Positions 1-64,000 of a DNA stretch of 64,000 nucleotides are shown piece by piece. Each line of letters begins with the position of its first letter. The first letter of the stretch is position 1. Under the pieces are notes generated by a model, which was not told the origin of the DNA, searched no databases, and saw only the letters and a list, made by a program, of their open reading frames with translations. This DNA is from Hyunsoonleella ulvae (GTDB lineage Bacteria > Bacteroidota > Bacteroidia > Flavobacteriales > Flavobacteriaceae). The DNA lies in contig NZ_JAEPJQ010000002.1 of assembly GCF_016827605.1 (NCBI RefSeq), positions 248,001 to 312,000 on the forward strand, read 5' to 3'. The position numbers and the translations under genes were made by a program.

Positions 1-2083
1 TTCCATAGGTTAATTCTACATTATTGTCATAATTTAAATCTTTATTTAAAACAATTTGATTATCAATTCTAACACCTGGTAATACTTCTTCGTTTTGTAT
101 TTTAAATTCTGTTATTAAAGGTTTTGGTGCATTGGTGTTTTCTTTAATATCTACAGGAGAAAAATAAATAATGTCCTTATCGCCACCTATATAAATTCTT
201 GTATTATCATATTGCAAAAACCCTCTTTTGTTTATGAGGTTAGAACGTACTCCGTTATTGATATGAAACGACCTATATTCATTTTTCTCAGGGATATATT
301 TTACAATTTTGTTATAGTTCATATTTAACCATAAGCATCCGTTGATGTCGGTAGCTATATCGGTTATCCAACTATTTTTTAATTCTGAAGGGTCTTCCTT
401 GGGTAAAAAATTATCTTTCTTGGCATCATAATAATTTAATCCCTTTCTTGTAGCTACCCAAACATTGCCGTTAACATCAACAATAATATCTTTTACTTTG
501 TTATTGGATAAACTTTCTTTATTTACTTCATGTTTATAATGCCTAGTTTCTTTGGTGTGGGTATTATATTTAAAGACACCCTCTTCTGTGGCTAACCAAA
601 CTATATTGCCTCTATCTGGAACAATTTTATTTACATCATTTAAGGCTTGTAGTTCGCTATTTATCTTAGAATATGTTTTTGTATTTAAATTATATTCTAC
701 CAATCCTTCCCCTACAGAACCTATCAACAATTTTTCTTTTGATGTTTGATGAAAGGTTAATACTGGAGATGATGTAAACCCTACGTTTAAAAGTCTCTCG
801 CGCTTTGTTTTTAAATTAAATGCTACAACTTTACCACTCCACAACCCAACATAAAAATCGATATTATTCACGGTGTAAATACTACTTATTTTCGTGTATT
901 TATTTAATATTTGTGTGAAACCATTTTCATCTTTTAAAAATATCCCGTTGGAATGTGTTCCTATTAAAAGTTTGTCATTATACGTTTTAGCAAAGCAACT
1001 TATAATGGGGATACTACCTTTTGAAGTGAAATTTGCCTTTATGGTTTTAAATTGATTTTCGTAAGGGTCTAACTTATCAAGACCATTCTCTGTACCCACC
1101 CATAGTATTCCTGAATAATCGAAAAAAAGTGATAACACATAGTTATTAGCGAGAGAGCTTGTATTGCTAATATCTGGAACATATCGTTTATATGTATTAC
1201 GTTTTATCTCATCGATACTTTCACATTCAATGATACCGTTAGAGGTACCAAACCAATATTTACCATCTGGAGCAACTGTATAACACCTAAAGTACTCTCC
1301 TAAACCATCTTTGTGAAGCAAACGGAATTTAGCTTCTTGCTGGTTGTATTTATAAAGCCCGTCTTTGGTTCCTATATACAAATCATTTTGGTGGTCTTCT
1401 AGAATAAAATAAGCATCAGAGTCATTTTGTAATTCGCCTTTGGCAGGAAATAATCTATGGTTTAGTAACTGACTTATCTTATTGTTTTTATCTATGGTAA
1501 AACTAAAAACTCCCATATTGAATGTTGTAAACCATATTTTCCCGTTACTGGTTTGATATATCGACCTTATATTTTTTACACCTTCAATATCTACTTCATG
1601 AAATTTATCGTCTTTTTCATCATAAAAACAAATTCCATTTTGCATGGTACCTACCCATAATCTATCTGAATTATCAATAAAAACAGACCTGATTTTATCT
1701 CCTATTATTTTATTTTTTTCATTCTTATTGGCATGATAGGTTTTAAAAGTATGAGTAGATATATTATACTTTGTTAGCCCAAAATCTGTTGCTATCCACA
1801 GGTTATCATGTTTATCAATTACAATTTCTAGAATATCATCGCTATGTAAGTAATTAGGTGTGTTAACCTTACTTTGATAGGCCTTAAAATCGTAACCATC
1901 AAATCTATTTACACCTCCAAAAGTACCAATCCATAAAAACCCGTTACTATCTTGTACTATATCCCTAACCGAGTTATGCGACAATCCATTTATTTCATTG
2001 TAATGTTCAAAAACCAGTTCTTGTGCTTGTGCGTAACAGCAAAACAAATACATGGTAAAACATAGGAAATTGAACTTTTTCAA
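1..2083 (-). CDS. Hybrid two-component system regulator (HTCS), N-terminal sensor part, cut by the window edge
   Basis: I translated this open frame by eye; it runs off the left edge. It starts with TTG at 2083 (KKF then a hydrophobic stretch and A-Q-A-Q, a signal peptide); an ATG at 2053 would cut most of that signal off. The next about 690 residues are two-component-regulator propeller repeats with recurring W-I/V-G-T and G-L-x-x-Y/F signatures, for example SNGFLWIGTFGGVNRFDG near the N-terminus. Close to the edge the sequence P-x-P-L-I-T-E-F-x-I looks like the start of a Y_Y_Y domain. In HTCS proteins this periplasmic double propeller binds a PUL oligosaccharide, and a histidine kinase, receiver and AraC-type DNA-binding domain follow; those parts lie outside the window. 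It is the last gene of the PUL operon, 11 bases after the metallophosphoesterase stop, and probably controls the susC promoter. Confidence 0.85.
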   Translation of the reverse strand, partial: MKKFNFLCFTMYLFCCYAQAQELVFEHYNEINGLSHNSVRDIVQDSNGFLWIGTFGGVNRFDGYDFKAYQSKVNTPNYLHSDDILEIVIDKHDNLWIATDFGLTKYNISTHTFKTYHANKNEKNKIIGDKIRSVFIDNSDRLWVGTMQNGICFYDEKDDKFHEVDIEGVKNIRSIYQTSNGKIWFTTFNMGVFSFTIDKNNKISQLLNHRLFPAKGELQNDSDAYFILEDHQNDLYIGTKDGLYKYNQQEAKFRLLHKDGLGEYFRCYTVAPDGKYWFGTSNGIIECESIDEIKRNTYKRYVPDISNTSSLANNYVLSLFFDYSGILWVGTENGLDKLDPYENQFKTIKANFTSKGSIPIISCFAKTYNDKLLIGTHSNGIFLKDENGFTQILNKYTKISSIYTVNNIDFYVGLWSGKVVAFNLKTKRERLLNVGFTSSPVLTFHQTSKEKLLIGSVGEGLVEYNLNTKTYSKINSELQALNDVNKIVPDRGNIVWLATEEGVFKYNTHTKETRHYKHEVNKESLSNNKVKDIIVDVNGNVWVATRKGLNYYDAKKDNFLPKEDPSELKNSWITDIATDINGCLWLNMNYNKIVKYIPEKNEYRSFHINNGVRSNLINKRGFLQYDNTRIYIGGDKDIIYFSPVDIKENTNAPKPLITEFKIQNEEVLPGVRIDNQIVLNKDLNYDNNVELTYG

Positions 2084-2094
2084 GGCAATTGGAT

Positions 2095-3879
2095 TTATTT
2101 AGAAATTACTTGATTGGTACTTAAATTTATCACAAAATTTTCAGATGGAGCTCCGTTTAAAAACTTTTTAAAGATTATACAGAATTGCAAGAAGTCATTT
2201 TCTATTTCTGATGGCTCACTAATCTTCTTAAAATGAATTAAGTAGGCTTCTATAATACTCTTATAGTTTTCAATCTTTTTTGCTCCAATATCTTGAAATG
2301 CCAACGTATCTGCAGAACGCAAGCGATACAAATCGAATAACATGTCAAAACCTGTCCAGTCCTCAAATCCTTCTAAAGTACTTTCGTCAATTGAAACAAA
2401 CTCTGAAACACTATTCTTAGTTAAACTCAGTAAAAATTTGGTAAACGGAATATCCCAATCCTTTTGCAAAAACCTATTATTAATTAGACCCTTCAAATGA
2501 CTTTGGGTAAAGTCTTTATAATTTGTTGCATTTAAAATTGTTGAATCCCACAGTGTACTGGCATCAGTGCTCTTTAAATGGGAGTACTCTAGTTGGTATA
2601 ATGGAAAGAGTTCCTTAAATCTGGGCACATTGTCAATAACGACGGTCTCAATCTCAACCTTATCTGCGGAGACCGTTGCTATTTTATAAGCAGGAATATA
2701 CGCCGATAATGAAGGTATTTGCACATTTACTAAACTACCTGATTCAAAAGTAGCGACACCTGTATCATTAATATGCATGTGCCCTCCAAAATGTACTTTT
2801 ACTCCTGCTTCAATAAATGCTTTGGCCACCGCTTCTTTGGGTACACGATGCAGTTGCATTTTATTTTCTCCTAGTAACATACGTATATTTTCTGAAGCAC
2901 CATCGTTAAATTCAACCGTTGGAAAATGGCTAAACACTATTAATTTTTTATTCAGCGTTTTTGCACGCTGTGTCACGCTTTTTACCCATGCTATTAGATG
3001 TGACTTATGCGATAATACATTATTATAGCCAACACTTGCACTGTTATAGTTATTGGCATCCTTAGGCACATACACATTAGCATCAATGGCTAAAAACCAT
3101 AGTCCCTCTGTCGGTTCTACCAAATAACTTACATCAGAAATTTGGCTTCCAAAAGGTGGGATTTTGTAATTTCTATTTGATAATTCAGCTTGTTTTAGAG
3201 CTTCATCAAATTGATAACTGTCGTAATTATAATCTGTAAATGGTGTCTCCCAATACACATCTTTTTGCTTTGGATAGAAACCGAAATCTTTTAATTCATT
3301 TAAGATATCTTCGTAACCTAATTTTGCAATATCTTTTGTAAAAACAGGTGCCAATGCGTTGGAGTCTTTTGCTTTGTATATCTCTTCCGAACTAAAAATA
3401 GGTTGCTGTTTTCCATCTTCGCCTATAAAATCATGCTTGCCCGCTTCTTGGTAAAATGGGCGCACTGGGTCGTGATTACCCGTAGTTAAAATAAACTTGA
3501 TGTTATGTGCTTCTGAATACTTTTTTAAAATCCGTTTTAAGCCCTTGATATTCAGCATTTGACCATCATCACTAAAATCCCCAGGCAATACAACATATTT
3601 AATGTTTTTGGATACTATATCGTCTAAAGCTGACAAAAAAGCAAAGTAGTTCTCATTAAATAACCGTGTAGATTGTAACTGAGACTGCATGGTTCTGGCT
3701 AGTGTATAGGTATTCGTTTCAGGGTTTAAAACACCCTTATAATCATTATCTGAAAATCTACCATAGATGTCTTGCAAATGCACATCGGCCATAAAGGCTA
3801 CTTCATAACTTTTATCATCCCTTTCTTTTTTACAAGAAAGACATACCAATAGTATTAATATGACGATACTTCTGTACAA
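2095..3879 (-). CDS. Large metallophosphoesterase lipoprotein
   Basis: A 594-residue calcineurin-like metallophosphoesterase. The start is TTG at 3879; it gives a lipoprotein signal peptide ending at C16 (V-C-L-S-C), and no ATG near it would keep the signal. Metal-site motifs are in the usual order: D32-x-H34, G-D101, G-N-H136-D, S-H318-F-P and G-G-H367-M-H369. The N-terminal about 370 residues hold the catalytic domain; the C-terminal about 220 residues match no domain I recognise. It follows the GH115 gene by 7 bases. In this PUL it may hydrolyse a phosphate monoester or diester on the glycan, for example inositol phosphate released by the adjacent PI-PLC, but the substrate cannot be read from sequence. 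The K-K-E-R-D-D after the lipid cysteine resembles surface-export signals of Bacteroidota lipoproteins. Confidence 0.85.
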   Translation of the reverse strand: MYRSIVILILLVCLSCKKERDDKSYEVAFMADVHLQDIYGRFSDNDYKGVLNPETNTYTLARTMQSQLQSTRLFNENYFAFLSALDDIVSKNIKYVVLPGDFSDDGQMLNIKGLKRILKKYSEAHNIKFILTTGNHDPVRPFYQEAGKHDFIGEDGKQQPIFSSEEIYKAKDSNALAPVFTKDIAKLGYEDILNELKDFGFYPKQKDVYWETPFTDYNYDSYQFDEALKQAELSNRNYKIPPFGSQISDVSYLVEPTEGLWFLAIDANVYVPKDANNYNSASVGYNNVLSHKSHLIAWVKSVTQRAKTLNKKLIVFSHFPTVEFNDGASENIRMLLGENKMQLHRVPKEAVAKAFIEAGVKVHFGGHMHINDTGVATFESGSLVNVQIPSLSAYIPAYKIATVSADKVEIETVVIDNVPRFKELFPLYQLEYSHLKSTDASTLWDSTILNATNYKDFTQSHLKGLINNRFLQKDWDIPFTKFLLSLTKNSVSEFVSIDESTLEGFEDWTGFDMLFDLYRLRSADTLAFQDIGAKKIENYKSIIEAYLIHFKKISEPSEIENDFLQFCIIFKKFLNGAPSENFVINLSTNQVISK

Positions 3880-3886
3880 TATTTTG

Positions 3887-6838
3887 CTATTTTAGTTTAG
3901 TTTCAGATGGAAAGGTATACGATGTTTTCCAACCGCCTAAATCAATTAAAATTTGGTCTAACATCACTCCGGGGTCTACCATCCAAATCTTTAATTTATG
4001 CTTTCCAGCTGTGTTCACTATTTGCTTAACGGATTGTACCGATGCATTTTTTAACACATTTTGCTTCCAAGTTTCACTTCGCCCAAAGGTTTGAAAATCT
4101 ACTATTACAGGTTCTGCATCATCTATAGCTACCGCACAACGCACCCCTGTATCATTATTAAAAGCGTGTGTTGGTACAGCCTGTAAAAACACATCTACCT
4201 CCCCAAAATTAAAGGCATAAAAATCATATTCTAAAATAGGACTATTTTGTTTTATGGCCTCAACGGAGGTTTCAGAAGTTGCGCTTCGTGGAAGTGCCAC
4301 ACTTACATTTCCTGTATGCCCTAGACCAGAAAAGGTTGTCCATTTGGCTTCTTTACCGTCTGCTTTTCTAGTGAAATTTTCAGCATTTATTGAGACAAAA
4401 CCTTTGTCTTCAACAAAACCTTTATAATTTTCTAGGTCTTTAAACTTTGGATTAAAAACCGAAACACCAAGCGTTGTCGTTTTGTTTTTGGTTACTACAT
4501 CTATAGCCGAATTCACTTTGTAACTTGGCGGTATTAATTGATAATCGTGTCCTAACGGAGCTTCCTTTTTATTTTCCCCCTGCGGTACTTTATCCCAGTC
4601 TATGGTAACCCAAATACGCTCTTCTAATTGTTCTTTATCTAATTTCCCCGAGGTTTTAGAAAGTATAATCCAATCGTCTTTTGGTTGTAATTCCCACTCC
4701 AATTCGCCTTGTCCTTTTAAGAACACATCCATGTAATATGTATTCTCTGTGTAAGCATTAAACACCGGAAAAACATCGGCATAAGAATTTATAATCTCAT
4801 CATTTACTTCCATTTGATAGCTCTCGATGGCTATCCCTAATGTATTTGATTTTTCGGTTAATGGGATGGATGCCGTTGGTTCTGAAAACACGGGCAAATG
4901 CCTAGGCGACATGCTCATGATATGCTTCCATTTTCCATTTTGAAGGGTGTTATTAAAATAATCGGTGTCTTTTTGAATGGTTTTGTATGCCTCTAAAGAT
5001 TTCGTTGCAAAATCCTTAGCACTCTCTCGCCCCTGCGAGGCCACAAAAGCATTTTTATAACTGTACAACCATTTTAAATTTAAGTTTGAGGCACCTGAAA
5101 TTGGATAATAAACGAGTTGATAAAAGGCATCTGCCTTATGGCTGGGAATATTTTTTTGAATAGCCTTCACACGAGAAATCAAATCTTGATGCGCTTTGAT
5201 ACGCTTACTAACCTCATCGCCATAATGGTATTGCGTCAACTCGGTGTTACCCGCTTTGGTTACAGGTTCAACACTACTCCACGCCATAAACTCAGGTCGC
5301 CTTTGAAACGCCAATTGATTGTATTGGTACATCAAATCGGTAATGGTAGTTGCATTATTTTTTCCAAATTCTCTGGCACTCCAATCCATATGATGCGCTC
5401 TGATGGTATCGTCATTTTTAAAGGCATCTATATTCCAAGCCATGTCCAAAAACAGCTCGATATTATATTCGTGGGGTTTGATATCGCCACAATTTAAAAT
5501 CCAAATATTTTGCGACCCAAACTCATAGGCTTTGGTCATTTCTTCCCACATTAAAACAGGATTCGTCGAGTTTAACCATAAATAATCATGTGGTCTTCCC
5601 CAATAGGATGTGTGATAATACACGCCCGCTCCTCCGCTTCGTTTTTGTTCTTCAGCATTACTTAATTGTCGAATATATCCGTAGTTATCATCGGTCCAAA
5701 CCAAACCTACATCTTCAGGTAAATCCAATCCGCTTTGGTAATAATGTAACACCTCTTTATACGGCACAAAAGCCTGAGGTTTTGTAACACCTTTTTTAGA
5801 ATTTGCTTTTAGAATCTCGCGTTGGTCGGTTATAACCTGTTCTAAAAGTTTTACTTGCGAATCGGTATCATCTTCCCCAACAATCATGGGCGAATCGTGT
5901 TCTCCACGCATACCAACCGTGTAAATCCCCTCAAAATTTGCGGTTTCTTTAGCTCGTTTTTTGAACAAGGTCTTTATGGATTCTGAATTGGTATCATATC
6001 GATAATCGCCCATAGTATCATGATTCCATTCTGCATTGATGTTGCACAACATAGGTTCTGCATGCGATGTACCAATAACAATCGCATAATTATCGGCTAC
6101 TATTTTATTTTTCGGATAGTGGTAAAATGCCTTAGTACATTTGTGCATTGCCGGCCAAATGGTATTGGCACGTAGGCGCAACAATAATTCAAATACTTTG
6201 GCATAGGTTTTTGGGCCTATATCTCCCGTTTCTGGCTCGTAATTTAGTGCCGACCACCGTTGCAAGCCCCAATCTTCGTCATTTAAAAATATACCTCGGT
6301 ATTTTACTGATGGCGTTCCGTAGGTTTTGTTTTCAATATGAAGCACAATACTTTCTTGCTTTTCTGGAGTAACATCTGCCCACCATTCCCACGGGGAAAC
6401 GCCTATCATTCTGGAAATATCTAAAAGTCCGTAAGCCGTTCCTCTTCGGTCTGAACCAATAATGACTAATGCTTTTTTTATGTCTTTTGAAGGATTTTCA
6501 ATGACTTGAATCGTGTAGGTTTCCCATTTCCCTCTAATTTGTGAGACATCAATAGCGTGTTTTTTTATGAGTTGATTTATAACTTTACTGTTCCCCAATG
6601 TTCCTGCTATAATTTGACATGGGGCTTTCTTTTGATGTTTCACAACCGTTTTTCCTGAAACTTTTTGGATATCGCTCGCCAAAATATCTGAAGCAATATC
6701 GACGACTTTGGCATCCCTTTTATCTATGATAATAGAGGCTACTTCTCCATTTTGTACTATTGGAAATTGAATACTATTTTGCCCCCAAAGAGAAGAACAA
6801 ATTATTAGAAATATGAATTTTATATAGCGTTTATTCAT
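3887..6838 (-). CDS. GH115 alpha-glucuronidase
   Basis: A 983-residue glycoside hydrolase of family GH115, close to the usual family length. Known members remove alpha-1,2-linked glucuronic acid or 4-O-methylglucuronic acid, mostly from xylan, without needing a free chain end. It has a Sec signal peptide ending near W-G-Q (residue 20), an N-terminal domain that includes I-I-G-S-D-R-R-G-T-A-Y-G-L and P-W-E-W-W-A-D (about residues 120-160), a central catalytic barrel and a C-terminal beta domain. There is no xylanase or xylosidase in the locus, so xylan is an unlikely target. Its ATG overlaps the stop of the upstream PI-PLC gene by 4 bases (ATGA), so the two are probably translationally coupled. 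I infer it removes glucuronate from a mannose- or inositol-containing glycan. Confidence 0.9.
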   Translation of the reverse strand: MNKRYIKFIFLIICSSLWGQNSIQFPIVQNGEVASIIIDKRDAKVVDIASDILASDIQKVSGKTVVKHQKKAPCQIIAGTLGNSKVINQLIKKHAIDVSQIRGKWETYTIQVIENPSKDIKKALVIIGSDRRGTAYGLLDISRMIGVSPWEWWADVTPEKQESIVLHIENKTYGTPSVKYRGIFLNDEDWGLQRWSALNYEPETGDIGPKTYAKVFELLLRLRANTIWPAMHKCTKAFYHYPKNKIVADNYAIVIGTSHAEPMLCNINAEWNHDTMGDYRYDTNSESIKTLFKKRAKETANFEGIYTVGMRGEHDSPMIVGEDDTDSQVKLLEQVITDQREILKANSKKGVTKPQAFVPYKEVLHYYQSGLDLPEDVGLVWTDDNYGYIRQLSNAEEQKRSGGAGVYYHTSYWGRPHDYLWLNSTNPVLMWEEMTKAYEFGSQNIWILNCGDIKPHEYNIELFLDMAWNIDAFKNDDTIRAHHMDWSAREFGKNNATTITDLMYQYNQLAFQRRPEFMAWSSVEPVTKAGNTELTQYHYGDEVSKRIKAHQDLISRVKAIQKNIPSHKADAFYQLVYYPISGASNLNLKWLYSYKNAFVASQGRESAKDFATKSLEAYKTIQKDTDYFNNTLQNGKWKHIMSMSPRHLPVFSEPTASIPLTEKSNTLGIAIESYQMEVNDEIINSYADVFPVFNAYTENTYYMDVFLKGQGELEWELQPKDDWIILSKTSGKLDKEQLEERIWVTIDWDKVPQGENKKEAPLGHDYQLIPPSYKVNSAIDVVTKNKTTTLGVSVFNPKFKDLENYKGFVEDKGFVSINAENFTRKADGKEAKWTTFSGLGHTGNVSVALPRSATSETSVEAIKQNSPILEYDFYAFNFGEVDVFLQAVPTHAFNNDTGVRCAVAIDDAEPVIVDFQTFGRSETWKQNVLKNASVQSVKQIVNTAGKHKLKIWMVDPGVMLDQILIDLGGWKTSYTFPSETKLK

Positions 6839-7896
6839 TTTATAATGTCTTTAATGCGTTCGTAAGTACCATCCTCAAATTTTACTTCAAAAGTAGATTT
6901 GAATAATCTTGAAGGTTGGTAATAATCTGTTGAAATCACTTGCGCTCCCGAAGCCTTTGCTTTTTCAAACTTGGTGTAATCGTTAGTTCGGGCCTCTTTT
7001 GTTCCAGCATCAGCACGAGTGCGTACCATATAACCTTGTGCCACCAATTGCTTGATATATTCAAAATCGGTAATAGGATTGTTTACAATTCTAAAGGCCG
7101 ATTCTGGATTTCCTTCTTTACTATTCACAAAAAATACACGGTTTTTCAGCGTATTGTCCCCATTCATGTACAGGCCATTTTTATGAGCTTTTTCATCTAA
7201 AACAAATAGAAATTTCCCTTTGCATTCTTCTAATTTTGGCCAACCTTGTTTTAAAACGGCTTCTTCTAAAGTACCATGGTTTCCTCTTACATCATCTGGT
7301 CGTATTAAATCCTCTTTTGTAAATACTGAAAATATTTCAGCATCTAATTCTTGATACGCTTTCGCTGAAAAGGGAATTGGTTTGGTTAAGTCTGGTATTA
7401 CCTTGTCTTTCGTATTCATTAAAATTATGATGGGCAGATGTGCAGGATTATTATCCGACCATTTCTTCATCGCTTTTAATGCCTCTTTGAACAGTAAATG
7501 ATGACTCCGAAAATCGATATCTTGGATATGAAATAGTTTAAACCCCGGTTGTTTTAATTGTTCTGATTCGTCAAAAGGCATTGGCGTTTTTCCCGATTGT
7601 TTGACAATTTCTAAGCCTTTTGGATTTAAAAAATGACCGCCTTCGGGGTCGTAAAACACATCTAGCTCTAAATTCCGTAAGCCAAGATTTAACTGTGCTA
7701 CTATGGAAATATGCTCGTATTCCAATGACTTCGCTTTACTGGAATCTTTTAAAGCGATGTCCTTTAAAAGTGGTTGTTCAATCGCAATTTTATAGGAATT
7801 GTGACTCCCAATTACCTGAATATCATTAAGTTTTATGGGTTGCTCTTTTGAACATCCAAAACACAGAAGCACAGCAAGAAGTACGAGGTGCTTCAT
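6835..7896 (-). CDS. Ca2+-dependent phosphatidylinositol-specific phospholipase C-like lipoprotein
   Basis: A 353-residue protein resembling the PI-PLC-C1 group (Ca-dependent phosphoinositide phospholipase C). It has a lipoprotein signal with lipid cysteine C15 (C-F-G-C). The first catalytic histidine is in V-I-G-S-H32-N-S-Y, the acidic metal-binding segment is L-R-N-L-E77-L-D79, and a second candidate histidine is H123 in L-F-H-I-Q-D. Enzymes of this fold cut between phosphate and the lipid of phosphatidylinositol or its glycosylated forms through an inositol 1,2-cyclic phosphate. It lies 2 bases after the GH125 stop and overlaps GH115 by 4 bases. Its place inside a mannosidase/glucuronidase operon, next to a phosphoesterase and close to an inositol oxygenase, suggests the glycan carries inositol phosphate. 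The true substrate is unknown. Confidence 0.82.
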   Translation of the reverse strand: MKHLVLLAVLLCFGCSKEQPIKLNDIQVIGSHNSYKIAIEQPLLKDIALKDSSKAKSLEYEHISIVAQLNLGLRNLELDVFYDPEGGHFLNPKGLEIVKQSGKTPMPFDESEQLKQPGFKLFHIQDIDFRSHHLLFKEALKAMKKWSDNNPAHLPIIILMNTKDKVIPDLTKPIPFSAKAYQELDAEIFSVFTKEDLIRPDDVRGNHGTLEEAVLKQGWPKLEECKGKFLFVLDEKAHKNGLYMNGDNTLKNRVFFVNSKEGNPESAFRIVNNPITDFEYIKQLVAQGYMVRTRADAGTKEARTNDYTKFEKAKASGAQVISTDYYQPSRLFKSTFEVKFEDGTYERIKDIIK

Positions 7897-7898
7897 AT

Positions 7899-9338
7899 TT
7901 AAATGGATTTAAGAAGTTCTGGCTTTTCGTTGTATAATTTCAAGATTAACTCGCCAAAAAGGGTGTTTGCCCATGCAAACCAAGAACGCGAAAATTTGGA
8001 TGCATCATCTTTATGGAAGGTTTCGTGCATAAACCCTTTACCATCGTGGGTATTCATTAACTGTTTTACACACCACACAATTTCAGAATCACTATCGCTG
8101 GTCATGGCCCGTAAAATAATCCCCATAGGCCAAATGGTGTCTAAACCTGCATGCGGACCGCCTTGTCCTTCGCCCGCCTTTCCTTTAAAATAATAAGGGT
8201 TGTCGTCACTTAACAGATAAGCTCTTGTATTTTTATACGCCTCTAAATCGTAATACCGCTCGCTCATTAAATACTTCATGGCGATTAAAGATGGAATGTT
8301 TGGGTCGTCTATAAATGCTTTATTGCCAAAACCATCCACTTCAAAGGCATATACTTTACCATAGTTTAAGTGTTCTGAAATGGCATATTTGTTTATCGCA
8401 TTTAGTACTTCATTTGAAAAGGATTGACATGCTTCTGAAAACGCTTTGTCTCTAAAAACATCCTTATAAATCTCGCTTAACTGGGCTAAAGACTCCACCG
8501 CAAATAAATTAGATGGAATTAAAAACGGATACATGGTACCATCATCTGAAGGTCTAAACGCAGAACATATAAGTCCGACAGGCTTAATAGGCCTACCCTT
8601 TCCACTAAAAGGCGTAATGATATTTTTATTTCGTCTTACGCGCTCAAAATAATAGGGTGTTTCTCCATTTTTACGTTGCTCTGTTCTTAGCGTTTTTACC
8701 GCGAGTCGCATGGCTTTATCCCAATTGGCATCTAAAACAGAGGTATCTCCCGTTTCCTTATAATATCCATAAGATAAACGAACAGCATAGCACAACGAAT
8801 CTATTTCCCATTTACGCTCATGCACACCGGGTATTGGGGTTGGGCGGTCGTCCTTCCATTTGGTTTCTCTGGTCAGGTCTTTATAAAATGCGTTGGCATA
8901 AGGGTCTAACAAAATGCATTTGGTTTGCCTGTTGATTAAACCTTTAAATAGCTTTTTTAATGCTTCATCTTGATTTACCAAAGGCAAATACGGCCATACC
9001 TGAGCAGTAGAATCCCTGAGCCACATGGCGTCAATATCGCCAGTAATAACAAAGGTATCTGGTTTGTTATTTATGACTTCGAAATCTACCGTAGTATCTA
9101 AAGTGTTTGGAAAACAGTTTTCAAAAAGCCACGACAATTCTGGGTTTTTTATGCCCTTTTTTACCGTTTTAATGGTATTTTCAACGGCTTGACTTATAAA
9201 GGTTCTATCGGCTAATGGTGGTCTGTTAGATGTAAAGGATGATGTGCTTGAAGCCATCGTAAATGCCGAACAACTCAGTGTAGCAACTCCCGTTGTACCT
9301 ATAATCGTTTGCTTTATAAATTTTCGTCGTGTGGTCAT
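7899..9338 (-). CDS. GH125 exo-alpha-mannosidase
   Basis: A 479-residue protein of the metal-independent alpha-mannosidase family GH125. Characterised members remove non-reducing alpha-1,6-linked mannose. The diagnostic segment D-I-D-A-M-W-L-R-D-S is at residues 101-110, followed by conserved W-P-Y and, near the C-terminus, the G-P-H-A-G-L-D-T-I-W-P-M-G segment. The N-terminus has a twin-arginine-like T-R-R-K-F-I-K motif and then a possible lipobox (T-L-S-C at 20-23), so it may be a Tat-exported, lipid-anchored enzyme, which would suit a protein that must fold before export. It is separated from the upstream GH92 gene by 43 bases and from PI-PLC by 2. Together with two GH92 enzymes it indicates stepwise removal of alpha-mannose residues. 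Confidence 0.92.
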   Translation of the reverse strand: MTTRRKFIKQTIIGTTGVATLSCSAFTMASSTSSFTSNRPPLADRTFISQAVENTIKTVKKGIKNPELSWLFENCFPNTLDTTVDFEVINNKPDTFVITGDIDAMWLRDSTAQVWPYLPLVNQDEALKKLFKGLINRQTKCILLDPYANAFYKDLTRETKWKDDRPTPIPGVHERKWEIDSLCYAVRLSYGYYKETGDTSVLDANWDKAMRLAVKTLRTEQRKNGETPYYFERVRRNKNIITPFSGKGRPIKPVGLICSAFRPSDDGTMYPFLIPSNLFAVESLAQLSEIYKDVFRDKAFSEACQSFSNEVLNAINKYAISEHLNYGKVYAFEVDGFGNKAFIDDPNIPSLIAMKYLMSERYYDLEAYKNTRAYLLSDDNPYYFKGKAGEGQGGPHAGLDTIWPMGIILRAMTSDSDSEIVWCVKQLMNTHDGKGFMHETFHKDDASKFSRSWFAWANTLFGELILKLYNEKPELLKSI

Positions 9339-9381
9339 AAAAATGATATTTACCTAAACCTTTTTCAATCTGCATGACAGA

Positions 9382-11679
9382 CTACTTTGTCCCAGTCATT
9401 TCAAGTTTTAGCACCCCGCCGTTAGTTAGGGTTTTATGAGACACATTAAATTTAAGTAAATCCTCGTTATTAAAAGAGGCCTCTTTTATGAAAACATTAG
9501 AACTGCTATTGTTTACGGATTGAATCTCCAAAGTCTTCCCTGAATAATACTCTGGATGTAATTGGATGGTTACCTTATCAAAAATAGGACTTCCTATTTG
9601 ATACTCTGGATTTTCCTCTGTACCTCCATTAACTTGAAACAGCCCAATTTTTATTAAAACGGCTAAACTTCCCATGAGACCTTGGTCTTCATCGCCATTG
9701 TATCCTGTGGATGGGGCTAGACCGCCAAAAACCTTAGAAGCCACTTGCCTAGACCAATAGTGGGTTAAATCTGGTCTATCTAATTTATTAAAAATAAAGG
9801 CTGTTTGAATAGATGGTTGGTTACCATAATTTATGGGGATTTTACGATACTCTGGGTGCAATTCTGAAGCATGCGATGTGCCCGAAGTAAAGTTTAATTG
9901 TTCCGCTTGTTTAAATTGTGTATTTAATTTTTCAACAGCTTTGTCTTTGCCTCCCATGAGTTCAGCAAGTCCATCGTAATCATGTGGTACAAACCAAGTA
10001 GATTGCGCGCCATTGGATTCTATAAACCCTTCTTCGTAGGTATACGGACTATAGTCTGCTTGCACTTTACCATCAACATTTTTGGCTTGCATCCAGCCCT
10101 CATCATTTAAAAGTGTAGCATAACTTTTTGAACGTTTTATGAAGTATTCATAATCTTCCGTCTTATTCAGCTTCAGTGCCAATTGGGCCAATACCCAATC
10201 TTGATAGGCATACTCTAAAGTTAAACCTGCACCATCTTGATGTCCGCCAAACTTCCCTTTAGGATTAGGATGTGGCACAAAGCCTTTTTCCATATAGAAA
10301 TCCAGTCCGCCTCCAATATTGGTTTTATGCTCATAACCTGCTTTTTCCATGATACCACCTTCTAAATGGTTTTTCTTCAAAGCATCATAAATGTCTTCTA
10401 GATTTTCCTTTAAAATACCTTTTTGAATCGCGCTGACAAAAAACGGTGTGGCTGGGGAGCCTGTCATAACGTAGGTGTAATTTCCACCTGATGGCCCTCT
10501 GGGAACCAAGCCTCCATCTTTATAATATTGAAGAAAAGACATGGCAAACTCTTCATAAATATCTGGGTAAGCTAGTCCCCAGAGTGTATTTAGTGTCCAT
10601 TGGGCTCCCCAAAGCGCATCAGAATTGTAATGATTGAATTTTGGTTTTCCCGAAGTATCCAACGGCAATTGTCCTATCTTAAATTTACCTCCAGTATTAT
10701 CAGGATACGCACCATTTACATCATTAATATTGCGTCTGCCCTGAAGCGCATGCCATAAATCTGTATAAAAACGTCTTTGTTGTTTTTCGGTATTGCCTTC
10801 TACCTTTATTCTACTTAATAACGAATTCCAATGGTCTTTGGAATCTTGAACAACTGCTTCAAAATCCCAGTGTGGTAACTCTGTTTTAAGATTCAAGTTG
10901 GCATTTTCTTCTGAAGTGTACGAGATAGCCACCTTCATAAGTAAGGGCTTTTCCAAATTAGAAAAATGCATCAAGTAATTACCTGTTGCTTCATCTTTTT
11001 GTAATTCAGTTACTGGAGCATCGAGACTTACACTAAAGAACACCTTAAATTCTTGAGGCCTTCTGTGGGTTGGTGTTGCCACTACTGAACCCGCAAATTC
11101 CGTATCACTAATTTGGCGCAATTCTCCTTGAGCATTATCTGATGGCCCAAGTATGGTATTCAAATTAAATAGAACGGCATTTTTGGTTTTTTCTGGAAAG
11201 GTATACTTATGAAACCCCACTCTTGTGGTACTGGTAAGCTCTGTTCTAATGCCATAACGTTGTAGCTCCAGACTATGATAACCTGGTGTTACCGTCTCAT
11301 CATCATGACTAAATTTTGAGTAAAAATCTTTGAAAACGGTTTTAGTATTCTCGTCAGAAAGCGTTACCGGCATAACCGACACACCCGATATTTGCCATCC
11401 ATGTATATGGCTAAAGCCTTTAATGGTATCGGTTTTATAACGATAACCACTGCCCCAAGCTCCGTCTATTTCGTTATCTGGACTTAGGTTTACCATGCCA
11501 AACGGGCGACATGCTGATGAAAAGAAAAACCATCTGGAATTCTCTGTATCTAAATGCGGATATACCAAACTTGCATAATCTATTGCTTTATTGGTTGTAT
11601 CAACAGTTGTTTTATCTTCATTTTTACATGAAAACAGTATACTTAAAACGGTTATTGTTACTATTAAATATTTTCTCAT
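9382..11679 (-). CDS. GH92 alpha-mannosidase (copy 1)
   Basis: A 765-residue GH92 lipoprotein (lipid cysteine in I-L-F-S-C18-K-N-E-D). GH92 enzymes are Ca-dependent exo-alpha-mannosidases acting mostly on alpha-1,2, and in some subgroups alpha-1,3, -1,4 or -1,6 bonds. Family landmarks are G-M-V-N-L-S-P-D and G-F-S-H-I-H-G-W near the N-terminus, T-L-E-Y-A-Y-Q-D-W, which contains the likely general-acid glutamate, and the acidic G-D-E-D-Q-G segment near the C-terminus in the place of the usual N-D-D-x-G. It lies 4 bases after the GH28-like stop. It is distinct from the second GH92 gene at 13316-15391 in both the acid and the base motif, so the two probably have different linkage preferences. 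Confidence 0.92.
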   Translation of the reverse strand: MRKYLIVTITVLSILFSCKNEDKTTVDTTNKAIDYASLVYPHLDTENSRWFFFSSACRPFGMVNLSPDNEIDGAWGSGYRYKTDTIKGFSHIHGWQISGVSVMPVTLSDENTKTVFKDFYSKFSHDDETVTPGYHSLELQRYGIRTELTSTTRVGFHKYTFPEKTKNAVLFNLNTILGPSDNAQGELRQISDTEFAGSVVATPTHRRPQEFKVFFSVSLDAPVTELQKDEATGNYLMHFSNLEKPLLMKVAISYTSEENANLNLKTELPHWDFEAVVQDSKDHWNSLLSRIKVEGNTEKQQRRFYTDLWHALQGRRNINDVNGAYPDNTGGKFKIGQLPLDTSGKPKFNHYNSDALWGAQWTLNTLWGLAYPDIYEEFAMSFLQYYKDGGLVPRGPSGGNYTYVMTGSPATPFFVSAIQKGILKENLEDIYDALKKNHLEGGIMEKAGYEHKTNIGGGLDFYMEKGFVPHPNPKGKFGGHQDGAGLTLEYAYQDWVLAQLALKLNKTEDYEYFIKRSKSYATLLNDEGWMQAKNVDGKVQADYSPYTYEEGFIESNGAQSTWFVPHDYDGLAELMGGKDKAVEKLNTQFKQAEQLNFTSGTSHASELHPEYRKIPINYGNQPSIQTAFIFNKLDRPDLTHYWSRQVASKVFGGLAPSTGYNGDEDQGLMGSLAVLIKIGLFQVNGGTEENPEYQIGSPIFDKVTIQLHPEYYSGKTLEIQSVNNSSSNVFIKEASFNNEDLLKFNVSHKTLTNGGVLKLEMTGTK

Positions 11680-11683
11680 GCAG

Positions 11684-13312
11684 TTACTTAATTACTAAAA
11701 TATTTTCCTTTATGGCATCACTATGTGTAAAATTTTCTTTTCCTTCAAATACGAATTGTTTGTGGGCAGTTTCTGGAACTTTGACGCTTTCTAAATGTAC
11801 ACCATCAACGCCATGGAACACAAAAGCTGGTCTAAAATCGTGATGTTCTAACTTTAAATTTACGTTTTTATATGTAATGTTGTTTGCATGTTTTACATAA
11901 AATCCCCAAGCTGGCAACTCGCCAAACATTGAAAATTCCGGATAATCTTTTATTTTCTCGGGCACTTGTTCCAATCTGCTTAACGGTACATAAGCCATCC
12001 CTTTTGATGCTCTTCCGGGATATGTAATTTCTACATTTTCGATGGTTACGTTTTCAATGTTGTGACCAGGAATACCAACAATGGAAGATGGAAAAGGGTT
12101 ATGGAAAAAGTCTACTTCAGGCCCTCGTAAATCGTAATCTATGTCTGGTCTTCCAAAAGGCACCTCCACTTTGATATCTTTAATGTGAATATTTTTTACA
12201 ACTCCCGGTGCATCTCCGCCTCTATGCCCTAATCTTATAAAAATGGCATTACCTGTATTTTTCGCTATGATATTGGAAACGTTGATGTTTTCAATAACAC
12301 CGCCATCTACACTTTCAATTGCTATGGCTGAACGGAACGTATCGTATACTTCTATACTATCAATGGTTACGTTTTTAAATCCGCCGTAAGAAGCTGTTCC
12401 AAATTTTAAGGCACTGGCGCTACTTCTTATTTTACAATTTGCTATGTAAATGCTATCGTTGTAATAGGCTGGGAAGTATGATTTTAGGCAAATACCGTCA
12501 TCGGCTGAATTTACATCACAATTTGTGATTTGTACATTTTTGCAATCGGTAATGTCCATACCGTCGTTATTCCAATAGGCTCTATTGATAATTTTTAAAT
12601 TATCCAGTTTTAATTTTTCACATAATTCGAAAGACAATCCCCAGCATGCTCCATTTTGAAGATGGAGGTCTAAAATATCTACATTTTTACACATAGAAAA
12701 TCTGAACAACTTAGGTCTTGCTGTTTCGTTGGGGCGCATACGCCTGTAGTTATATTTTGGGTCTTTGCGTTCTCCTGAATGGTGTAAGCTATCAATATTT
12801 AAAGCCAATGCTCTACCTTGACCGTCTATTTTTCCTTGACCATATATCTTAAAGTTATTGGCCTTATAAGCCACCAAAAATGCCATATTGGAATAGTCAT
12901 CGCGCTTGGGAGACTCTGGACGTTCAGGCATTGGCACATCTGAATAATGATAGGGATTTGTACTTCCCAACAATACAGCATCTTCTTTTAAATAAAGACT
13001 TACGTTAGATTTCATTACCAAGCCTCCTGAAAGATATTGCCCTTTTGGAAATACCAAGGTGCCCCCATTTTCCTTATGAACCTTATCTATTAATTGTTGT
13101 AATGCTATGGTGTTTAGGGTTGTGCTATTACCAACTATACCATAATCTGTAACCAGATATTCTGTATCGTTGGTCTTTTTTATATAGTTCTTATTTATTT
13201 CAATTTGAGAGACATTTACAGCTGTTTTTGGTGTTTCGTTACACGACCAAAAAAATAAGGTCAGCAACAACACGTATAAAACAGAACTATTAAATTTTGT
13301 CTTGTATGTCAT
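11684..13312 (-). CDS. GH28-like right-handed beta-helix lipoprotein
   Basis: A 542-residue secreted lipoprotein (lipid cysteine C24 in F-F-W-S-C) with the architecture of GH28 polygalacturonase-type enzymes. A pectate-lyase-like N-terminal segment (A-L-Q-Q-L-I-D with G-G-T-L-V-F-P-K-G-Q-Y) leads into a beta-helix. GH28 motifs seen are N248-N249-D250-G (usual N-T-D), D271-D272-G and I-F-I-R360 (usual R-I-K). The third motif, usually G-H-G, is replaced by S-A-L-K-F-G-T around residues 300-306, so the conserved histidine is absent. It may be an exo-galacturonidase of a divergent subgroup or have another uronate specificity; uxaB and uxaA nearby fit galacturonate release. It sits between the two GH92 genes with gaps of 3 and 4 bases. 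Confidence 0.75.
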   Translation of the reverse strand: MTYKTKFNSSVLYVLLLTLFFWSCNETPKTAVNVSQIEINKNYIKKTNDTEYLVTDYGIVGNSTTLNTIALQQLIDKVHKENGGTLVFPKGQYLSGGLVMKSNVSLYLKEDAVLLGSTNPYHYSDVPMPERPESPKRDDYSNMAFLVAYKANNFKIYGQGKIDGQGRALALNIDSLHHSGERKDPKYNYRRMRPNETARPKLFRFSMCKNVDILDLHLQNGACWGLSFELCEKLKLDNLKIINRAYWNNDGMDITDCKNVQITNCDVNSADDGICLKSYFPAYYNDSIYIANCKIRSSASALKFGTASYGGFKNVTIDSIEVYDTFRSAIAIESVDGGVIENINVSNIIAKNTGNAIFIRLGHRGGDAPGVVKNIHIKDIKVEVPFGRPDIDYDLRGPEVDFFHNPFPSSIVGIPGHNIENVTIENVEITYPGRASKGMAYVPLSRLEQVPEKIKDYPEFSMFGELPAWGFYVKHANNITYKNVNLKLEHHDFRPAFVFHGVDGVHLESVKVPETAHKQFVFEGKENFTHSDAIKENILVIK

Positions 13313-13315
13313 TTT

Positions 13316-15391
13316 CTAATTTTGTTTTCCCCAAAGTGTATTGGGCATGTCTGTTAATTCAAATTGTAAAACGCCTCCTTTAGAAATTAAATTAAAGTCT
13401 ATAATACTTGAATTAATTTCTGCGCCATTCCATGTAACTTTTTGAATGTAAATTGTATTTGGTGTTCTGCCATTGGTAATAATTTCCAATGGTTTGTCTT
13501 TTGTTTTTATGGTTATCTTATCAAATTGAGGTACTGTTAGTGCTAACTGCGTACTTCCCGGAAACACAGGGTAAAGCCCTATTGTGGACCAAACATACCA
13601 TGAGGACATGGTGCCTGCATCATCATCCATTTCTTTGATATAGCCATTTGGTGTTGCCGTAAATATTTTTTTTACAATTGGTGCTTCAAACTTTTCGTGG
13701 GTGCCGTACCAGTTGTTAGTTACTTTGTTGAGTAACTTGTCTACTAACTGTTGTGTTTTCCAAGGCGAATTGGTGTAGTTATACAAATAAGGCACTTGAA
13801 TATCTGGTTGATTACCAATGTTAAACAGTTCATTATCAAAGAAATAATCTAATTGATTTTCAAATTCGTCTTTACCTCCCGTCATAGTTTGAATGCCTTG
13901 CATATCAAAAGGCACAAACCATCGGTATTGCCACAGGGTTCCTTCGTACAATCCATCGCCATGCATAACATCTGAGTTTTCATCCATGTTCATGAATTTA
14001 TTCTCCCACGTGGTTTTATATTCAAAAGCTCGTGCTCTGTAAAATTCTGCATCTACGTCTTTTCCTAATATTTCAGAAATTTCAGAAAGCGCCCATAAAT
14101 CGTAACTAGATTCCAAAACATTGTCTGGCGATTTAAAAGGTAGGTGTTTTGCTTCTTCCTTTAATTCGTCATAAACTTCATTTAAATCAAATGGTAGAAT
14201 TCCTTTTCTATAAGCATCCAGCAACATGACTATGCTATGCTCAGTTCTTATGGTTAAAAACGGTTCTGTTTCTGTTGCCCAATCTGGTTTGCCTTGTTTG
14301 TATAATCGTTTTAAGGACAATAACATGTCTTGATATCTCTCTGGATAAACCAAAGAAAACAGAGGCAACTTTGTTCTAAATGTGTCCCAAATAGACCAAC
14401 CGTGGTAAGTTGGTGTTTTGCTATTATACAGTTTATTGTCACTTCCTCTTACCTCGCCGTTATCATCATTTATAATAAATGGAGACTGTGTGGCATGGTA
14501 TAGATGGGTGTAAAACATGGTTTTAAGCGAATCGTTTTTGGTTTCTACATTTACAACATCCAGTAAGTCGTTCCACTGCTTTTTCGAAGCATTTTTAACC
14601 GTTTCGAAATCAAAATTCAAACTCTGGATTAAATTATAACTAGCATTAGCCTTACTTACACTAGATAAAGCGACTCTTAATACGACCTCTTCGTCTTTCT
14701 TGGTTTTAAATTGAAAGGATACCGTTGATGAATCATTAGAAATTCCTATGTCTCCCTTATTTAAAGCCAATGCATAATAGAACGTATACTTACCCTTTTT
14801 ACAAACATTTATACTTGTTACCTTTCCACTAACAATGCCTTTGCTAATTTGATGTTCTTCTGAAACGTGTCCTACAAAGGAGCTGGCCAAATCAATAGAT
14901 ATTCCTGAGTTTTCAGACTCGGGGAATGTATATTTATGAAATGCAACCTGTCTTATACCTGTCAATTCAGTAGTAACACCATTATTTAAATCAACTTTGT
15001 AATACCCAGCCGAAGCCGTTTCACTTTCTTTTTTGAAACGTAATTTTTTAGAGGTGGAGTCTTGTTCTGAAATCACAAGAGGCAGTACTCGTAAATTACC
15101 GCCTACACCTCTACAGCCTACACCAGAAAATCTCGTATTTGAAAAGCCGATAATTTCTTTGGCCATATAGTCGTACCCAGAATGTGCTATAGGATTGGTA
15201 TCTGGGCCTGGTTTTACCATACCAAATGGTACCGAAGCCGATACATCTGTTTGTCCGTGATCATCTGAGGTACAGATGAAAGGGTTGATGTAGTCTACGT
15301 TTTGTTTTGATTCTACTAAAGGGACATCAGCATGCTTTTGGCATCCTAAAACAACTAAGAATAATATGATTTCTAGATGGCGTTTAACCAT
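13316..15391 (-). CDS. GH92 alpha-mannosidase (copy 2)
   Basis: A second GH92 enzyme, about 691 residues from the ATG at 15391. A TTG 15 bases upstream is also open, but the ATG gives a clean lipoprotein signal (M-V-K-R-H then a hydrophobic stretch and L-G-C). Landmarks are F-I-C-T-S-D-D-H-G-Q-T and F-S-N-T-R-F-S-G-V-G near the N-terminus, W-S-I-W-D-T-F-R-T in the catalytic domain, L-E-S-S-Y-D-L-W in the position of the general-acid motif, and D-D-D-A-G-T-M-S-S-W near the C-terminus, matching the catalytic-base region. It is the first enzyme gene after susD and follows a 123-base gap containing hairpins. It is expected to be an exo-alpha-mannosidase; the linkage is not predictable by eye. Confidence 0.9.
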   Translation of the reverse strand: MVKRHLEIILFLVVLGCQKHADVPLVESKQNVDYINPFICTSDDHGQTDVSASVPFGMVKPGPDTNPIAHSGYDYMAKEIIGFSNTRFSGVGCRGVGGNLRVLPLVISEQDSTSKKLRFKKESETASAGYYKVDLNNGVTTELTGIRQVAFHKYTFPESENSGISIDLASSFVGHVSEEHQISKGIVSGKVTSINVCKKGKYTFYYALALNKGDIGISNDSSTVSFQFKTKKDEEVVLRVALSSVSKANASYNLIQSLNFDFETVKNASKKQWNDLLDVVNVETKNDSLKTMFYTHLYHATQSPFIINDDNGEVRGSDNKLYNSKTPTYHGWSIWDTFRTKLPLFSLVYPERYQDMLLSLKRLYKQGKPDWATETEPFLTIRTEHSIVMLLDAYRKGILPFDLNEVYDELKEEAKHLPFKSPDNVLESSYDLWALSEISEILGKDVDAEFYRARAFEYKTTWENKFMNMDENSDVMHGDGLYEGTLWQYRWFVPFDMQGIQTMTGGKDEFENQLDYFFDNELFNIGNQPDIQVPYLYNYTNSPWKTQQLVDKLLNKVTNNWYGTHEKFEAPIVKKIFTATPNGYIKEMDDDAGTMSSWYVWSTIGLYPVFPGSTQLALTVPQFDKITIKTKDKPLEIITNGRTPNTIYIQKVTWNGAEINSSIIDFNLISKGGVLQFELTDMPNTLWGKQN

Positions 15392-15408
15392 AAAATTGCT
15401 TTTCAAAT

Positions 15409-15445
15409 TATAAAGGCAGACAAAAAAATTTCATCTGCCCTTATA
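15409..15445 (-). promoter_or_regulatory. Intra-operon stem-loop between susD and the first GH92 gene
   Basis: On the minus-strand transcript a 12-bp stem (arms 15434-15445 and 15409-15420) with one G-U pair closes a 13-base T-rich loop. No T-tract follows the stem, so it is not a classic terminator. A hairpin after susD is often seen in PULs and is thought to lower transcription of the downstream enzyme genes or to stabilise the susCD part of the mRNA; that role here is inferred. Confidence 0.6.
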
Positions 15446-15500
15446 AAAACTAAACTAACTCAAAACTAATTACTCAAAAATTAAAGTTTCTTATACAATG

Positions 15501-15521
15501 TTCTCTTCTAAAAAAAGAGAA
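15501..15521 (-). promoter_or_regulatory. Small second stem-loop just after the susD stop
   Basis: A perfect 7-bp inverted repeat (15501-15507 and 15515-15521) with a 7-base loop lies 9 bases beyond the susD stop codon. It is AT-rich and weak alone. Together with the larger hairpin at 15409-15445 it could set the 3' end of a stable susCD mRNA. Confidence 0.4.
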
Positions 15522-15529
15522 TATAATAT

Positions 15530-17188
15530 CTAATAATTAGGGTTTTGGTCTATAGAACCTTCAGATAGAGCAACTTCATTATCAGGAATTGGTCTTACTA
15601 AATGAGTACCTGCACTAAATGCACCGTGATCTACAATATGTGGGTTGTACATATTAATGCGTTCTTCTAATTTACCTGCGCGCTTTAATACAGCCCATCT
15701 ATCTTCTTCTCCTGCAAGTTCTATAGCTCTTTCATCAAGAATGGTATCAATATCTACAGAAGTATAATGATTTACTACACCAGTAGCTCGTTCTCTAACC
15801 CTGTTTAAGTGACTTAATGCAGAAGTTGTATTACCAGCTCCCAAATACGCTTCAGCTGCAATTAAATGCGTCTCTGCAATTCTAAATAGAAATGTATCCC
15901 TTGATCCTCCATTTTCTGCATCAATACCTACATCATCAAACTTCTTAAATATTGGGAAATTCGTTCTTAAAACATTAGAGGAATACTGATAAATAACTCC
16001 TGGTACATTATCTGGAAGCCCAAATAAATACTGATCTGGTTGATATACCCAGTACCTGTTTAACTTATCTGCTAACTCAGCAGCATCTATAGGTTCTTTA
16101 GGATAATACACGATTGTATCTCCAGGCACAACATTATCTGTACCTTCTGGCGATGTGAATGTAGCTTCCTCATCTGCAAATAACACTCTATGTAATGTTA
16201 CTTCATCTCTTGAATCATTGTTTGCCAATAATTCAAAGAAACGAGGCGTTGGCATTAAACCAGTATTATTAGCTCCATAAGGATTAGCTCTTCCTATACC
16301 AACATAATTATCGACAGGATTCATAAAAATTCCATGCTTGTTATTATTCCTGTCATCAAAATTACCCCCAGGCCCATATTGAACTGCAAAAAGAATCTCA
16401 GGATTTACTTGATTACCATAATCGAATACTTGCGCATAGGTTTGACTTCTTATATCATAAGACCCAATGGCTTCCTCTGCCAAGTTAGCTGCAGTTGTAA
16501 AATCCGAAGCACTACCGAATGATTTATAAGCCCTTGTTAAATAAACATCGGCTAATAAATGTTGAGCAGCACGCTTAGACATTCTACCTGTTTGTGGATT
16601 ATCTCCTAAATTAGGGATAGCTTCTTCCAAATCTCTAATAATTTGAGTAAAGGTTTCTTCTTCAGAAGACCTCACATAATCTGTACGAATTGAATTAGTT
16701 TCGTTCAATTCCAAAACTATACCTCCAAAATGTCTAACCAAATTGTAGAAACCAAGTGCTCTTAAAGCTTTTGCTTGGGCTATTCCATTGTCACGAACGG
16801 CTAAATTGGCATCGCTCCATGAAATTTGGTTCTCATAGCGATTTATAACCGTATTGGCATCTGATGTTAAACCATAATTTGCACCCCAAAAAAACGCAGA
16901 ATTACCTTCACTAGCTGTGAGACCAAAATAATCATTTATTGCAAGGTTACTCCTTACATCGTCTTGTGAAGTAAACACATCTGTTCCTGGGAACATAATT
17001 CCATAATTCTTGTACACTGCACGTAAATTACCATACATTCCAGCTACTAATTGATCTGCATTGTTTTCATTTATAGAGTTTTCGGCAACTAAACCACCAT
17101 AAAACTCCTCTTCTATATAGCTTTCACAGGCTGTAAAAATTAAGCCTAGTAATAAAACTATGTTTTGTATTTTAAAAATTGATTTCAT
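15530..17188 (-). CDS. SusD/RagB-family outer-membrane glycan-binding lipoprotein
   Basis: A 552-residue SusD-like lipoprotein (lipid cysteine in F-T-A-C-E-S-Y). It has the usual alpha-helical TPR-type arrangement, including A-K-A-L-R-A-L-G-F-Y-N-L-V-R-H-F-G-G (about residues 135-155), R-A-A-Q-H-L-L-A-D-V-Y-L-T-R-A, and near the C-terminus A-E-T-H-L-I-A-A-E-A-Y and L-N-R-V-R-E-R-A. It ends in N-P-N-Y as many family members do. It acts as the lid that captures oligosaccharide over the SusC transporter at the cell surface. The gene is 18 bases after the SusC stop. Confidence 0.95.
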   Translation of the reverse strand: MKSIFKIQNIVLLLGLIFTACESYIEEEFYGGLVAENSINENNADQLVAGMYGNLRAVYKNYGIMFPGTDVFTSQDDVRSNLAINDYFGLTASEGNSAFFWGANYGLTSDANTVINRYENQISWSDANLAVRDNGIAQAKALRALGFYNLVRHFGGIVLELNETNSIRTDYVRSSEEETFTQIIRDLEEAIPNLGDNPQTGRMSKRAAQHLLADVYLTRAYKSFGSASDFTTAANLAEEAIGSYDIRSQTYAQVFDYGNQVNPEILFAVQYGPGGNFDDRNNNKHGIFMNPVDNYVGIGRANPYGANNTGLMPTPRFFELLANNDSRDEVTLHRVLFADEEATFTSPEGTDNVVPGDTIVYYPKEPIDAAELADKLNRYWVYQPDQYLFGLPDNVPGVIYQYSSNVLRTNFPIFKKFDDVGIDAENGGSRDTFLFRIAETHLIAAEAYLGAGNTTSALSHLNRVRERATGVVNHYTSVDIDTILDERAIELAGEEDRWAVLKRAGKLEERINMYNPHIVDHGAFSAGTHLVRPIPDNEVALSEGSIDQNPNY

Positions 17189-17206
17189 TTTCTTAACAAT
17201 TTATAA

Positions 17207-20200
17207 TTATAATGATACGTTTAATCCAAACAATACTGTTTTGGTCATATATGCAGAACTATAGGAGTTTTGCAAACCAGTCTCTGGATCTGGTCCTTCG
17301 TAATCTGTGAAAACAAATGGATTTTGAATATCTAAAGATAATCTCATACCACTAAGCTTTAACTTATCTAATACATTAGATGGTAGTGTATATGTAAAAC
17401 CGATATTTCCAATCTTAACAAAATCAAATTCTTCATAATAGTACTCTCCTGGGTGAGCATAAGCCAAGGCTGGTCTTGATGCATCAGGATTATTAGGTGT
17501 CCAATAGTCTAAATTAATTTTATTAAACTTAGCTTGGTCATTTTGATAAGGTGTAAAATTTTGATACCACTCTGAATGACCTAGTGTTCCTTGACGTGTG
17601 TTAATTTGTACTCTGGCTTCGAAATTCTTATATGTGAAGGTATTTGTCATACCACCAAACCAATCTGGTGTAGGACTTCCAATAACAACTTTGTCATCAT
17701 TATTGATTACACCATCATTATTTTGATCCACAAATTTATATTGCCCAGGTCTCGCTCCAAATGTAGCTGCTTCAGCATATTCATCTAACTGCCAAATACC
17801 ATCATTTTCAAAAGAAAAAATAGCTGCTGGATCTTCTCCAACTTTTGTTACACCGTGACGTCCAAATGGTACTTCTTCTACATCGCCTTCAATCTTTAAG
17901 ATTTCAGCTTCGTTTTTTGAAAAGTTAAGACTTGTACGCCATCTAAAATCCTCAGTTTGTATGTTAGTTGTATTCAATACGACCTCAACCCCTCTGTTTC
18001 TTACCTCTCCAAAGTTCCCTATAGCAGAACCAAAACCAGAAACAGCTAACAAGCTTCTAGGAAACAAGCTCCCATCTGTATCTTTATTATAATAATCTAC
18101 GGTCAAGTTTACTCTATTATTAAATAGTCCTAAATCTATACCAATGTTAGTTTCTGTAGTTACCGCCCATGTTAATTCACTATTAGGCAAACCTGCAATA
18201 ACCTGTGTAGTTGCTAAATCGTCTCCAAATAAATAGGTACCTCCACTCAAAGATGAAAAAGACTGATATGCTCCTATTGTATCAATATTTCCTGTTTGTC
18301 CGTAGGTTAAACGTACTTTCATATTATTAAGCCAAGACACATTTTGCATAAACTCTTCTTGAGAAACTTTCCATGCAAACGCCGCTGAAGGGAAAAAATC
18401 CCATTTATTACCAACAGCTAAACGAGAAGCGCCATCATAACGACCAGTAAGTGTTAATAAATACTTGTCTTTATGAGAATAGTTTAATCTAGCTGCAAAA
18501 GACGCTATATTATCCTTAATAAAACCACTATTAAAAGCACGTATGTCTGTACCTTGCCCCGTATTGAAGAACAAGAACTCATCCGCCAAATTACGTGTTT
18601 GTATATCTCCTCTTTCAAATTCTTTATGATATAAAGAAGAAATCAACGTGGCTGCTAAATTGTTATTATCATCAATATCAAAATTCATGTTGGCAATGTT
18701 ATCCCAAGTATATGTTACTATGGAGGCAGAATTATAAATAGCTCTAGTTCTGCGAGGGTCATTTCTAGCTGCTTTTGTCAATAAAGCCCTATGTTCCCCA
18801 AATCTATTATAAACTAAACTTGGTGAGAATTGTGTTTTTAAGTTTAACCATTTTAATGGCTTGTATTCTAAAAAAGCATTAGCTATAATGTCAAATCTTT
18901 TAGTATTAACCCTCCATGCCCCATTTTTCTCATAAATTGGATTTATGAAACGCTGATCTTGTTCATCTGGTATTAAATCTAAAGTGCCATCGTCTTCAAA
19001 AGGATCAACAGTTGGAGCCAAACGGAAAGAACTTCTAAATAATTCCCGGCTACCTTCTTCTCTTTCAGAAAAAGCGATATACGTTTTTACACCAAATGTT
19101 AATTGGTCATTTACTTTTTTAGATAGCGAACCCGAAAGGTTATATCTTTCAAAAGCTTCAATACCTACAACACCTTCGTCCTTTAAATAGCCTACAGATG
19201 CGTTATACACTAGTCCATCCTGTCCACCAGATGCTGATAAGGTATGGCTGGTTTGAATTCCTGTTTCTTGAAACAGACCTATCCAATCAGTATAATTGCC
19301 GTTTAATGCATTAGCCTGCTCTTCAGCACCTATAAACTCTACTGTTGTATCTGGAACTATGTTATTGTAATCTGCAGCAGATGCTGGTCCAGTATTTAAC
19401 AAGTTACCAAACTCTCTCGCTCTAACAACATCATTAACAAATGCTACATATTCATCCCCACTATAAAAATCTGGAGAGTTTACCACACTTCGTATCCCAA
19501 AAGTAGCATCATAATTAAATCGTGTCCTTCCTTCAATACCACTTTTTGTAGTTATTATAACAACACCATTAGCACCTCTTGCTCCATATATAGCAGTAGA
19601 AGATGCATCCTTAAGAATATCTATTTGTTGAATATCTGCAGGGTTGAGTGCGTTAATATTATCTACAAAAATCCCGTCTACTACATATAAAGGAGATCCT
19701 AAATCACTTGTAGGGTCATCACTTACACCGTCATTACCTTGATTGTTGTTTCTAAGAGCACCATTACCTCTTACAGTAATGGAAAGCGGAGCTCCTGGCT
19801 TATTATTTAAAGTTCTAACATCTACACCCGCTAAACGCCCTTGTAAAGCCTGCCCGACATCTGTTTTTCTTTGTTCGATTACAGCATCACTCCCTATTGA
19901 AGCCACTGATCCTGTCAAATCTGTCCGTTTCACACTTCCATAACCAATAACAACAACTTCTTCTAGTTGTGCGGTATCTTCTAATAATTGCACATCTAAG
20001 GTTGATTGTCCTGAGTAACTAACTTCTTGTGTTTTGTAACCCAGATAGGAAAACACAATAACATCGCCATTACTAGCTTGTATTTGATAGTTACCATCAA
20101 AATCTGTTGATGTACCAGTTGCAGTACCTTTAATAAGTACATTAACCCCTGGTATAGGCACATTTTGTTCATCAGTAACTACACCGGACACATTATCCTG

Positions 20201-20260
20201 GGCAAACACTGATAGTGTACCTATAAAAAAGGTAAACAATAAAAGTTTTAGTTTTTTCAT
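17207..20260 (-). CDS. SusC/RagA-family TonB-dependent outer-membrane transporter
   Basis: About 1017 residues from the ATG at 20260 (M-K-K-L-K-L-L-L), which begins a normal signal peptide ending in V-F-A-Q; an earlier in-frame start 24 bases upstream would put eight extra residues before the signal and is not favoured. The order is a carboxypeptidase-regulatory-like beta domain (V-S-G-V-V-T-D with P-G-V-N-V-L-I-K-G-T), a TonB-box-like E-V-V-V-I-G-Y-G, the plug domain (T-D-L-T-G-S-V, then L-Q-G-R-L-A-G-V), and a large beta-barrel ending in a hydrophobic C-terminus (L-F-G-L-N-V-S-L). It imports the oligosaccharide or glycan headgroup bound by SusD, using TonB energy. It is the first gene of the PUL operon, divergent from the inositol oxygenase gene. 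Confidence 0.95.
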   Translation of the reverse strand: MKKLKLLLFTFFIGTLSVFAQDNVSGVVTDEQNVPIPGVNVLIKGTATGTSTDFDGNYQIQASNGDVIVFSYLGYKTQEVSYSGQSTLDVQLLEDTAQLEEVVVIGYGSVKRTDLTGSVASIGSDAVIEQRKTDVGQALQGRLAGVDVRTLNNKPGAPLSITVRGNGALRNNNQGNDGVSDDPTSDLGSPLYVVDGIFVDNINALNPADIQQIDILKDASSTAIYGARGANGVVIITTKSGIEGRTRFNYDATFGIRSVVNSPDFYSGDEYVAFVNDVVRAREFGNLLNTGPASAADYNNIVPDTTVEFIGAEEQANALNGNYTDWIGLFQETGIQTSHTLSASGGQDGLVYNASVGYLKDEGVVGIEAFERYNLSGSLSKKVNDQLTFGVKTYIAFSEREEGSRELFRSSFRLAPTVDPFEDDGTLDLIPDEQDQRFINPIYEKNGAWRVNTKRFDIIANAFLEYKPLKWLNLKTQFSPSLVYNRFGEHRALLTKAARNDPRRTRAIYNSASIVTYTWDNIANMNFDIDDNNNLAATLISSLYHKEFERGDIQTRNLADEFLFFNTGQGTDIRAFNSGFIKDNIASFAARLNYSHKDKYLLTLTGRYDGASRLAVGNKWDFFPSAAFAWKVSQEEFMQNVSWLNNMKVRLTYGQTGNIDTIGAYQSFSSLSGGTYLFGDDLATTQVIAGLPNSELTWAVTTETNIGIDLGLFNNRVNLTVDYYNKDTDGSLFPRSLLAVSGFGSAIGNFGEVRNRGVEVVLNTTNIQTEDFRWRTSLNFSKNEAEILKIEGDVEEVPFGRHGVTKVGEDPAAIFSFENDGIWQLDEYAEAATFGARPGQYKFVDQNNDGVINNDDKVVIGSPTPDWFGGMTNTFTYKNFEARVQINTRQGTLGHSEWYQNFTPYQNDQAKFNKINLDYWTPNNPDASRPALAYAHPGEYYYEEFDFVKIGNIGFTYTLPSNVLDKLKLSGMRLSLDIQNPFVFTDYEGPDPETGLQNSYSSAYMTKTVLFGLNVSL

Positions 20261-20620
20261 TTGTAATAAATTTAGATTAGTCAAAATTATTTGGTTAAAA
20301 TTAAGTTAAGACCTAGGACTTGATATGGAATTTTACATCAAAAACATGGAAATATCATTTAGACGTCATTTAAAACACTGGACATTATTCTACATAAAAC
20401 TAAGCTTAAATTTCTGATTTTACCCAAATTGATGTATGTTATATTCTACCCAAGCAAATACTGTATTGATTAAATAATCCATATAAATAAACTATTAGTC
20501 CATTATACTAAATATCGCTGTGGTTAAATTTGTTACTCGCTGATTTTATGTAACTTGTTAAGTTCATTTGTTCTTATTAGAACTAAAAAATTAGTGAATT
20601 AAAATTAAATACTAAGTCGC
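20261..20620. promoter_or_regulatory. Divergent intergenic region between susC and the inositol oxygenase gene
   Basis: No gene is seen in these 360 bases. Toward susC (minus strand) a good -7 box, TAATTTTG, lies at 20282-20289, but no TTG is found at the expected 17-23 base spacing, which may mean the promoter depends on the HTCS activator. Toward the oxygenase gene, TTTG at 20529-20532 and TAACTTG at 20551-20557 have an 18-base spacing; the second box is imperfect. TAAATTTG at 20525-20532 is a perfect -7 box but has no upstream TTG. An inverted pair GTTAC/GTAAC flanks 20532-20554. I found no copy of the 14-bp palindrome seen at the uxaB promoter. Confidence 0.45.
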
Positions 20621-21496
20621 ATGAAAAAATCATCAATAAACCAACCGCTTGAGAATATAGAACATTGGGAAGAAGATCTTTTAAAAAGGTATCCAGATCC
20701 TGATCCTGATACAAATGGTAAGGAAAAGGAAGATTTTAGAGACTATGAAGATTCAGAAAGAGCAGAAACTGTTAAAGAATTCTACAGGCTTAATCACACG
20801 TTTCAAACCTACGACTTTGTATCAAAAAAGGAAGCTGATTTTTTACAGTTTAATAGAAAAGAAATGTCTATTTGGGAAGCTGTAGATTTTTTAAACACAT
20901 TAGTTGATGACAGCGACCCTGATATTGATCTGGATCAATTACAACATTTGCTACAAACCTCTGAAGCCATTAGGGCTGATGGTCATCCCGACTGGTTTGT
21001 TTTAACGGGGTTTTTACATGATGTTGGTAAAGTACTTTGCTTATTTGATGAACCTCAGTGGGCTGTTGTTGGTGATACGTTTCCTGTTGGATGTAAATTC
21101 TCTGATAAAATAGTACATGCTGATTTTTTTGCTGAAAATCCAGACTCAACCAATCCTAAATTTAATACTAAATATGGTATTTATTCCCCTAATTGTGGTT
21201 TAGACAAGGTTAAGATGAGCTGGGGACATGATGAATATTTATATCAAATATTAAAAGATTATTTGCCCGAACCTGCCTTATATATAATTAGATACCATTC
21301 ATTTTATGCGCAACACCGTGAAAATGAATACCGCCATTTAATGAATGATAAAGATGTAGAAATGTTTGAATGGGTTAAGAAATTTAATCCTTACGATTTG
21401 TATACAAAAGCTCCTGTGAAACCTGATTCTGAAGCTCTTAAACCTTATTACCAAGAACTTGTTAAAAAATACTTGCCAGATGTATTAAAATTTTAA
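20621..21496 (+). CDS. myo-Inositol oxygenase (MIOX)
   Basis: A 291-residue protein strongly resembling animal and plant myo-inositol oxygenase (EC 1.13.99.1), which uses O2 and a mixed-valent di-iron centre to cleave myo-inositol to D-glucuronate. All six expected iron ligands can be placed: H122 (D-G-H-P-D-W), H133 and D134 (L-H-D-V-G-K), H203 (W-G-H-D-E-Y), H226 (R-Y-H-S-F-Y) and D259 (P-Y-D-L-Y-T-K). The segments [15 protein letters not shown] and L-K-P-Y-Y-Q-E-L are family signatures. There is no signal peptide, so it acts in the cytoplasm. The transporter gene follows 38 bases downstream on the same strand. It connects inositol to the uronate pathway represented by the nearby uxaB-uxaA pair. 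Confidence 0.95.
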
Positions 21497-21534
21497 AAAA
21501 CACAAACTAACCAACTAACTAACCTTTTATTGAA

Positions 21535-23109
21535 ATGTTTTATACTTACCTAGGCTTTTTTGGGTTTACTCTTTTTGTAATATTATATACAACATATAAA
21601 CTCAGAAAAGATAAATTTACCACATCTAAAGGTTATTTTTTAGCTGGAAAGAGTTTAACAGGCCCAATTATTGCGGGCTCTATGATACTAACTAATATTT
21701 CAACAGAGCATTTAATAGGAATGAATGGGAGTTCCTATAAAAATGGCATCATTATTATTGCTTGGGAAGTTACTTCAGCTATAGCCCTAGTTATAGCCGC
21801 CATTTATTTTATTCCTAAGTTTATTAAAATGGGGTTGACCACAATACCAGAGTTTTTAGAAAGACGTTTTGATGGTGTTATAAGATCTGTGGTCGCTTTT
21901 CTTTTAATGTCCTCATTTGTTATTACCCTTTTACCTATTGTGTTATATTCTGGTGCGATTAATATTGAAAGTGTTTTTGATTTCTCTGAAATGTTCAACA
22001 TTTCAAAAGGACAATCTTTAATCTATACCGTATTAATTATTGGAGTTATTGGTTCATTATATGCCATTTTTGGTGGCCTAAAAGCAGTTGCATATTCAGA
22101 TTCTTTAAATGGTATAGGACTTATGCTAGGAGGTTTATTAATACCTATCATTGCCTTATATCAAATAGGTAATGGCGATATGTTTAGCGGTTTAAGTACT
22201 GTATACAATTTTGCTCCAGATAAGTTTGACATCATAGGAAAACCAGACTCCGTACTTCCCTTTTCTGTATTATTTACGGGTTTAATGATTAATCAACTCT
22301 ATTTTTGGGGAATGAACCAAGCCATTATACAACGGGCTTTTGGAGCTAAAAATTTGATTGAAGCTCAAAAAGGATTGATTTATACAGGCATTCTAAAACT
22401 CTTTGTACCAGCTATAATTGTATTGCCTGGATTAATAGCGTATTATTATTTTCAGGATCAATATTACGAAACACCAGATTTAATATATCCTATGCTTGTA
22501 AAAAAGGTGCTACCTACCTATCTTTTTGGATTTTTTGCTGCTGTTATTCTAGGAGCTGTTTTAAGTACTTTTAATAGTGTTTTAAATTCTGCGAGTACCA
22601 TATTTTGTTTAGATATCTACAAAAAAATTATAAATAAAAACGCTTCAGATGCAAAACTGGTTAAATATGGTAAAATCTCATCAGTAGTTTTAGCCATAAT
22701 TGCTATAGCTGTTGCTCCAATGGTAGCATATGCCCCTGAGGGGTTATATCAATTATTACAAGAACTCAACGGTATATTTTTTATCCCTATTTCTTCAATA
22801 ATCATAGCAGGTATATTTTTTAAACAGATTAATACTAAGGGTGCCAAAGCTGGTTTATTTTTTGGATTTACATTTTACATCCTAACTACATTTATCCTTA
22901 AACTGGATATTCATTTTGTACATCTCTGGGGTATAGAATTTATTCTAAATTTTATCATCATGTTTTTAGTATCAAAAATTTATGCTTCTGAAGACAATAT
23001 AGATTATTATAAAGAAAAGAATACTGCAGAAAAATCGTGGTCTAAAGTAAAACCTTATGGTGCTATACTAGTCGTTTTAACCGTATTGATTTATGTATTG
23101 TTATCATAG
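21535..23109 (+). CDS. Sodium:solute symporter (SSS/SLC5 family), probable inositol or sugar importer
   Basis: A 524-residue integral membrane protein with about 13-14 hydrophobic segments. It has SSS-family features: a core near the N-terminus with N-I-S-T-E-H-L-I-G-M-N-G and A-W-E-V-T-S-A, then T-I-P-E-F-L-E-R-R-F, and the G-G-L-K-A-V-A-Y-S-D segment that corresponds to the family's conserved G-G-x-x-A-V-x-x-T-D region. Sodium-coupled importers of this family include myo-inositol, glucose and galactose carriers. Its position directly after the inositol oxygenase gene makes myo-inositol the favoured substrate; glucuronate or another monosaccharide remains possible. The 38-base gap before it includes a short CTAAC-type repeat with no obvious function. 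Confidence 0.88.
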   Translation: MFYTYLGFFGFTLFVILYTTYKLRKDKFTTSKGYFLAGKSLTGPIIAGSMILTNISTEHLIGMNGSSYKNGIIIIAWEVTSAIALVIAAIYFIPKFIKMGLTTIPEFLERRFDGVIRSVVAFLLMSSFVITLLPIVLYSGAINIESVFDFSEMFNISKGQSLIYTVLIIGVIGSLYAIFGGLKAVAYSDSLNGIGLMLGGLLIPIIALYQIGNGDMFSGLSTVYNFAPDKFDIIGKPDSVLPFSVLFTGLMINQLYFWGMNQAIIQRAFGAKNLIEAQKGLIYTGILKLFVPAIIVLPGLIAYYYFQDQYYETPDLIYPMLVKKVLPTYLFGFFAAVILGAVLSTFNSVLNSASTIFCLDIYKKIINKNASDAKLVKYGKISSVVLAIIAIAVAPMVAYAPEGLYQLLQELNGIFFIPISSIIIAGIFFKQINTKGAKAGLFFGFTFYILTTFILKLDIHFVHLWGIEFILNFIIMFLVSKIYASEDNIDYYKEKNTAEKSWSKVKPYGAILVVLTVLIYVLLS

Positions 23110-23238
23110 AGTACTCTAAAACTGATGCTTTTATTAAGACTCCCCCTTTTTATGATTTATTAATAAAACCTTATAAACTATCATTCTTTAATATTTAATT
23201 TTTATTTTGCTTATCACTTCATTCATGATTGAATATTG

Positions 23239-24255
23239 ATGACAAAAAAAACGACAATATATGATATTGCGGAGCGATTAAATCTAACAGCTGCTACGGT
23301 TTCAAGGGCTCTAAACGATAATGATAGGATAAGTAAAAAAACAAAAGCCCTAGTTCAAAAAACCGCTATAGAAATGAACTATGAGCAAAATAGGGTAGCT
23401 AAAGCTTTAAAAAGTGGCAAGAGTTATAATGTTGGGGTTATTGTACCAAAAATTGACAATAATTTTTTTGGTTCCCTTATAAGAGGTATTGAAGAAGAAA
23501 TTCGCCCATTGGGATATCATGTTATTATTTGCCAAACACATGAAGATCCAAATATTGAAAAAGAGTGCATTGATACGCTAATACATGCCCAAGTTGATGG
23601 TATTTTAATTTCTACCACGCCAAACTCAACTACACAGGCTTTTGAAAAAATCATCAAAAAGGGAATTCCCCTCATATTTTTCGACAGAAAAAAGAGCATT
23701 AAAGGCGTAAGTTCTGTAACAATAAATGATTTTGAAGCTGGGTATAAATCTACAAAGCACCTAATAAACCAAGGCTATAAAAGGATAGCGCATTTAAGAG
23801 GTGATTATTCTGTTGAAATTTTCAAACAAAGATATTTGGGCTACAAACAAGCTTTAATAGATTCAGGATACGAATTAAATGAAGATTATATTATAAAAAC
23901 AAAAAGTACTCGCGATGATGGTAAAAAGGCTGCTAAAACCCTACTTAATTTAGGGAAACGTCCTGACGCTATATTTTCGTCAAGCGATTTTGCTGCACTT
24001 GGTGCAATTAAAGAATTAAAAGCACAGGGAGTAAAAATACCTGAGGATATGGGAGTTGTTGGTTTTAGTAATGAACCATTTACTAAATTTATGGAACTAT
24101 CTATGAGCTCGGTAGATCAATCACCAATAGAAATGGGAAAATCGACTGCTAGGGTTTTTATGGAGCAAATGCATAACAGTTCTAATTTAAAAGAAGCTAA
24201 ACATGTAGTGCTTGAGCCAAAATTAATTGTAAGGCAATCCTCTTCTAAACGATAA
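23239..24255 (+). CDS. LacI-family transcriptional regulator
   Basis: About 338 residues from the ATG at 23239; the in-frame TTG just before it is not needed. The N-terminal helix-turn-helix (T-I-Y-D-I-A-E-R-L, then A-A-T-V-S-R-A-L) is at residues 4-25, with the hinge helix N-R-V-A-K-A-L-K-S-G at about 50-60. It is followed by a periplasmic-binding-protein-like effector domain (V-G-V-I-V-P-K, V-D-G-I-L-I-S, P-D-A-I-F-S-S-S-D-F-A-A-L-G). It lies 129 bases after the transporter gene and converges with uxaA. A perfect palindrome at the uxaB promoter (27426-27439) has the size and CG centre typical of LacI-family operators, so this protein probably represses uxaBA and is released by a pathway sugar acid. 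Confidence 0.92.
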   Translation: MTKKTTIYDIAERLNLTAATVSRALNDNDRISKKTKALVQKTAIEMNYEQNRVAKALKSGKSYNVGVIVPKIDNNFFGSLIRGIEEEIRPLGYHVIICQTHEDPNIEKECIDTLIHAQVDGILISTTPNSTTQAFEKIIKKGIPLIFFDRKKSIKGVSSVTINDFEAGYKSTKHLINQGYKRIAHLRGDYSVEIFKQRYLGYKQALIDSGYELNEDYIIKTKSTRDDGKKAAKTLLNLGKRPDAIFSSSDFAALGAIKELKAQGVKIPEDMGVVGFSNEPFTKFMELSMSSVDQSPIEMGKSTARVFMEQMHNSSNLKEAKHVVLEPKLIVRQSSSKR

Positions 24256-24266
24256 CTGCATATTTA

Positions 24267-25904
24267 TTACAGGGAAACACCTCGCTTCCAAGGAATAAAA
24301 TCGTTTTGATTTAACATTTTAGCTTTCGTTTTTATCCTACCACTGGCGACTTCTATAATAAAATCTAACATTTCCTCCGCCATGTTGTCTATGGTTTTTT
24401 CTCCACGAATTATAGCCCCAGTTTCTATATCTATAATATCTGGCATTTTTTCCTTAAGCTCGGTATTAGAAGATACTTTAATCACTGGTGCAATAGGGTT
24501 CCCTGTAGGCGTCCCTAAACCTGTGGTAAATAAAACCAAGTTTACACCAGATCCTACAAGACCTGTAGTGCTTTCTACATCATTCCCAGGTGTACATAAC
24601 AAGTTAAGTCCAGATTTGGTAATATATTCTCCATAATCTAAAACACTTTGTATTGGAGATGTCCCTCCTTTTTTAGCTGCGCCCGCAGATTTCATAGCAT
24701 CTGTGATAAGACCATCTTTTATATTTCCTGGTGATGGATTCATATCAAACCCTGAACCCGCATCTACAACGGACTTTTCATAAGCCTTCATCAACTTTAA
24801 AAACTTTTCTCCATCTTTATCATCTACACACCTATTCACAAGTTCTTGCTCTACACCACATAGTTCAGGAAACTCTGCTAAAACAGCTGTTCCCCCCAAT
24901 GCTACAATCAAATCTGAGACAACTCCTAAAGTAGGATTTGCTGATATTCCTGAAAAACCATCTGATCCACCACACTCCAAGCCTATTCTTAATTTCGACA
25001 ATGGTGCAGGCTGTCTTTTTATCTTGTTTGCTTCTTTAATAGCTGCAAATGAGTCTTTAATTATGGTAGATAGCATAATATCAACAGTTCCCATTTGCTG
25101 TTGTTCATAAATTAAAACTGGTTTTTTTATATCGGGATTTATACAATTAAGCGCATCTTGAAATATAGATATTTGTAAGTTTTGGCATCCCAAGCTTAAC
25201 ACTGTAGCTCCTGCTACATTTGGATTATTAACATAACCAGCCAACAATTTTGCTAAACTCTCTGCATCTTGTCTAATACCACCACACCCTGAAGCATGTG
25301 TTATAAATTTAACATCAATATTCTCAAAAACATCAGCTTCATTGTTTAATATCTCGGTTTCCTCCTTACCACTTACTAGTGACCGAAGTAACATTTGGTG
25401 AGGATTGGGTTTTTGTTTGAGTAATTCTTTTTCAAAGATATCTTTAAGGATCAATATATTTCTATTCTCACAGAAAACTAAAGGAAAAAATAGCCAAACA
25501 TTTTCTGTACCTACTTGCCCATCTTCTCTGTGATACCCCATAAATGTTTTAGTGTGCCACTTTTCAACATTGGGGGCACACCAATGAAACTCTTCCGTTT
25601 TACCAAAAACGCTTTCACTTTCATGTTTTACATTATCTACAGTTAAAACATCCCCTTTTTCAATGGTAGTACTGGCTGCCCCCACCAGTACACCGTACAT
25701 GGTAATCTTATCTCTAGGTTCAAAGTGTTTTAAGGCTATTTTATGTTTGGATTTGACATTAGAAAGTACTTTTATCGCCTGATCTTCAAAAGATATAACA
25801 TCATTAACTTTTAAGTCCACCAACGCCACTGCAACATTGTCTGTCTCATTTACCCTAATAAGTTTATTTTGTATTTTCTTCTCTTTCATCATCCAACTAA
25901 GCAT
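24267..25904 (-). CDS. uxaA: Altronate dehydratase (UxaA-type)
   Basis: A 545-residue enzyme of the altronate/galactarate dehydratase family. It has an N-terminal SAF domain (about residues 12-85, including K-I-T-M-Y-G-V-L-V-G) and a large catalytic domain with G-Y-H-R-E-D-G-Q-V-G-T, H-A-S-G-C-G-G, L-G-C-Q-N-L and E-C-G-G-S-D-G-F-S-G. UxaA removes water from D-altronate to give 2-keto-3-deoxygluconate in the galacturonate pathway. Its ATG at 25904 shares one base with the uxaB stop (TAATG), which supports both the start and translational coupling. It is the promoter-distal gene of the uxaBA operon and ends 11 bases from the convergent lacI stop with no clear terminator between them. Confidence 0.92.
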   Translation of the reverse strand: MLSWMMKEKKIQNKLIRVNETDNVAVALVDLKVNDVISFEDQAIKVLSNVKSKHKIALKHFEPRDKITMYGVLVGAASTTIEKGDVLTVDNVKHESESVFGKTEEFHWCAPNVEKWHTKTFMGYHREDGQVGTENVWLFFPLVFCENRNILILKDIFEKELLKQKPNPHQMLLRSLVSGKEETEILNNEADVFENIDVKFITHASGCGGIRQDAESLAKLLAGYVNNPNVAGATVLSLGCQNLQISIFQDALNCINPDIKKPVLIYEQQQMGTVDIMLSTIIKDSFAAIKEANKIKRQPAPLSKLRIGLECGGSDGFSGISANPTLGVVSDLIVALGGTAVLAEFPELCGVEQELVNRCVDDKDGEKFLKLMKAYEKSVVDAGSGFDMNPSPGNIKDGLITDAMKSAGAAKKGGTSPIQSVLDYGEYITKSGLNLLCTPGNDVESTTGLVGSGVNLVLFTTGLGTPTGNPIAPVIKVSSNTELKEKMPDIIDIETGAIIRGEKTIDNMAEEMLDFIIEVASGRIKTKAKMLNQNDFIPWKRGVSL

Positions 25905-27361
25905 TAATATTCCTTGGCGTAGTTTATATAACCCTTTTCAACGCCCTGGTTTTCAATTTCTTTTAGAGCTAAAGTTATAGCTTGCACCAAACCGTCAACT
26001 TGTGTTAAGTCCTCTCCCCAATATGCTTTTATGCTTAATATTTGCTCTACAACTATTGCTACATCACTAGAACTCCAAATCTTCACAAAATTGTCCATAA
26101 TCTTCTCATCATCTCTCACAGGTAAGGCCACTCCCCTCCATGTACCTTTATAGAATCTTAATAAGCATGCAAAAGCAAATACCAAATTAGTTGGTAATTT
26201 TCCATGAACCTTAATATAACCTAATAAACTAGGAAGTACCCTTACCTTAAACTTAGAAATTGAATTTAATGCGATACTGGACAGCTTATGGATTATAAAT
26301 GGGTTTCTAAACCTATCAAAAACTTCGTTAGCAAAGCTATTCAACTCGGTTTCTTCCATATTTAAAGTACTAATAATCTCATTGAAAACAGTATCCTGAA
26401 TAAATTTACTGGTAAACACATCATCTATAGATTCTTTTACGGTTTCATTTCCATATAGTAAAGAGAATGGTACCATAGAGGTATGAGCTCCGTTTAATAT
26501 GCGCACTTTTCTGGTTCTGTAAGGTTGCATATCCTCTACTATTTTAACATTTAAGTCTGTTTTATAAAACGGCAGTTGTTTCTTAAGTTTTTCTCCACCT
26601 TCAATAACCCATAACAGAAAGGGTTCAGCAGTAACTATCAAGCTATCTGAATAATTCAACTGTGCATTGTAAATATCAATTTCGTCTTTAGGATAGCCGG
26701 GAACAATTCTATCTACTAAGGTATTATGAAATGAATTATGCTCTAAAACCCAACTTCTAAAATCACTACCCAGATTCCAATCTGAAATATATTTAAGTAT
26801 AATATCTTTTAAAACATCTGAATTATAATTTATAAGTTCACAAGGAATTATAGTTAGCCCTTTATTTATATCTCCATCAAACCAATTGTACCTTTCATAA
26901 AGAAAAAGGGTTAATTTCGCAGGAAAAGAACTCGGAGGTCTCATATCTTGTGTGTCTCTAGACACGTAAACTATTCCCGCTTCTGTTGTATTAGAAATTA
27001 TAAATTCTAATGATGCTTCCCTCGCAAGATTTAAATACATCTCAAAATCTTCATAAGGATCAACACCAGTAACAATAGTATCTATCAGTTTTTTATCTTC
27101 TATTATTTCATTTTCTTTTATACCCTTCATAAATAAAGTATACAAACCATCTTGGTCATTGAGCATACTCACTAAACCCTCCTCTATAGGTTGTACAACA
27201 GCTACACCTGCATTAAAATCTGCTGCTTTATTTAATTCATAGATGGCATAATCAACAAAGGCCCTTAAAAAATTCCCCTCTCCAAACTGTACTATTTTTA
27301 TTGGATACTTATTTTCTAACCCTTGGGTAGTCCTATTTAACTTCATTTTAGTATCTATCAT
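25904..27361 (-). CDS. uxaB: Tagaturonate reductase / altronate oxidoreductase (UxaB-type)
   Basis: A 485-residue member of the mannitol dehydrogenase family that matches E. coli UxaB in many long segments: Q-F-G-E-G-N-F-L-R-A-F-V-D near the N-terminus, S-N-T-T-E-A-G-I, I-I-P-C-E-L-I, L-V-D-R-I-V-P-G-Y-P, and the catalytic-region R-K-V-R-I-L-N-G-A-H-T. It reduces D-tagaturonate to D-altronate with NADH. A fructuronate reductase role (UxuB) is less likely given these matches. It is the first gene of a uxaB-uxaA operon whose promoter carries a LacI-type operator. No isomerase (UxaC) gene is in the window. Confidence 0.92.
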   Translation of the reverse strand: MIDTKMKLNRTTQGLENKYPIKIVQFGEGNFLRAFVDYAIYELNKAADFNAGVAVVQPIEEGLVSMLNDQDGLYTLFMKGIKENEIIEDKKLIDTIVTGVDPYEDFEMYLNLAREASLEFIISNTTEAGIVYVSRDTQDMRPPSSFPAKLTLFLYERYNWFDGDINKGLTIIPCELINYNSDVLKDIILKYISDWNLGSDFRSWVLEHNSFHNTLVDRIVPGYPKDEIDIYNAQLNYSDSLIVTAEPFLLWVIEGGEKLKKQLPFYKTDLNVKIVEDMQPYRTRKVRILNGAHTSMVPFSLLYGNETVKESIDDVFTSKFIQDTVFNEIISTLNMEETELNSFANEVFDRFRNPFIIHKLSSIALNSISKFKVRVLPSLLGYIKVHGKLPTNLVFAFACLLRFYKGTWRGVALPVRDDEKIMDNFVKIWSSSDVAIVVEQILSIKAYWGEDLTQVDGLVQAITLALKEIENQGVEKGYINYAKEY

Positions 27362-27425
27362 AATCTGCTTTGGTTTGCATCTAACAAGTAGTAATCAATA
27401 AAAACTTGCAGTAAAAAATCAAAAA

Positions 27426-27439
27426 TGTAATCGATTACA
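27426..27439. promoter_or_regulatory. LacI-type operator at the uxaBA promoter
   Basis: TGTAATCGATTACA is a perfect 14-bp palindrome with the central CG typical of LacI-family operators. It begins immediately downstream of the predicted -7 box of the uxaB promoter, so its centre falls at the expected transcription start. A repressor bound there would block initiation. The LacI protein at 23239-24255 is the natural candidate; binding is inferred. Confidence 0.75.
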
Positions 27440-27469
27440 CAAAGTTAATATTTTCAATATGGTATGCAA
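27440..27469 (-). promoter_or_regulatory. uxaBA promoter
   Basis: On the minus strand TTG at 27469-27467 is followed, after 19 bases, by TAACTTTG at 27447-27440. This is a full match to the Bacteroidota pattern TTG-N17-23-TAnnTTTG. The predicted start is near 27434, leaving a leader of about 70 bases before the uxaB ATG. Confidence 0.7.
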
Positions 27470-27535
27470 TTAAATTTACAGAGTATTTATAGCTACTCCT
27501 AACTAGGTTTAAGAAAAAATAGATAGTTGAAACAA

Positions 27536-27566
27536 AAAGCTCAACCTTAATCTTGGGTTGAGCTTT
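27536..27566 (-). terminator. Orphan intrinsic terminator between divergent genes
   Basis: A perfect 11-bp stem (27536-27546 with 27556-27566) encloses a 9-base loop. On the minus strand it is followed by TTTTTG, a good terminator tail; on the plus strand the tail is only a short T run. It lies between two divergent genes (uxaB minus, pheT plus), so it ends no recognised gene. It may end a small RNA or an antisense transcript coming from 27567-27850, or shield the uxaB promoter. Confidence 0.65.
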
Positions 27567-27670
27567 ATTACTGATGTTTGGTTTGATTGATGAGAAAAGG
27601 CTTAATACCTTAATTATGTCTAAAATACTGGCTATTTGATTATGAGAATGTTAGTACTTTGTTAAATAAG

Positions 27671-27686
27671 TTAACACGAGTGTTAA
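27671..27686. repeat. Inverted repeat TTAACAC-GA-GTGTTAA
   Basis: A perfect 7-bp inverted repeat with a 2-base centre lies about 125 bases upstream of the pheT promoter. Its size and symmetry fit a dimeric transcription-factor site. No flanking gene suggests which factor would bind it. Confidence 0.4.
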
Positions 27687-27794
27687 TTAACAGTTTTAAC
27701 ATTGTTACTATAAACTAATAAATACTACATAAAAATCCTACTTATTTATTAAACTCTGGAGATTTAACTTCAACATACAAAATGAAAGGCTTTA

Positions 27795-27825
27795 TTTGAA
27801 TACTAGCTCCAAAGAATTATCTTTG
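27795..27825 (+). promoter_or_regulatory. pheT promoter
   Basis: TTTG at 27795-27798 and TATCTTTG at 27818-27825 are separated by 19 bases, a full match to the Bacteroidota -33/-7 pattern. The start would be near 27831, giving a leader of about 19 bases before the pheT ATG at 27850. Confidence 0.65.
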
Positions 27826-27849
27826 CCTCCTCTAATAGGATAACGATTT

Positions 27850-30279
27850 ATGAAGATTTCATATAACTGGTTAAGGCAATTTATTAATATTGAGTGGACA
27901 CCAGAGCAAACTAGTGAGATTCTAACCGATTTAGGTTTGGAAGTTGAAGGTCTAGAAAAATACCAATCCGTTAAAGGTGGTTTGGAGGGTGTAGTTGTTG
28001 GCAAAGTTTTAACTTGCAAGAAACACCCAAATGCTGATAAACTTAAAATTACCACGGTTGATCTTGGAGCGGATGCCCCAGTACAAATTGTATGTGGTGC
28101 TCCCAATGTTGCTGCTGGACAAAAAGTACCTGTTGCTACTGTAGGTACAACTTTATATGCTAAAGATGGTGAGGCATGGAAAATAAAGAAAGGAAAAATT
28201 AGAGGCGAAGAAAGCCTTGGTATGATATGTGCCGAAGACGAACTTGGTTTGGGCGAATCTCATGATGGTATCATGGTTTTAGATGAAACTTTAAATGTTG
28301 GTACTCCAGCTGCTGATATTTTTGAAATAGAGAATGACACTGTTTTTGAAATTGGATTAACCCCAAACAGAGCAGATGCGATGAGTCATTATGGAACTGC
28401 TCGCGATCTCAAAGCGGGACTACTCCAAAAAGAAGTAAAAGTTGAATTGATTACACCATCTGTAAGTGCTTTTAATGTTGAAAACAGAACTTTAAAGATG
28501 GATGTTGATGTTATTGATAAAGCATTGGCACATCGTTATTGCGGTGTTACCATTTCTGGTATTAAGGTTACCGAATCTCCCCAATGGTTACAACATAAAC
28601 TTAAAGCCATAGGCTTGAGCCCAATAAATAACATAGTAGACGTTACAAATTATGTGCTACACGAACTTGGACAACCTTTACATGCTTTTGATGCAAATAA
28701 GATTGAAGGAGACAAAATTGAGGTAAAAACCTTAAAACAAGGCACTAAGTTTATAACACTTGATGGTGTAGAACGAGAACTACATGAAGAAGATTTAATG
28801 ATTTGTGATGCAGAAAAACCAATATGTATCGCTGGTGTATTTGGAGGTTTAGACTCTGGAGTAAACGAGAAAACTAAAAGTATTTTCTTGGAAAGTGCCT
28901 ATTTTAATCCTGTTAGCGTAAGAAAGACAGCTAAACGACACGGATTGAATACAGATGCTTCTTTTCGTTTTGAGCGAGGAATTGATCCCAACATAACCGA
29001 ATATGCATTAAAACGTGCTGCGCTATTAATTCAAGAATTGGCAGGTGGCGATATTACCAGTGATATTGTAGATATTTATCCAAAAAAGATTGAAGATTTT
29101 CAAGTACGACTAAGTTTTGAAAATGCTAAAAAAATTATTGGTGAGGAAATTCCAAAGGAAACCATCAAAAGTATTTTAACATCTCTTGATATTAAAGTTA
29201 ATAATGTTACTGAAACAGGCCTAGGTTTAACTGTTCCTGCTTTTAGAAATGATGTGCAACGTGAAGCTGATGTTATTGAGGAAATTTTAAGGGTTTATGG
29301 TTACAACAACATCAATATTTCTAATAAATTAAATGCCTCTATATCCAGCATGTCTCGCTTTGAGGATTTTAAAATTCAGAATACTATTGGTAATCAACTT
29401 GCAGGGCAAGGTTTTTTTGAAATTCTATCAAACTCATTAACCACTCCTAGTTATGCAGCACTGAGCAAACAGTTGAAAACAGAACATAATATTGAAATGC
29501 TCAATCCTTTAAGCAATGAGCTATCTGTTTTAAGGCAATCTCTAATATTTTCTGGATTAGAAGCTATATCGTATAATATCAATAGGAAGCGCCAGGATTT
29601 AAAACTGTTTGAGTTTGGTAAGACGTATCTTAATTTTTCTGAACAGAAAGAAGAGCACAAACATTTAGCTATATTTGCTACCGGGAGTCAAGATTCAGAA
29701 AGCTGGAACTCCAACTCAAAGCTAAAAAGTGATTTTTTCTATCTAAAAGGTGTTGTAACCGCCATACTATCCCGTCTAGGTGTTTCGAGATACAATGAAA
29801 CTCCTATTAAAAGCGATTTGTTTAGTGAAGGTGTATCCCTTAATTTAGGTAAAATAAAACTGGTAGATTTTGGCTTGGTAACTAAAAGTGTTTTAAAGTA
29901 TTTTGATGTTTCCCAAGAAGTGGTTTGTGCCGATTTTCATTGGGATGCTATTTTAGACGTGATTAAGCGAAATAAAATTATATTTAAAGCCATACCTAAA
30001 TATCCTGAAGTACGTAGGGATTTTGCACTATTACTTGATGATAATGTAACTTTTGAGTCTATTCATAAAATTGCTAAACAAACTGAAAAGCAGTTATTAA
30101 AAAATATAAACTTATTTGACGTTTATCAAGGTAAAAACCTGCCAAAAGGTAAAAAGAGTTATGCTGTAGGTTTTACACTTCTAGATGAAAACAAAACGCT
30201 TAATGATAAGCAAATTGACAAAATCATGAAAAAACTTCAAACCAATTTTGAGAAACAACTTGGTGCAGAGTTAAGATAA
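27850..30279 (+). CDS. pheT: Phenylalanine--tRNA ligase beta subunit
   Basis: An 809-residue PheT of normal length, partner of PheS in the alpha2-beta2 enzyme that charges tRNA-Phe. The N-terminus (M-K-I-S-Y-N-W-L) is typical. A tRNA-binding EMAP-like domain spans about residues 40-150 (N-A-D-K-L-K, V-C-G-A-P-N). The B3/4 editing region follows (H-R-Y-C-G-V, N-N-I-V-D-V-T-N-Y-V-L-H-E-L-G-Q-P-L), then a B5 domain (N-D-V-Q-R-E-A-D-V-I-E-E-I-L-R) and a C-terminal FDX-ACB domain (F-K-A-I-P-K-Y-P-E-V-R-R-D). pheS is not in the window. The PAP2 phosphatase gene starts 1 base after the stop. Confidence 0.98.
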   Translation: MKISYNWLRQFINIEWTPEQTSEILTDLGLEVEGLEKYQSVKGGLEGVVVGKVLTCKKHPNADKLKITTVDLGADAPVQIVCGAPNVAAGQKVPVATVGTTLYAKDGEAWKIKKGKIRGEESLGMICAEDELGLGESHDGIMVLDETLNVGTPAADIFEIENDTVFEIGLTPNRADAMSHYGTARDLKAGLLQKEVKVELITPSVSAFNVENRTLKMDVDVIDKALAHRYCGVTISGIKVTESPQWLQHKLKAIGLSPINNIVDVTNYVLHELGQPLHAFDANKIEGDKIEVKTLKQGTKFITLDGVERELHEEDLMICDAEKPICIAGVFGGLDSGVNEKTKSIFLESAYFNPVSVRKTAKRHGLNTDASFRFERGIDPNITEYALKRAALLIQELAGGDITSDIVDIYPKKIEDFQVRLSFENAKKIIGEEIPKETIKSILTSLDIKVNNVTETGLGLTVPAFRNDVQREADVIEEILRVYGYNNINISNKLNASISSMSRFEDFKIQNTIGNQLAGQGFFEILSNSLTTPSYAALSKQLKTEHNIEMLNPLSNELSVLRQSLIFSGLEAISYNINRKRQDLKLFEFGKTYLNFSEQKEEHKHLAIFATGSQDSESWNSNSKLKSDFFYLKGVVTAILSRLGVSRYNETPIKSDLFSEGVSLNLGKIKLVDFGLVTKSVLKYFDVSQEVVCADFHWDAILDVIKRNKIIFKAIPKYPEVRRDFALLLDDNVTFESIHKIAKQTEKQLLKNINLFDVYQGKNLPKGKKSYAVGFTLLDENKTLNDKQIDKIMKKLQTNFEKQLGAELR

Positions 30280-30280
30280 C

Positions 30281-31150
30281 ATGAGTATACATCATAGAAA
30301 CTACTACCTAAAACCCCTACTGATAGTTTTATTTTTTTATTGTCAATTAGGATATGGTCAAGATACAATATCCAATTACTCTCAAAATAAGCAAACTAAA
30401 ATAAGTCAACTTTTAAAGCATGATTTCAAATACACCTTAAAGGGTGTATCACATAGTTTTACCAGACCTATATATTGGAAAGAAAAAGATTTTATTAGGT
30501 TAGCAACCTTGCTTGTGGGCACAACTGCTTTATCAACATTAGACAATGAAACCAATCGATTTTTTGATAAAAACAAAAAGGGCTTCCCAAAGCCACTAAG
30601 AGATTTTGGGTGGTATTTTGGCAGTCCACAAAACTACTTTATGGCCAATGCAGGCCTATATGGTTTTGGTTTAGTTACCAAAAATGAGAAGATTAGAAAA
30701 ACTAGTGTCCTAATCATTTCCTCATCGGTAACTACTGGTGTTATTACGAGCCTTCTCAAGAGTAGTGTAGGTAGATCTAGACCCAATAACGGAACTTATG
30801 GTCATTTAGATTTTGAATTGTTTTCTACCAAACCCGGTTTTCACTCCTTCCCGTCTGGGCATACAGCCCTATCTATTACAATGTCTCATGCCATTGCAAA
30901 ACAATTTGATAATACATGGGTTAAAGTGGGAATTTATAGTATAGGTGCCATCCCTCCAATTACAAGATTAGTTGATGGCGCACATTGGCTTACCGATGTT
31001 GCTTTTTCAGCTGCTTTAAGCATAATTGTTGTGGATAGTATTGATAAATTCCTCTTAAAAAGCAAAGCTTATTCATATAATAAACCAAAGAAAATCTCTT
31101 GGAATTTTACAATTTCTACTAATCAAATCGGGTTTATTGGTTCTTTTTAA
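30281..31150 (+). CDS. PAP2-family membrane phosphatase
   Basis: A 289-residue protein with an N-terminal signal sequence (ending near L-G-Y-G-Q) and several hydrophobic helices. The three PAP2 phosphatase motifs are present: K-S-S-V-G-R-S-R-P, F-P-S-G-H-T-A-L-S, and R-x5-H-W-L-T-D (T-R-L-V-D-G-A-H-W-L-T-D). These enzymes dephosphorylate lipid phosphates such as undecaprenyl diphosphate, phosphatidic acid or lipid A phosphate in the envelope; the substrate cannot be fixed here. It starts 1 base after pheT and is probably co-transcribed with it. Confidence 0.9.
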   Translation: MSIHHRNYYLKPLLIVLFFYCQLGYGQDTISNYSQNKQTKISQLLKHDFKYTLKGVSHSFTRPIYWKEKDFIRLATLLVGTTALSTLDNETNRFFDKNKKGFPKPLRDFGWYFGSPQNYFMANAGLYGFGLVTKNEKIRKTSVLIISSSVTTGVITSLLKSSVGRSRPNNGTYGHLDFELFSTKPGFHSFPSGHTALSITMSHAIAKQFDNTWVKVGIYSIGAIPPITRLVDGAHWLTDVAFSAALSIIVVDSIDKFLLKSKAYSYNKPKKISWNFTISTNQIGFIGSF

Positions 31151-31210
31151 ATTTGCTAAATTTATATTTTTTTAGTATATTCATTGACGTATTATTAAAA
31201 ATTATAAGCT

Positions 31211-31450
31211 ATGTCTAATTATATTAAAGTTTTTGAAGGTAGCTTTATTGAAGTGCAACGTATATTTCAATCTCTTGAGACTGAAAATATATGTGCCATA
31301 ATTAAAGATGAAGCAGAATCTGGAAGGTTAGCTGGTTTTGGTGGTGCACTACAAGGTTTTCAAGAAATTCACGTACACAAAGATGAATTAAAGCGGGTAA
31401 CTCCAATTATTAAACGCTTAACTTCTCAATTAAAGCAAGAATCTAATTAA
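31211..31450 (+). CDS. DUF2007 domain protein
   Basis: A 79-residue soluble protein with the DUF2007 (putative signal-transducing protein) pattern: an N-terminal V-F-E-G-S-F-I-E-V-Q-R-I, a central G-F-G-G-A-L-Q-G-F-Q-E-I-H-V and a final helix. The function is not established. Its stop overlaps that of the convergent ABC-F gene: the four bases TTAA at 31447-31450 serve both. Confidence 0.8.
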   Translation: MSNYIKVFEGSFIEVQRIFQSLETENICAIIKDEAESGRLAGFGGALQGFQEIHVHKDELKRVTPIIKRLTSQLKQESN

Positions 31451-33072
31451 ACAGTTACCGTGTACATTTTATCACGTAACTCTTTAATCTTTGCATCTTG
31501 CATGTACTCATCAAACGTCGTATAACGATCAATAATTCCATTTGGTGTAAGTTCTATAACACGATTTGCCACAGTTTGCGCAAACTCATGATCATGGGTG
31601 GTAAACAAAACTGTTCCCTTAAAGTTCTTTAATGAGTTGTTAAATGCTGTAATACTTTCTAAATCTAGATGGTTTGTAGGTTCATCTAGCATTAGTACGT
31701 TAGCTCGTATCATCATCATTCTACTTAGCATACAACGCACTTTCTCTCCTCCAGAAAGCACATTACACTTTTTTAAAGCTTCTTCCCCACTAAAAATCAT
31801 TTTACCCAAAAAACCACGAATGTAAACTTCTTCTCGCTCCTCTTCTGTCTTAGCCCACTGGCGCAACCAATCTACCAAAGATAAATCACTATGGAAATAT
31901 TCACTGTTATCTAATGGTAAGTAGGATTGTGTTGTAGTAACACCCCATGCATATTTGCCAGCATCAGCGTTTTCTTTACCATTTATAATCTGATAAAAGG
32001 CTGTGGTTGCTCTAGAGTCTCGAGAAAACACTACCAACTTATCACCCTTTGCTAAGTTCAAATCTATGTTATTAAACAAAGTTTCTCCATCCATGGAAGC
32101 TGATAAACCTTCAATATTCAAAATTTGATCTCCAGCTTCTCGTTCTCTCTCAAAGATAATAGCAGGATAGCGTCTGCTAGATGGTTTTATGTCAGAGATA
32201 TTCAATTTATCAATCATTTTTTTTCTACTGGTGGCTTGCTTACTTTTAGCAACATTCGCAGAAAAACGACGTATAAACTCCTCTAATTCTTTTTTCTTTT
32301 CTTCAGCTTTTTTATTTTGTTGTGCCCGTTGTTTGGCAGCTAATTGTGATGATTCATACCAGAACGTATAGTTACCTGAATAGTGGGTAATCTTTCCAAA
32401 ATCAATATCTGAAATATGTGTACAAACCGCATCTAAAAAATGACGGTCGTGAGACACCACTATAACACAATTATCATAATTTGCTAAAAAGGTTTCCAAC
32501 CAAGAAATGGTTTCGTAATCCAAATCATTAGTAGGCTCATCCATAATAAGTACATCAGGATTTCCAAAAAGTGCTTGCGCCAAAAGTACACGTACTTTTT
32601 GTTTTCCGTCTAAATCTGCCATTAAGCTATAATGCAAATCTTCTTTTATACCCAAATTAGAGAGCAAGGCTGCAGCATCACTTTCTGCATTCCACCCATT
32701 CATTTCTTCAAACTGTACCTGTAACTCCCCTATTTTTTCAGCATTCTCATCAGAGTAATCGGCATACAAGGCATCAATCTCTGTCTTAATTTTAAATAAA
32801 GGTTTATTGCCCATTAAAACAGTTTCTAAAACATTATGGGTATCATATAAATTATGATTTTGCTCTAGAACCGACATGCGCTTACCAGATTCTAAACTTA
32901 CACTACCAGAAGTTGCCTCTTGCTTTCCTGAGAGGATTCTTAAAAATGTAGATTTACCAGAACCATTGGCCCCAATTATACCATAACAATTACCATTGGT
33001 AAAAGATGTATTTACTTCATCAAACAAAACGCGTTTACCAAACTGTACTGAGAGGTTTGAAACTGATAACAT
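31447..33072 (-). CDS. ABC-F family ATPase (YbiT-like) with one intact ATP site
   Basis: A 541-residue soluble twin-ATPase of the ABC-F group, closest in layout to E. coli YbiT; such proteins act on the ribosome. NBD1 has an intact Walker A (G-A-N-G-S-G-K-S, residues 34-41) and Walker B (L-I-M-D-E-P, about 175-180), but its signature is degenerate (M-A-D-L-D-G-K-Q-K, 151-159). A charged linker rich in K and E lies at about 245-290. NBD2 has lost Walker A (S-R-D-S-R-A-T-T, 350-357) but keeps L-S-G-G-E-K (439-444) and L-M-L-D-E-P. Thus only the composite site made of Walker A 1 and signature 2 looks competent. It has no transmembrane segments. It converges with the DUF2007 gene. Confidence 0.92.
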   Translation of the reverse strand: MLSVSNLSVQFGKRVLFDEVNTSFTNGNCYGIIGANGSGKSTFLRILSGKQEATSGSVSLESGKRMSVLEQNHNLYDTHNVLETVLMGNKPLFKIKTEIDALYADYSDENAEKIGELQVQFEEMNGWNAESDAAALLSNLGIKEDLHYSLMADLDGKQKVRVLLAQALFGNPDVLIMDEPTNDLDYETISWLETFLANYDNCVIVVSHDRHFLDAVCTHISDIDFGKITHYSGNYTFWYESSQLAAKQRAQQNKKAEEKKKELEEFIRRFSANVAKSKQATSRKKMIDKLNISDIKPSSRRYPAIIFEREREAGDQILNIEGLSASMDGETLFNNIDLNLAKGDKLVVFSRDSRATTAFYQIINGKENADAGKYAWGVTTTQSYLPLDNSEYFHSDLSLVDWLRQWAKTEEEREEVYIRGFLGKMIFSGEEALKKCNVLSGGEKVRCMLSRMMMIRANVLMLDEPTNHLDLESITAFNNSLKNFKGTVLFTTHDHEFAQTVANRVIELTPNGIIDRYTTFDEYMQDAKIKELRDKMYTVTV

Positions 33073-33259
33073 AACCTTGCTTTAAAATTTTCGCAAAAAT
33101 AAAAAATATTAATGTTACATGAAGCTTTATAAATTTAATTTTTAACACGTATTAAAGTGCTTTAAAACATTTAACAACGCCTTAACAGCCTGTTTTAAGG
33201 GCAAAACATATTTTTGTATTGGTAGATGTGTTATATCTACTTTTTTTGAAGAGGGATTT

Positions 33260-34669
33260 ATGAAAATATACTTTTACATAGTATGTATTGCTTTTGCTTT
33301 AACAAGTTGTGGTACAGACTCTTGTAGCTACGCAATTATTGGTGGTGAAATCATCAATAAGAACACAGATTATGTGGTCTTATATGAATCTAAAAAGATT
33401 TTAGATACCGTACAACTTGATGGTAATAACCGCTTTATTTATAAGATAGATGCTTTAAAACCTGGTTTTTACACGTTTCGTCATGGCGGTGAAATTCAAA
33501 TGGTACTTTTGGAGCCTGGGGATAGCCTTATGTTTCGTTTAAATACTTTTGATTTTGATGAATCACTGGTTTACACTGGAAAAGGAGCCAAAAAGAATAA
33601 TTATTTAATTAATGATTTTCTTCAGGGCGAAAAGGAAGAAAAACAAGTATTTAAATTATGCCAACTTAAGCCAGAAGCTTTTGAAAAGAAAATAGACTCT
33701 ATAAGAGCAAGAAAAAATAAAAAACTAGAGAAATATCAAGTAAAGCACAATACCTCACCGCTTTTTAATAAAATAGCGCAAGCTAATATCGATTACGATT
33801 ATTATTCTAGTAAAGAAGTATACCCATTTGTACATTACGGGAGAAATAAGAAAAAAATAATTGAATCTTTACCTTCGAATTTTTACGAGTATCGCAATCA
33901 CGTAAATTATAACGATGAGTTTTTTAAAGATTATTTCAACTATACGTCGTTCCTTAAGCGTAGTTTCAACAATATTGCTTTAGGAAACCACATAAAACAT
34001 ACAAAGTCGCCTTATCAAATATGGACAAGTTGTTACTACAACATTGATAAAATGACAGCTGTAGATAGTTTAGTTAGCAACAAAGACATTAAAAACGAAT
34101 TACTCTATCATTACACGATAACTTTTCTATCGAAGAATAAAAATGCAGAGGACAATGATAAAGTAATAGCATATTTCTTATCGAAAAGTACCGACAAAAA
34201 ACATAATGATTTTATTGTAGCTTATAAAGAATCTGTTAGCAAGTTAAAACCTGGAGAGAAATTCCCTGATATACAAGTGAGAGACTTAAACAATGATGTG
34301 CTTAATATGAATAGCGTTATAAGCAAGCCTACCGTTGTATACTTTTGGTCCCATTTATATAAAAAGTATTTTGAAGATAGCCATAAACGTGTTAAAGAAT
34401 TAAATAAAAAATATCCTGAAATAGACTTTATTTCAGTAAATATTGATAATTATAGTAAACATCGCTGGTTGTCTACTTTAGAACACAAAAAAGATATTCT
34501 TAAACATGAGTATATTTTTGAAGATGCAGAAAACTCCATAAAAACCTTAGCTGTTTACCCTCTAACAAAAGTAATTTTAGTTAGCGAACATAATAAAATT
34601 GTAAATGGTAATGCCAACATGTTTTCTCATGGTTTTGAGGAAGAGCTTTTAGGCTTGATTAATTATTAA
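33260..34669 (+). CDS. Lipoprotein with thioredoxin-like C-terminal domain lacking the CxxC motif
   Basis: A 469-residue lipoprotein (lipid cysteine in L-T-S-C17-G-T). The N-terminal about 110 residues resemble DUF4369-type beta domains found in front of thioredoxin-like domains in Bacteroidota (V-V-L-Y-E-S-K-K-I-L-D, then L-E-P-G-D-S-L). The middle is helical and lysine-rich. From about residue 330 a TlpA/AhpC-like fold is suggested by L-K-P-G-E-K-F-P-D-I and P-T-V-V-Y-F-W-S, but the expected C-x-x-C is absent (S-H-L-Y). It may be a non-redox binding protein of the envelope. A -7 box (TATTTTTG at 33209-33216) precedes it, without a clear TTG box. Confidence 0.7.
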   Translation: MKIYFYIVCIAFALTSCGTDSCSYAIIGGEIINKNTDYVVLYESKKILDTVQLDGNNRFIYKIDALKPGFYTFRHGGEIQMVLLEPGDSLMFRLNTFDFDESLVYTGKGAKKNNYLINDFLQGEKEEKQVFKLCQLKPEAFEKKIDSIRARKNKKLEKYQVKHNTSPLFNKIAQANIDYDYYSSKEVYPFVHYGRNKKKIIESLPSNFYEYRNHVNYNDEFFKDYFNYTSFLKRSFNNIALGNHIKHTKSPYQIWTSCYYNIDKMTAVDSLVSNKDIKNELLYHYTITFLSKNKNAEDNDKVIAYFLSKSTDKKHNDFIVAYKESVSKLKPGEKFPDIQVRDLNNDVLNMNSVISKPTVVYFWSHLYKKYFEDSHKRVKELNKKYPEIDFISVNIDNYSKHRWLSTLEHKKDILKHEYIFEDAENSIKTLAVYPLTKVILVSEHNKIVNGNANMFSHGFEEELLGLINY

Positions 34670-34766
34670 ACTGACAAATTTTCAACATCCTTACATAATT
34701 TTGCTTTGGAATATTTTTTGATTCCAGATGTCTATAGTTTTAGTTTAATCTTAAATGGTCTAAATT

Positions 34767-34949
34767 ATGGAAGAAACATTAGTAAAAGTCAAATTTATTG
34801 GTAAAAAAGGAAACAAATACTTAATTAATTTTCCAGATTTAAAAATTCCTGTTTCGGTAAACAAAAGCTTGTTCAAAAAAATGCTAGATAGCAATACATA
34901 TGAGTTTATGAATTTACCAAAACAACACTCAAGAGTGAATTCCGCGTAG
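34767..34949 (+). CDS. Small hypothetical protein (60 residues)
   Basis: A 60-residue basic ORF beginning with ATG at 34767 and followed by a strong intrinsic terminator at 34984-35013, which supports a transcribed unit. The sequence (V-K-V-K-F-I-G-K-K-G-N-K-Y-L-I-N-F-P) looks like a small beta-rich protein with no signal peptide. I do not recognise a family. TAATTTTG at 34696-34703 could be its -7 box, although no TTG lies at the right distance. Confidence 0.5.
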   Translation: MEETLVKVKFIGKKGNKYLINFPDLKIPVSVNKSLFKKMLDSNTYEFMNLPKQHSRVNSA

Positions 34950-34983
34950 TTTTCTGAGTGATTAAAAACTAAAATTGAATAGT

Positions 34984-35013
34984 AAAGGTTACCTTATTTA
35001 TTGGTAACCTTTT
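34984..35013 (+). terminator. Intrinsic terminator before trmD
   Basis: A perfect 10-bp stem (arms 34984-34993 and 35003-35012) with a 9-base loop, followed by a short T run. It ends the small ORF and probably the preceding lipoprotein transcript. Confidence 0.75.
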
Positions 35014-35060
35014 ATGTTTTCATAAAAAACATCGTTTATATTTGTGGCAACATTTGTATT

Positions 35061-35738
35061 ATGCGTATAGACATTATTACCGTTTTACCAGAGCTACTCA
35101 AGAGTCCGTTTGAAGCCTCTATTTTAAAACGGGCTATAACAGCCAACTTGGTTGAAATTCATTTTCATAATCTACGCGATTATGCTACCGATAACTATAA
35201 ATCGATTGATGACACCCAATTTGGAGGCGGGGCTGGCATGGTAATGATGGTAGAACCTATACATAAATGTATTAGCGATTTAAAATCGCAACGTGATTAT
35301 GATGACGTAATTTATATGACCCCTGATGGAGAAACCCTTAATCAAGGCATAGCGAATCAAATTAGTATTAAAGAAAACATCATTATTCTTTGTGGGCACT
35401 ATAAAGGTGTAGACCAACGTGTTAGGGATCATTTAATTACTCGTGAAATTTCAATAGGCGATTTTGTGCTTTCTGGAGGAGAGCTTGCCGCTGCAGTGTT
35501 ATGTGATGCTGTAATACGATTAATTCCAGGGGTATTAGGCAACGAAACCTCTGCCTTAACTGATTCTTTTCAAGATAATTTATTAGCGCCACCTATCTAC
35601 ACTAAACCCAGGGAATATAATGGCTGGAAAGTACCAGAATTATTATTTAGTGGCAACTTGCCCAAAATAGAAGAATGGCGTGAAGAGCAGGCGTATAAAC
35701 GCACTAAAGAACGCCGTCCTGATTTATTGGAAGAATAA
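35061..35738 (+). CDS. trmD: tRNA (guanine-N1)-methyltransferase TrmD
   Basis: A 225-residue TrmD from the ATG at 35061, where the family's usual start [10 protein letters not shown] is found; the frame is open 20 codons further upstream but that part is not homologous. Family motifs are [22 protein letters not shown] and the knot segment [12 protein letters not shown], followed by [11 protein letters not shown]. It methylates G37 of tRNAs using S-adenosylmethionine. A -7 box TATATTTG (35037-35044) lies just upstream, with no well-placed TTG. It is not next to rplS or rimM here. Confidence 0.97.
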
Positions 35739-35750
35739 ACGGTAAAATAA

Positions 35751-35780
35751 AAGCGATTACTTTACATAAAATAATCGCTT
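35751..35780. terminator. Bidirectional terminator between trmD and the M61 peptidase gene
   Basis: A perfect 9-bp inverted repeat (35751-35759 and 35772-35780) with a 12-base AT-rich loop lies between the convergent stops of trmD and the peptidase gene. AT-rich flanks give short T runs on both strands. Confidence 0.65.
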
Positions 35781-35810
35781 CAATTTTAATTTTATTTGTA
35801 AAAAAATAGC

Positions 35811-37706
35811 TTAGCCTTTCATCCAAGCCTTTCTTAATGCTATCTGTGCTTCAGTTGCACCTTTCTTCTCTATCAAACCTTTTCCATCTGTATAACCTTG
35901 CGTAGTTACAGTTTTAATCACAATCTCTTCTCCATTCCTATCCAATTTTACCTCAATATCTTTTCCCGGTTTCCACATGAACACTTCTTGAAGTACTTGA
36001 TTGGCATTCATCAATGTTAACTCTGTACCGTTAATACTTTTAATAACATCATTAGCCTGAATGCCTTGTTCTGCCCAAAAACTATTTTGCAACGCAGCTT
36101 CAGTAAAAAATATTGTTCCTTTTTGACCATCCCCACTAACTATAGGCATATTATTCATCATAATATAATTTGCCTTTATTTTAGTGTTCCCAACTTCTAA
36201 ACCAACTTTTTCAAAAAACGTATCGTAGTTAATTGGTAAATCTCCAACTACATGAGTATTTAAAAACTCCCCAACTGATGGATAGGTCATTTCAGTAATT
36301 TCAGCAATTAGCTTATCATCTTCAAAAGGTTTGTTTTTGCCATATTTATTTGATAATTCTTTCATTAAAGATAAAACACCTCTATTGCCGTTGCTTGCTT
36401 CTCGCATTAAAATATCAATACACATACCAATCAATGCCCCTTTTTGGTATACATTAATATATTGGTCTTTATAAGCATCCTTCAATACATTCTCACTCAT
36501 TATAGTAAAACTCATGGCATCATTATACTGTTTAGACGCCTGTATTTTACCCATAATTTTATTGTAAAAATCTTCCTTTGCCACAATATCTTGATTGATT
36601 TGAAATAGCGTAGCAAAATATTCGGTAATTCCTTCATACATCCACAAATGTTTAGAGAATGTTGGATTGTTATAATCAAAATAATGCACATCTTCAGAGT
36701 GTACACTCAAAGGTGTAACGATATGAAAAAACTCATGGGACACTACATCTATCATACTTTCAGCAAGAGCTGCTTCATCCATGCCTTCTGGTAAAACCAC
36801 AACAGTAGATGTGTGGTGCTCTAGAGCTCCAAAACCCTTAGGGGAATCTTGTTTTCCTTCTGATAAATACAAATAAATATCATACCTAGGCGTGGCGTTG
36901 ATATCTCCTAAATAGGCTTTTTGCGCTTTCATCATCTTAAAAATAGTCTCCTTTAATGATGCCGCAGTGTGTACCTTATTTGGGGAATAGACGCTTAAAA
37001 CTATGTTTATATCTCCAACTTTAAATTTTTCAACATCTAGATTACCATACATCATAGGGTTATCTGTAATATCAAAATATCGTGATGCCAAATAGCTTGT
37101 TGTGGTATACTTACCATCATCACTAGTTTTAGATGCTATGTTTTGTAATGCAGAGGTGCGTACAAAGTCTGTTGGAGCAACTACGTCTAATTTATATTGG
37201 TTGTTCTTTAATTCATCAAAATACCCAATAAAACCATGTAAATTCAATACATAATTCTCATCTTCTATGTTGGTTCCTGATGGAGAAAAAGGTTGTTCCC
37301 CACCTATACCCCCTTCGGTTTCAATATCATATGTATCGTTAACGTAATATGTTATTTTATCTAGAGATTTTGCATTTGTAATGGTCCAAGAATTCTTATC
37401 AACCTTATTCACTGTTATTTCATTACCATCATTGTCAATCGCTTTAAAATCATCAATATATTTTCCAAAATCACTCACGGAATAAGTCCCTTGAATTACC
37501 CTGGGCAATCTATAGGTTACCGTCTCAACAGTAAAACGCCCCGGATTTATGGTAACAGGTACTTTATCATCTTTAACTTTAGATAAATCGATGTGTGATT
37601 CTATGGGTAAACTAATGGCTAAATCGTTTGCTTTACCCTTTCCTGCACCACAACTAAAAAGTACTAAACTGAAGCAAATAGATGCTACAAAAACTCTAAT
37701 ATTCAT
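35811..37706 (-). CDS. M61-family peptidase lipoprotein with PDZ domain
   Basis: A 631-residue lipoprotein (lipid cysteine in L-F-S-C-G-A-G) of the M61 glycyl-aminopeptidase-like family. The zinc motif H-E-F-F-H is in V-S-H-E-F-F-H-I-V-T-P, and the third ligand is likely the glutamate in W-M-Y-E-G-I-T-E-Y-F-A. The N-terminal about 200 residues form the usual beta domain, and a PDZ domain lies near the C-terminus (G-I-Q-A-N-D-V-I-K-S-I-N-G). It is probably an envelope peptidase. TATTTTTG on the minus strand (37743-37736) may be its -7 box; the nearest TTG is 24 bases away, slightly beyond the normal spacing. Confidence 0.9.
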   Translation of the reverse strand: MNIRVFVASICFSLVLFSCGAGKGKANDLAISLPIESHIDLSKVKDDKVPVTINPGRFTVETVTYRLPRVIQGTYSVSDFGKYIDDFKAIDNDGNEITVNKVDKNSWTITNAKSLDKITYYVNDTYDIETEGGIGGEQPFSPSGTNIEDENYVLNLHGFIGYFDELKNNQYKLDVVAPTDFVRTSALQNIASKTSDDGKYTTTSYLASRYFDITDNPMMYGNLDVEKFKVGDINIVLSVYSPNKVHTAASLKETIFKMMKAQKAYLGDINATPRYDIYLYLSEGKQDSPKGFGALEHHTSTVVVLPEGMDEAALAESMIDVVSHEFFHIVTPLSVHSEDVHYFDYNNPTFSKHLWMYEGITEYFATLFQINQDIVAKEDFYNKIMGKIQASKQYNDAMSFTIMSENVLKDAYKDQYINVYQKGALIGMCIDILMREASNGNRGVLSLMKELSNKYGKNKPFEDDKLIAEITEMTYPSVGEFLNTHVVGDLPINYDTFFEKVGLEVGNTKIKANYIMMNNMPIVSGDGQKGTIFFTEAALQNSFWAEQGIQANDVIKSINGTELTLMNANQVLQEVFMWKPGKDIEVKLDRNGEEIVIKTVTTQGYTDGKGLIEKKGATEAQIALRKAWMKG

Positions 37707-37799
37707 TTGTTATTTTTTTTGTTAAAAAAGTAGATCAAAAATAACATTATAGCGTACTATGTTATCCCAAGGTTTTGTTAAAAGATACTATATTCGCCT

Positions 37800-38807
37800 A
37801 TGGAACAACCGCTAATAAGCATATTAACACCTTTTAAAAATACTGAACGTTTTTTAAGTGAATGCCTAAATTCTATTTTACAACAAACCTACAACAATTG
37901 GGAATTACTTATTGTAGATGATCATTCCACTGATAAAAGCTTAAGTATAGTTGAAAAATTTGCCAAAAAAGATGCACGTATACAACTTCGTAAAAATGAT
38001 GGCAATGGCATTATTGATGCACTAAAAATGGGATTTAAATACAGTTCTGGTACGTTGATAACAAGAATGGATAGTGATGATATTATGCTCCCAAACAAAC
38101 TTGAAGTTTTAGCAAACAACCTTATAAAATTTGGAAAAAAGCATGTAGCAATTGGGTTGGTAGAATATTTTAATGCCAATGGGGTTGGTCCCGGGTATAA
38201 AGCGTACGAAATATGGTTAAATAACCTGACGCAATCAGGTAATAACTATAATGAGATTTACAAAGAATGTGTAATTCCGTCCCCATGTTGGATGCTACAT
38301 CGGGAGGACTTAGAAGCGTGTAACGCATTTAATCCTAATATTTACCCTGAAGATTACGATTTAACATTTCGCTTCTATAAAAACAACTATAAGTGTATTC
38401 CTTGTAAGGAGGTTATCCATAAATGGAGGGACTACAGCACCAGAACCTCTAGAACGCACATACATTATGCACAAAACCATTTTACTACGCTTAAAGTGCA
38501 ACACTTTTTAGATATTGATTACGATGCATCAAAAACTTTAGTAATATGGGGTGCAGGTACTAAAGGAAAGTTAATGGCAAACATCTTTATACAGAGAAAT
38601 ATTCCTTTTAGATGGATTTGTGATAATCCCAATAAAATCGGAAAAAAAATTTATGGAATACAAATGCTTAGTTTTAATGCATTGGCAAGCATAAAAAATC
38701 CACAAAGTTTAATAACTGTAGCCAATAAAGAAGCTCAAAACGAAATAAGGGTGTATTTGGGTAATTTAAATTTACAAGCATTTAAAGACTACATTTTCTT
38801 TTGTTAA
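37800..38807 (+). CDS. Family 2 glycosyltransferase
   Basis: A 335-residue GT-A glycosyltransferase. The N-terminal 220 residues carry the GT2 fold: I-S-I-L-T-P-F-K-N-T-E, E-L-L-I-V-D-D-H-S-T-D and the metal-binding R-M-D-S-D-D. The C-terminal about 100 residues contain V-I-W-G-A-G-T-K-G-K-L-M, a Rossmann-like nucleotide-binding segment resembling sugar-modifying domains found in cell-surface polysaccharide enzymes. There are no membrane helices. It stands between an M61 peptidase on the other strand and a BatA-domain gene, so no polysaccharide operon is visible to indicate donor or acceptor. Confidence 0.85.
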   Translation: MEQPLISILTPFKNTERFLSECLNSILQQTYNNWELLIVDDHSTDKSLSIVEKFAKKDARIQLRKNDGNGIIDALKMGFKYSSGTLITRMDSDDIMLPNKLEVLANNLIKFGKKHVAIGLVEYFNANGVGPGYKAYEIWLNNLTQSGNNYNEIYKECVIPSPCWMLHREDLEACNAFNPNIYPEDYDLTFRFYKNNYKCIPCKEVIHKWRDYSTRTSRTHIHYAQNHFTTLKVQHFLDIDYDASKTLVIWGAGTKGKLMANIFIQRNIPFRWICDNPNKIGKKIYGIQMLSFNALASIKNPQSLITVANKEAQNEIRVYLGNLNLQAFKDYIFFC

Positions 38808-38855
38808 CTTAATTAATAAAAAAAAATACGTAGGTTTGATAAACTAAAAACTTAG

Positions 38856-40781
38856 ATGCAGTTTAAATATCCCGAACTTCTTTACGCTTTATTTTTACTG
38901 GTAATCCCTATAATAGTCCATTTATTTCAACTTAGAAAGTTTAAAAAAATCCCTTTTACCAATGTTGCGTTTTTAAAACAGGTAGAAATGCAAACGCGTA
39001 AAAGTTCCCAGATAAAAAAGTGGTTAACACTACTTACCAGATTATTGCTATTTGGAGCCATTATTTTCGCATTTTCCCAACCTTACTATTCAAAAAACAA
39101 AACACTAAATAAAAACACTGAAACGGTAATCTATCTAGATAATTCCTTTAGTATGCAAGCTAAAGGCAATAATGGAATATTATTAAAACGTGCCATTCAA
39201 GACTTATTGACCAATGTTCCAGAAGATGAACCAATTTCAATTATAACTAATTCTAAAACTTTTAAAAATACAACCATAAAAGCCATAAAAAACAGTTTAT
39301 TACAATTGGAGTATACACCTAATAGTATCTCTTTTAAAACCGCACTTTTAAAAAGCAAAAAACTGTTTAGTAAAGATTTAAAAACCTTAAAAAAATTGGT
39401 CTTCGTTTCTGATTTTCAAGAACAGGATGAAATTTTTAATATTGAAGAAGACACCCTTGTAGATGTATATGCTGTAAAATTACACCCCATTAACCCACAA
39501 AACATAGCTATTGACACTGCTTATCTTTCTAAATCGAATCCAACTAAATTAGAGTTAACCGTCATACTAAAAAATAATGGTAAGCCTATAGAAAATGTTC
39601 CTGTTTCCCTTCTTAATAACAATAATTTAATTGCAAAAACATCCACGCAAATAAACAACGAAGCTAGCATTACTTTTGATTTGCCCACAAACGAAATTAT
39701 TAACGGAGAACTTAAAATTAGTGATACACATCTAAAGTTTGATAATTCCCTATTTTTTAATTTAAATGCTCCTGAAAAGGTTAATGTTTTAGCTATTAGC
39801 AATACAAACCCAGACTTTTTACAACGTATCTATACAAAAGACGAATTTAGATTTATGAGTTATGGTCTAAAAACTTTAGACTATAACCGCATAAATAACC
39901 AAAACCTTATCGTCATTAATGAGCTGGAAACTATACCCAGAGCTTTAACTACTGTTTTAAAATCGTTTACCGATAATGGTGGGACTATTTTAATTATCCC
40001 TGCTAAAAAGACTGAAACTAATTCTTATAATGCTTTACTTGCTAATTACAACTTAAATCTCGGTAATGCTATAGAAGCAGAAAAGCGTATTACAACTATA
40101 AACTACAGTCATCCCCTATATAATAACGGTGTTTTTGAAAAGCGAATTTCCAATTTTCAATATCCCAAAATCAATTCATTCTATAATATCAGCTCAGGCA
40201 ATCTGTCATCTATCCTATCATTTGAAGATGGAAAACCCTTTTTAATAGGGAATCGTAATACGTATCTTTTTTCAGCGTCTCTAAATTCAAAAAATTCAAA
40301 TTTTAAAAACTCTCCTTTAATAGTGCCTACACTATATAATATTGCTAAACGCAGTTTTAAAATCCCTGAATTATATTATACCATAGGAACGCAAAATAGT
40401 TTTGAAGTAAACGTTAATTTACAACAAGACGAAGTATTGACGTTGCAACTCAACGACGATAGAATGATTCCTAAACAGCAAAATTTTAACAATAAAGTAC
40501 AGATAACCACAGATGAACTGCCCAATAAACAAGGGATTTACATGCTGATGCACAAAGAGGTGCCATTAAAAAATGTGAGTTATAATTACAACCGAAATGA
40601 AAGTAATCTAATATATCAAGAAATTGACAATTTAGAACACCTTAAAACCAGTGATTCCATAAGCGAATTGTTTTACACCTTAAAAAGTGAGACCAAAGTT
40701 AACGCCTTATGGAAATGGTTTGTTATTTTTGCACTGATTCTGTTGCTAACGGAAATGCTCATCTTAAAATATTTTAAATGA
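38856..40781 (+). CDS. BatA-domain membrane protein
   Basis: A 641-residue protein beginning with the aerotolerance-type BatA domain: a first helix (L-L-Y-A-L-F-L-L-V-I-P-I-I-V-H-L-F), the L-R-K-F-K-K-I-P-F-T-N-V segment, and a second helix (W-L-T-L-L-T-R-L-L-L-F-G-A). A von Willebrand A-like region follows (V-I-Y-L-D-N-S-F-S-M-Q, with a D-x-S-x-S MIDAS-like motif). The middle has an adhesion- or glutamine-amidotransferase-like part, and a C-terminal helix (W-F-V-I-F-A-L-I-L-L-L-T-E-M) anchors it. The function is not established. The next gene overlaps by 4 bases (ATGA). Confidence 0.88.
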   Translation: MQFKYPELLYALFLLVIPIIVHLFQLRKFKKIPFTNVAFLKQVEMQTRKSSQIKKWLTLLTRLLLFGAIIFAFSQPYYSKNKTLNKNTETVIYLDNSFSMQAKGNNGILLKRAIQDLLTNVPEDEPISIITNSKTFKNTTIKAIKNSLLQLEYTPNSISFKTALLKSKKLFSKDLKTLKKLVFVSDFQEQDEIFNIEEDTLVDVYAVKLHPINPQNIAIDTAYLSKSNPTKLELTVILKNNGKPIENVPVSLLNNNNLIAKTSTQINNEASITFDLPTNEIINGELKISDTHLKFDNSLFFNLNAPEKVNVLAISNTNPDFLQRIYTKDEFRFMSYGLKTLDYNRINNQNLIVINELETIPRALTTVLKSFTDNGGTILIIPAKKTETNSYNALLANYNLNLGNAIEAEKRITTINYSHPLYNNGVFEKRISNFQYPKINSFYNISSGNLSSILSFEDGKPFLIGNRNTYLFSASLNSKNSNFKNSPLIVPTLYNIAKRSFKIPELYYTIGTQNSFEVNVNLQQDEVLTLQLNDDRMIPKQQNFNNKVQITTDELPNKQGIYMLMHKEVPLKNVSYNYNRNESNLIYQEIDNLEHLKTSDSISELFYTLKSETKVNALWKWFVIFALILLLTEMLILKYFK

Positions 40782-42031
40782 ACATACTCATAAAATCCGC
40801 CACAATACTTGATACCAAAAGTGATTTCCATAACACAACTCAAGATATTTTAATTGAAGACGGATTGATTTCTAAAATAGGGACCAACCTTAAAAACCCC
40901 AAAAAACATCAAGAAATTGCTCTAGAAAACCTACACATATCCCAAGGATGGTTTGATAGCAGTGTGTCTTTTGGAGAACCAGGTTTTGAAGAGCGGGAGA
41001 CTATAGTCAACGGTATTAAAACTGCTGCATTATCAGGGTTCACAACCGTAGCTTTAAACCCTAATACGAATCCCATTGCAGATAGTAGTGCTGATATATC
41101 TTTTATAAAAACTAAAAGCGCAAACAGTGCTGTAGATGTGCTACCTATAGGAGCCCTAACAAAGCGTGGTAAAGGGGAAGACCTCGCTGAACTATTTGAT
41201 ATGATGAATGCTGGTGCGGTTGCATTTTATGATTACAAAACCCCTATCTCTAACCCCAACCTCCTAAAAATAGCATTACAATATGCTAGTAATTTTGATG
41301 GCTTGGTGTGCTCTTTTCCACAAGAAGACAGCATTTCTGGTTTGGGTGTTATGAACGAAAATATTACGAGTACATCTTTGGGCTTAAAAGGAAACCCTGC
41401 CCTAGCAGAAGAACTTCAAGTAGCGCGAGATTTGTTTTTGTTGGAATATACAGGAGGTAAATTACACATTCCTACAATTTCTACAGCTAAAAGTGTTGCC
41501 TTAATAAAAGAAGCAAAAGTAAAAGGATTAAATGTTAGCTGTAGTGTTGCAATACATAATTTGTACTTTACTGATGAAAACCTAACGGAATTTAACACCA
41601 ATTTTAAAGTTAAGCCTCCGCTAAGAACTCAAAATGACATTGATGTACTAATAAACGGTGTTAAAGATGGCACTATTGATATGGTTACCAGTGATCACAA
41701 CCCTTTAGATATCGAGTTGAAAAAAGTTGAGTTTGACCACGCTGATTATGGTTCTATTGGATTAGAAAGTGCTTTTGGGGCATTACTGCAAAAGTTTACA
41801 CTAAAAAAGACCATAGAGATTCTTACTAAAGGGAAACAACGTTTTGGTGTAAATGATACTCCTATAAAAGTTGGTAATAAATTGAACGCCACATTATTTA
41901 ATCCAAGTACAAAATATACATTTTCAGGGCAACACATCCTTTCAAAATCTCACAATTCAATTTTTAAAGGAGAAACCTTAAAAGGAAGTGTTTATGGTAG
42001 TATCTCAAACAACATATTAGCTTTAAAATAA
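40778..42031 (+). CDS. Dihydroorotase-like amidohydrolase homologue, metal ligands missing
   Basis: A 417-residue protein with the length and layout of type I dihydroorotase, the third enzyme of pyrimidine synthesis. The conserved D-x-H-x-H-x-R-E-P-G is changed to D60-S-S-V-S-F-G-E-P-G69: both zinc histidines and the substrate-binding arginine are lost. The later histidine region (L-H-I-P-T-I-S-T-A) and T-S-D-H-N-P (with the catalytic aspartate position) are kept. It may be a non-catalytic partner comparable to the inactive dihydroorotases that bind aspartate transcarbamoylase, or may have a new role. It overlaps the BatA-domain gene by 4 bases and is followed after 1 base by a membrane-protein gene. 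Confidence 0.85.
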   Translation: MNILIKSATILDTKSDFHNTTQDILIEDGLISKIGTNLKNPKKHQEIALENLHISQGWFDSSVSFGEPGFEERETIVNGIKTAALSGFTTVALNPNTNPIADSSADISFIKTKSANSAVDVLPIGALTKRGKGEDLAELFDMMNAGAVAFYDYKTPISNPNLLKIALQYASNFDGLVCSFPQEDSISGLGVMNENITSTSLGLKGNPALAEELQVARDLFLLEYTGGKLHIPTISTAKSVALIKEAKVKGLNVSCSVAIHNLYFTDENLTEFNTNFKVKPPLRTQNDIDVLINGVKDGTIDMVTSDHNPLDIELKKVEFDHADYGSIGLESAFGALLQKFTLKKTIEILTKGKQRFGVNDTPIKVGNKLNATLFNPSTKYTFSGQHILSKSHNSIFKGETLKGSVYGSISNNILALK

Positions 42032-42032
42032 A

Positions 42033-42362
42033 ATGACGCAACAAGACATACAAGATGGTAAAGGGCTTTCAATAGTTAGTTATTTAGGTATTATAGGTAT
42101 TATCATAGCCTATTTTATGAATAATGATAAGAGAAACCCTTTTATAAGTTTTAACATAAGACAATCTATGGGGTTGTGGATTATGTTTCATTTATTTGCG
42201 TTTATCGCTAGTTCTTTTGATAGTTGGATGGTAACGTCCTCCTTTTATTTATGCTTTGCAATTCTTGTGATATATGCTTTAATTAATGCTGTTGGTGGCA
42301 AAGTGCAAACAGTTCCGTTAGTTGGAGATTTTTTTCAAAGAATTTTTTCAAATGTAGGTTAA
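42033..42362 (+). CDS. Small membrane protein, DUF4870-like
   Basis: A 109-residue protein with three predicted membrane helices (about residues 13-30, 48-62 and 68-87). The F-I-S-F-N-I-R-Q-S-M motif resembles the F-x-x-x-x-x-x-Q-S segment of DUF4870/Tic20-like small membrane proteins. The function is unknown. The gene starts 1 base after the dihydroorotase-like stop and ends 4 bases before the esterase gene, so it is part of the same operon. Confidence 0.75.
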   Translation: MTQQDIQDGKGLSIVSYLGIIGIIIAYFMNNDKRNPFISFNIRQSMGLWIMFHLFAFIASSFDSWMVTSSFYLCFAILVIYALINAVGGKVQTVPLVGDFFQRIFSNVG

Positions 42363-42366
42363 TTCT

Positions 42367-43023
42367 ATGCTTCACACGTCTTTATCTCTAGATTACGTTT
42401 TAAGACCATCTTCAGTAACAGAAAATATACCGTTGCTCATCATGTTACATGGTTATGGTAGTGATGAAAATGATTTATTTTCTTTTGCTAACGAATTACC
42501 TGATGAACTTTTAATAGTTTCAGCAAAGGCACCTTATGCCATGCAGCCTTTTGGCAATGCTTGGTATGCCATTAATTTTGATGCAGACAAAGGTAAATGG
42601 AATGACAATGTACAAGCTAAACAATCAGTAGACCTAATTTCAAAATTTATTGATGAGATAAAACAAGAATATAACATTAACCCAAGTAACGTCTCTCTTT
42701 TAGGTTTTAGCCAAGGTAGTATTTTAAGTTACGCTTTAGCCTTGACATATCCTGAAAAAATAAAAAATATTATAGCGCTAAGTGGCTACATAAATAAAGA
42801 TATCTTACCAGAGCACTTAGACAATAATGCGTATTCCCATTTAGATTTTTATTGCTCACATGGTAGTGTAGACCAAGTAATTCCACCAGATTGGGCAAGA
42901 CAAACCCAACCGTTTTTAAATGCTTTAAACATAAAAAACACATATTCAGAGTTTCCAGTAGGACATGGGGTTGCACCTCAAAACTTCTATGAATTTAAAG
43001 CATGGTTGCATAAACGTATTTAA
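42367..43023 (+). CDS. Phospholipase/carboxylesterase-family alpha/beta hydrolase
   Basis: A 218-residue alpha/beta hydrolase of the carboxylesterase/YpfH type. The oxyanion region is L-H-G-Y-G-S-D-E-N-D, the nucleophile elbow G-F-S-Q-G-S, the catalytic aspartate in G-S-V-D-Q-V-I-P, and the histidine in V-G-H-G-V-A-P. There is no signal peptide, so it is cytoplasmic. It probably hydrolyses short acyl or lipid esters; the natural substrate is unknown. It is the last gene of a four-gene operon that starts with the BatA-domain gene and ends at a strong terminator. Confidence 0.88.
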   Translation: MLHTSLSLDYVLRPSSVTENIPLLIMLHGYGSDENDLFSFANELPDELLIVSAKAPYAMQPFGNAWYAINFDADKGKWNDNVQAKQSVDLISKFIDEIKQEYNINPSNVSLLGFSQGSILSYALALTYPEKIKNIIALSGYINKDILPEHLDNNAYSHLDFYCSHGSVDQVIPPDWARQTQPFLNALNIKNTYSEFPVGHGVAPQNFYEFKAWLHKRI

Positions 43024-43025
43024 AC

Positions 43026-43054
43026 AAAAAATCCAGCGTTTGCTGGATTTTTTT
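43026..43054. terminator. Terminator between the esterase gene and the response-regulator gene
   Basis: A 10-bp perfect stem (43028-43037 and 43042-43051) with a GTTT loop is followed by a T run on the plus strand and preceded by an A run that serves as a T tail on the minus strand. It can therefore end both convergent operons. Confidence 0.85.
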
Positions 43055-43073
43055 ATATATGTACGAATACAGT

Positions 43074-43778
43074 CTAACGGTTTACTACTAACCTGAAGCC
43101 TTCTCCATGAATATTTAAAATTTCAACCTTTTCGTCTAACTTCAAATACTTACGCAACTTAGCTATGTAAACATCCATACTTCTTGAGGTAAAGTAATTA
43201 TCATCACGCCAAATTTTTGTTAGGGCTAACTCTCTGGGCATTAAATCATTCTCATGCAGGGCTAACAAACGCAATAGCTCATTTTCCTTTGGAGAAAGTT
43301 TTATAGGTTCTCCTCCATCAAAACGCAAAAATCGTAATTTAGAATTTAAATGGAAACGTCCAATCTCAAACTCAAATTGCTTACTATCGGCTATGGTTTC
43401 AGTTGCTTTACGCTGCATAATAGCCTTTATTTTCATGAGCAATACTTCACTATCAAAAGGTTTATTTAAATAATCATCTGCACCAACTTTGTAACCTTTT
43501 AACACATCTTCCTTCATAGCTTTAGCTGTTAAAAACACTATAGGCACATCAGTATTCTTCTCTCGTATTTCTTTAGCAAGAGTAAATCCATCTTTATAGG
43601 GCATCATAACGTCTAATATGCATAAATCGTAATCGTCCTTTTTGAATTTCTCGAAACCTTCCATGCCATTTTTAGCATGAACTACATCATAGTCATTCAT
43701 CATTAAATAATCCCTAAGCACGGTTCCAAAATTTGGATCGTCCTCTACTAATAAAATTTTCTTGTTTTGTTCTTCCAT
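43074..43778 (-). CDS. rprY: OmpR-family response regulator, RprY-like
   Basis: A 234-residue response regulator. The receiver domain has D13-D14 and the phosphoacceptor D56 (C-I-L-D-V-M-M-P), then a conserved threonine and lysine in F-L-T-A-K. The C-terminal winged-helix DNA-binding domain contains E-N-E-L-L-R-L-L-A-L and R-S-M-D-V-Y-I-A-K-L-R-K. The match to Bacteroides RprY in both halves is good. The gene lies 4 bases after the kinase gene, as in rprXY. Its targets here are unknown. Confidence 0.88.
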   Translation of the reverse strand: MEEQNKKILLVEDDPNFGTVLRDYLMMNDYDVVHAKNGMEGFEKFKKDDYDLCILDVMMPYKDGFTLAKEIREKNTDVPIVFLTAKAMKEDVLKGYKVGADDYLNKPFDSEVLLMKIKAIMQRKATETIADSKQFEFEIGRFHLNSKLRFLRFDGGEPIKLSPKENELLRLLALHENDLMPRELALTKIWRDDNYFTSRSMDVYIAKLRKYLKLDEKVEILNIHGEGFRLVVNR

Positions 43779-43782
43779 AATT

Positions 43783-45354
43783 CTATGATATTAGCGGAAG
43801 TTTTATCGTAAATGTACTTCCTTTACCTTTTTCACTTTCTACCGAGACAAAGCCCTGGTGGTCGTCTACAATACGCTTTACGTATGCTAAACCTAAACCA
43901 TGTCCCTTAACGTTATGTATATTTCCTGTGTGTTCTCTATAAAATTTCTCAAAAACACGTTTTATGGCAGCTTTACTCATTCCACTGCCTTGATCTTGTA
44001 TTTTTAATAAAATATTAGTGCCCACATTTTCTGTAAAAACATCAATTTTTGGAGTTTCTGGTGAGTATTTTATAGCATTATCCAGCATATTCACTATTAC
44101 ATTTGTAAAATGTGTATCGTTAGCCAAAACCGATGTTTGATCTGCTTCTAAATGCGTTTTTATATACCCATCTCTGTCTTCAACAATTAACTCTACATGG
44201 GTAACAGCATCTTCAACTAGGTCGTGCAAATCCACTCTATCCTTACTAATATTTAGTTCGTTCTTTTCTAATTTAGATATTCTCAATACGTTTTCAACTT
44301 GTGCGTGCATACGCTTGTTTTCCTCTCTTATCATATTAAGGTAGCGCATTACTTTGTCCTTACTATCAATAATTTTAGGATTTTTTATGGCATCCAATGC
44401 TAAATTAATTGTAGCAATTGGCGTCTTAAACTCATGCGTCATATTATTGATAAAATCCGTTTTAATCTGTGAAATTTTACGCTGTTTAACTAATTGAAAT
44501 AAAGCACTTGAATAGGCTACAATTATGATGGATGTAAACACAATGGACAATAAAACCATTCCTAAAATAGAAGAAAATATAAACTTGTTATCTCCTGGAA
44601 AGTTTAATAAAAGCTTGTAATTACTTTGGTTATTTTCATCGTAGAAAATAGGCACACTGTAGGTTGAAGTCTCTGTTTTCTCAAAACCTTCACTGTACAA
44701 TTTAGTTGCTAAATCCCTACTGTAAACCGCAAATTCAAAATCTATATCTATACCGTTCTGATTTAATTTAGAAGTTAGCAACGTTTCCAACTCTTCTATA
44801 GATACACGCTCATAAACAGGTCTCTGCTTTGCTAATGCTTTAAAATTCTTTTCAAACGAACTTCTTTGGGCATCACCTAAAATACCACTGTGTACTATAT
44901 TTAATATAGGAGATTTATCAATATCTATCTCTGAAGACTCAGTCCCTTCAATAACTTTTATTTCGGAATTCCCTATGATTCGCTTGATATCAATACTATC
45001 TAAACCAATGTCAAAGAGCGAAGAAGATAATTTATAATTTTCTTCTAAAATACTGCTTCTATAAAAAAGCATGTCTTTGGTACTGTTATTTCTCTGATAA
45101 ATAAACAATTGAGAAACAGCAGCAGAATCTATCTTTTTTTCACTATCTAATTCCTGAAAACGTTCAAAATAATTGTCTAGTTCCTTTTTTTCAATGGCAT
45201 TAGACACATAACTTAAGGCACTTTTTACGTTAAACTTAAAACGCGCTTTTTCGTTATTATACGCATCATTTATAAAATAGGCTTGAACAAAAATTATTCC
45301 TATAAGTGATAGACTCATTAATAAGACCGATAGGACAAATACTTTTTTGCTCAT
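43783..45354 (-). CDS. rprX: Sensor histidine kinase, RprX-like
   Basis: A 523-residue membrane kinase. Helix 1 is at about residues 7-27, a periplasmic sensor domain follows to about 260, and helix 2 is at about 262-284. The H-box is T-H-E-F-K-T-P-I-A-T, the N-box N-M-L-D-N-A-I-K-Y, and G-boxes are D-Q-G-S-G-M and G-H-G-L-G-L-A-Y-V. It is the partner of the adjacent response regulator. A good promoter (45359-45386) ends almost at the ATG, so the mRNA may be nearly leaderless. Confidence 0.9.
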   Translation of the reverse strand: MSKKVFVLSVLLMSLSLIGIIFVQAYFINDAYNNEKARFKFNVKSALSYVSNAIEKKELDNYFERFQELDSEKKIDSAAVSQLFIYQRNNSTKDMLFYRSSILEENYKLSSSLFDIGLDSIDIKRIIGNSEIKVIEGTESSEIDIDKSPILNIVHSGILGDAQRSSFEKNFKALAKQRPVYERVSIEELETLLTSKLNQNGIDIDFEFAVYSRDLATKLYSEGFEKTETSTYSVPIFYDENNQSNYKLLLNFPGDNKFIFSSILGMVLLSIVFTSIIIVAYSSALFQLVKQRKISQIKTDFINNMTHEFKTPIATINLALDAIKNPKIIDSKDKVMRYLNMIREENKRMHAQVENVLRISKLEKNELNISKDRVDLHDLVEDAVTHVELIVEDRDGYIKTHLEADQTSVLANDTHFTNVIVNMLDNAIKYSPETPKIDVFTENVGTNILLKIQDQGSGMSKAAIKRVFEKFYREHTGNIHNVKGHGLGLAYVKRIVDDHQGFVSVESEKGKGSTFTIKLPLIS

Positions 45355-45358
45355 TACC

Positions 45359-45386
45359 CAAAATTAACATTTTAACGATTAGTCAA
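45359..45386 (-). promoter_or_regulatory. Promoter of the rprXY-like operon, with TTAAC repeats
   Basis: TTG at 45386-45384 and TAATTTTG at 45366-45359 on the minus strand have a 17-base spacing. The predicted start falls at or within a few bases of the kinase ATG (45354). TTAAC occurs four times between 45364 and 45410, two of them 11 bases apart, as could suit an OmpR-type regulator acting on its own promoter. Both points are inferred. Confidence 0.45.
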
Positions 45387-45431
45387 CTTATCATTTAACC
45401 TTACATTAACAAAAATGTTAAAACTAGAGAT

Positions 45432-46019
45432 TTATTGTATTTTTTTAAGAATTTGCTGGTGTATTTTGCGTACTTGAAGCCTTGTTTCTTGTATATTTTT
45501 GTTTGTAATTACAAAATCAGAGTGCTCTATTTTTTTACGATCACTCCACTGATTTTTCATTATAGCTTCAATTTTTTCTTTAGAAGTATTATCTCTTTTT
45601 AGCAAGCGTTCTATTCGTAATGATTTTGGTGCTGTTACAGTAATTACAAAATCACATTGGGTGTTGGCACCATTTTCAAATAAAATAGCTACCTCTTTTA
45701 TGATGTAAGGTGCTTTTTGCTTGACTACCCATTTTTTAAAATGACTCCCTACTTTAGGGTGTACAATGGCATTTATTTTTTCTAGATAACTCTTATCATT
45801 AAAAATGATATTTGCAATGTAAGGTCTGTTAAGCTTACCATCATTATAAGCCTTTTCTCCCAGAAGTGCAATGAGCTTGCGTTTGATAACCTTAGAACGA
45901 TTCATCAATTTTTTAGCTTCAATATCAGCTATATAAACAGGAATTCCTAGAGCATCAAACTCTTTAGCCACTGTGGTTTTACCACTACCTATACCGCCTG
46001 TTAAACCAACTACTATCAT
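45432..46019 (-). CDS. coaE: Dephospho-CoA kinase
   Basis: A 195-residue CoaE, the last enzyme of coenzyme A synthesis, which phosphorylates the ribose 3'-OH of dephospho-CoA. The P-loop G-L-T-G-G-I-G-S-G-K-T-T is at the N-terminus, with a D-A-L-G-I-P-V-Y-I-A-D segment, H-P-K-V at the CoA-binding region, and an R-L-L-K-R-D lid motif. Its ATG overlaps the upstream YbbR-gene stop by 4 bases (ATGA). It is the last gene of a three-gene operon. Confidence 0.96.
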   Translation of the reverse strand: MIVVGLTGGIGSGKTTVAKEFDALGIPVYIADIEAKKLMNRSKVIKRKLIALLGEKAYNDGKLNRPYIANIIFNDKSYLEKINAIVHPKVGSHFKKWVVKQKAPYIIKEVAILFENGANTQCDFVITVTAPKSLRIERLLKRDNTSKEKIEAIMKNQWSDRKKIEHSDFVITNKNIQETRLQVRKIHQQILKKIQ

Positions 46020-46981
46020 TTTATGATTATAAATTCTATTTGTTGTTGATTCAACTTTACATGTTTCACTTTTTCTGGTATTTTAACCAACTTAGGAATA
46101 AGAATAGATTGGTTCTCGCTCACATTATTAAAATCACAGCTTACTTTAAAATGGCTTGGTTTTATTTTATTAAAGTTATCTAAACTTGTATAATACGATA
46201 CTTTTACCTCTTTTGGAAAATATTTAATTGAAACACCTTGGGGTAAGTTGATAATTTTAACAGGAACTGTAAGTACTCCCTCTGTAAATTTTTCAACATT
46301 AGCAGTAAACTCAACCTCTTTAACCGAAAATTTTAAGTCTTTAGACGCATTAGGTAGCACTAGTTTTGTTGTTTGCGAAATATCTTCCTTTACTTGTTTA
46401 AGGGTTACTTTTTCTGCATCAATATGATTTATCTGTTTAACTATATTGTGAGGTCCTATTACAGTTACCGAATCTGGTATGGTTGTATAATGATCCAACA
46501 CATCAAACCCAGGCAAGAAAGAAATATCTGTTTCTATGTTAACTGGAACTTTCTTAATAAGGTTAGTATCATATTTAAAAACCAACGTGTCCGGATTAAT
46601 ACTTAATAACTTTACGTTATTTTGAAATGGCTTTTTTTCATTTAAATAAGATACAGATTTTGTGTAGACATAAGTACTCTGGTTCTTGTATACTTCATTC
46701 GAAAAATCTATACTCACATTTGGTGTACTAAAGTAGTATTTAAGCCAGTTAAAACCATGTGTTTTAAGTGTTACTGATAATTTTCGAGTTGAGTCTTTTA
46801 AAATAACTTCATTATCTGGCACGTTTATTTTTTTTATACCAAAGCTTAAGGTATTGGTATATTCCTTAGAGAGTTTAGTGAAAATTAGGATGATAAAAGC
46901 TGAAAACAGAAATAGCAAAAACACATTAAGTCTTTTATTCTTAATGGAAGTTAGTAGTTCTGTTTTTAACGTTTTTATCAT
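46016..46981 (-). CDS. YbbR-domain (CdaR-like) membrane protein
   Basis: A 321-residue protein with one N-terminal helix (about residues 19-36) and an extracytoplasmic part made of YbbR-type beta repeats (for example V-P-V-N-I-E-T-D and P-V-K-I-I-N-L-P-Q-G-V-S). In Firmicutes CdaR regulates the diadenylate cyclase CdaA; no cyclase gene is present here, so that role should not be assumed. It overlaps the glycosyltransferase stop and the coaE start by 4 bases each. Confidence 0.8.
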   Translation of the reverse strand: MIKTLKTELLTSIKNKRLNVFLLFLFSAFIILIFTKLSKEYTNTLSFGIKKINVPDNEVILKDSTRKLSVTLKTHGFNWLKYYFSTPNVSIDFSNEVYKNQSTYVYTKSVSYLNEKKPFQNNVKLLSINPDTLVFKYDTNLIKKVPVNIETDISFLPGFDVLDHYTTIPDSVTVIGPHNIVKQINHIDAEKVTLKQVKEDISQTTKLVLPNASKDLKFSVKEVEFTANVEKFTEGVLTVPVKIINLPQGVSIKYFPKEVKVSYYTSLDNFNKIKPSHFKVSCDFNNVSENQSILIPKLVKIPEKVKHVKLNQQQIEFIIIK

Positions 46982-47985
46982 TTTAACTTAAAAAATAGCT
47001 TTGGATAGTGTACTTCTGGATCTTTATTCAAAATATGAATAGCTATAGTGGATTCTAGAAAACCTAAACCATAACCAAAAAATTGTATACAAATTGCCCA
47101 TAATGCCATTATTGATACTTTTATACGCTTTGTGGTATAAATTGCTGCTATAAAAGCTATTATAAAGTATAATAGATACATAACTAAAAACCACCAAAAA
47201 CCTAAAATTGCTAGTATTATAGATATATCAAAACCTATAATAAAAATTGTAGGAAACCAATAGGTAATTTTTTTTGTTTGCGGGTGCCATTTATTTAAAA
47301 TAGGACGTACCAAGCCAAATTTACGAACTTGTTGTTTAAATTTACTCCAAGAAATACGGCGTTTATGATACACTACTGCTTCTGGAATTAGTTTTGTTTT
47401 AAATCCTAAATCCCATAAACGGATAGATAAATCTGGATCTTCCCCTGGATGGATTTGTCCAAAACCTAGCGATGCTTGAAATGCCTTTTTTGATAACCCC
47501 ATATTGAAGCTCCTGGGTTGAAATTTATCTACGGCATTTTTATTGCCCCGTATACCGCCAGTTGTGATAAAAGACGTCATCGCAAAATTTATAGCTTTTT
47601 GTAAATCGCTAAATGATTCATGAGCCGCATCGGGACCTCCAAAGCAATCTACATACTCAACCTTTAAGCTTTTGTCTACCTCATTCAAATAATTCTCAGG
47701 CAAAATAACATCACTGTCCAATATAATAAAATAGTTACCTTTTGCATGTTGCATACCATAGTTTCTAGAATCTCCCGGACCTGAGTTTTCTTTAAAAAAA
47801 TAAGCTATGTTTAGATCGTTTTTATAGGTTTCTAATATGTGCTCTGAAGTATTGGTAGAGCCATCTTCTACAATTACAATTTCATAGTCCAAATGGGTCG
47901 TCATGCTCTTAAAGCTCTTTAAGAGTTCATCTACCTCGTCTGGACGATTATACACTGGAATTATAAATGAGTACTGCAATTGCAT
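46978..47985 (-). CDS. Membrane-anchored family 2 glycosyltransferase
   Basis: A 335-residue GT2 enzyme with the N-terminal catalytic domain (F-I-I-P-V-Y-N-R-P-D-E, V-E-D-G-S-T and the metal motif L-D-S-D-V) and, from about residue 240, hydrophobic helices (F-I-I-G-F-D-I-S-I-I-L-A and W-F-L-V-M-Y-L-L-Y-F) that anchor it in the inner membrane. It likely transfers a sugar to a lipid carrier or lipid. It is the first gene of the operon with the YbbR and coaE genes, a grouping frequent in Bacteroidota. Confidence 0.87.
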   Translation of the reverse strand: MQLQYSFIIPVYNRPDEVDELLKSFKSMTTHLDYEIVIVEDGSTNTSEHILETYKNDLNIAYFFKENSGPGDSRNYGMQHAKGNYFIILDSDVILPENYLNEVDKSLKVEYVDCFGGPDAAHESFSDLQKAINFAMTSFITTGGIRGNKNAVDKFQPRSFNMGLSKKAFQASLGFGQIHPGEDPDLSIRLWDLGFKTKLIPEAVVYHKRRISWSKFKQQVRKFGLVRPILNKWHPQTKKITYWFPTIFIIGFDISIILAILGFWWFLVMYLLYFIIAFIAAIYTTKRIKVSIMALWAICIQFFGYGLGFLESTIAIHILNKDPEVHYPKLFFKLK

Positions 47986-48010
47986 AACACAAAAGTAATT
48001 ATTCCTAACA

Positions 48011-48045
48011 AAAAGACCTGACAGGTTTTAAAAACCTATCAGGTC
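48011..48045 (-). terminator. Terminator after fabI
   Basis: A 14-bp stem (48015-48028 with 48032-48045; one position pairs as U-G in the minus-strand RNA) with a 3-base loop is followed on the minus strand by TTTTTGTT. It ends the fabI transcript. Confidence 0.8.
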
Positions 48046-48069
48046 AATAAAGATTATATATTACGGTAT

Positions 48070-48888
48070 CTACTCTTCTCCCATAAAGGCACTCATCACT
48101 GCATCACTTACACCCATGTTACTGAAACCACCATCGTTGTATAAGTTCTGCAATGTTACACGTTTGGTTAAATCACTAAACAATGTAACGGTATAATTTG
48201 CACAATCTAAGGCTGTTGCATTACCTAATGGTGACATTTTTTCGGCATAGGAAATAAATCCATCAAACCCCTTTACACCACTACCTGCTGTTGTTGGTGT
48301 TGGCGATTGGGAAATGGTATTTACGCGTACTTTTTTATCTCTTCCAAAGAAGTACCCAAAGCTACGTGCTATGCTCTCTAAGTAAGCCTTATTATCTGCC
48401 ATATCGTTGTAATCTGGAAACACACGTTGAGCAGCCATATAGCTAAGCGCAACAATACTACCCCATTCGTTCATAGCATCTGCCTTATAAAGCGTTTGCA
48501 TCACTTTATGAAAAGACATAGCAGAAACATCTGTTCCTTTTTGTGTCCAACTATAATTTTGATCTGTATAGTGTTTGCCTTTTCTAACATTAATGGACAT
48601 CCCTATGGAGTGCAATACAAAATCTATTTTACCTCCTAAAACCTCCATCGACTTTTCTATCAAATTTTGCAAATCTTCTTCAGAAGTAGCATCAGCAGGG
48701 ATAATCTCAGAACCTGTTTTTTCTGCTAACTCGTTAATCTGCCCCATTCGCATTGCTACAGGCGCATTGGTTAGCACAAATTGCCCACCTTCTTCATGCA
48801 CTCTTTCTGCTGTTTTCCAAGCAATTGAATTAGCATCTAATGCTCCAAAAATGATTCCTTTTTTTCCTTTTAATAAATTATAAGCCAT
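48070..48888 (-). CDS. fabI: Enoyl-[acyl-carrier-protein] reductase FabI
   Basis: A 272-residue short-chain-dehydrogenase-type enoyl-ACP reductase that completes each round of fatty-acid elongation with NADH. The N-terminus L-K-G-K-K-G-I-I-F-G carries the nucleotide-binding region. The active-site pattern Y-x-A-A-x-R-V-x-P-x-Y-N-x-M-x-x-x-K is present (S-Y-M-A-A-Q to N-K-A-Y). The substrate-binding R-V-N-T-I-S-Q-S-P follows. It is a single-gene transcript with a terminator at 48011-48045; CAAAAGTA at 48929-48936 could be its -7 box. Confidence 0.95.
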   Translation of the reverse strand: MAYNLLKGKKGIIFGALDANSIAWKTAERVHEEGGQFVLTNAPVAMRMGQINELAEKTGSEIIPADATSEEDLQNLIEKSMEVLGGKIDFVLHSIGMSINVRKGKHYTDQNYSWTQKGTDVSAMSFHKVMQTLYKADAMNEWGSIVALSYMAAQRVFPDYNDMADNKAYLESIARSFGYFFGRDKKVRVNTISQSPTPTTAGSGVKGFDGFISYAEKMSPLGNATALDCANYTVTLFSDLTKRVTLQNLYNDGGFSNMGVSDAVMSAFMGEE

Positions 48889-48966
48889 AGTATTCGTCGG
48901 TTATCGTTTCTTATTAAATTTATGATGCCAAAAGTACTAACTTTCAACTTAAATTTGGAATGTTTT

Positions 48967-50619
48967 TTAATTAAGTAATTCTTTAGCATGCGCGATTGCC
49001 GAAGATGATAAATCCGTACCTCCCAACATTTGCGCTATTTCTACAATACGGTCGTCGTGATTTAATCTTACCAATTTTGTTTCTGTGGTATTGGCTACAT
49101 CTTCTTTATAAACTTTAAAATGGGAATGCCCCTTTGCTGCAATCTGTGGTAAATGCGTGATAGAAAACACCTGCATGTTTTTACTCATTTGCAGCATGAT
49201 ATCTGCCATTTTATTTGAAATTTCTCCTGAAACACCAGTATCAATTTCATCAAACATAATAGTTGGCAGTTGTGTATAGTTAGATAATATAAGTTTAATG
49301 GTTAGCATAATTCGGGATAATTCCCCTCCTGATGCTGCCTTTTTTAATTCATTGAAACTCCCACCTTTATTCGCTGAAAATAAAAACGACAAAGTATCCT
49401 TACCATTAGAAAGATAACTTTCTGTTGATGAAATTTCTATCTTAAATTGGGCATTGGGCATACCTAAATCAGAAAGTGTACTCTGCAATTGCTGCATTAA
49501 ACCTGAAATAGCTTTTTCTCTATTAGATCGAATTGTGTTTGCTATAGCATCAAGCTTTTCTGCAGATTTGGAAACGTCTGTAATTTTATGTTGAATCGTT
49601 TCATCTAAATTCTCAGTAACACCTACTTTTTCACTCAATACGTCCCTTATCTCAATGAGTTCAGAAATGGTTGCTACTTGATGCTTATCAAACAAACCGT
49701 TTAACTTACGTAGTTTGGCATCCACCATTTCCAAACGTATTGGATCTGCTTCAACAGCATCTTGCTCGGTGTCAATTTCTGAAAAAATATCATCAATTTC
49801 TATAAAACTACTATTTACCCTGTCGTATAAATGTTCATATTTTGAAGACAAATGGGATAGTTTTTGAAGACTACTTTTTAAATTAGTCATTGTTGAAATC
49901 ACGCCAATCTGCTCATCATTTAGTAATTGATAGGCTTCTGATAGATGTGTCTTAATATCTTCAATATTATTTAAAGTCTCATATTCTTCTTCTAAAGCTT
50001 CTAATTCCCCGTCAACCAAATTAGCTTCCACCAATTCATTGAGCAAAAACGAGTTATAATCGTGCTCTTTTATCGCTTCTGCCTTGAGGTTTTTAAGTGC
50101 TTCTAAATCTGTATTTAGTTTTTTATAATGTGATAACTCATTGATGTAGACATCAATATTATTTTGATTTTTAGCTAGTGCATCAATAACTTGAAACTGA
50201 AATTCGTTTTGTGTTAATTGTAGGGTTTCGTGCTGGCTATGAATATCTATTAAACGCTTACCCAGTAACTGTAGGCTATTTAAATTTACCGGAGAATCAT
50301 TAACAAAAGCTCTCGATTTTCCAGATGGCAAAATCTCTCTTCGTATGATAGTTTGTGTATCGTAATCTAAATCTTCGGCTTTGAACAAAGACTTTAAATT
50401 ATAATTTGAAATATTAAAAACGGCTTCAATGATACATTTAGTCTCTTTATCCTTTAAACTGCTCAAATCTGCACGCTTTCCTAAGATGAGAGACAAACCA
50501 CCCAACAAAATAGATTTTCCTGCTCCTGTTTCTCCTGTAATTATGGTAAACCCATCATTAAAATTAACTTGAAGTTGATCTATTAAAGCGTAATTTTTAA
50601 TGGTTAGCGATGTAAGCAT
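48967..50619 (-). CDS. recN: DNA repair protein RecN
   Basis: A 550-residue SMC-like ATPase of normal RecN length, used in double-strand-break repair. Walker A is G-E-T-G-A-G-K-S near residue 35, followed by S-L-I-L-G-K-R-A-D. Two coiled-coil arms span about residues 150-370. The C-terminal half has the signature A-S-G-G-E-L-S-R-I-M-L and Walker B M-F-D-E-I-D-T-G-V-S-G, and ends with H-L-P-Q-I-A-A-K-G-H. It is the last gene of the minus-strand group with bamD, rpoZ, coaBC and DUF4835, 56 bases after the DUF4835 stop. Confidence 0.96.
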   Translation of the reverse strand: MLTSLTIKNYALIDQLQVNFNDGFTIITGETGAGKSILLGGLSLILGKRADLSSLKDKETKCIIEAVFNISNYNLKSLFKAEDLDYDTQTIIRREILPSGKSRAFVNDSPVNLNSLQLLGKRLIDIHSQHETLQLTQNEFQFQVIDALAKNQNNIDVYINELSHYKKLNTDLEALKNLKAEAIKEHDYNSFLLNELVEANLVDGELEALEEEYETLNNIEDIKTHLSEAYQLLNDEQIGVISTMTNLKSSLQKLSHLSSKYEHLYDRVNSSFIEIDDIFSEIDTEQDAVEADPIRLEMVDAKLRKLNGLFDKHQVATISELIEIRDVLSEKVGVTENLDETIQHKITDVSKSAEKLDAIANTIRSNREKAISGLMQQLQSTLSDLGMPNAQFKIEISSTESYLSNGKDTLSFLFSANKGGSFNELKKAASGGELSRIMLTIKLILSNYTQLPTIMFDEIDTGVSGEISNKMADIMLQMSKNMQVFSITHLPQIAAKGHSHFKVYKEDVANTTETKLVRLNHDDRIVEIAQMLGGTDLSSSAIAHAKELLN

Positions 50620-50675
50620 ATTGTAAAAACAGCTAATTTGTAAGTTTCAATATATTCTAGCTTTCTATGGAATTA

Positions 50676-51563
50676 CTAAAATTTAATATTTCTCCATTTA
50701 CTAGAATGCATAGGTGCCACTTTCTGTAAAACATCCTTAAGATTTGCGATGTTTACTTGTGGACCATCTGTAAAAATTTGTTCTATTTCGTCTGATTTAG
50801 CATCAAAAAAAGTTCGTAATAAAAAGGAATTAGGACGCCTACTATTCATTGCCTTAAACTTAACCAAACTTGATGCTATTTGTTGCTTACCTTTTTTAGC
50901 GTCGTTGCTCATTTCGTCCAGTCCTAATCTGTGATAATCGTACACTACATTTCTAAATTCTTTGAATGTTGTGGACGATACATTATCAATAAGTATAAAC
51001 CTACTTTGTAATCCATCTTCTAACTTCCATCCCTTAAAATTTTCTTGTTGGGAATAGTTTAAAATGGTTTGTGCTTGTTTGTAATATTCCTGTCCGCCAT
51101 TTTGTTCATAAGAATCTGCGTCCAACGCCAAAATCATATACACATGAAATGCCAATACAGAGATTAAATTAGAGGTGTATTGGGTAGGGTTATAAATTAA
51201 GTTTTGAAACTCTAAATATCTAAACGTAAAATCTTTATCGTTGAAATTATAAATTGGAGAACTGTAAGACGATCCGTAAATAGGTCTGGAAGATTGTACT
51301 TGTAGTGTAGCTTGAAATGTTTCTCCACTGTATTGGGATACTATAATATTCATACTACAATTAATCAACTCTTGGGAAGCGTAAGTTCTATCAGTCCACT
51401 TAGTATTGTTTACAAACTCTGTGAGTTGCTTTTCTAAATTTTTAAAGATCTGTAAATTCTCATTACCAGTTTGCTGGGCATTAACAACAACGGTACAGTT
51501 AAGTTCTTGAGAAAAACTTATTGTACTAAAACTTAATAAAAGAATGATTAAAAAATTACGCAT
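50676..51563 (-). CDS. DUF4835 secreted protein
   Basis: About 295 residues from the ATG at 51563; an ATG 6 bases upstream is also in frame but adds only M-F before the signal peptide ([12 protein letters not shown], ending near S-F-S-Q). The protein matches the DUF4835 family of Bacteroidota (E-L-N-C-T-V-V-V-N early, A-L-D-A-D-S-Y-E in the middle, and a C-terminal M-H-S-S-K-W). The function is unknown. It overlaps the coaBC 3' end by 8 bases and precedes recN. Confidence 0.8.
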   Translation of the reverse strand: MRNFLIILLLSFSTISFSQELNCTVVVNAQQTGNENLQIFKNLEKQLTEFVNNTKWTDRTYASQELINCSMNIIVSQYSGETFQATLQVQSSRPIYGSSYSSPIYNFNDKDFTFRYLEFQNLIYNPTQYTSNLISVLAFHVYMILALDADSYEQNGGQEYYKQAQTILNYSQQENFKGWKLEDGLQSRFILIDNVSSTTFKEFRNVVYDYHRLGLDEMSNDAKKGKQQIASSLVKFKAMNSRRPNSFLLRTFFDAKSDEIEQIFTDGPQVNIANLKDVLQKVAPMHSSKWRNIKF

Positions 51564-52767
51564 AAACATGTTTTACAATTTCGTTTAATACATCTACTGC
51601 TACTTCAGCCTTAGATTTTAATTGAAACTCTGTTACATTATTTTTATTATCTATTAACGTAACTTTATTTGTATCTCCTTTAAAACCGGCACCCTTATCT
51701 TGTAACGAATTTAAAACAATTAAATTTAAATTTTTCTTTTTTAATTTCTGTTTTGCATTTTCCAACTCATTATTTGTTTCTAAGGCAAAACCAACTAAGA
51801 ATTGATGCGTTTTAATTTCCCCTAAAGATGCTAAAATATCCTTTGTGCGTTCCAGTTCTAAAGTTAGCGTATCTGCTTTCTTTTTAATCTTTTTTGTTGC
51901 AACTTCTTTAGGTTTAAAATCAGCTACTGCCGCCGAGAGTATCGCTACATTAATATCCTTAAAATATTTATGCGCTTCTTGGTACATCTCTTCTGCACTA
52001 ATAACTGGTAAAACATGAATTAAACTGTGGGATGTCTTTTGGTGTGTTGGTCCCGTAATTAAAACAACCTCAGCACCAAGGTTAGCCGCAGCTTTTGCTA
52101 AAGCAAATCCCATTTTTCCACTGGAATGGTTACCTATAAAACGTACAGGATCTATGGCTTCATATGTTGGTCCTGCTGTAATAAGTACTTTTTTTCCTTT
52201 AAGTGGAAGCTTTTCTAGAATATCATTTTCTATGAAAGTAACGATATCCTCTGGCTCAGCCATTCTACCCTCACCCACCAAGCCACTTGCTAATTCCCCA
52301 CTAGTTGCTGGAATCATAATATTACCAAACGCTTCTAACTTGTTAAAAGAATCTTTGGTGGACTGATGCTTGTACATATCCAAATCCATTGCTGGTGCAA
52401 AATACACAGGGCATTTGGCTGATAAATATGTGGCAAGTAATAAATTATCAGATGTACCATTTGCCATTTTGGATAGGGTATTTGCTGTTGCTGGTGCAAT
52501 AACAAATATATCTGCCCAAAGTCCTAAATCTACATGATTATTCCATACAGCATTATCATCTTCTTCGTTAGTAAACGATGAATATACTGGATTTTTGGAA
52601 AGTGTGGATAGTGTAAGTGGTGTTATAAAATCTTTGGAAGCGGGCGTCATTACCACTTTAACCTGTGCTCCTGATTTTATAAACAATCGCACAAGAGCAG
52701 CTGTTTTATAAGCGGCAATACCTGCTGTAATGCCTAACAGAATGTTCTTGCCGCTTAGTATACTCAT
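51556..52767 (-). CDS. coaBC: Bifunctional phosphopantothenoylcysteine decarboxylase / phosphopantothenate-cysteine ligase
   Basis: A 403-residue CoaBC. The N-terminal flavoprotein decarboxylase half (about 1-185) has [12 protein letters not shown]78 and P-A-T-A-N-T. The C-terminal ligase half has [21 protein letters not shown] and A-A-V-A-D-F-K-P. Two decarboxylase active-site positions differ from E. coli: P-A-M-N becomes P-A-M-D128, and the essential cysteine of A-C-G is serine (A160-S161-G162). These may be lineage-specific substitutions. It lies between rpoZ and DUF4835 in the operon and, with coaE at 45432-46019, accounts for three CoA steps in the window. Confidence 0.93.
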
Positions 52768-52776
52768 AGATTGTGA

Positions 52777-53106
52777 TTACTGAGCGTCTTCCTCAGTATT
52801 TCTAAAATAAATTTTATCTGTAAGCCATTCTTGAACAGCTAATGCATGAGGCTTTGGTAATTTTTCATAAAATTTTGATACCTCAATTTGTTCTTTATTT
52901 TCAAAGATTTCCTCTAAACTATCATTATAAGTAGCAAACTCTTCCAACTTATCTATAAGTTCTTTTTTAATCTCTGTGTTAATTTGCTCTGCTCTTCTTG
53001 AAATGATAGAAATGGCCTCATAGATGTTCTCTGTTGGCTCATCTACTTGATTTCTATCATAAGTTACTGTGTTTACTGGAGCTGTGGTTTTCTTTAAATC
53101 CATCAT
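52777..53106 (-). CDS. rpoZ: RNA polymerase omega subunit (Bacteroidota type)
   Basis: A 109-residue protein (or 108 if the second of two adjacent ATGs is used) that matches the RpoZ-like omega subunit of Bacteroidota: N-I-Y-E-A-I-S-I-I-S-R-R-A-E-Q-I-N, a helical acidic middle and a C-terminal E-W-L. Omega stabilises the beta-prime subunit of RNA polymerase. It lies 6 bases after bamD and 9 before coaBC, an arrangement frequent in this phylum. Confidence 0.88.
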   Translation of the reverse strand: MMDLKKTTAPVNTVTYDRNQVDEPTENIYEAISIISRRAEQINTEIKKELIDKLEEFATYNDSLEEIFENKEQIEVSKFYEKLPKPHALAVQEWLTDKIYFRNTEEDAQ

Positions 53107-53112
53107 TATATA

Positions 53113-53943
53113 TTAACTTTTAGCACTGTATACTTCTAATTGTTCATTTATTGTTGCTGCCATTTCTTCTGCTTCTGCAATATATTTAGAAGCTGCATAG
53201 GCTTTCTTAAAGGCGTTAAAATACTCTTTTGCCTGTTCTAATCTATTTTTCTTTAAATTGACAATTCCTTCGGCTGTTCTTTTAAAATCCACACTGTTCA
53301 CAGCAAGTTTATATGCTGCATCTAATCTGTAAAATAACGCATCCTCTCGTAAAGTGGACCCTGGAAATTGAAAAATAAAATTATCGAATGATTTTATAGA
53401 TGCCTTAAAATCTGATATGTGATTGTATTGTTTAGCAATTTCAAATGCTTTCTTTTCGAGCTTAAAATCTAACTCTTTTACCAAAACATTAGCTTCTGAA
53501 ACATATTGGGAGTTTGGATAAACATTTATAAACTCTTGCAATTTCTCAATAGCGTCCTTAGTTTCCTTTTGGTCTTTAGAGTATCTAGGAGAGAGCATAT
53601 AATAACTTTTAGCACTTAAAAAGGCTGCTTCTTCTCTCTTTTCACTTTTTGGATAACTTGCAACAAAACGTTCAAATTGGTACCCTGAAACATAGTAATC
53701 CTTCATTTCAAAAAAAGATTTCGAGTACAAATACATTAATTTTTGGGCTTGAGGTTTTCCTTTGTATTTAGGAACTATTTGCGCAAAAATCCTATTGGCT
53801 TTCTCGTACTTACCTTCCTGAAAAAGAGAGTCTCCCATTTTAAATTTTAAAGCGACATCTTCAGATTTCAAAATCTTTTGATACTCGCTACAGGAACTTA
53901 AAATACAGGCTATTACTAATATGCTAAAAAGAGTAGTTCTCAT
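53113..53943 (-). CDS. bamD: Outer-membrane assembly lipoprotein BamD
   Basis: A 276-residue lipoprotein (lipid cysteine in I-L-S-S-C-S-E-Y) with TPR-like helical repeats, including F-Q-E-G-K-Y-E-K-A-N-R-I-F and Y-P-N-S-Q-Y-V-S-E-A. It is the BamD component that, with BamA, inserts beta-barrel proteins into the outer membrane. It is the first gene of the group with rpoZ, coaBC, DUF4835 and recN. TAATTTTG at 53968-53961 on the minus strand is a possible -7 box. Confidence 0.93.
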   Translation of the reverse strand: MRTTLFSILVIACILSSCSEYQKILKSEDVALKFKMGDSLFQEGKYEKANRIFAQIVPKYKGKPQAQKLMYLYSKSFFEMKDYYVSGYQFERFVASYPKSEKREEAAFLSAKSYYMLSPRYSKDQKETKDAIEKLQEFINVYPNSQYVSEANVLVKELDFKLEKKAFEIAKQYNHISDFKASIKSFDNFIFQFPGSTLREDALFYRLDAAYKLAVNSVDFKRTAEGIVNLKKNRLEQAKEYFNAFKKAYAASKYIAEAEEMAATINEQLEVYSAKS

Positions 53944-54051
53944 AGATTTTAAACAGAATGCAAAATTACATTTATTAAACGTAATTTAAAAATATTATTT
54001 CACGGCTAAAATAAATCTTCAAATACTGCAAGCACAAGGTTTAAGTTATAT

Positions 54052-54975
54052 TTAACTTTTAGTAGATTCAATGGCATCAAAAAGCTTGTGATCTAGCACC
54101 ATCTGTCCTTTTTCGTTGTAATGAAAGGTTTTTATAAATCTAAAATTAAGCTTAATATCTTTCAATAAATATGAGCACATTTGGTGTACCTCTTGATTAA
54201 AAGATTCGTCATAGTAGCTAACCATTACTATCAATTCTCCTTGTTGTTTGACAATATCATCATCAGAAAATCTAAACAAAGGGCTTTTTTCATCTATTTC
54301 ATGGACTATTGTCCATGTTGTTGGTAGGTAGTTTATGTTGTCCCTCTCTAATTCCAGAGTATAAAAATCGTTTACATATACCCCTTTTTTATTTTTCTTC
54401 GAAAGTGTAAGTGTAACCGTTACTTTTGGATGAATCATCGTGCTCTTTCTATCATTTTCAATTCTAAACATCAGTGCTCTATGCGCTTTAACATCATTTA
54501 ACACTAAATGCTTTGTAAACCTAATAGCTGCCTTTGGTTTAGAAAATCTTCCATAAAGCAAGCCTGTAGCAAATGCAAAAAACATCAATCCAATAAAAGC
54601 TTCAATCGAAGATACTATACCACTTGCCATTCCAGTTGGAGACATTGCTCCATAACCTAGAGTGGTGAAGGTTTGGGAAGAAAAAAAGAAGGCGTTAAAA
54701 AAATCCTGAAGCATACTCCCAGAAGCTACTGTAATTTCTTCAATTCCTATTAATAAATACAAAAAAGCAAAACATGTATTTGCAAAAATGTAAGAGACAA
54801 ATGAGAGACCAAAAAAAGCTCCCCAAGATATATTTATAAGATAGTTATAAGCTTCAGAAAATCGTTTTGATTTATTGAGGTGTACCACATTAAAAAATCC
54901 ATTATCATCAATTAACCGTCCTACATATTGCGCAGAAGATTTACCAATACCTGGATCTTTTATTTTCTTACCCAA
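54052..54975 (-). CDS. Inward-rectifier-type potassium channel (KirBac-like)
   Basis: A 307-residue channel subunit. It starts with TTG at 54975, 1 base after the dapA stop; no other in-frame start before residue 88 would preserve the channel. Two membrane helices (about 52-75 and 112-140) flank a pore loop with the filter T104-T-L-G-Y-G109 in place of the usual T-V/I-G-Y-G. The C-terminal half is the all-beta Kir cytoplasmic domain (including L-M-F-R-I-E-N-D and E-S-P-L-F-R-F-S-type segments). It is expected to form K+-selective tetramers. It is coupled to dapA, although no metabolic link is obvious. Confidence 0.88.
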   Translation of the reverse strand: MGKKIKDPGIGKSSAQYVGRLIDDNGFFNVVHLNKSKRFSEAYNYLINISWGAFFGLSFVSYIFANTCFAFLYLLIGIEEITVASGSMLQDFFNAFFFSSQTFTTLGYGAMSPTGMASGIVSSIEAFIGLMFFAFATGLLYGRFSKPKAAIRFTKHLVLNDVKAHRALMFRIENDRKSTMIHPKVTVTLTLSKKNKKGVYVNDFYTLELERDNINYLPTTWTIVHEIDEKSPLFRFSDDDIVKQQGELIVMVSYYDESFNQEVHQMCSYLLKDIKLNFRFIKTFHYNEKGQMVLDHKLFDAIESTKS

Positions 54976-54976
54976 A

Positions 54977-55855
54977 CTAAAACGTTTTTACAAAGCCCGC
55001 TATTTTTTCTTTTAATTCCTTCGATGCTGTTACCAATGGTAGTCTGACATTAGATTCACATAAATTTAATGCTTCAAAAACCGACTTTATGCCTGCTGGG
55101 TTATTTTCTTCAAAAATATAGTCGATAACATCCATTAGACGGAAATGAAATTTATAGGCTGCCTTTGCTTCTCCTTTAAGTCCCAAACGAATCATCTCGG
55201 AAAATTCTTTTGGAAATGCCTGACCTATTACCGAAATAACTCCCGCTCCTCCTGCAAGCGTTACTCCCAATGCTAAATCGTCATCTCCAGAAATCACTAA
55301 GAAATCTTCAGGTTTATTTTTTAAGAGTTGTAAATACTGGTACGTACTATTACCTGCCTCTTTAACACCTATTATGTTTTTAAAATCGTTTGCCAAGCGA
55401 ATAATGGTACTCGGCTCAACATTTTTTGAAGTACGCCCTGGAACATTGTAAAGTAAAATATCCACTGGACTAGCTTCTGATATTGCTTTAAAGTGCTGAT
55501 AAATGCCTTCTTGGGTTGGCTTAGTATAGTAAGGAGACACAGATAAAATGGCATCTATTTCACTTAAATCCGTATCCTTTATTTCTTCAATTATTGCAGC
55601 AGTGTTATTACCCCCAATTCCTAAAACCAGTGGTACCCTTCCCTTGTTAGTTTTAATTATAGCTGCAGTGATATCCTTTTTTTCTTGTTTAGTTATAGTT
55701 ACACTTTCTGCTGTTGTCCCGGATATTACCAAATACTCAATCCCGTTTTCAATATTATAGTCAACAATTGTACTAAGCGCATCATAATCAATACTCAAGT
55801 CTGATTTAAAAGGTGTAATCAGTGCCACTCCAGTTCCAAGAAACTTATTATTCAT
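54977..55855 (-). CDS. dapA: 4-Hydroxy-tetrahydrodipicolinate synthase
   Basis: A 292-residue DapA, which condenses pyruvate with aspartate semialdehyde in lysine and diaminopimelate synthesis. The N-terminal [10 protein letters not shown] is typical. The substrate threonines are in S-G-T-T-A-E-S, the proton-relay tyrosine in L-L-Y-N-V-P-G-R-T, and the Schiff-base lysine in G-V-K-E-A. It follows the DUF6913 gene by 3 bases and precedes the Kir-type channel gene by 1. Confidence 0.97.
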
Positions 55856-55858
55856 TTT

Positions 55859-56377
55859 TTAAATTTTATTTAATACCGTTAAGTATTTAACTACTTCATC
55901 GCTAAATACATCAACCTCTTTAATCTTAGTTTTTATAATGATATCATTTAAACGTGTATCACTTTGCAAAATTCCGATTTTAAATTGAGATTTAGAAGAA
56001 GCTGTTAATAATTTTAATTCCAAATGTTCTTCGGAATAATAACTGATCAAAACATCAAAAGACTCTTCTAAAAATGCTCGTAATTCAATATTTTTTATTT
56101 CGCCATTCCAGCCAAAATCTTTTGCGTTAAAACAAGCGTCCCAAGAATTACTGTGGTTTTTTACATCGTTGGTATACGCAATGACCTTAATTTTATTGGC
56201 ATGGATTTTTAAATGGGAGGCCAACACATTAAAGGCGTTAAAATCTTCAATCTCATCAAAATTTAAAATAACACCCAAGCTTTTAATGCGATTATTACCA
56301 ACATTGACTTTACGGTCAGATAATAATTTATTCAAATACTTTTTATTTGATTTTGTCTTAAAAGCTTTTAAAAACAT
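55859..56377 (-). CDS. DUF6913-type small protein
   Basis: A 172-residue protein that fits the DUF6913 family found beside dapA in flavobacteria. It has a basic N-terminus (K-T-K-S-N-K-K-Y), a segment R-I-K-S-L-G-V-I-L-N-F-D-E-I-E-D and a hydrophobic C-terminal L-K-L-L-T-A-S-S-K-S. No catalytic motif is visible and the function is unknown. Two -7 boxes on the minus strand (56403-56396 and 56412-56405) lie just upstream, sharing the 60-base gap with the divergent nucleotidase gene. Confidence 0.65.
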   Translation of the reverse strand: MFLKAFKTKSNKKYLNKLLSDRKVNVGNNRIKSLGVILNFDEIEDFNAFNVLASHLKIHANKIKVIAYTNDVKNHSNSWDACFNAKDFGWNGEIKNIELRAFLEESFDVLISYYSEEHLELKLLTASSKSQFKIGILQSDTRLNDIIIKTKIKEVDVFSDEVVKYLTVLNKI

Positions 56378-56437
56378 TTAAATTTACACTTTGCGCAAAG
56401 GTAGCAAAAGTACACTCAAAATATAATCAAATTTAAG

Positions 56438-57205
56438 ATGGCAAATTTTGTCAAATCCAAATTAGGTTTAATCTCACTTATCCTACTGATATCGATAGGC
56501 TGTAGAACCCAAAAGCTATATTTAAATAAAGTTGAAGGGCAACGTTTGGATATAAATACAGCTATTACGCCCAATGCAGGTATAGAGGCATTTATTGCGC
56601 CATATAAAAACCGTATTAACAATGACTTAGACAGTACGATTGCCTACGCAGTAGACACCTATTCCAAAAATGACGGTACTTTAAACACAGCTATTGGTAA
56701 TTTAATGGCAGACATTGTACAGCTACAGGGAAATACTGTTTTTTACAAAAGAACTGGGAAAAAAATTGATGCTGTAATTTTAAACCATGGAGGCATACGT
56801 GCAGAAATACCAAAGGGTCCTGTAACGGCCAGAACCGCTTATAATGTTATGCCATTTGAAAATGAAATAGTTGTTGTTGCACTCAAAGGGAAAGCATTGG
56901 ATAATGCTATAAACTATTTAGTTAGCAAAAAAAGAGCCAACCCTATCGCTGGTCTTAAGATAACAGTTAATAAAGCCTATAATTTGATAAGCGCCACCAT
57001 AAATAATGAAACAATTGACACTAACCGCACATACTACTTTGCCACCAGTGATTATTTATACAACAGAGGGGACAACATGACTTTCTTTCAACCTAACGAG
57101 GGACTTTATGATTTAAATTACAAAGTAAGAAATGCCATGATTGATTATTTTAGAAAGACGGATACGATTAACCCAGTAATAGATGATAGATTTACATTAA
57201 AATAA
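56438..57205 (+). CDS. 5'-Nucleotidase C-terminal domain lipoprotein
   Basis: A 255-residue lipoprotein (I-S-I-G-C-R-T) containing only the C-terminal substrate-binding domain of the 5'-nucleotidase/UshA family. The signature I-G-N-L-M-A-D is near residue 87, followed by N-H-G-G-I-R-A-E-I-P and R-T-A-Y-N-V-M-P-F-E-N, and it ends with the F-A-T-S-D-Y-L-Y-N-R-G-D segment. The metal-binding catalytic domain is a separate protein encoded 4 bases downstream. Together they probably release nucleosides or sugars from nucleotides in the periplasm. Confidence 0.88.
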   Translation: MANFVKSKLGLISLILLISIGCRTQKLYLNKVEGQRLDINTAITPNAGIEAFIAPYKNRINNDLDSTIAYAVDTYSKNDGTLNTAIGNLMADIVQLQGNTVFYKRTGKKIDAVILNHGGIRAEIPKGPVTARTAYNVMPFENEIVVVALKGKALDNAINYLVSKKRANPIAGLKITVNKAYNLISATINNETIDTNRTYYFATSDYLYNRGDNMTFFQPNEGLYDLNYKVRNAMIDYFRKTDTINPVIDDRFTLK

Positions 57206-57209
57206 GCAG

Positions 57210-58130
57210 ATGAGAAGAAGAGATTTTATTCAAAAAGTATCTACCGGAACAACTGCTTTGGCCGCTATTGGCAGTTTAGGGCTCCAATCTTTTGCTCCAA
57301 AGCCAAAGGCTACTAAAATTACCATATTACATACCAACGATGTACACAGTCACATAGACACATTTGGACCTGATGAAGGTAGGAATGCCAACAAAGGAGG
57401 CGTGGCAAGACGTGCCGCTTTGATTGATAGTATAAGACAACAAAATCCAAACACCTTACTATTTGATGCTGGGGATATTTTTCAAGGTACACCTTATTTT
57501 AACTATTATGGAGGTGAATTGGAAATTAAACTCATGAGTAAATTGAAATATGATCTAGCTACGATTGGTAATCATGATTTTGATAATGGCATTAACGGGT
57601 TTTACGCACAATTACCACATGCTGATTTTAACTTTGTTTCTGCCAATTACGACTTCTCCAGCACACTATTAGATACACATGTAAAACCTTATCAGATTTT
57701 TAAGAAAGGTGGGGTTAAAATAGGTGTTTTTGGATTGGGTATTGAACTTAACGGACTGGTTGAAAAAAGGCTTTACAAGGAAACAAAATATCTTGATCCT
57801 ATTGAGATAACCCAAGATATAACACGTATTTTAAAATATGATGAACAATGCGATTTAATTATATGTTTATCCCATCTTGGTTATGATTACAGAAATAACC
57901 CTGATAAAATAAGTGATTTAAAACTTGCTAAACTCACAAAAGATATTGATTTAATTATTGGAGGGCACACCCACACTTTTCTATCCAAACCAAGCATTGT
58001 AAAGAATTCTGAGAATAAAGAATTACTTGTTAACCAGGTAGGCTGTTACGGGCTTTATCTAGGACAAATTGATTTCTTTTTTGATACTAATAAAAACAAA
58101 ACAGCTAAGGGTGTTTCCATAACAGTTTAG
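57210..58130 (+). CDS. Metallophosphatase, 5'-nucleotidase N-terminal domain
   Basis: A 306-residue protein with a twin-arginine signal (M-R-R-R-D-F-I-Q-K) and the metallophosphoesterase half of 5'-nucleotidase. Motifs are I-L-H-T-N-D-V-H-S-H, L-L-F-D-A-G-D-I-F-Q-G-T, G-N-H-D-F-D, L-S-H-L-G and I-G-G-H-T-H-T. It completes the split UshA-like pair with the gene 4 bases upstream. Its Tat signal against the Sec lipoprotein signal of the partner suggests separate export and later association. Confidence 0.9.
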   Translation: MRRRDFIQKVSTGTTALAAIGSLGLQSFAPKPKATKITILHTNDVHSHIDTFGPDEGRNANKGGVARRAALIDSIRQQNPNTLLFDAGDIFQGTPYFNYYGGELEIKLMSKLKYDLATIGNHDFDNGINGFYAQLPHADFNFVSANYDFSSTLLDTHVKPYQIFKKGGVKIGVFGLGIELNGLVEKRLYKETKYLDPIEITQDITRILKYDEQCDLIICLSHLGYDYRNNPDKISDLKLAKLTKDIDLIIGGHTHTFLSKPSIVKNSENKELLVNQVGCYGLYLGQIDFFFDTNKNKTAKGVSITV

Positions 58131-58136
58131 TTTTTT

Positions 58137-58191
58137 TTCAATTTTAATAAGTTTTTATGCATTGTTGCGTCTAAATGCTTATTAAATTGAA
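58137..58191 (+). promoter_or_regulatory. Long stem-loop just before the DoxX-like gene
   Basis: A 14-bp stem (58137-58151 with 58178-58191, one bulged T) has its 3' arm ending 5 bases before the ATG at 58197. The arm covers the region where a ribosome binds, so it could limit translation of the DoxX-like gene. It could also act as a weak terminator of the nucleotidase transcript, but no T tail follows it. Confidence 0.4.
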
Positions 58192-58196
58192 TAATT

Positions 58197-58574
58197 ATGA
58201 AAACATACCTTCCTTTAGCATTACGAATTATAGTTGCGATAATTTTGATTCAAACATTGAGATTTAAATTTCTTGGTCATGAAGACAGTATTTATATTTT
58301 TGAAACTGTAGGCTTGGAACCTTATGGAAGAATTGGTGTTGGTATCATGGAACTTATTGCTGGCATACTGTTACTTGTTAGAAAAACAGTTTGGATTGGT
58401 GCTCTTCTTACCATAGGGATAATTGGCGGTGCAATAATGATGCATCTTACAATATTAGGTATAGATGTAAAAGGAGACGGCGGTTTACTTTTTATCACAG
58501 CTGTGGTTACATTTTTACTTGCTACAGTAATTGCTTTACTATATAAAAAAGATATTCCCTTTATTAAGGTTTAA
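58197..58574 (+). CDS. DoxX-like small membrane protein
   Basis: A 125-residue protein with four predicted helices, including L-R-I-I-V-A-I-I-L-I near the N-terminus and a G-I-M-E-L-I-A-G-I-L-L segment, as in DoxX-like families. The F-K-F-L-G-H-E segment after helix 1 resembles the F-x-K/F-x-x-G of that family. The function is unknown. The gene follows a stem-loop and shares its four last bases (TTAA) with the convergent gene. Confidence 0.7.
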   Translation: MKTYLPLALRIIVAIILIQTLRFKFLGHEDSIYIFETVGLEPYGRIGVGIMELIAGILLLVRKTVWIGALLTIGIIGGAIMMHLTILGIDVKGDGGLLFITAVVTFLLATVIALLYKKDIPFIKV

Positions 58575-59275
58575 TGCAGTACTTTATCTTGTTTTCTATA
58601 TTTAAGTTTAGCTTGCTCGTACAAAAAGTAAAAACCTATAAGTCCTAAAGATATTGCAAAAAAGTTGAGCAAGTTTGTATCAGACACATATAAATACGCA
58701 ATGCTGATTACTTCGGAGAAAACAATACATATAGCTCCTACTAATATGTAAAACGCCTTTCTGCTATCCTTACAAAAATAATTCAACAAAGCTAAGGACA
58801 GTATTATTAGCATAGAAATGTTGTAAACTAGTTCTAATACATATTTTATCCCTACATCCAAATAGGTGCTAATAATTTGAAACAGCACATAGCTTATGTA
58901 TACATTGAGCAAAAACAGTACTATTATTGAAAACAAATAATGCTTTAAAATATAGCTAATTGATAAATCTTTAGCAATTTCAATAGCTAGAGCAATATAA
59001 GCTAGAACATACAGTGTATTACCCACAAAATAATCAACATCATCAGACATATATTGCGAAAAAAGCATCAATATATCTGATATTGAATGAAATATTAAAA
59101 ACAAAATCAAGTAAAGCGACCGCTTTTTAACATGTAAAAAGTATCCTAATGTTATAACAGGTAGAATTAATGCACCAACTCCATCAGCATATAATATATT
59201 GCCTGAAAACAGAAAATATACAAATAGCGCATAAATAAAACCTACAAATGTTGCCAGTACTTTGGGGCTGCACAT
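58571..59275 (-). CDS. Multi-pass membrane protein, possibly YhhN/lysoplasmalogenase-like
   Basis: A 234-residue protein with about seven to eight predicted hydrophobic helices. The D-G-V-G-A-L-I-L-P segment, the later F-H-S-I-S-D-I-L-M-L-F and the overall topology recall the YhhN family (lysoplasmalogenase), but the match by eye is weak. It ends at stop codons overlapping the DoxX-like gene. It lies 80 bases downstream of ligA on the same strand and could be read from its transcript. Confidence 0.5.
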   Translation of the reverse strand: MCSPKVLATFVGFIYALFVYFLFSGNILYADGVGALILPVITLGYFLHVKKRSLYLILFLIFHSISDILMLFSQYMSDDVDYFVGNTLYVLAYIALAIEIAKDLSISYILKHYLFSIIVLFLLNVYISYVLFQIISTYLDVGIKYVLELVYNISMLIILSLALLNYFCKDSRKAFYILVGAICIVFSEVISIAYLYVSDTNLLNFFAISLGLIGFYFLYEQAKLKYRKQDKVLH

Positions 59276-59355
59276 AATAGTGGTTAATAGTTGTGTGACA
59301 AATATAAATAAAAAATGTAATTAATCGATAAAAAAATACTTTTTGTCGTTTTTTT

Positions 59356-62212
<2,857 letters not shown>

Positions 62213-62216
<4 letters not shown>

Positions 62217-62704
62217 AAATCCATTATCATCCATATACCACAAGAGGAATGCCCTGTATTGCCCAAGGCACTTTGTAAATGCTTAAACCCAAAGCTCTCA
62301 TATAGATGTATAGCAGCTTTTAGTTGTGGCGCAGACTCCAAATAGCATTGTTTATAACCTAAATCTTGTGCTGCTTTTATACAGGTTTTAAACATCAATT
62401 TACCAAAACCTTTGCCACGAACTTTAGGGGAAAAATACATTTTCTGAATCTCACAAATCGTATCTTCAAAATCCTTTAGAGGTTTGACGCCTGCCCCACC
62501 TAAAATTTCTCCATTTTTTTCTACAACAAAATATACATCATCATCATTTTGATAGGATTGAAACATTTGTTTAGTTTCTGGATCTTCGTAAGCAGTACCA
62601 GTGAGAGGAATATTAAACTCATAAAAACAGTTTCTAATTACTGCCTCTAATTGAGCATCATCTTGCGGCTGTATTTCTCGAATAACTATAGTATCTTTAC
62701 CCAC
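62213..62704 (-). CDS. GNAT-family N-acetyltransferase, start uncertain
   Basis: A GNAT acetyltransferase: V-I-R-E-I-Q-P-Q-D-D opens the domain, P-K-V-R-G-K-G-F-G-K-L-M is the acetyl-CoA-binding loop, and E-S-A-P-Q-L-K-A-A-I-H-L-Y-E-S-F-G-F is the closing motif. I place the start at a GTG (62704), giving 164 residues, because the domain begins there. A TTG at 62785 would add 27 residues and overlap the divergent lipoprotein gene by 28 bases. No ATG is available. The substrate is unknown. It is the first gene of the prmC-ligA operon. Confidence 0.75.
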
Positions 62705-62757
62705 TTTAATCGATTCTTTTTTTAAAAGTGAAGATACAGGAATTCTTAAAATAGAAT

Positions 62758-63213
62758 ATGAAACGTTTTTTATTATTATTAACAATACTGTGTACTTTTT
62801 TTAACTGTAAAGTAAATGAGAGACCTCTTTTTATAAATGTTGAAAACATTAAAGTAGAGGAATCCACTTCTAAGCACATTACACTATCAGCTGATGCTTT
62901 ATTTATGAACCCCAATGATATTGGAGGCGAATTAAAAACCGATGAAATCAAAATATTTGTAAATAACAATGAAGTAGGTCAAGTATCCACCAAAAGTTTC
63001 AAGGTGCCTTCGAAAAAAGAATTTAGCATTCCTCTAAAGGCTACTGTTCCCATTGATAGCCTTATAAGCGGAAAAAATATAGGTGGGCTTATTGGAAGTT
63101 TATTTAGCCAAAACATAAAAGTACAGTACAAAGGAGCTATTATTTATAAAGCTTTGGGCTTCTCTTTTAATTATGATGTAGATGAAACCGAAGAAATAAA
63201 AATTAAGATATAA
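62758..63213 (+). CDS. LEA14-like lipoprotein
   Basis: A 151-residue protein with a lipoprotein signal (C-T-F-F-N-C) and one LEA type-2 beta-sandwich domain: I-T-L-S-A-D-A-L-F-M-N-P-N-D and a regular alternation of short strands. Such domains occur in desiccation-related plant proteins and in bacterial lipoproteins of unknown function. It is divergent from the GNAT gene and lies 2 bases before ribD. Confidence 0.75.
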   Translation: MKRFLLLLTILCTFFNCKVNERPLFINVENIKVEESTSKHITLSADALFMNPNDIGGELKTDEIKIFVNNNEVGQVSTKSFKVPSKKEFSIPLKATVPIDSLISGKNIGGLIGSLFSQNIKVQYKGAIIYKALGFSFNYDVDETEEIKIKI

Positions 63214-63215
63214 CC

Positions 63216-64000
63216 GTGAGCGTTCATGAAACCTACATAAAACGCTGTTTACAAATTGCAAAAAACGGGTTAGGCATTACCAGACCAAACCCTATGGTAG
63301 GCTGCGTAATTGTGGTAAATAACAAAATTATAAGTGAAGGATTTACCAGTGCCTATGGAGGTAACCATGCAGAAGTAAATGCCATTAACGCCGTGCAAGA
63401 CACTTCTCTTTTAAAAAAAGCAACACTGTACGTTACTTTAGAACCCTGCTCTCATTATGGAAAAACACCACCTTGTAGCGACTTAATAATTAAACATAAA
63501 ATCCCAAATGTTGTTATTGGCTGTATTGATGATAACGAACAAGTAGCTGGGAGAGGCGTAAAAAGGCTTAAAGATGCCGGCACCAATGTTATAGTTGGTG
63601 TTTTAGAGTATGAGTGTAAGCAACTTCATAAACGTTTTTTTACTTTTCACAATAAAAAACGCCCCTACATTATACTAAAATGGGCTGAAACCCAAGATGG
63701 GTTTATTGCTCCCAAATCTAAAACAAAACAAGCTCCTGTATGGATAACAAATAAACACTCAAGACAATTGGTACACAAATGGCGTGTTGAAGAACAAGCC
63801 ATTTTGGTTGGCACAAATACGGTTTTAGAAGACAACCCTAGTTTAACCGTTAGAGATTGGACTGGTAAAAACCCTATTAGAGTTGTCATTGATAAAAACA
63901 ACAAACTACAAAAGGGTTTAGATGTTTTTAATGCAGAAGCCAACACTATAATTATTGATAAAAATACTATTGACTTTACAGTACCTATAGGTAAACAAAT
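63216..64000 (+). CDS. ribD: Riboflavin biosynthesis protein RibD, cut by the window edge
   Basis: A frame open from GTG at 63216 to the right edge (261 codons). The start is chosen because the family's opening H-E-x-Y-I-K-R-C follows and the nearest ATG is out of frame. The deaminase domain has the zinc motifs H51-A-E53 and P-C78-x8-C87 (P-C-S-H then P-P-C-S). The beginning of the reductase domain is visible (P-Y-I-I-L-K-W-A and L-V-G-T-N-T-V-L-x-D-N-P). RibD performs deamination and reduction steps of the riboflavin pathway. Confidence 0.93.
   Translation, partial: MSVHETYIKRCLQIAKNGLGITRPNPMVGCVIVVNNKIISEGFTSAYGGNHAEVNAINAVQDTSLLKKATLYVTLEPCSHYGKTPPCSDLIIKHKIPNVVIGCIDDNEQVAGRGVKRLKDAGTNVIVGVLEYECKQLHKRFFTFHNKKRPYIILKWAETQDGFIAPKSKTKQAPVWITNKHSRQLVHKWRVEEQAILVGTNTVLEDNPSLTVRDWTGKNPIRVVIDKNNKLQKGLDVFNAEANTIIIDKNTIDFTVPIGKQ

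Follow-up and report, generated by a model that had tools for sequence, protein, structure and literature searches.

Gene content of the locus

The 64-kb window, by which we mean the whole stretch of Hyunsoonleella ulvae DNA analyzed here, carries two neighboring open reading frames on the minus strand. One (3887..6838, 983 aa) encodes a predicted GH115 alpha-glucuronidase with a signal-peptide-like N-terminus, the other (6835..7896, 353 aa) a probable lipoprotein of the Ca2+-dependent PI-PLC-C1 type. On the same strand they are flanked on one side by a gene for a calcineurin-like metallophosphoesterase (2095..3879; PF00149, 40.3 bits), also a probable lipoprotein, and by a hybrid two-component regulator (HTCS) that is cut by the window edge (2..2083). 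The full-length HTCS orthologue (L027:1314-5345) contains Reg_prop, HisKA, Response_reg and AraC HTH domains. On the other side, again on the minus strand, are encoded a member of the GH125 exo-alpha-1,6-mannosidase family (7899..9338; PF06824, 521.1 bits), two members of the GH92 alpha-mannosidase family (GH92a, 9382..11679, PF07971 and PF17678; GH92b, 13316..15406, PF07971, 338 bits), a galacturonidase-like GH28 protein of uncertain role (11684..13312; PF00295, 81.9 bits), a SusD-like glycan-binding lipoprotein (15530..17188; PF07980, PF14322) and a SusC-like TonB-dependent transporter (17207..20284; PF07715, PF13715). The plus strand then holds genes for a myo-inositol oxygenase (MIOX; 20621..21496; PF05153, 369.5 bits), a Na+/solute symporter that is the predicted inositol importer (21535..23109; PF00474, NF007790 above cut-off) and a LacI-family regulator (23236..24255; PF00356, PF00532). 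A UxaA/GarD-type altronate/galactarate dehydratase (24267..25904; PF20629, PF04295) and the tagaturonate reductase UxaB (25904..27361; NF002969, 650 bits, cut-off 359) follow on the minus strand, and UxaC and UxuA are encoded elsewhere in the genome.

With its SusC/SusD pair, glycosidases and regulator this is a complete polysaccharide-utilisation locus (PUL), in which the gene pair sits with MIOX and the Na+/solute symporter alongside. The locus contains no gene that we could link to ceramide use, and its gene content confirms the original prediction that the GH115 has no xylan-related partner there.

The stop codon of the PI-PLC (TGA) and the start codon of the GH115 (ATG) indeed share the four bases ATGA on the minus strand (6835..6838; TCAT on the plus strand). 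This overlap had been taken to suggest joint stoichiometric production. We do not see a special device in it, because the whole operon is tightly packed, with gaps of 2, 3, 4, 7 and 11 bases at other junctions, and because the exact ATGA is not conserved. Orthologous PI-PLC/GH115 junctions keep adjacency and tight spacing but vary in detail, and the idea of a conserved coupling signal was dropped for this variation. The same window contains a second 4-base overlap at 40778..40781. Thus, the ATGA overlap is incidental, while the adjacency of PI-PLC and GH115 is more than chance.

The PI-PLC and the metallophosphoesterase

The PI-PLC (PF16670, 417.2 bits) has intact catalytic residues, and H32, N33, E77, D79 and H123 are invariant in 52 homologues. 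Its fold, a PLC X-type TIM barrel, matches that of 3h4w with a Z score of 23.6 and an rmsd of 3.0 over 254 aligned residues. Ca2+ dependence is predicted from the family type. The N-terminus MKHLVLLAVLLCFGCSKEQ resembles a lipoprotein signal and the GH115 starts with a plain signal-peptide-like sequence; lipoprotein and location assignments were made by eye from the N-termini.

In the metallophosphoesterase all metal-ligand residues are invariant in 59 homologues. Since the Botrytis phospholipase that acts on glycosyl inositol phosphorylceramides (GIPCs) is sphingomyelinase-like, we considered an identity as acid sphingomyelinase. This was rejected: a PDB sequence search gave no match, and both the profile match and the closest fold are Lmo2642 (Z 29.2), with SMPDL3 proteins scoring lower. 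We therefore describe the protein as a phosphoesterase without assigned specificity. It is predicted to dephosphorylate inositol phosphate or to open its cyclic form.

A GH115 subfamily marked by Glu313

The GH115 matches PF15979 (Glyco_hydro_115) with 437.6 bits (cut-off 27) and PF17829 (GH115_C) with 154.2 bits (cut-off 24.1). Its catalytic residues are intact. D187, R311, D315 and YYH407-409 are invariant across 113 homologues, and D315, R311, D187 and Y407/Y408 are the equivalents of Asp303, Arg299, Asp177 and Tyr403 of wtsAgu115A. In the phylogenetic tree the protein belongs to a clade of 32 rows (support 100/99), and the xylan-active enzymes BoAgu115A, SdeAgu115A and wtsAgu115A, which have different motifs, form a separate group (100/100). 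The subfamily is marked by Glu313 next to the catalytic acid: a phosphoesterase or PI-PLC accompanies 51 of the 61 rows with Glu at this position and none of the 47 rows without it. Judged by its sequence, the GH115 belongs to a distinct non-xylan branch of its family. The objection that it might group with xylan-active enzymes and act only on glucuronoxylan thus fails on its phylogenetic half, since the clade stands apart from them. The original prediction of a new GH115 specificity gains from the non-xylan clade, but it loses some of its novelty, as BtGH115A has been reported to be active on arabinogalactan and inactive on xylan, a report that was questioned (PMC9063842). A distant GH115 homologue of 685 aa was considered as a substitute alpha-glucuronidase but not accepted as such, since the profile alignment shows its RG..D and NDE motifs to be lost.

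Conservation of the gene cluster

We compared 46 loci whose GH115 shares 57% identity or more with the protein described here (close loci) with 34 loci whose GH115 is more distant. The phosphoesterase occurs in 42 of the 46 close loci and in none of the 34 distant ones (Fisher p 1.7e-18), GH92a in 31/46 versus 1/34 (p 1.2e-9). A PI-PLC is found in 31/46 versus 0/34 (p 3.7e-11) and is adjacent to the GH115 every time, which bears out that the two genes belong together. Likewise, a PI-PLC lies about 1.5 kb from the GH115 in 7 of 12 sampled Flavobacteriaceae loci of the subfamily. MIOX of one subtype is located within 30 kb of the GH115 in 10 of 12 sampled loci (binomial p ~4e-17), and in most mapped loci the symporter is found downstream of MIOX. 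The finding is hence wider than two genes: MIOX, symporter, phosphoesterase and a set of glycosidases go with the pair, and the same gene block is found again in many Flavobacteriaceae. The GH115 is the most constant glycosidase; GH89 and GH125 are variable, and sister loci bring in GH89 with an HGSNAT-like acetyltransferase, GH29, GH2, GH3 and GH51. We found no PI-PLC-C1 in seven genomes with this GH115, several of which are MAGs or drafts. PI-PLC and SusC/D are also present elsewhere without a GH115. Marine and plant-associated bacteria appear to share a conserved cluster of these genes, one that removes the sugars as well as the inositol from inositol phospholipids bearing glucuronic acid.

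Substrate and order of steps

Locus content and conserved association agree with the earlier proposal that a glucuronosyl-inositol phospholipid is probably the target. We consider it likely that the locus serves the utilisation of such lipids, most likely plant or algal GIPCs. Genes for the catabolism of inositol phosphate, glucuronate, mannose and inositol are all present and co-conserved. In GIPCs, glucuronosyl-inositol carries Man or GlcN/GlcNAc, followed by Ara, Gal, Man and Fuc (PMC12201980; PMC9113257), and the variable enzymes of the sister loci match these sugars: GH89 and the HGSNAT-like protein GlcN/GlcNAc, GH29 Fuc, GH2/GH3 Gal and GH51 Ara. The glucuronate is added by IPUT1, which is homologous to GUX1, a xylan transferase (PMC4528235); this kinship may be seen as paralleling the activity of GH115 enzymes on xylan. 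Because GH28 has no obvious place in GIPC breakdown and the neighboring UxaA/UxaB belong to the galacturonate branch, this locus variant may carry galacturonate. A search of the algal literature documented no GIPC with this sugar set in the marine hosts of the genus. More broadly, we lean towards the view that widespread bacterial loci are dedicated to plant or algal GIPCs, with the GH115 subfamily acting on glucuronosyl-inositol and the outer enzymes being swapped according to the head-group series, mannose-type or glucosamine-type, the latter via the HGSNAT-like acetyltransferase and GH89.

For this locus we infer GIPC specificity together with the linkage, the cell location and the order of steps. 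Since SusC/D systems take up oligosaccharides rather than membrane lipids, head-group release by the PI-PLC is expected first. The surface PI-PLC would cleave the bond between inositol phosphate and ceramide, and SusC/D would take up the glycosyl-inositol phosphate. In the periplasm GH92, GH125 and GH28 (in sister loci GH89, GH29, GH2, GH3 and GH51) would remove the outer sugars, GH115 would then take the alpha-linked glucuronate off inositol, and the metallophosphoesterase would remove or open the inositol phosphate. Finally, the symporter would import myo-inositol for oxidation to glucuronate by MIOX, and both glucuronates would enter the UxaC/UxuA pathway.

The same substrate might be degraded in reverse order, with the exo-glycosidases and GH115 acting first and the PI-PLC only on inositol-phosphoceramide with a free 2-OH; we regard this as possible but doubtful. 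Classical PI-PLCs make a 1,2-cyclic phosphate, and the catalytic residues are all present here. However, the closest fold match, the Streptomyces antibioticus PI-PLC (3h4w), reportedly uses the inositol 6-OH, not the 2-OH. The GH115 looks periplasmic and the PI-PLC like a lipoprotein, an arrangement that, like the import of oligosaccharides by SusC/D, speaks against the reverse order. GIPC glycans can occupy O-2 of inositol, as the reverse order would have it, but the attachment site may also be O-6, alone or together with O-2 (PMC4970446). Furthermore, a fungal PLC, though of another family, releases intact Man-GlcA-inositol phosphate from Arabidopsis GIPC (PMC11496612). The original claim that the glucuronidase must precede the PI-PLC if glucuronate sits on the 2-OH is doubtful.

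Mannose-rich inositol glycans of other kinds, among them those of GPI anchors, fungal mannosyl-inositol lipids and mycobacterial PIM/LAM, are unlikely targets. GH92, GH125, GH89 with the acetyltransferase, and PI-PLC would fit GPI with its Man and GlcN on inositol, but alpha-glucuronate is not known from any of these glycans, and yet GH115, not GH89 or GH125, is the most constant glycosidase. It is about equally improbable that the substrate of the GH115 is, as for BtGH115A, an arabinogalactan-type or another glucuronate-containing polysaccharide, and that the PI-PLC scavenges phospholipids separately. With 616 bits, BtGH115A (5by3) scores highest among the PDB matches and PI-PLC with SusC/D exists apart from GH115, but BtGH115A lies outside the subfamily clade and has no Glu313, the subfamily is tied to phosphoesterase/PI-PLC and MIOX, and the locus is not defined by arabinogalactan enzymes. 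Although xylan is the substrate of most characterised GH115s (PMC13059095), a xylan-active enzyme among chance neighbors is hardly credible, with phylogeny, motifs and context all against it.

In plants, GIPCs are the main sphingolipids and are described as major lipids of the membranes, yet the literature searched yielded no bacterial catabolic locus for them. If the GIPC reading is true, this would be the first named bacterial GIPC catabolic pathway, part of GH115 would gain a defined non-xylan role, and plant lipid researchers would obtain a tool they are missing, namely enzymes that trim the head groups of GIPCs. It would also link plant or seaweed membrane lipid turnover to carbon use by Flavobacteriaceae.

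Comparison with known systems

The individual enzymes have known relatives. The PI-PLC shares the Pfam PI-PLC-C1 type and the fold (Z 23 to 24) with the Ca2+-dependent bacterial enzymes of S. antibioticus (3h4w) and Pseudomonas (5fyo), but its identity to them is just 20 to 24% and it is embedded in a glycan-import locus. BtGH115A from Bacteroides thetaiotaomicron, likewise not xylan-type, has the active-site motifs DEDWGL, WPAMH, HD and SYWGRPHD in common with our GH115; it differs by a Val at position 313 and its long branch. The xylan alpha-1,2-glucuronidases BoAgu115A (4c90), SdeAgu115A (4zmh) and wtsAgu115A (7pug) share the fold family and the positions of the catalytic Asp, Arg and Tyr, but have RGDGD and NDEAPxL motifs and no PI-PLC/MIOX context. 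Mannan and N-glycan PULs with GH92 and GH125 have SusC/D, HTCS and alpha-mannosidases in common with this locus, where these are joined to PI-PLC, GH115, phosphoesterase and MIOX. The proposed reaction, release of glycosyl-inositol phosphate from GIPC, is the same as that of GIPC-PLC1 from Botrytis cinerea (PMC11496612). However, that enzyme is fungal, is annotated as a sphingomyelinase rather than a PI-PLC-C1, and comes without an associated catabolic locus.

Results

The PI-PLC-C1 gene (353 aa, 6835-7896, minus strand) lies directly upstream of the GH115 gene (983 aa, 3887-6838, minus strand), and the PI-PLC stop and GH115 start share ATGA; the original prediction had described and placed this pair correctly. 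In its own direction the operon reads SusC, SusD, GH92, GH28, GH92, GH125, PI-PLC, GH115, a calcineurin-like metallophosphoesterase and a hybrid two-component regulator, all in one orientation and mostly spaced 2 to 43 bases apart, one gap being of 123. In orthologous loci with both genes, GH115 is immediately preceded by PI-PLC, with junctions from overlap to short gap, small overlaps there being uncertain since ORF starts were set mechanically. What is conserved is the tight packing of the operon, not the exact ATGA. With junctions that vary and an operon packed tightly throughout, there is no support for the proposal that the overlap points to joint production of the two proteins in fixed stoichiometry. 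A second 4-base overlap, at 40778-40781 between ORFs 38856-40781 and 40778-42031, makes such overlaps ordinary in the window.

The divergent side encodes a myo-inositol oxygenase (MIOX), a Na+/solute symporter, a LacI regulator, then a UxaA-type dehydratase and UxaB; UxaC and UxuA are found elsewhere in the genome, near each other on contig C20. The key clue is MIOX beside PI-PLC and the alpha-glucuronidase: inositol and glucuronate are both consumed. GH28 (11684-13312) co-occurs with UxaA/UxaB (24267-27361), the galacturonate branch, which suggests that the substrate of this locus variant also carries galacturonate.

The predicted PI-PLC structure (pLDDT 81.5) best matches Ca2+-dependent PI-PLCs of Streptomyces antibioticus (Z 23.6) and Pseudomonas (Z 23.4), with eukaryotic PLCs ranking lower, and H32, N33, E77, D79 and H123 are invariant among 52 homologues.

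All catalytic positions known from xylan-active GH115 enzymes (PMC9063842) are retained in the window's GH115. The phylogeny separates it from these enzymes: it falls in a 32-row clade (support 100/99) whose members also come from Prolixibacteraceae and Alteromonadaceae. BoAgu115A, SdeAgu115A and wtsAgu115A form a separate group with other Flavobacteriaceae paralogues (100/100). The tree thus lacks the grouping with xylan-active enzymes that, together with activity on glucuronoxylan alone, would have refuted the original prediction. The Bacteroides thetaiotaomicron enzyme BtGH115A lies outside the window's clade on a long branch, its exact placement being unsure. The residue two positions ahead of the catalytic acid is Glu in the window's group (RGEHDSPM), Val or Ile in most of the sister group, and Asp in xylan-active enzymes (RGDGD). 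A phosphoesterase or PI-PLC is nearby in 51 of 61 rows with Glu and in 0 of 47 with other residues, counts in which a few loci are entered twice owing to overlap between two collections. By its sequence, the window's GH115 belongs to a putative new subfamily.

A distant 685-aa GH115 homologue (PF15979, about 69 bits) replaces or accompanies GH115 in the same locus type (L042:7206-9263, L031:5130-7187, L044:16128-18191, L046:11439-13496). Since it has not kept the usual catalytic motifs, it may represent a new enzyme family.

PI-PLC-C1, found in 24 of 299 Flavobacteriaceae genomes, is rare; GH115 occurs in 46 of them and MIOX above cut-off in 47. PI-PLC lies about 1.5 kb from a subfamily GH115 in 7 of 12 loci, and same-subtype MIOX at most 30 kb away in 10 of 12 (p about 4e-17, a rough estimate taking chance as about 1.5% per genome and ignoring shared ancestry). 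By score, Flavobacteriaceae MIOX proteins (loci L027 to L086) split into one group at about 370 bits and another at about 320, and only the higher-scoring group goes with this GH115 locus type.

Scanning 84,980 species genomes with the peptide patterns VSPWEWW and NDEDWGLQ, which sample only the non-xylan side of GH115, gave 80 loci. The nearest two, from Seonamhaeicola, have a GH115 94-95% identical to the window's. Where GH115 was at least 57% identical, a phosphoesterase was present in 42 of 46 loci and PI-PLC in 31 of 46; in more distant loci each was found in 0 of 34. In one additional locus, L105, the PI-PLC is fused. The gene maps reveal a modular organisation, in which the core is stable and the glycosidases vary.

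In seven genomes with the GH115 subfamily (loci L107, L113, L115, L116, L126, L127, L128) PI-PLC-C1 is absent genome-wide and the metallophosphoesterase mostly retained; these bacteria may use another phosphodiesterase or take up head groups already released. A second locus type (L041, L054, L058, L059, L060, L061, L062, L063, L065, L067) combines a 46-63% identical PI-PLC-C1 with a different SusC/SusD set and often a metallophosphoesterase, without GH115 or mannosidases, and possibly scavenges plain phosphatidylinositol or inositol lipids.

Discussion

In sister loci GH125/GH28 are replaced by GH89 with an HGSNAT-like membrane acetyltransferase, GH29, GH2, GH3, GH51 or an esterase. GH89 (NAGLU) adjoins the acetyltransferase at L029:13375-16751 and in Flavobacterium loci such as L104, L109 and L118. 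Animal lysosomes use this same pairing on heparan sulfate, whose GlcN is acetylated before GH89 cleavage. The plant glycosyl inositol phosphorylceramide (GIPC) core is GlcA-inositol-P-ceramide, followed by Man, Glc, GlcNAc or GlcN and then by Ara, Gal, Man and Fuc (PMC9113257, PMC12201980), with sugars joined at inositol position 2 and/or 6 (PMC4970446). The sister-locus enzymes correspond closely to these sugars; GlcN-type GIPCs would need acetylation before GH89 could act. GPI glycans would suit GH92, GH125 and GH89 as well, but they are not known to carry glucuronate.

The order originally proposed, glucuronidase before PI-PLC on the ground that PI-PLC chemistry involves the inositol 2-OH, is valid only if GlcA sits on O-2 and the window's PI-PLC uses the 2-OH. 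The Streptomyces antibioticus enzyme (3h4w) reportedly forms a 1,6-cyclic phosphate; if so, an O-2 glucuronate would not block it. SusC/D import and apparent protein location favour PI-PLC acting first, which, given a GIPC-type substrate, we consider the somewhat more probable order.

We found no bacterial locus for GIPC in 5.39 million open papers, an absence that carries little weight because the search covered mainly open literature. The parts belong to known families, and their combination and predicted target are new. The locus is therefore a variant of the already known polysaccharide-utilisation type with a putative new GH115 subfamily. IPUT1, which puts GlcA on GIPC, and the xylan transferase GUX1 are homologues (PMC4528235), a kinship paralleled by a single hydrolase family, GH115, that would serve both GIPC and xylan.
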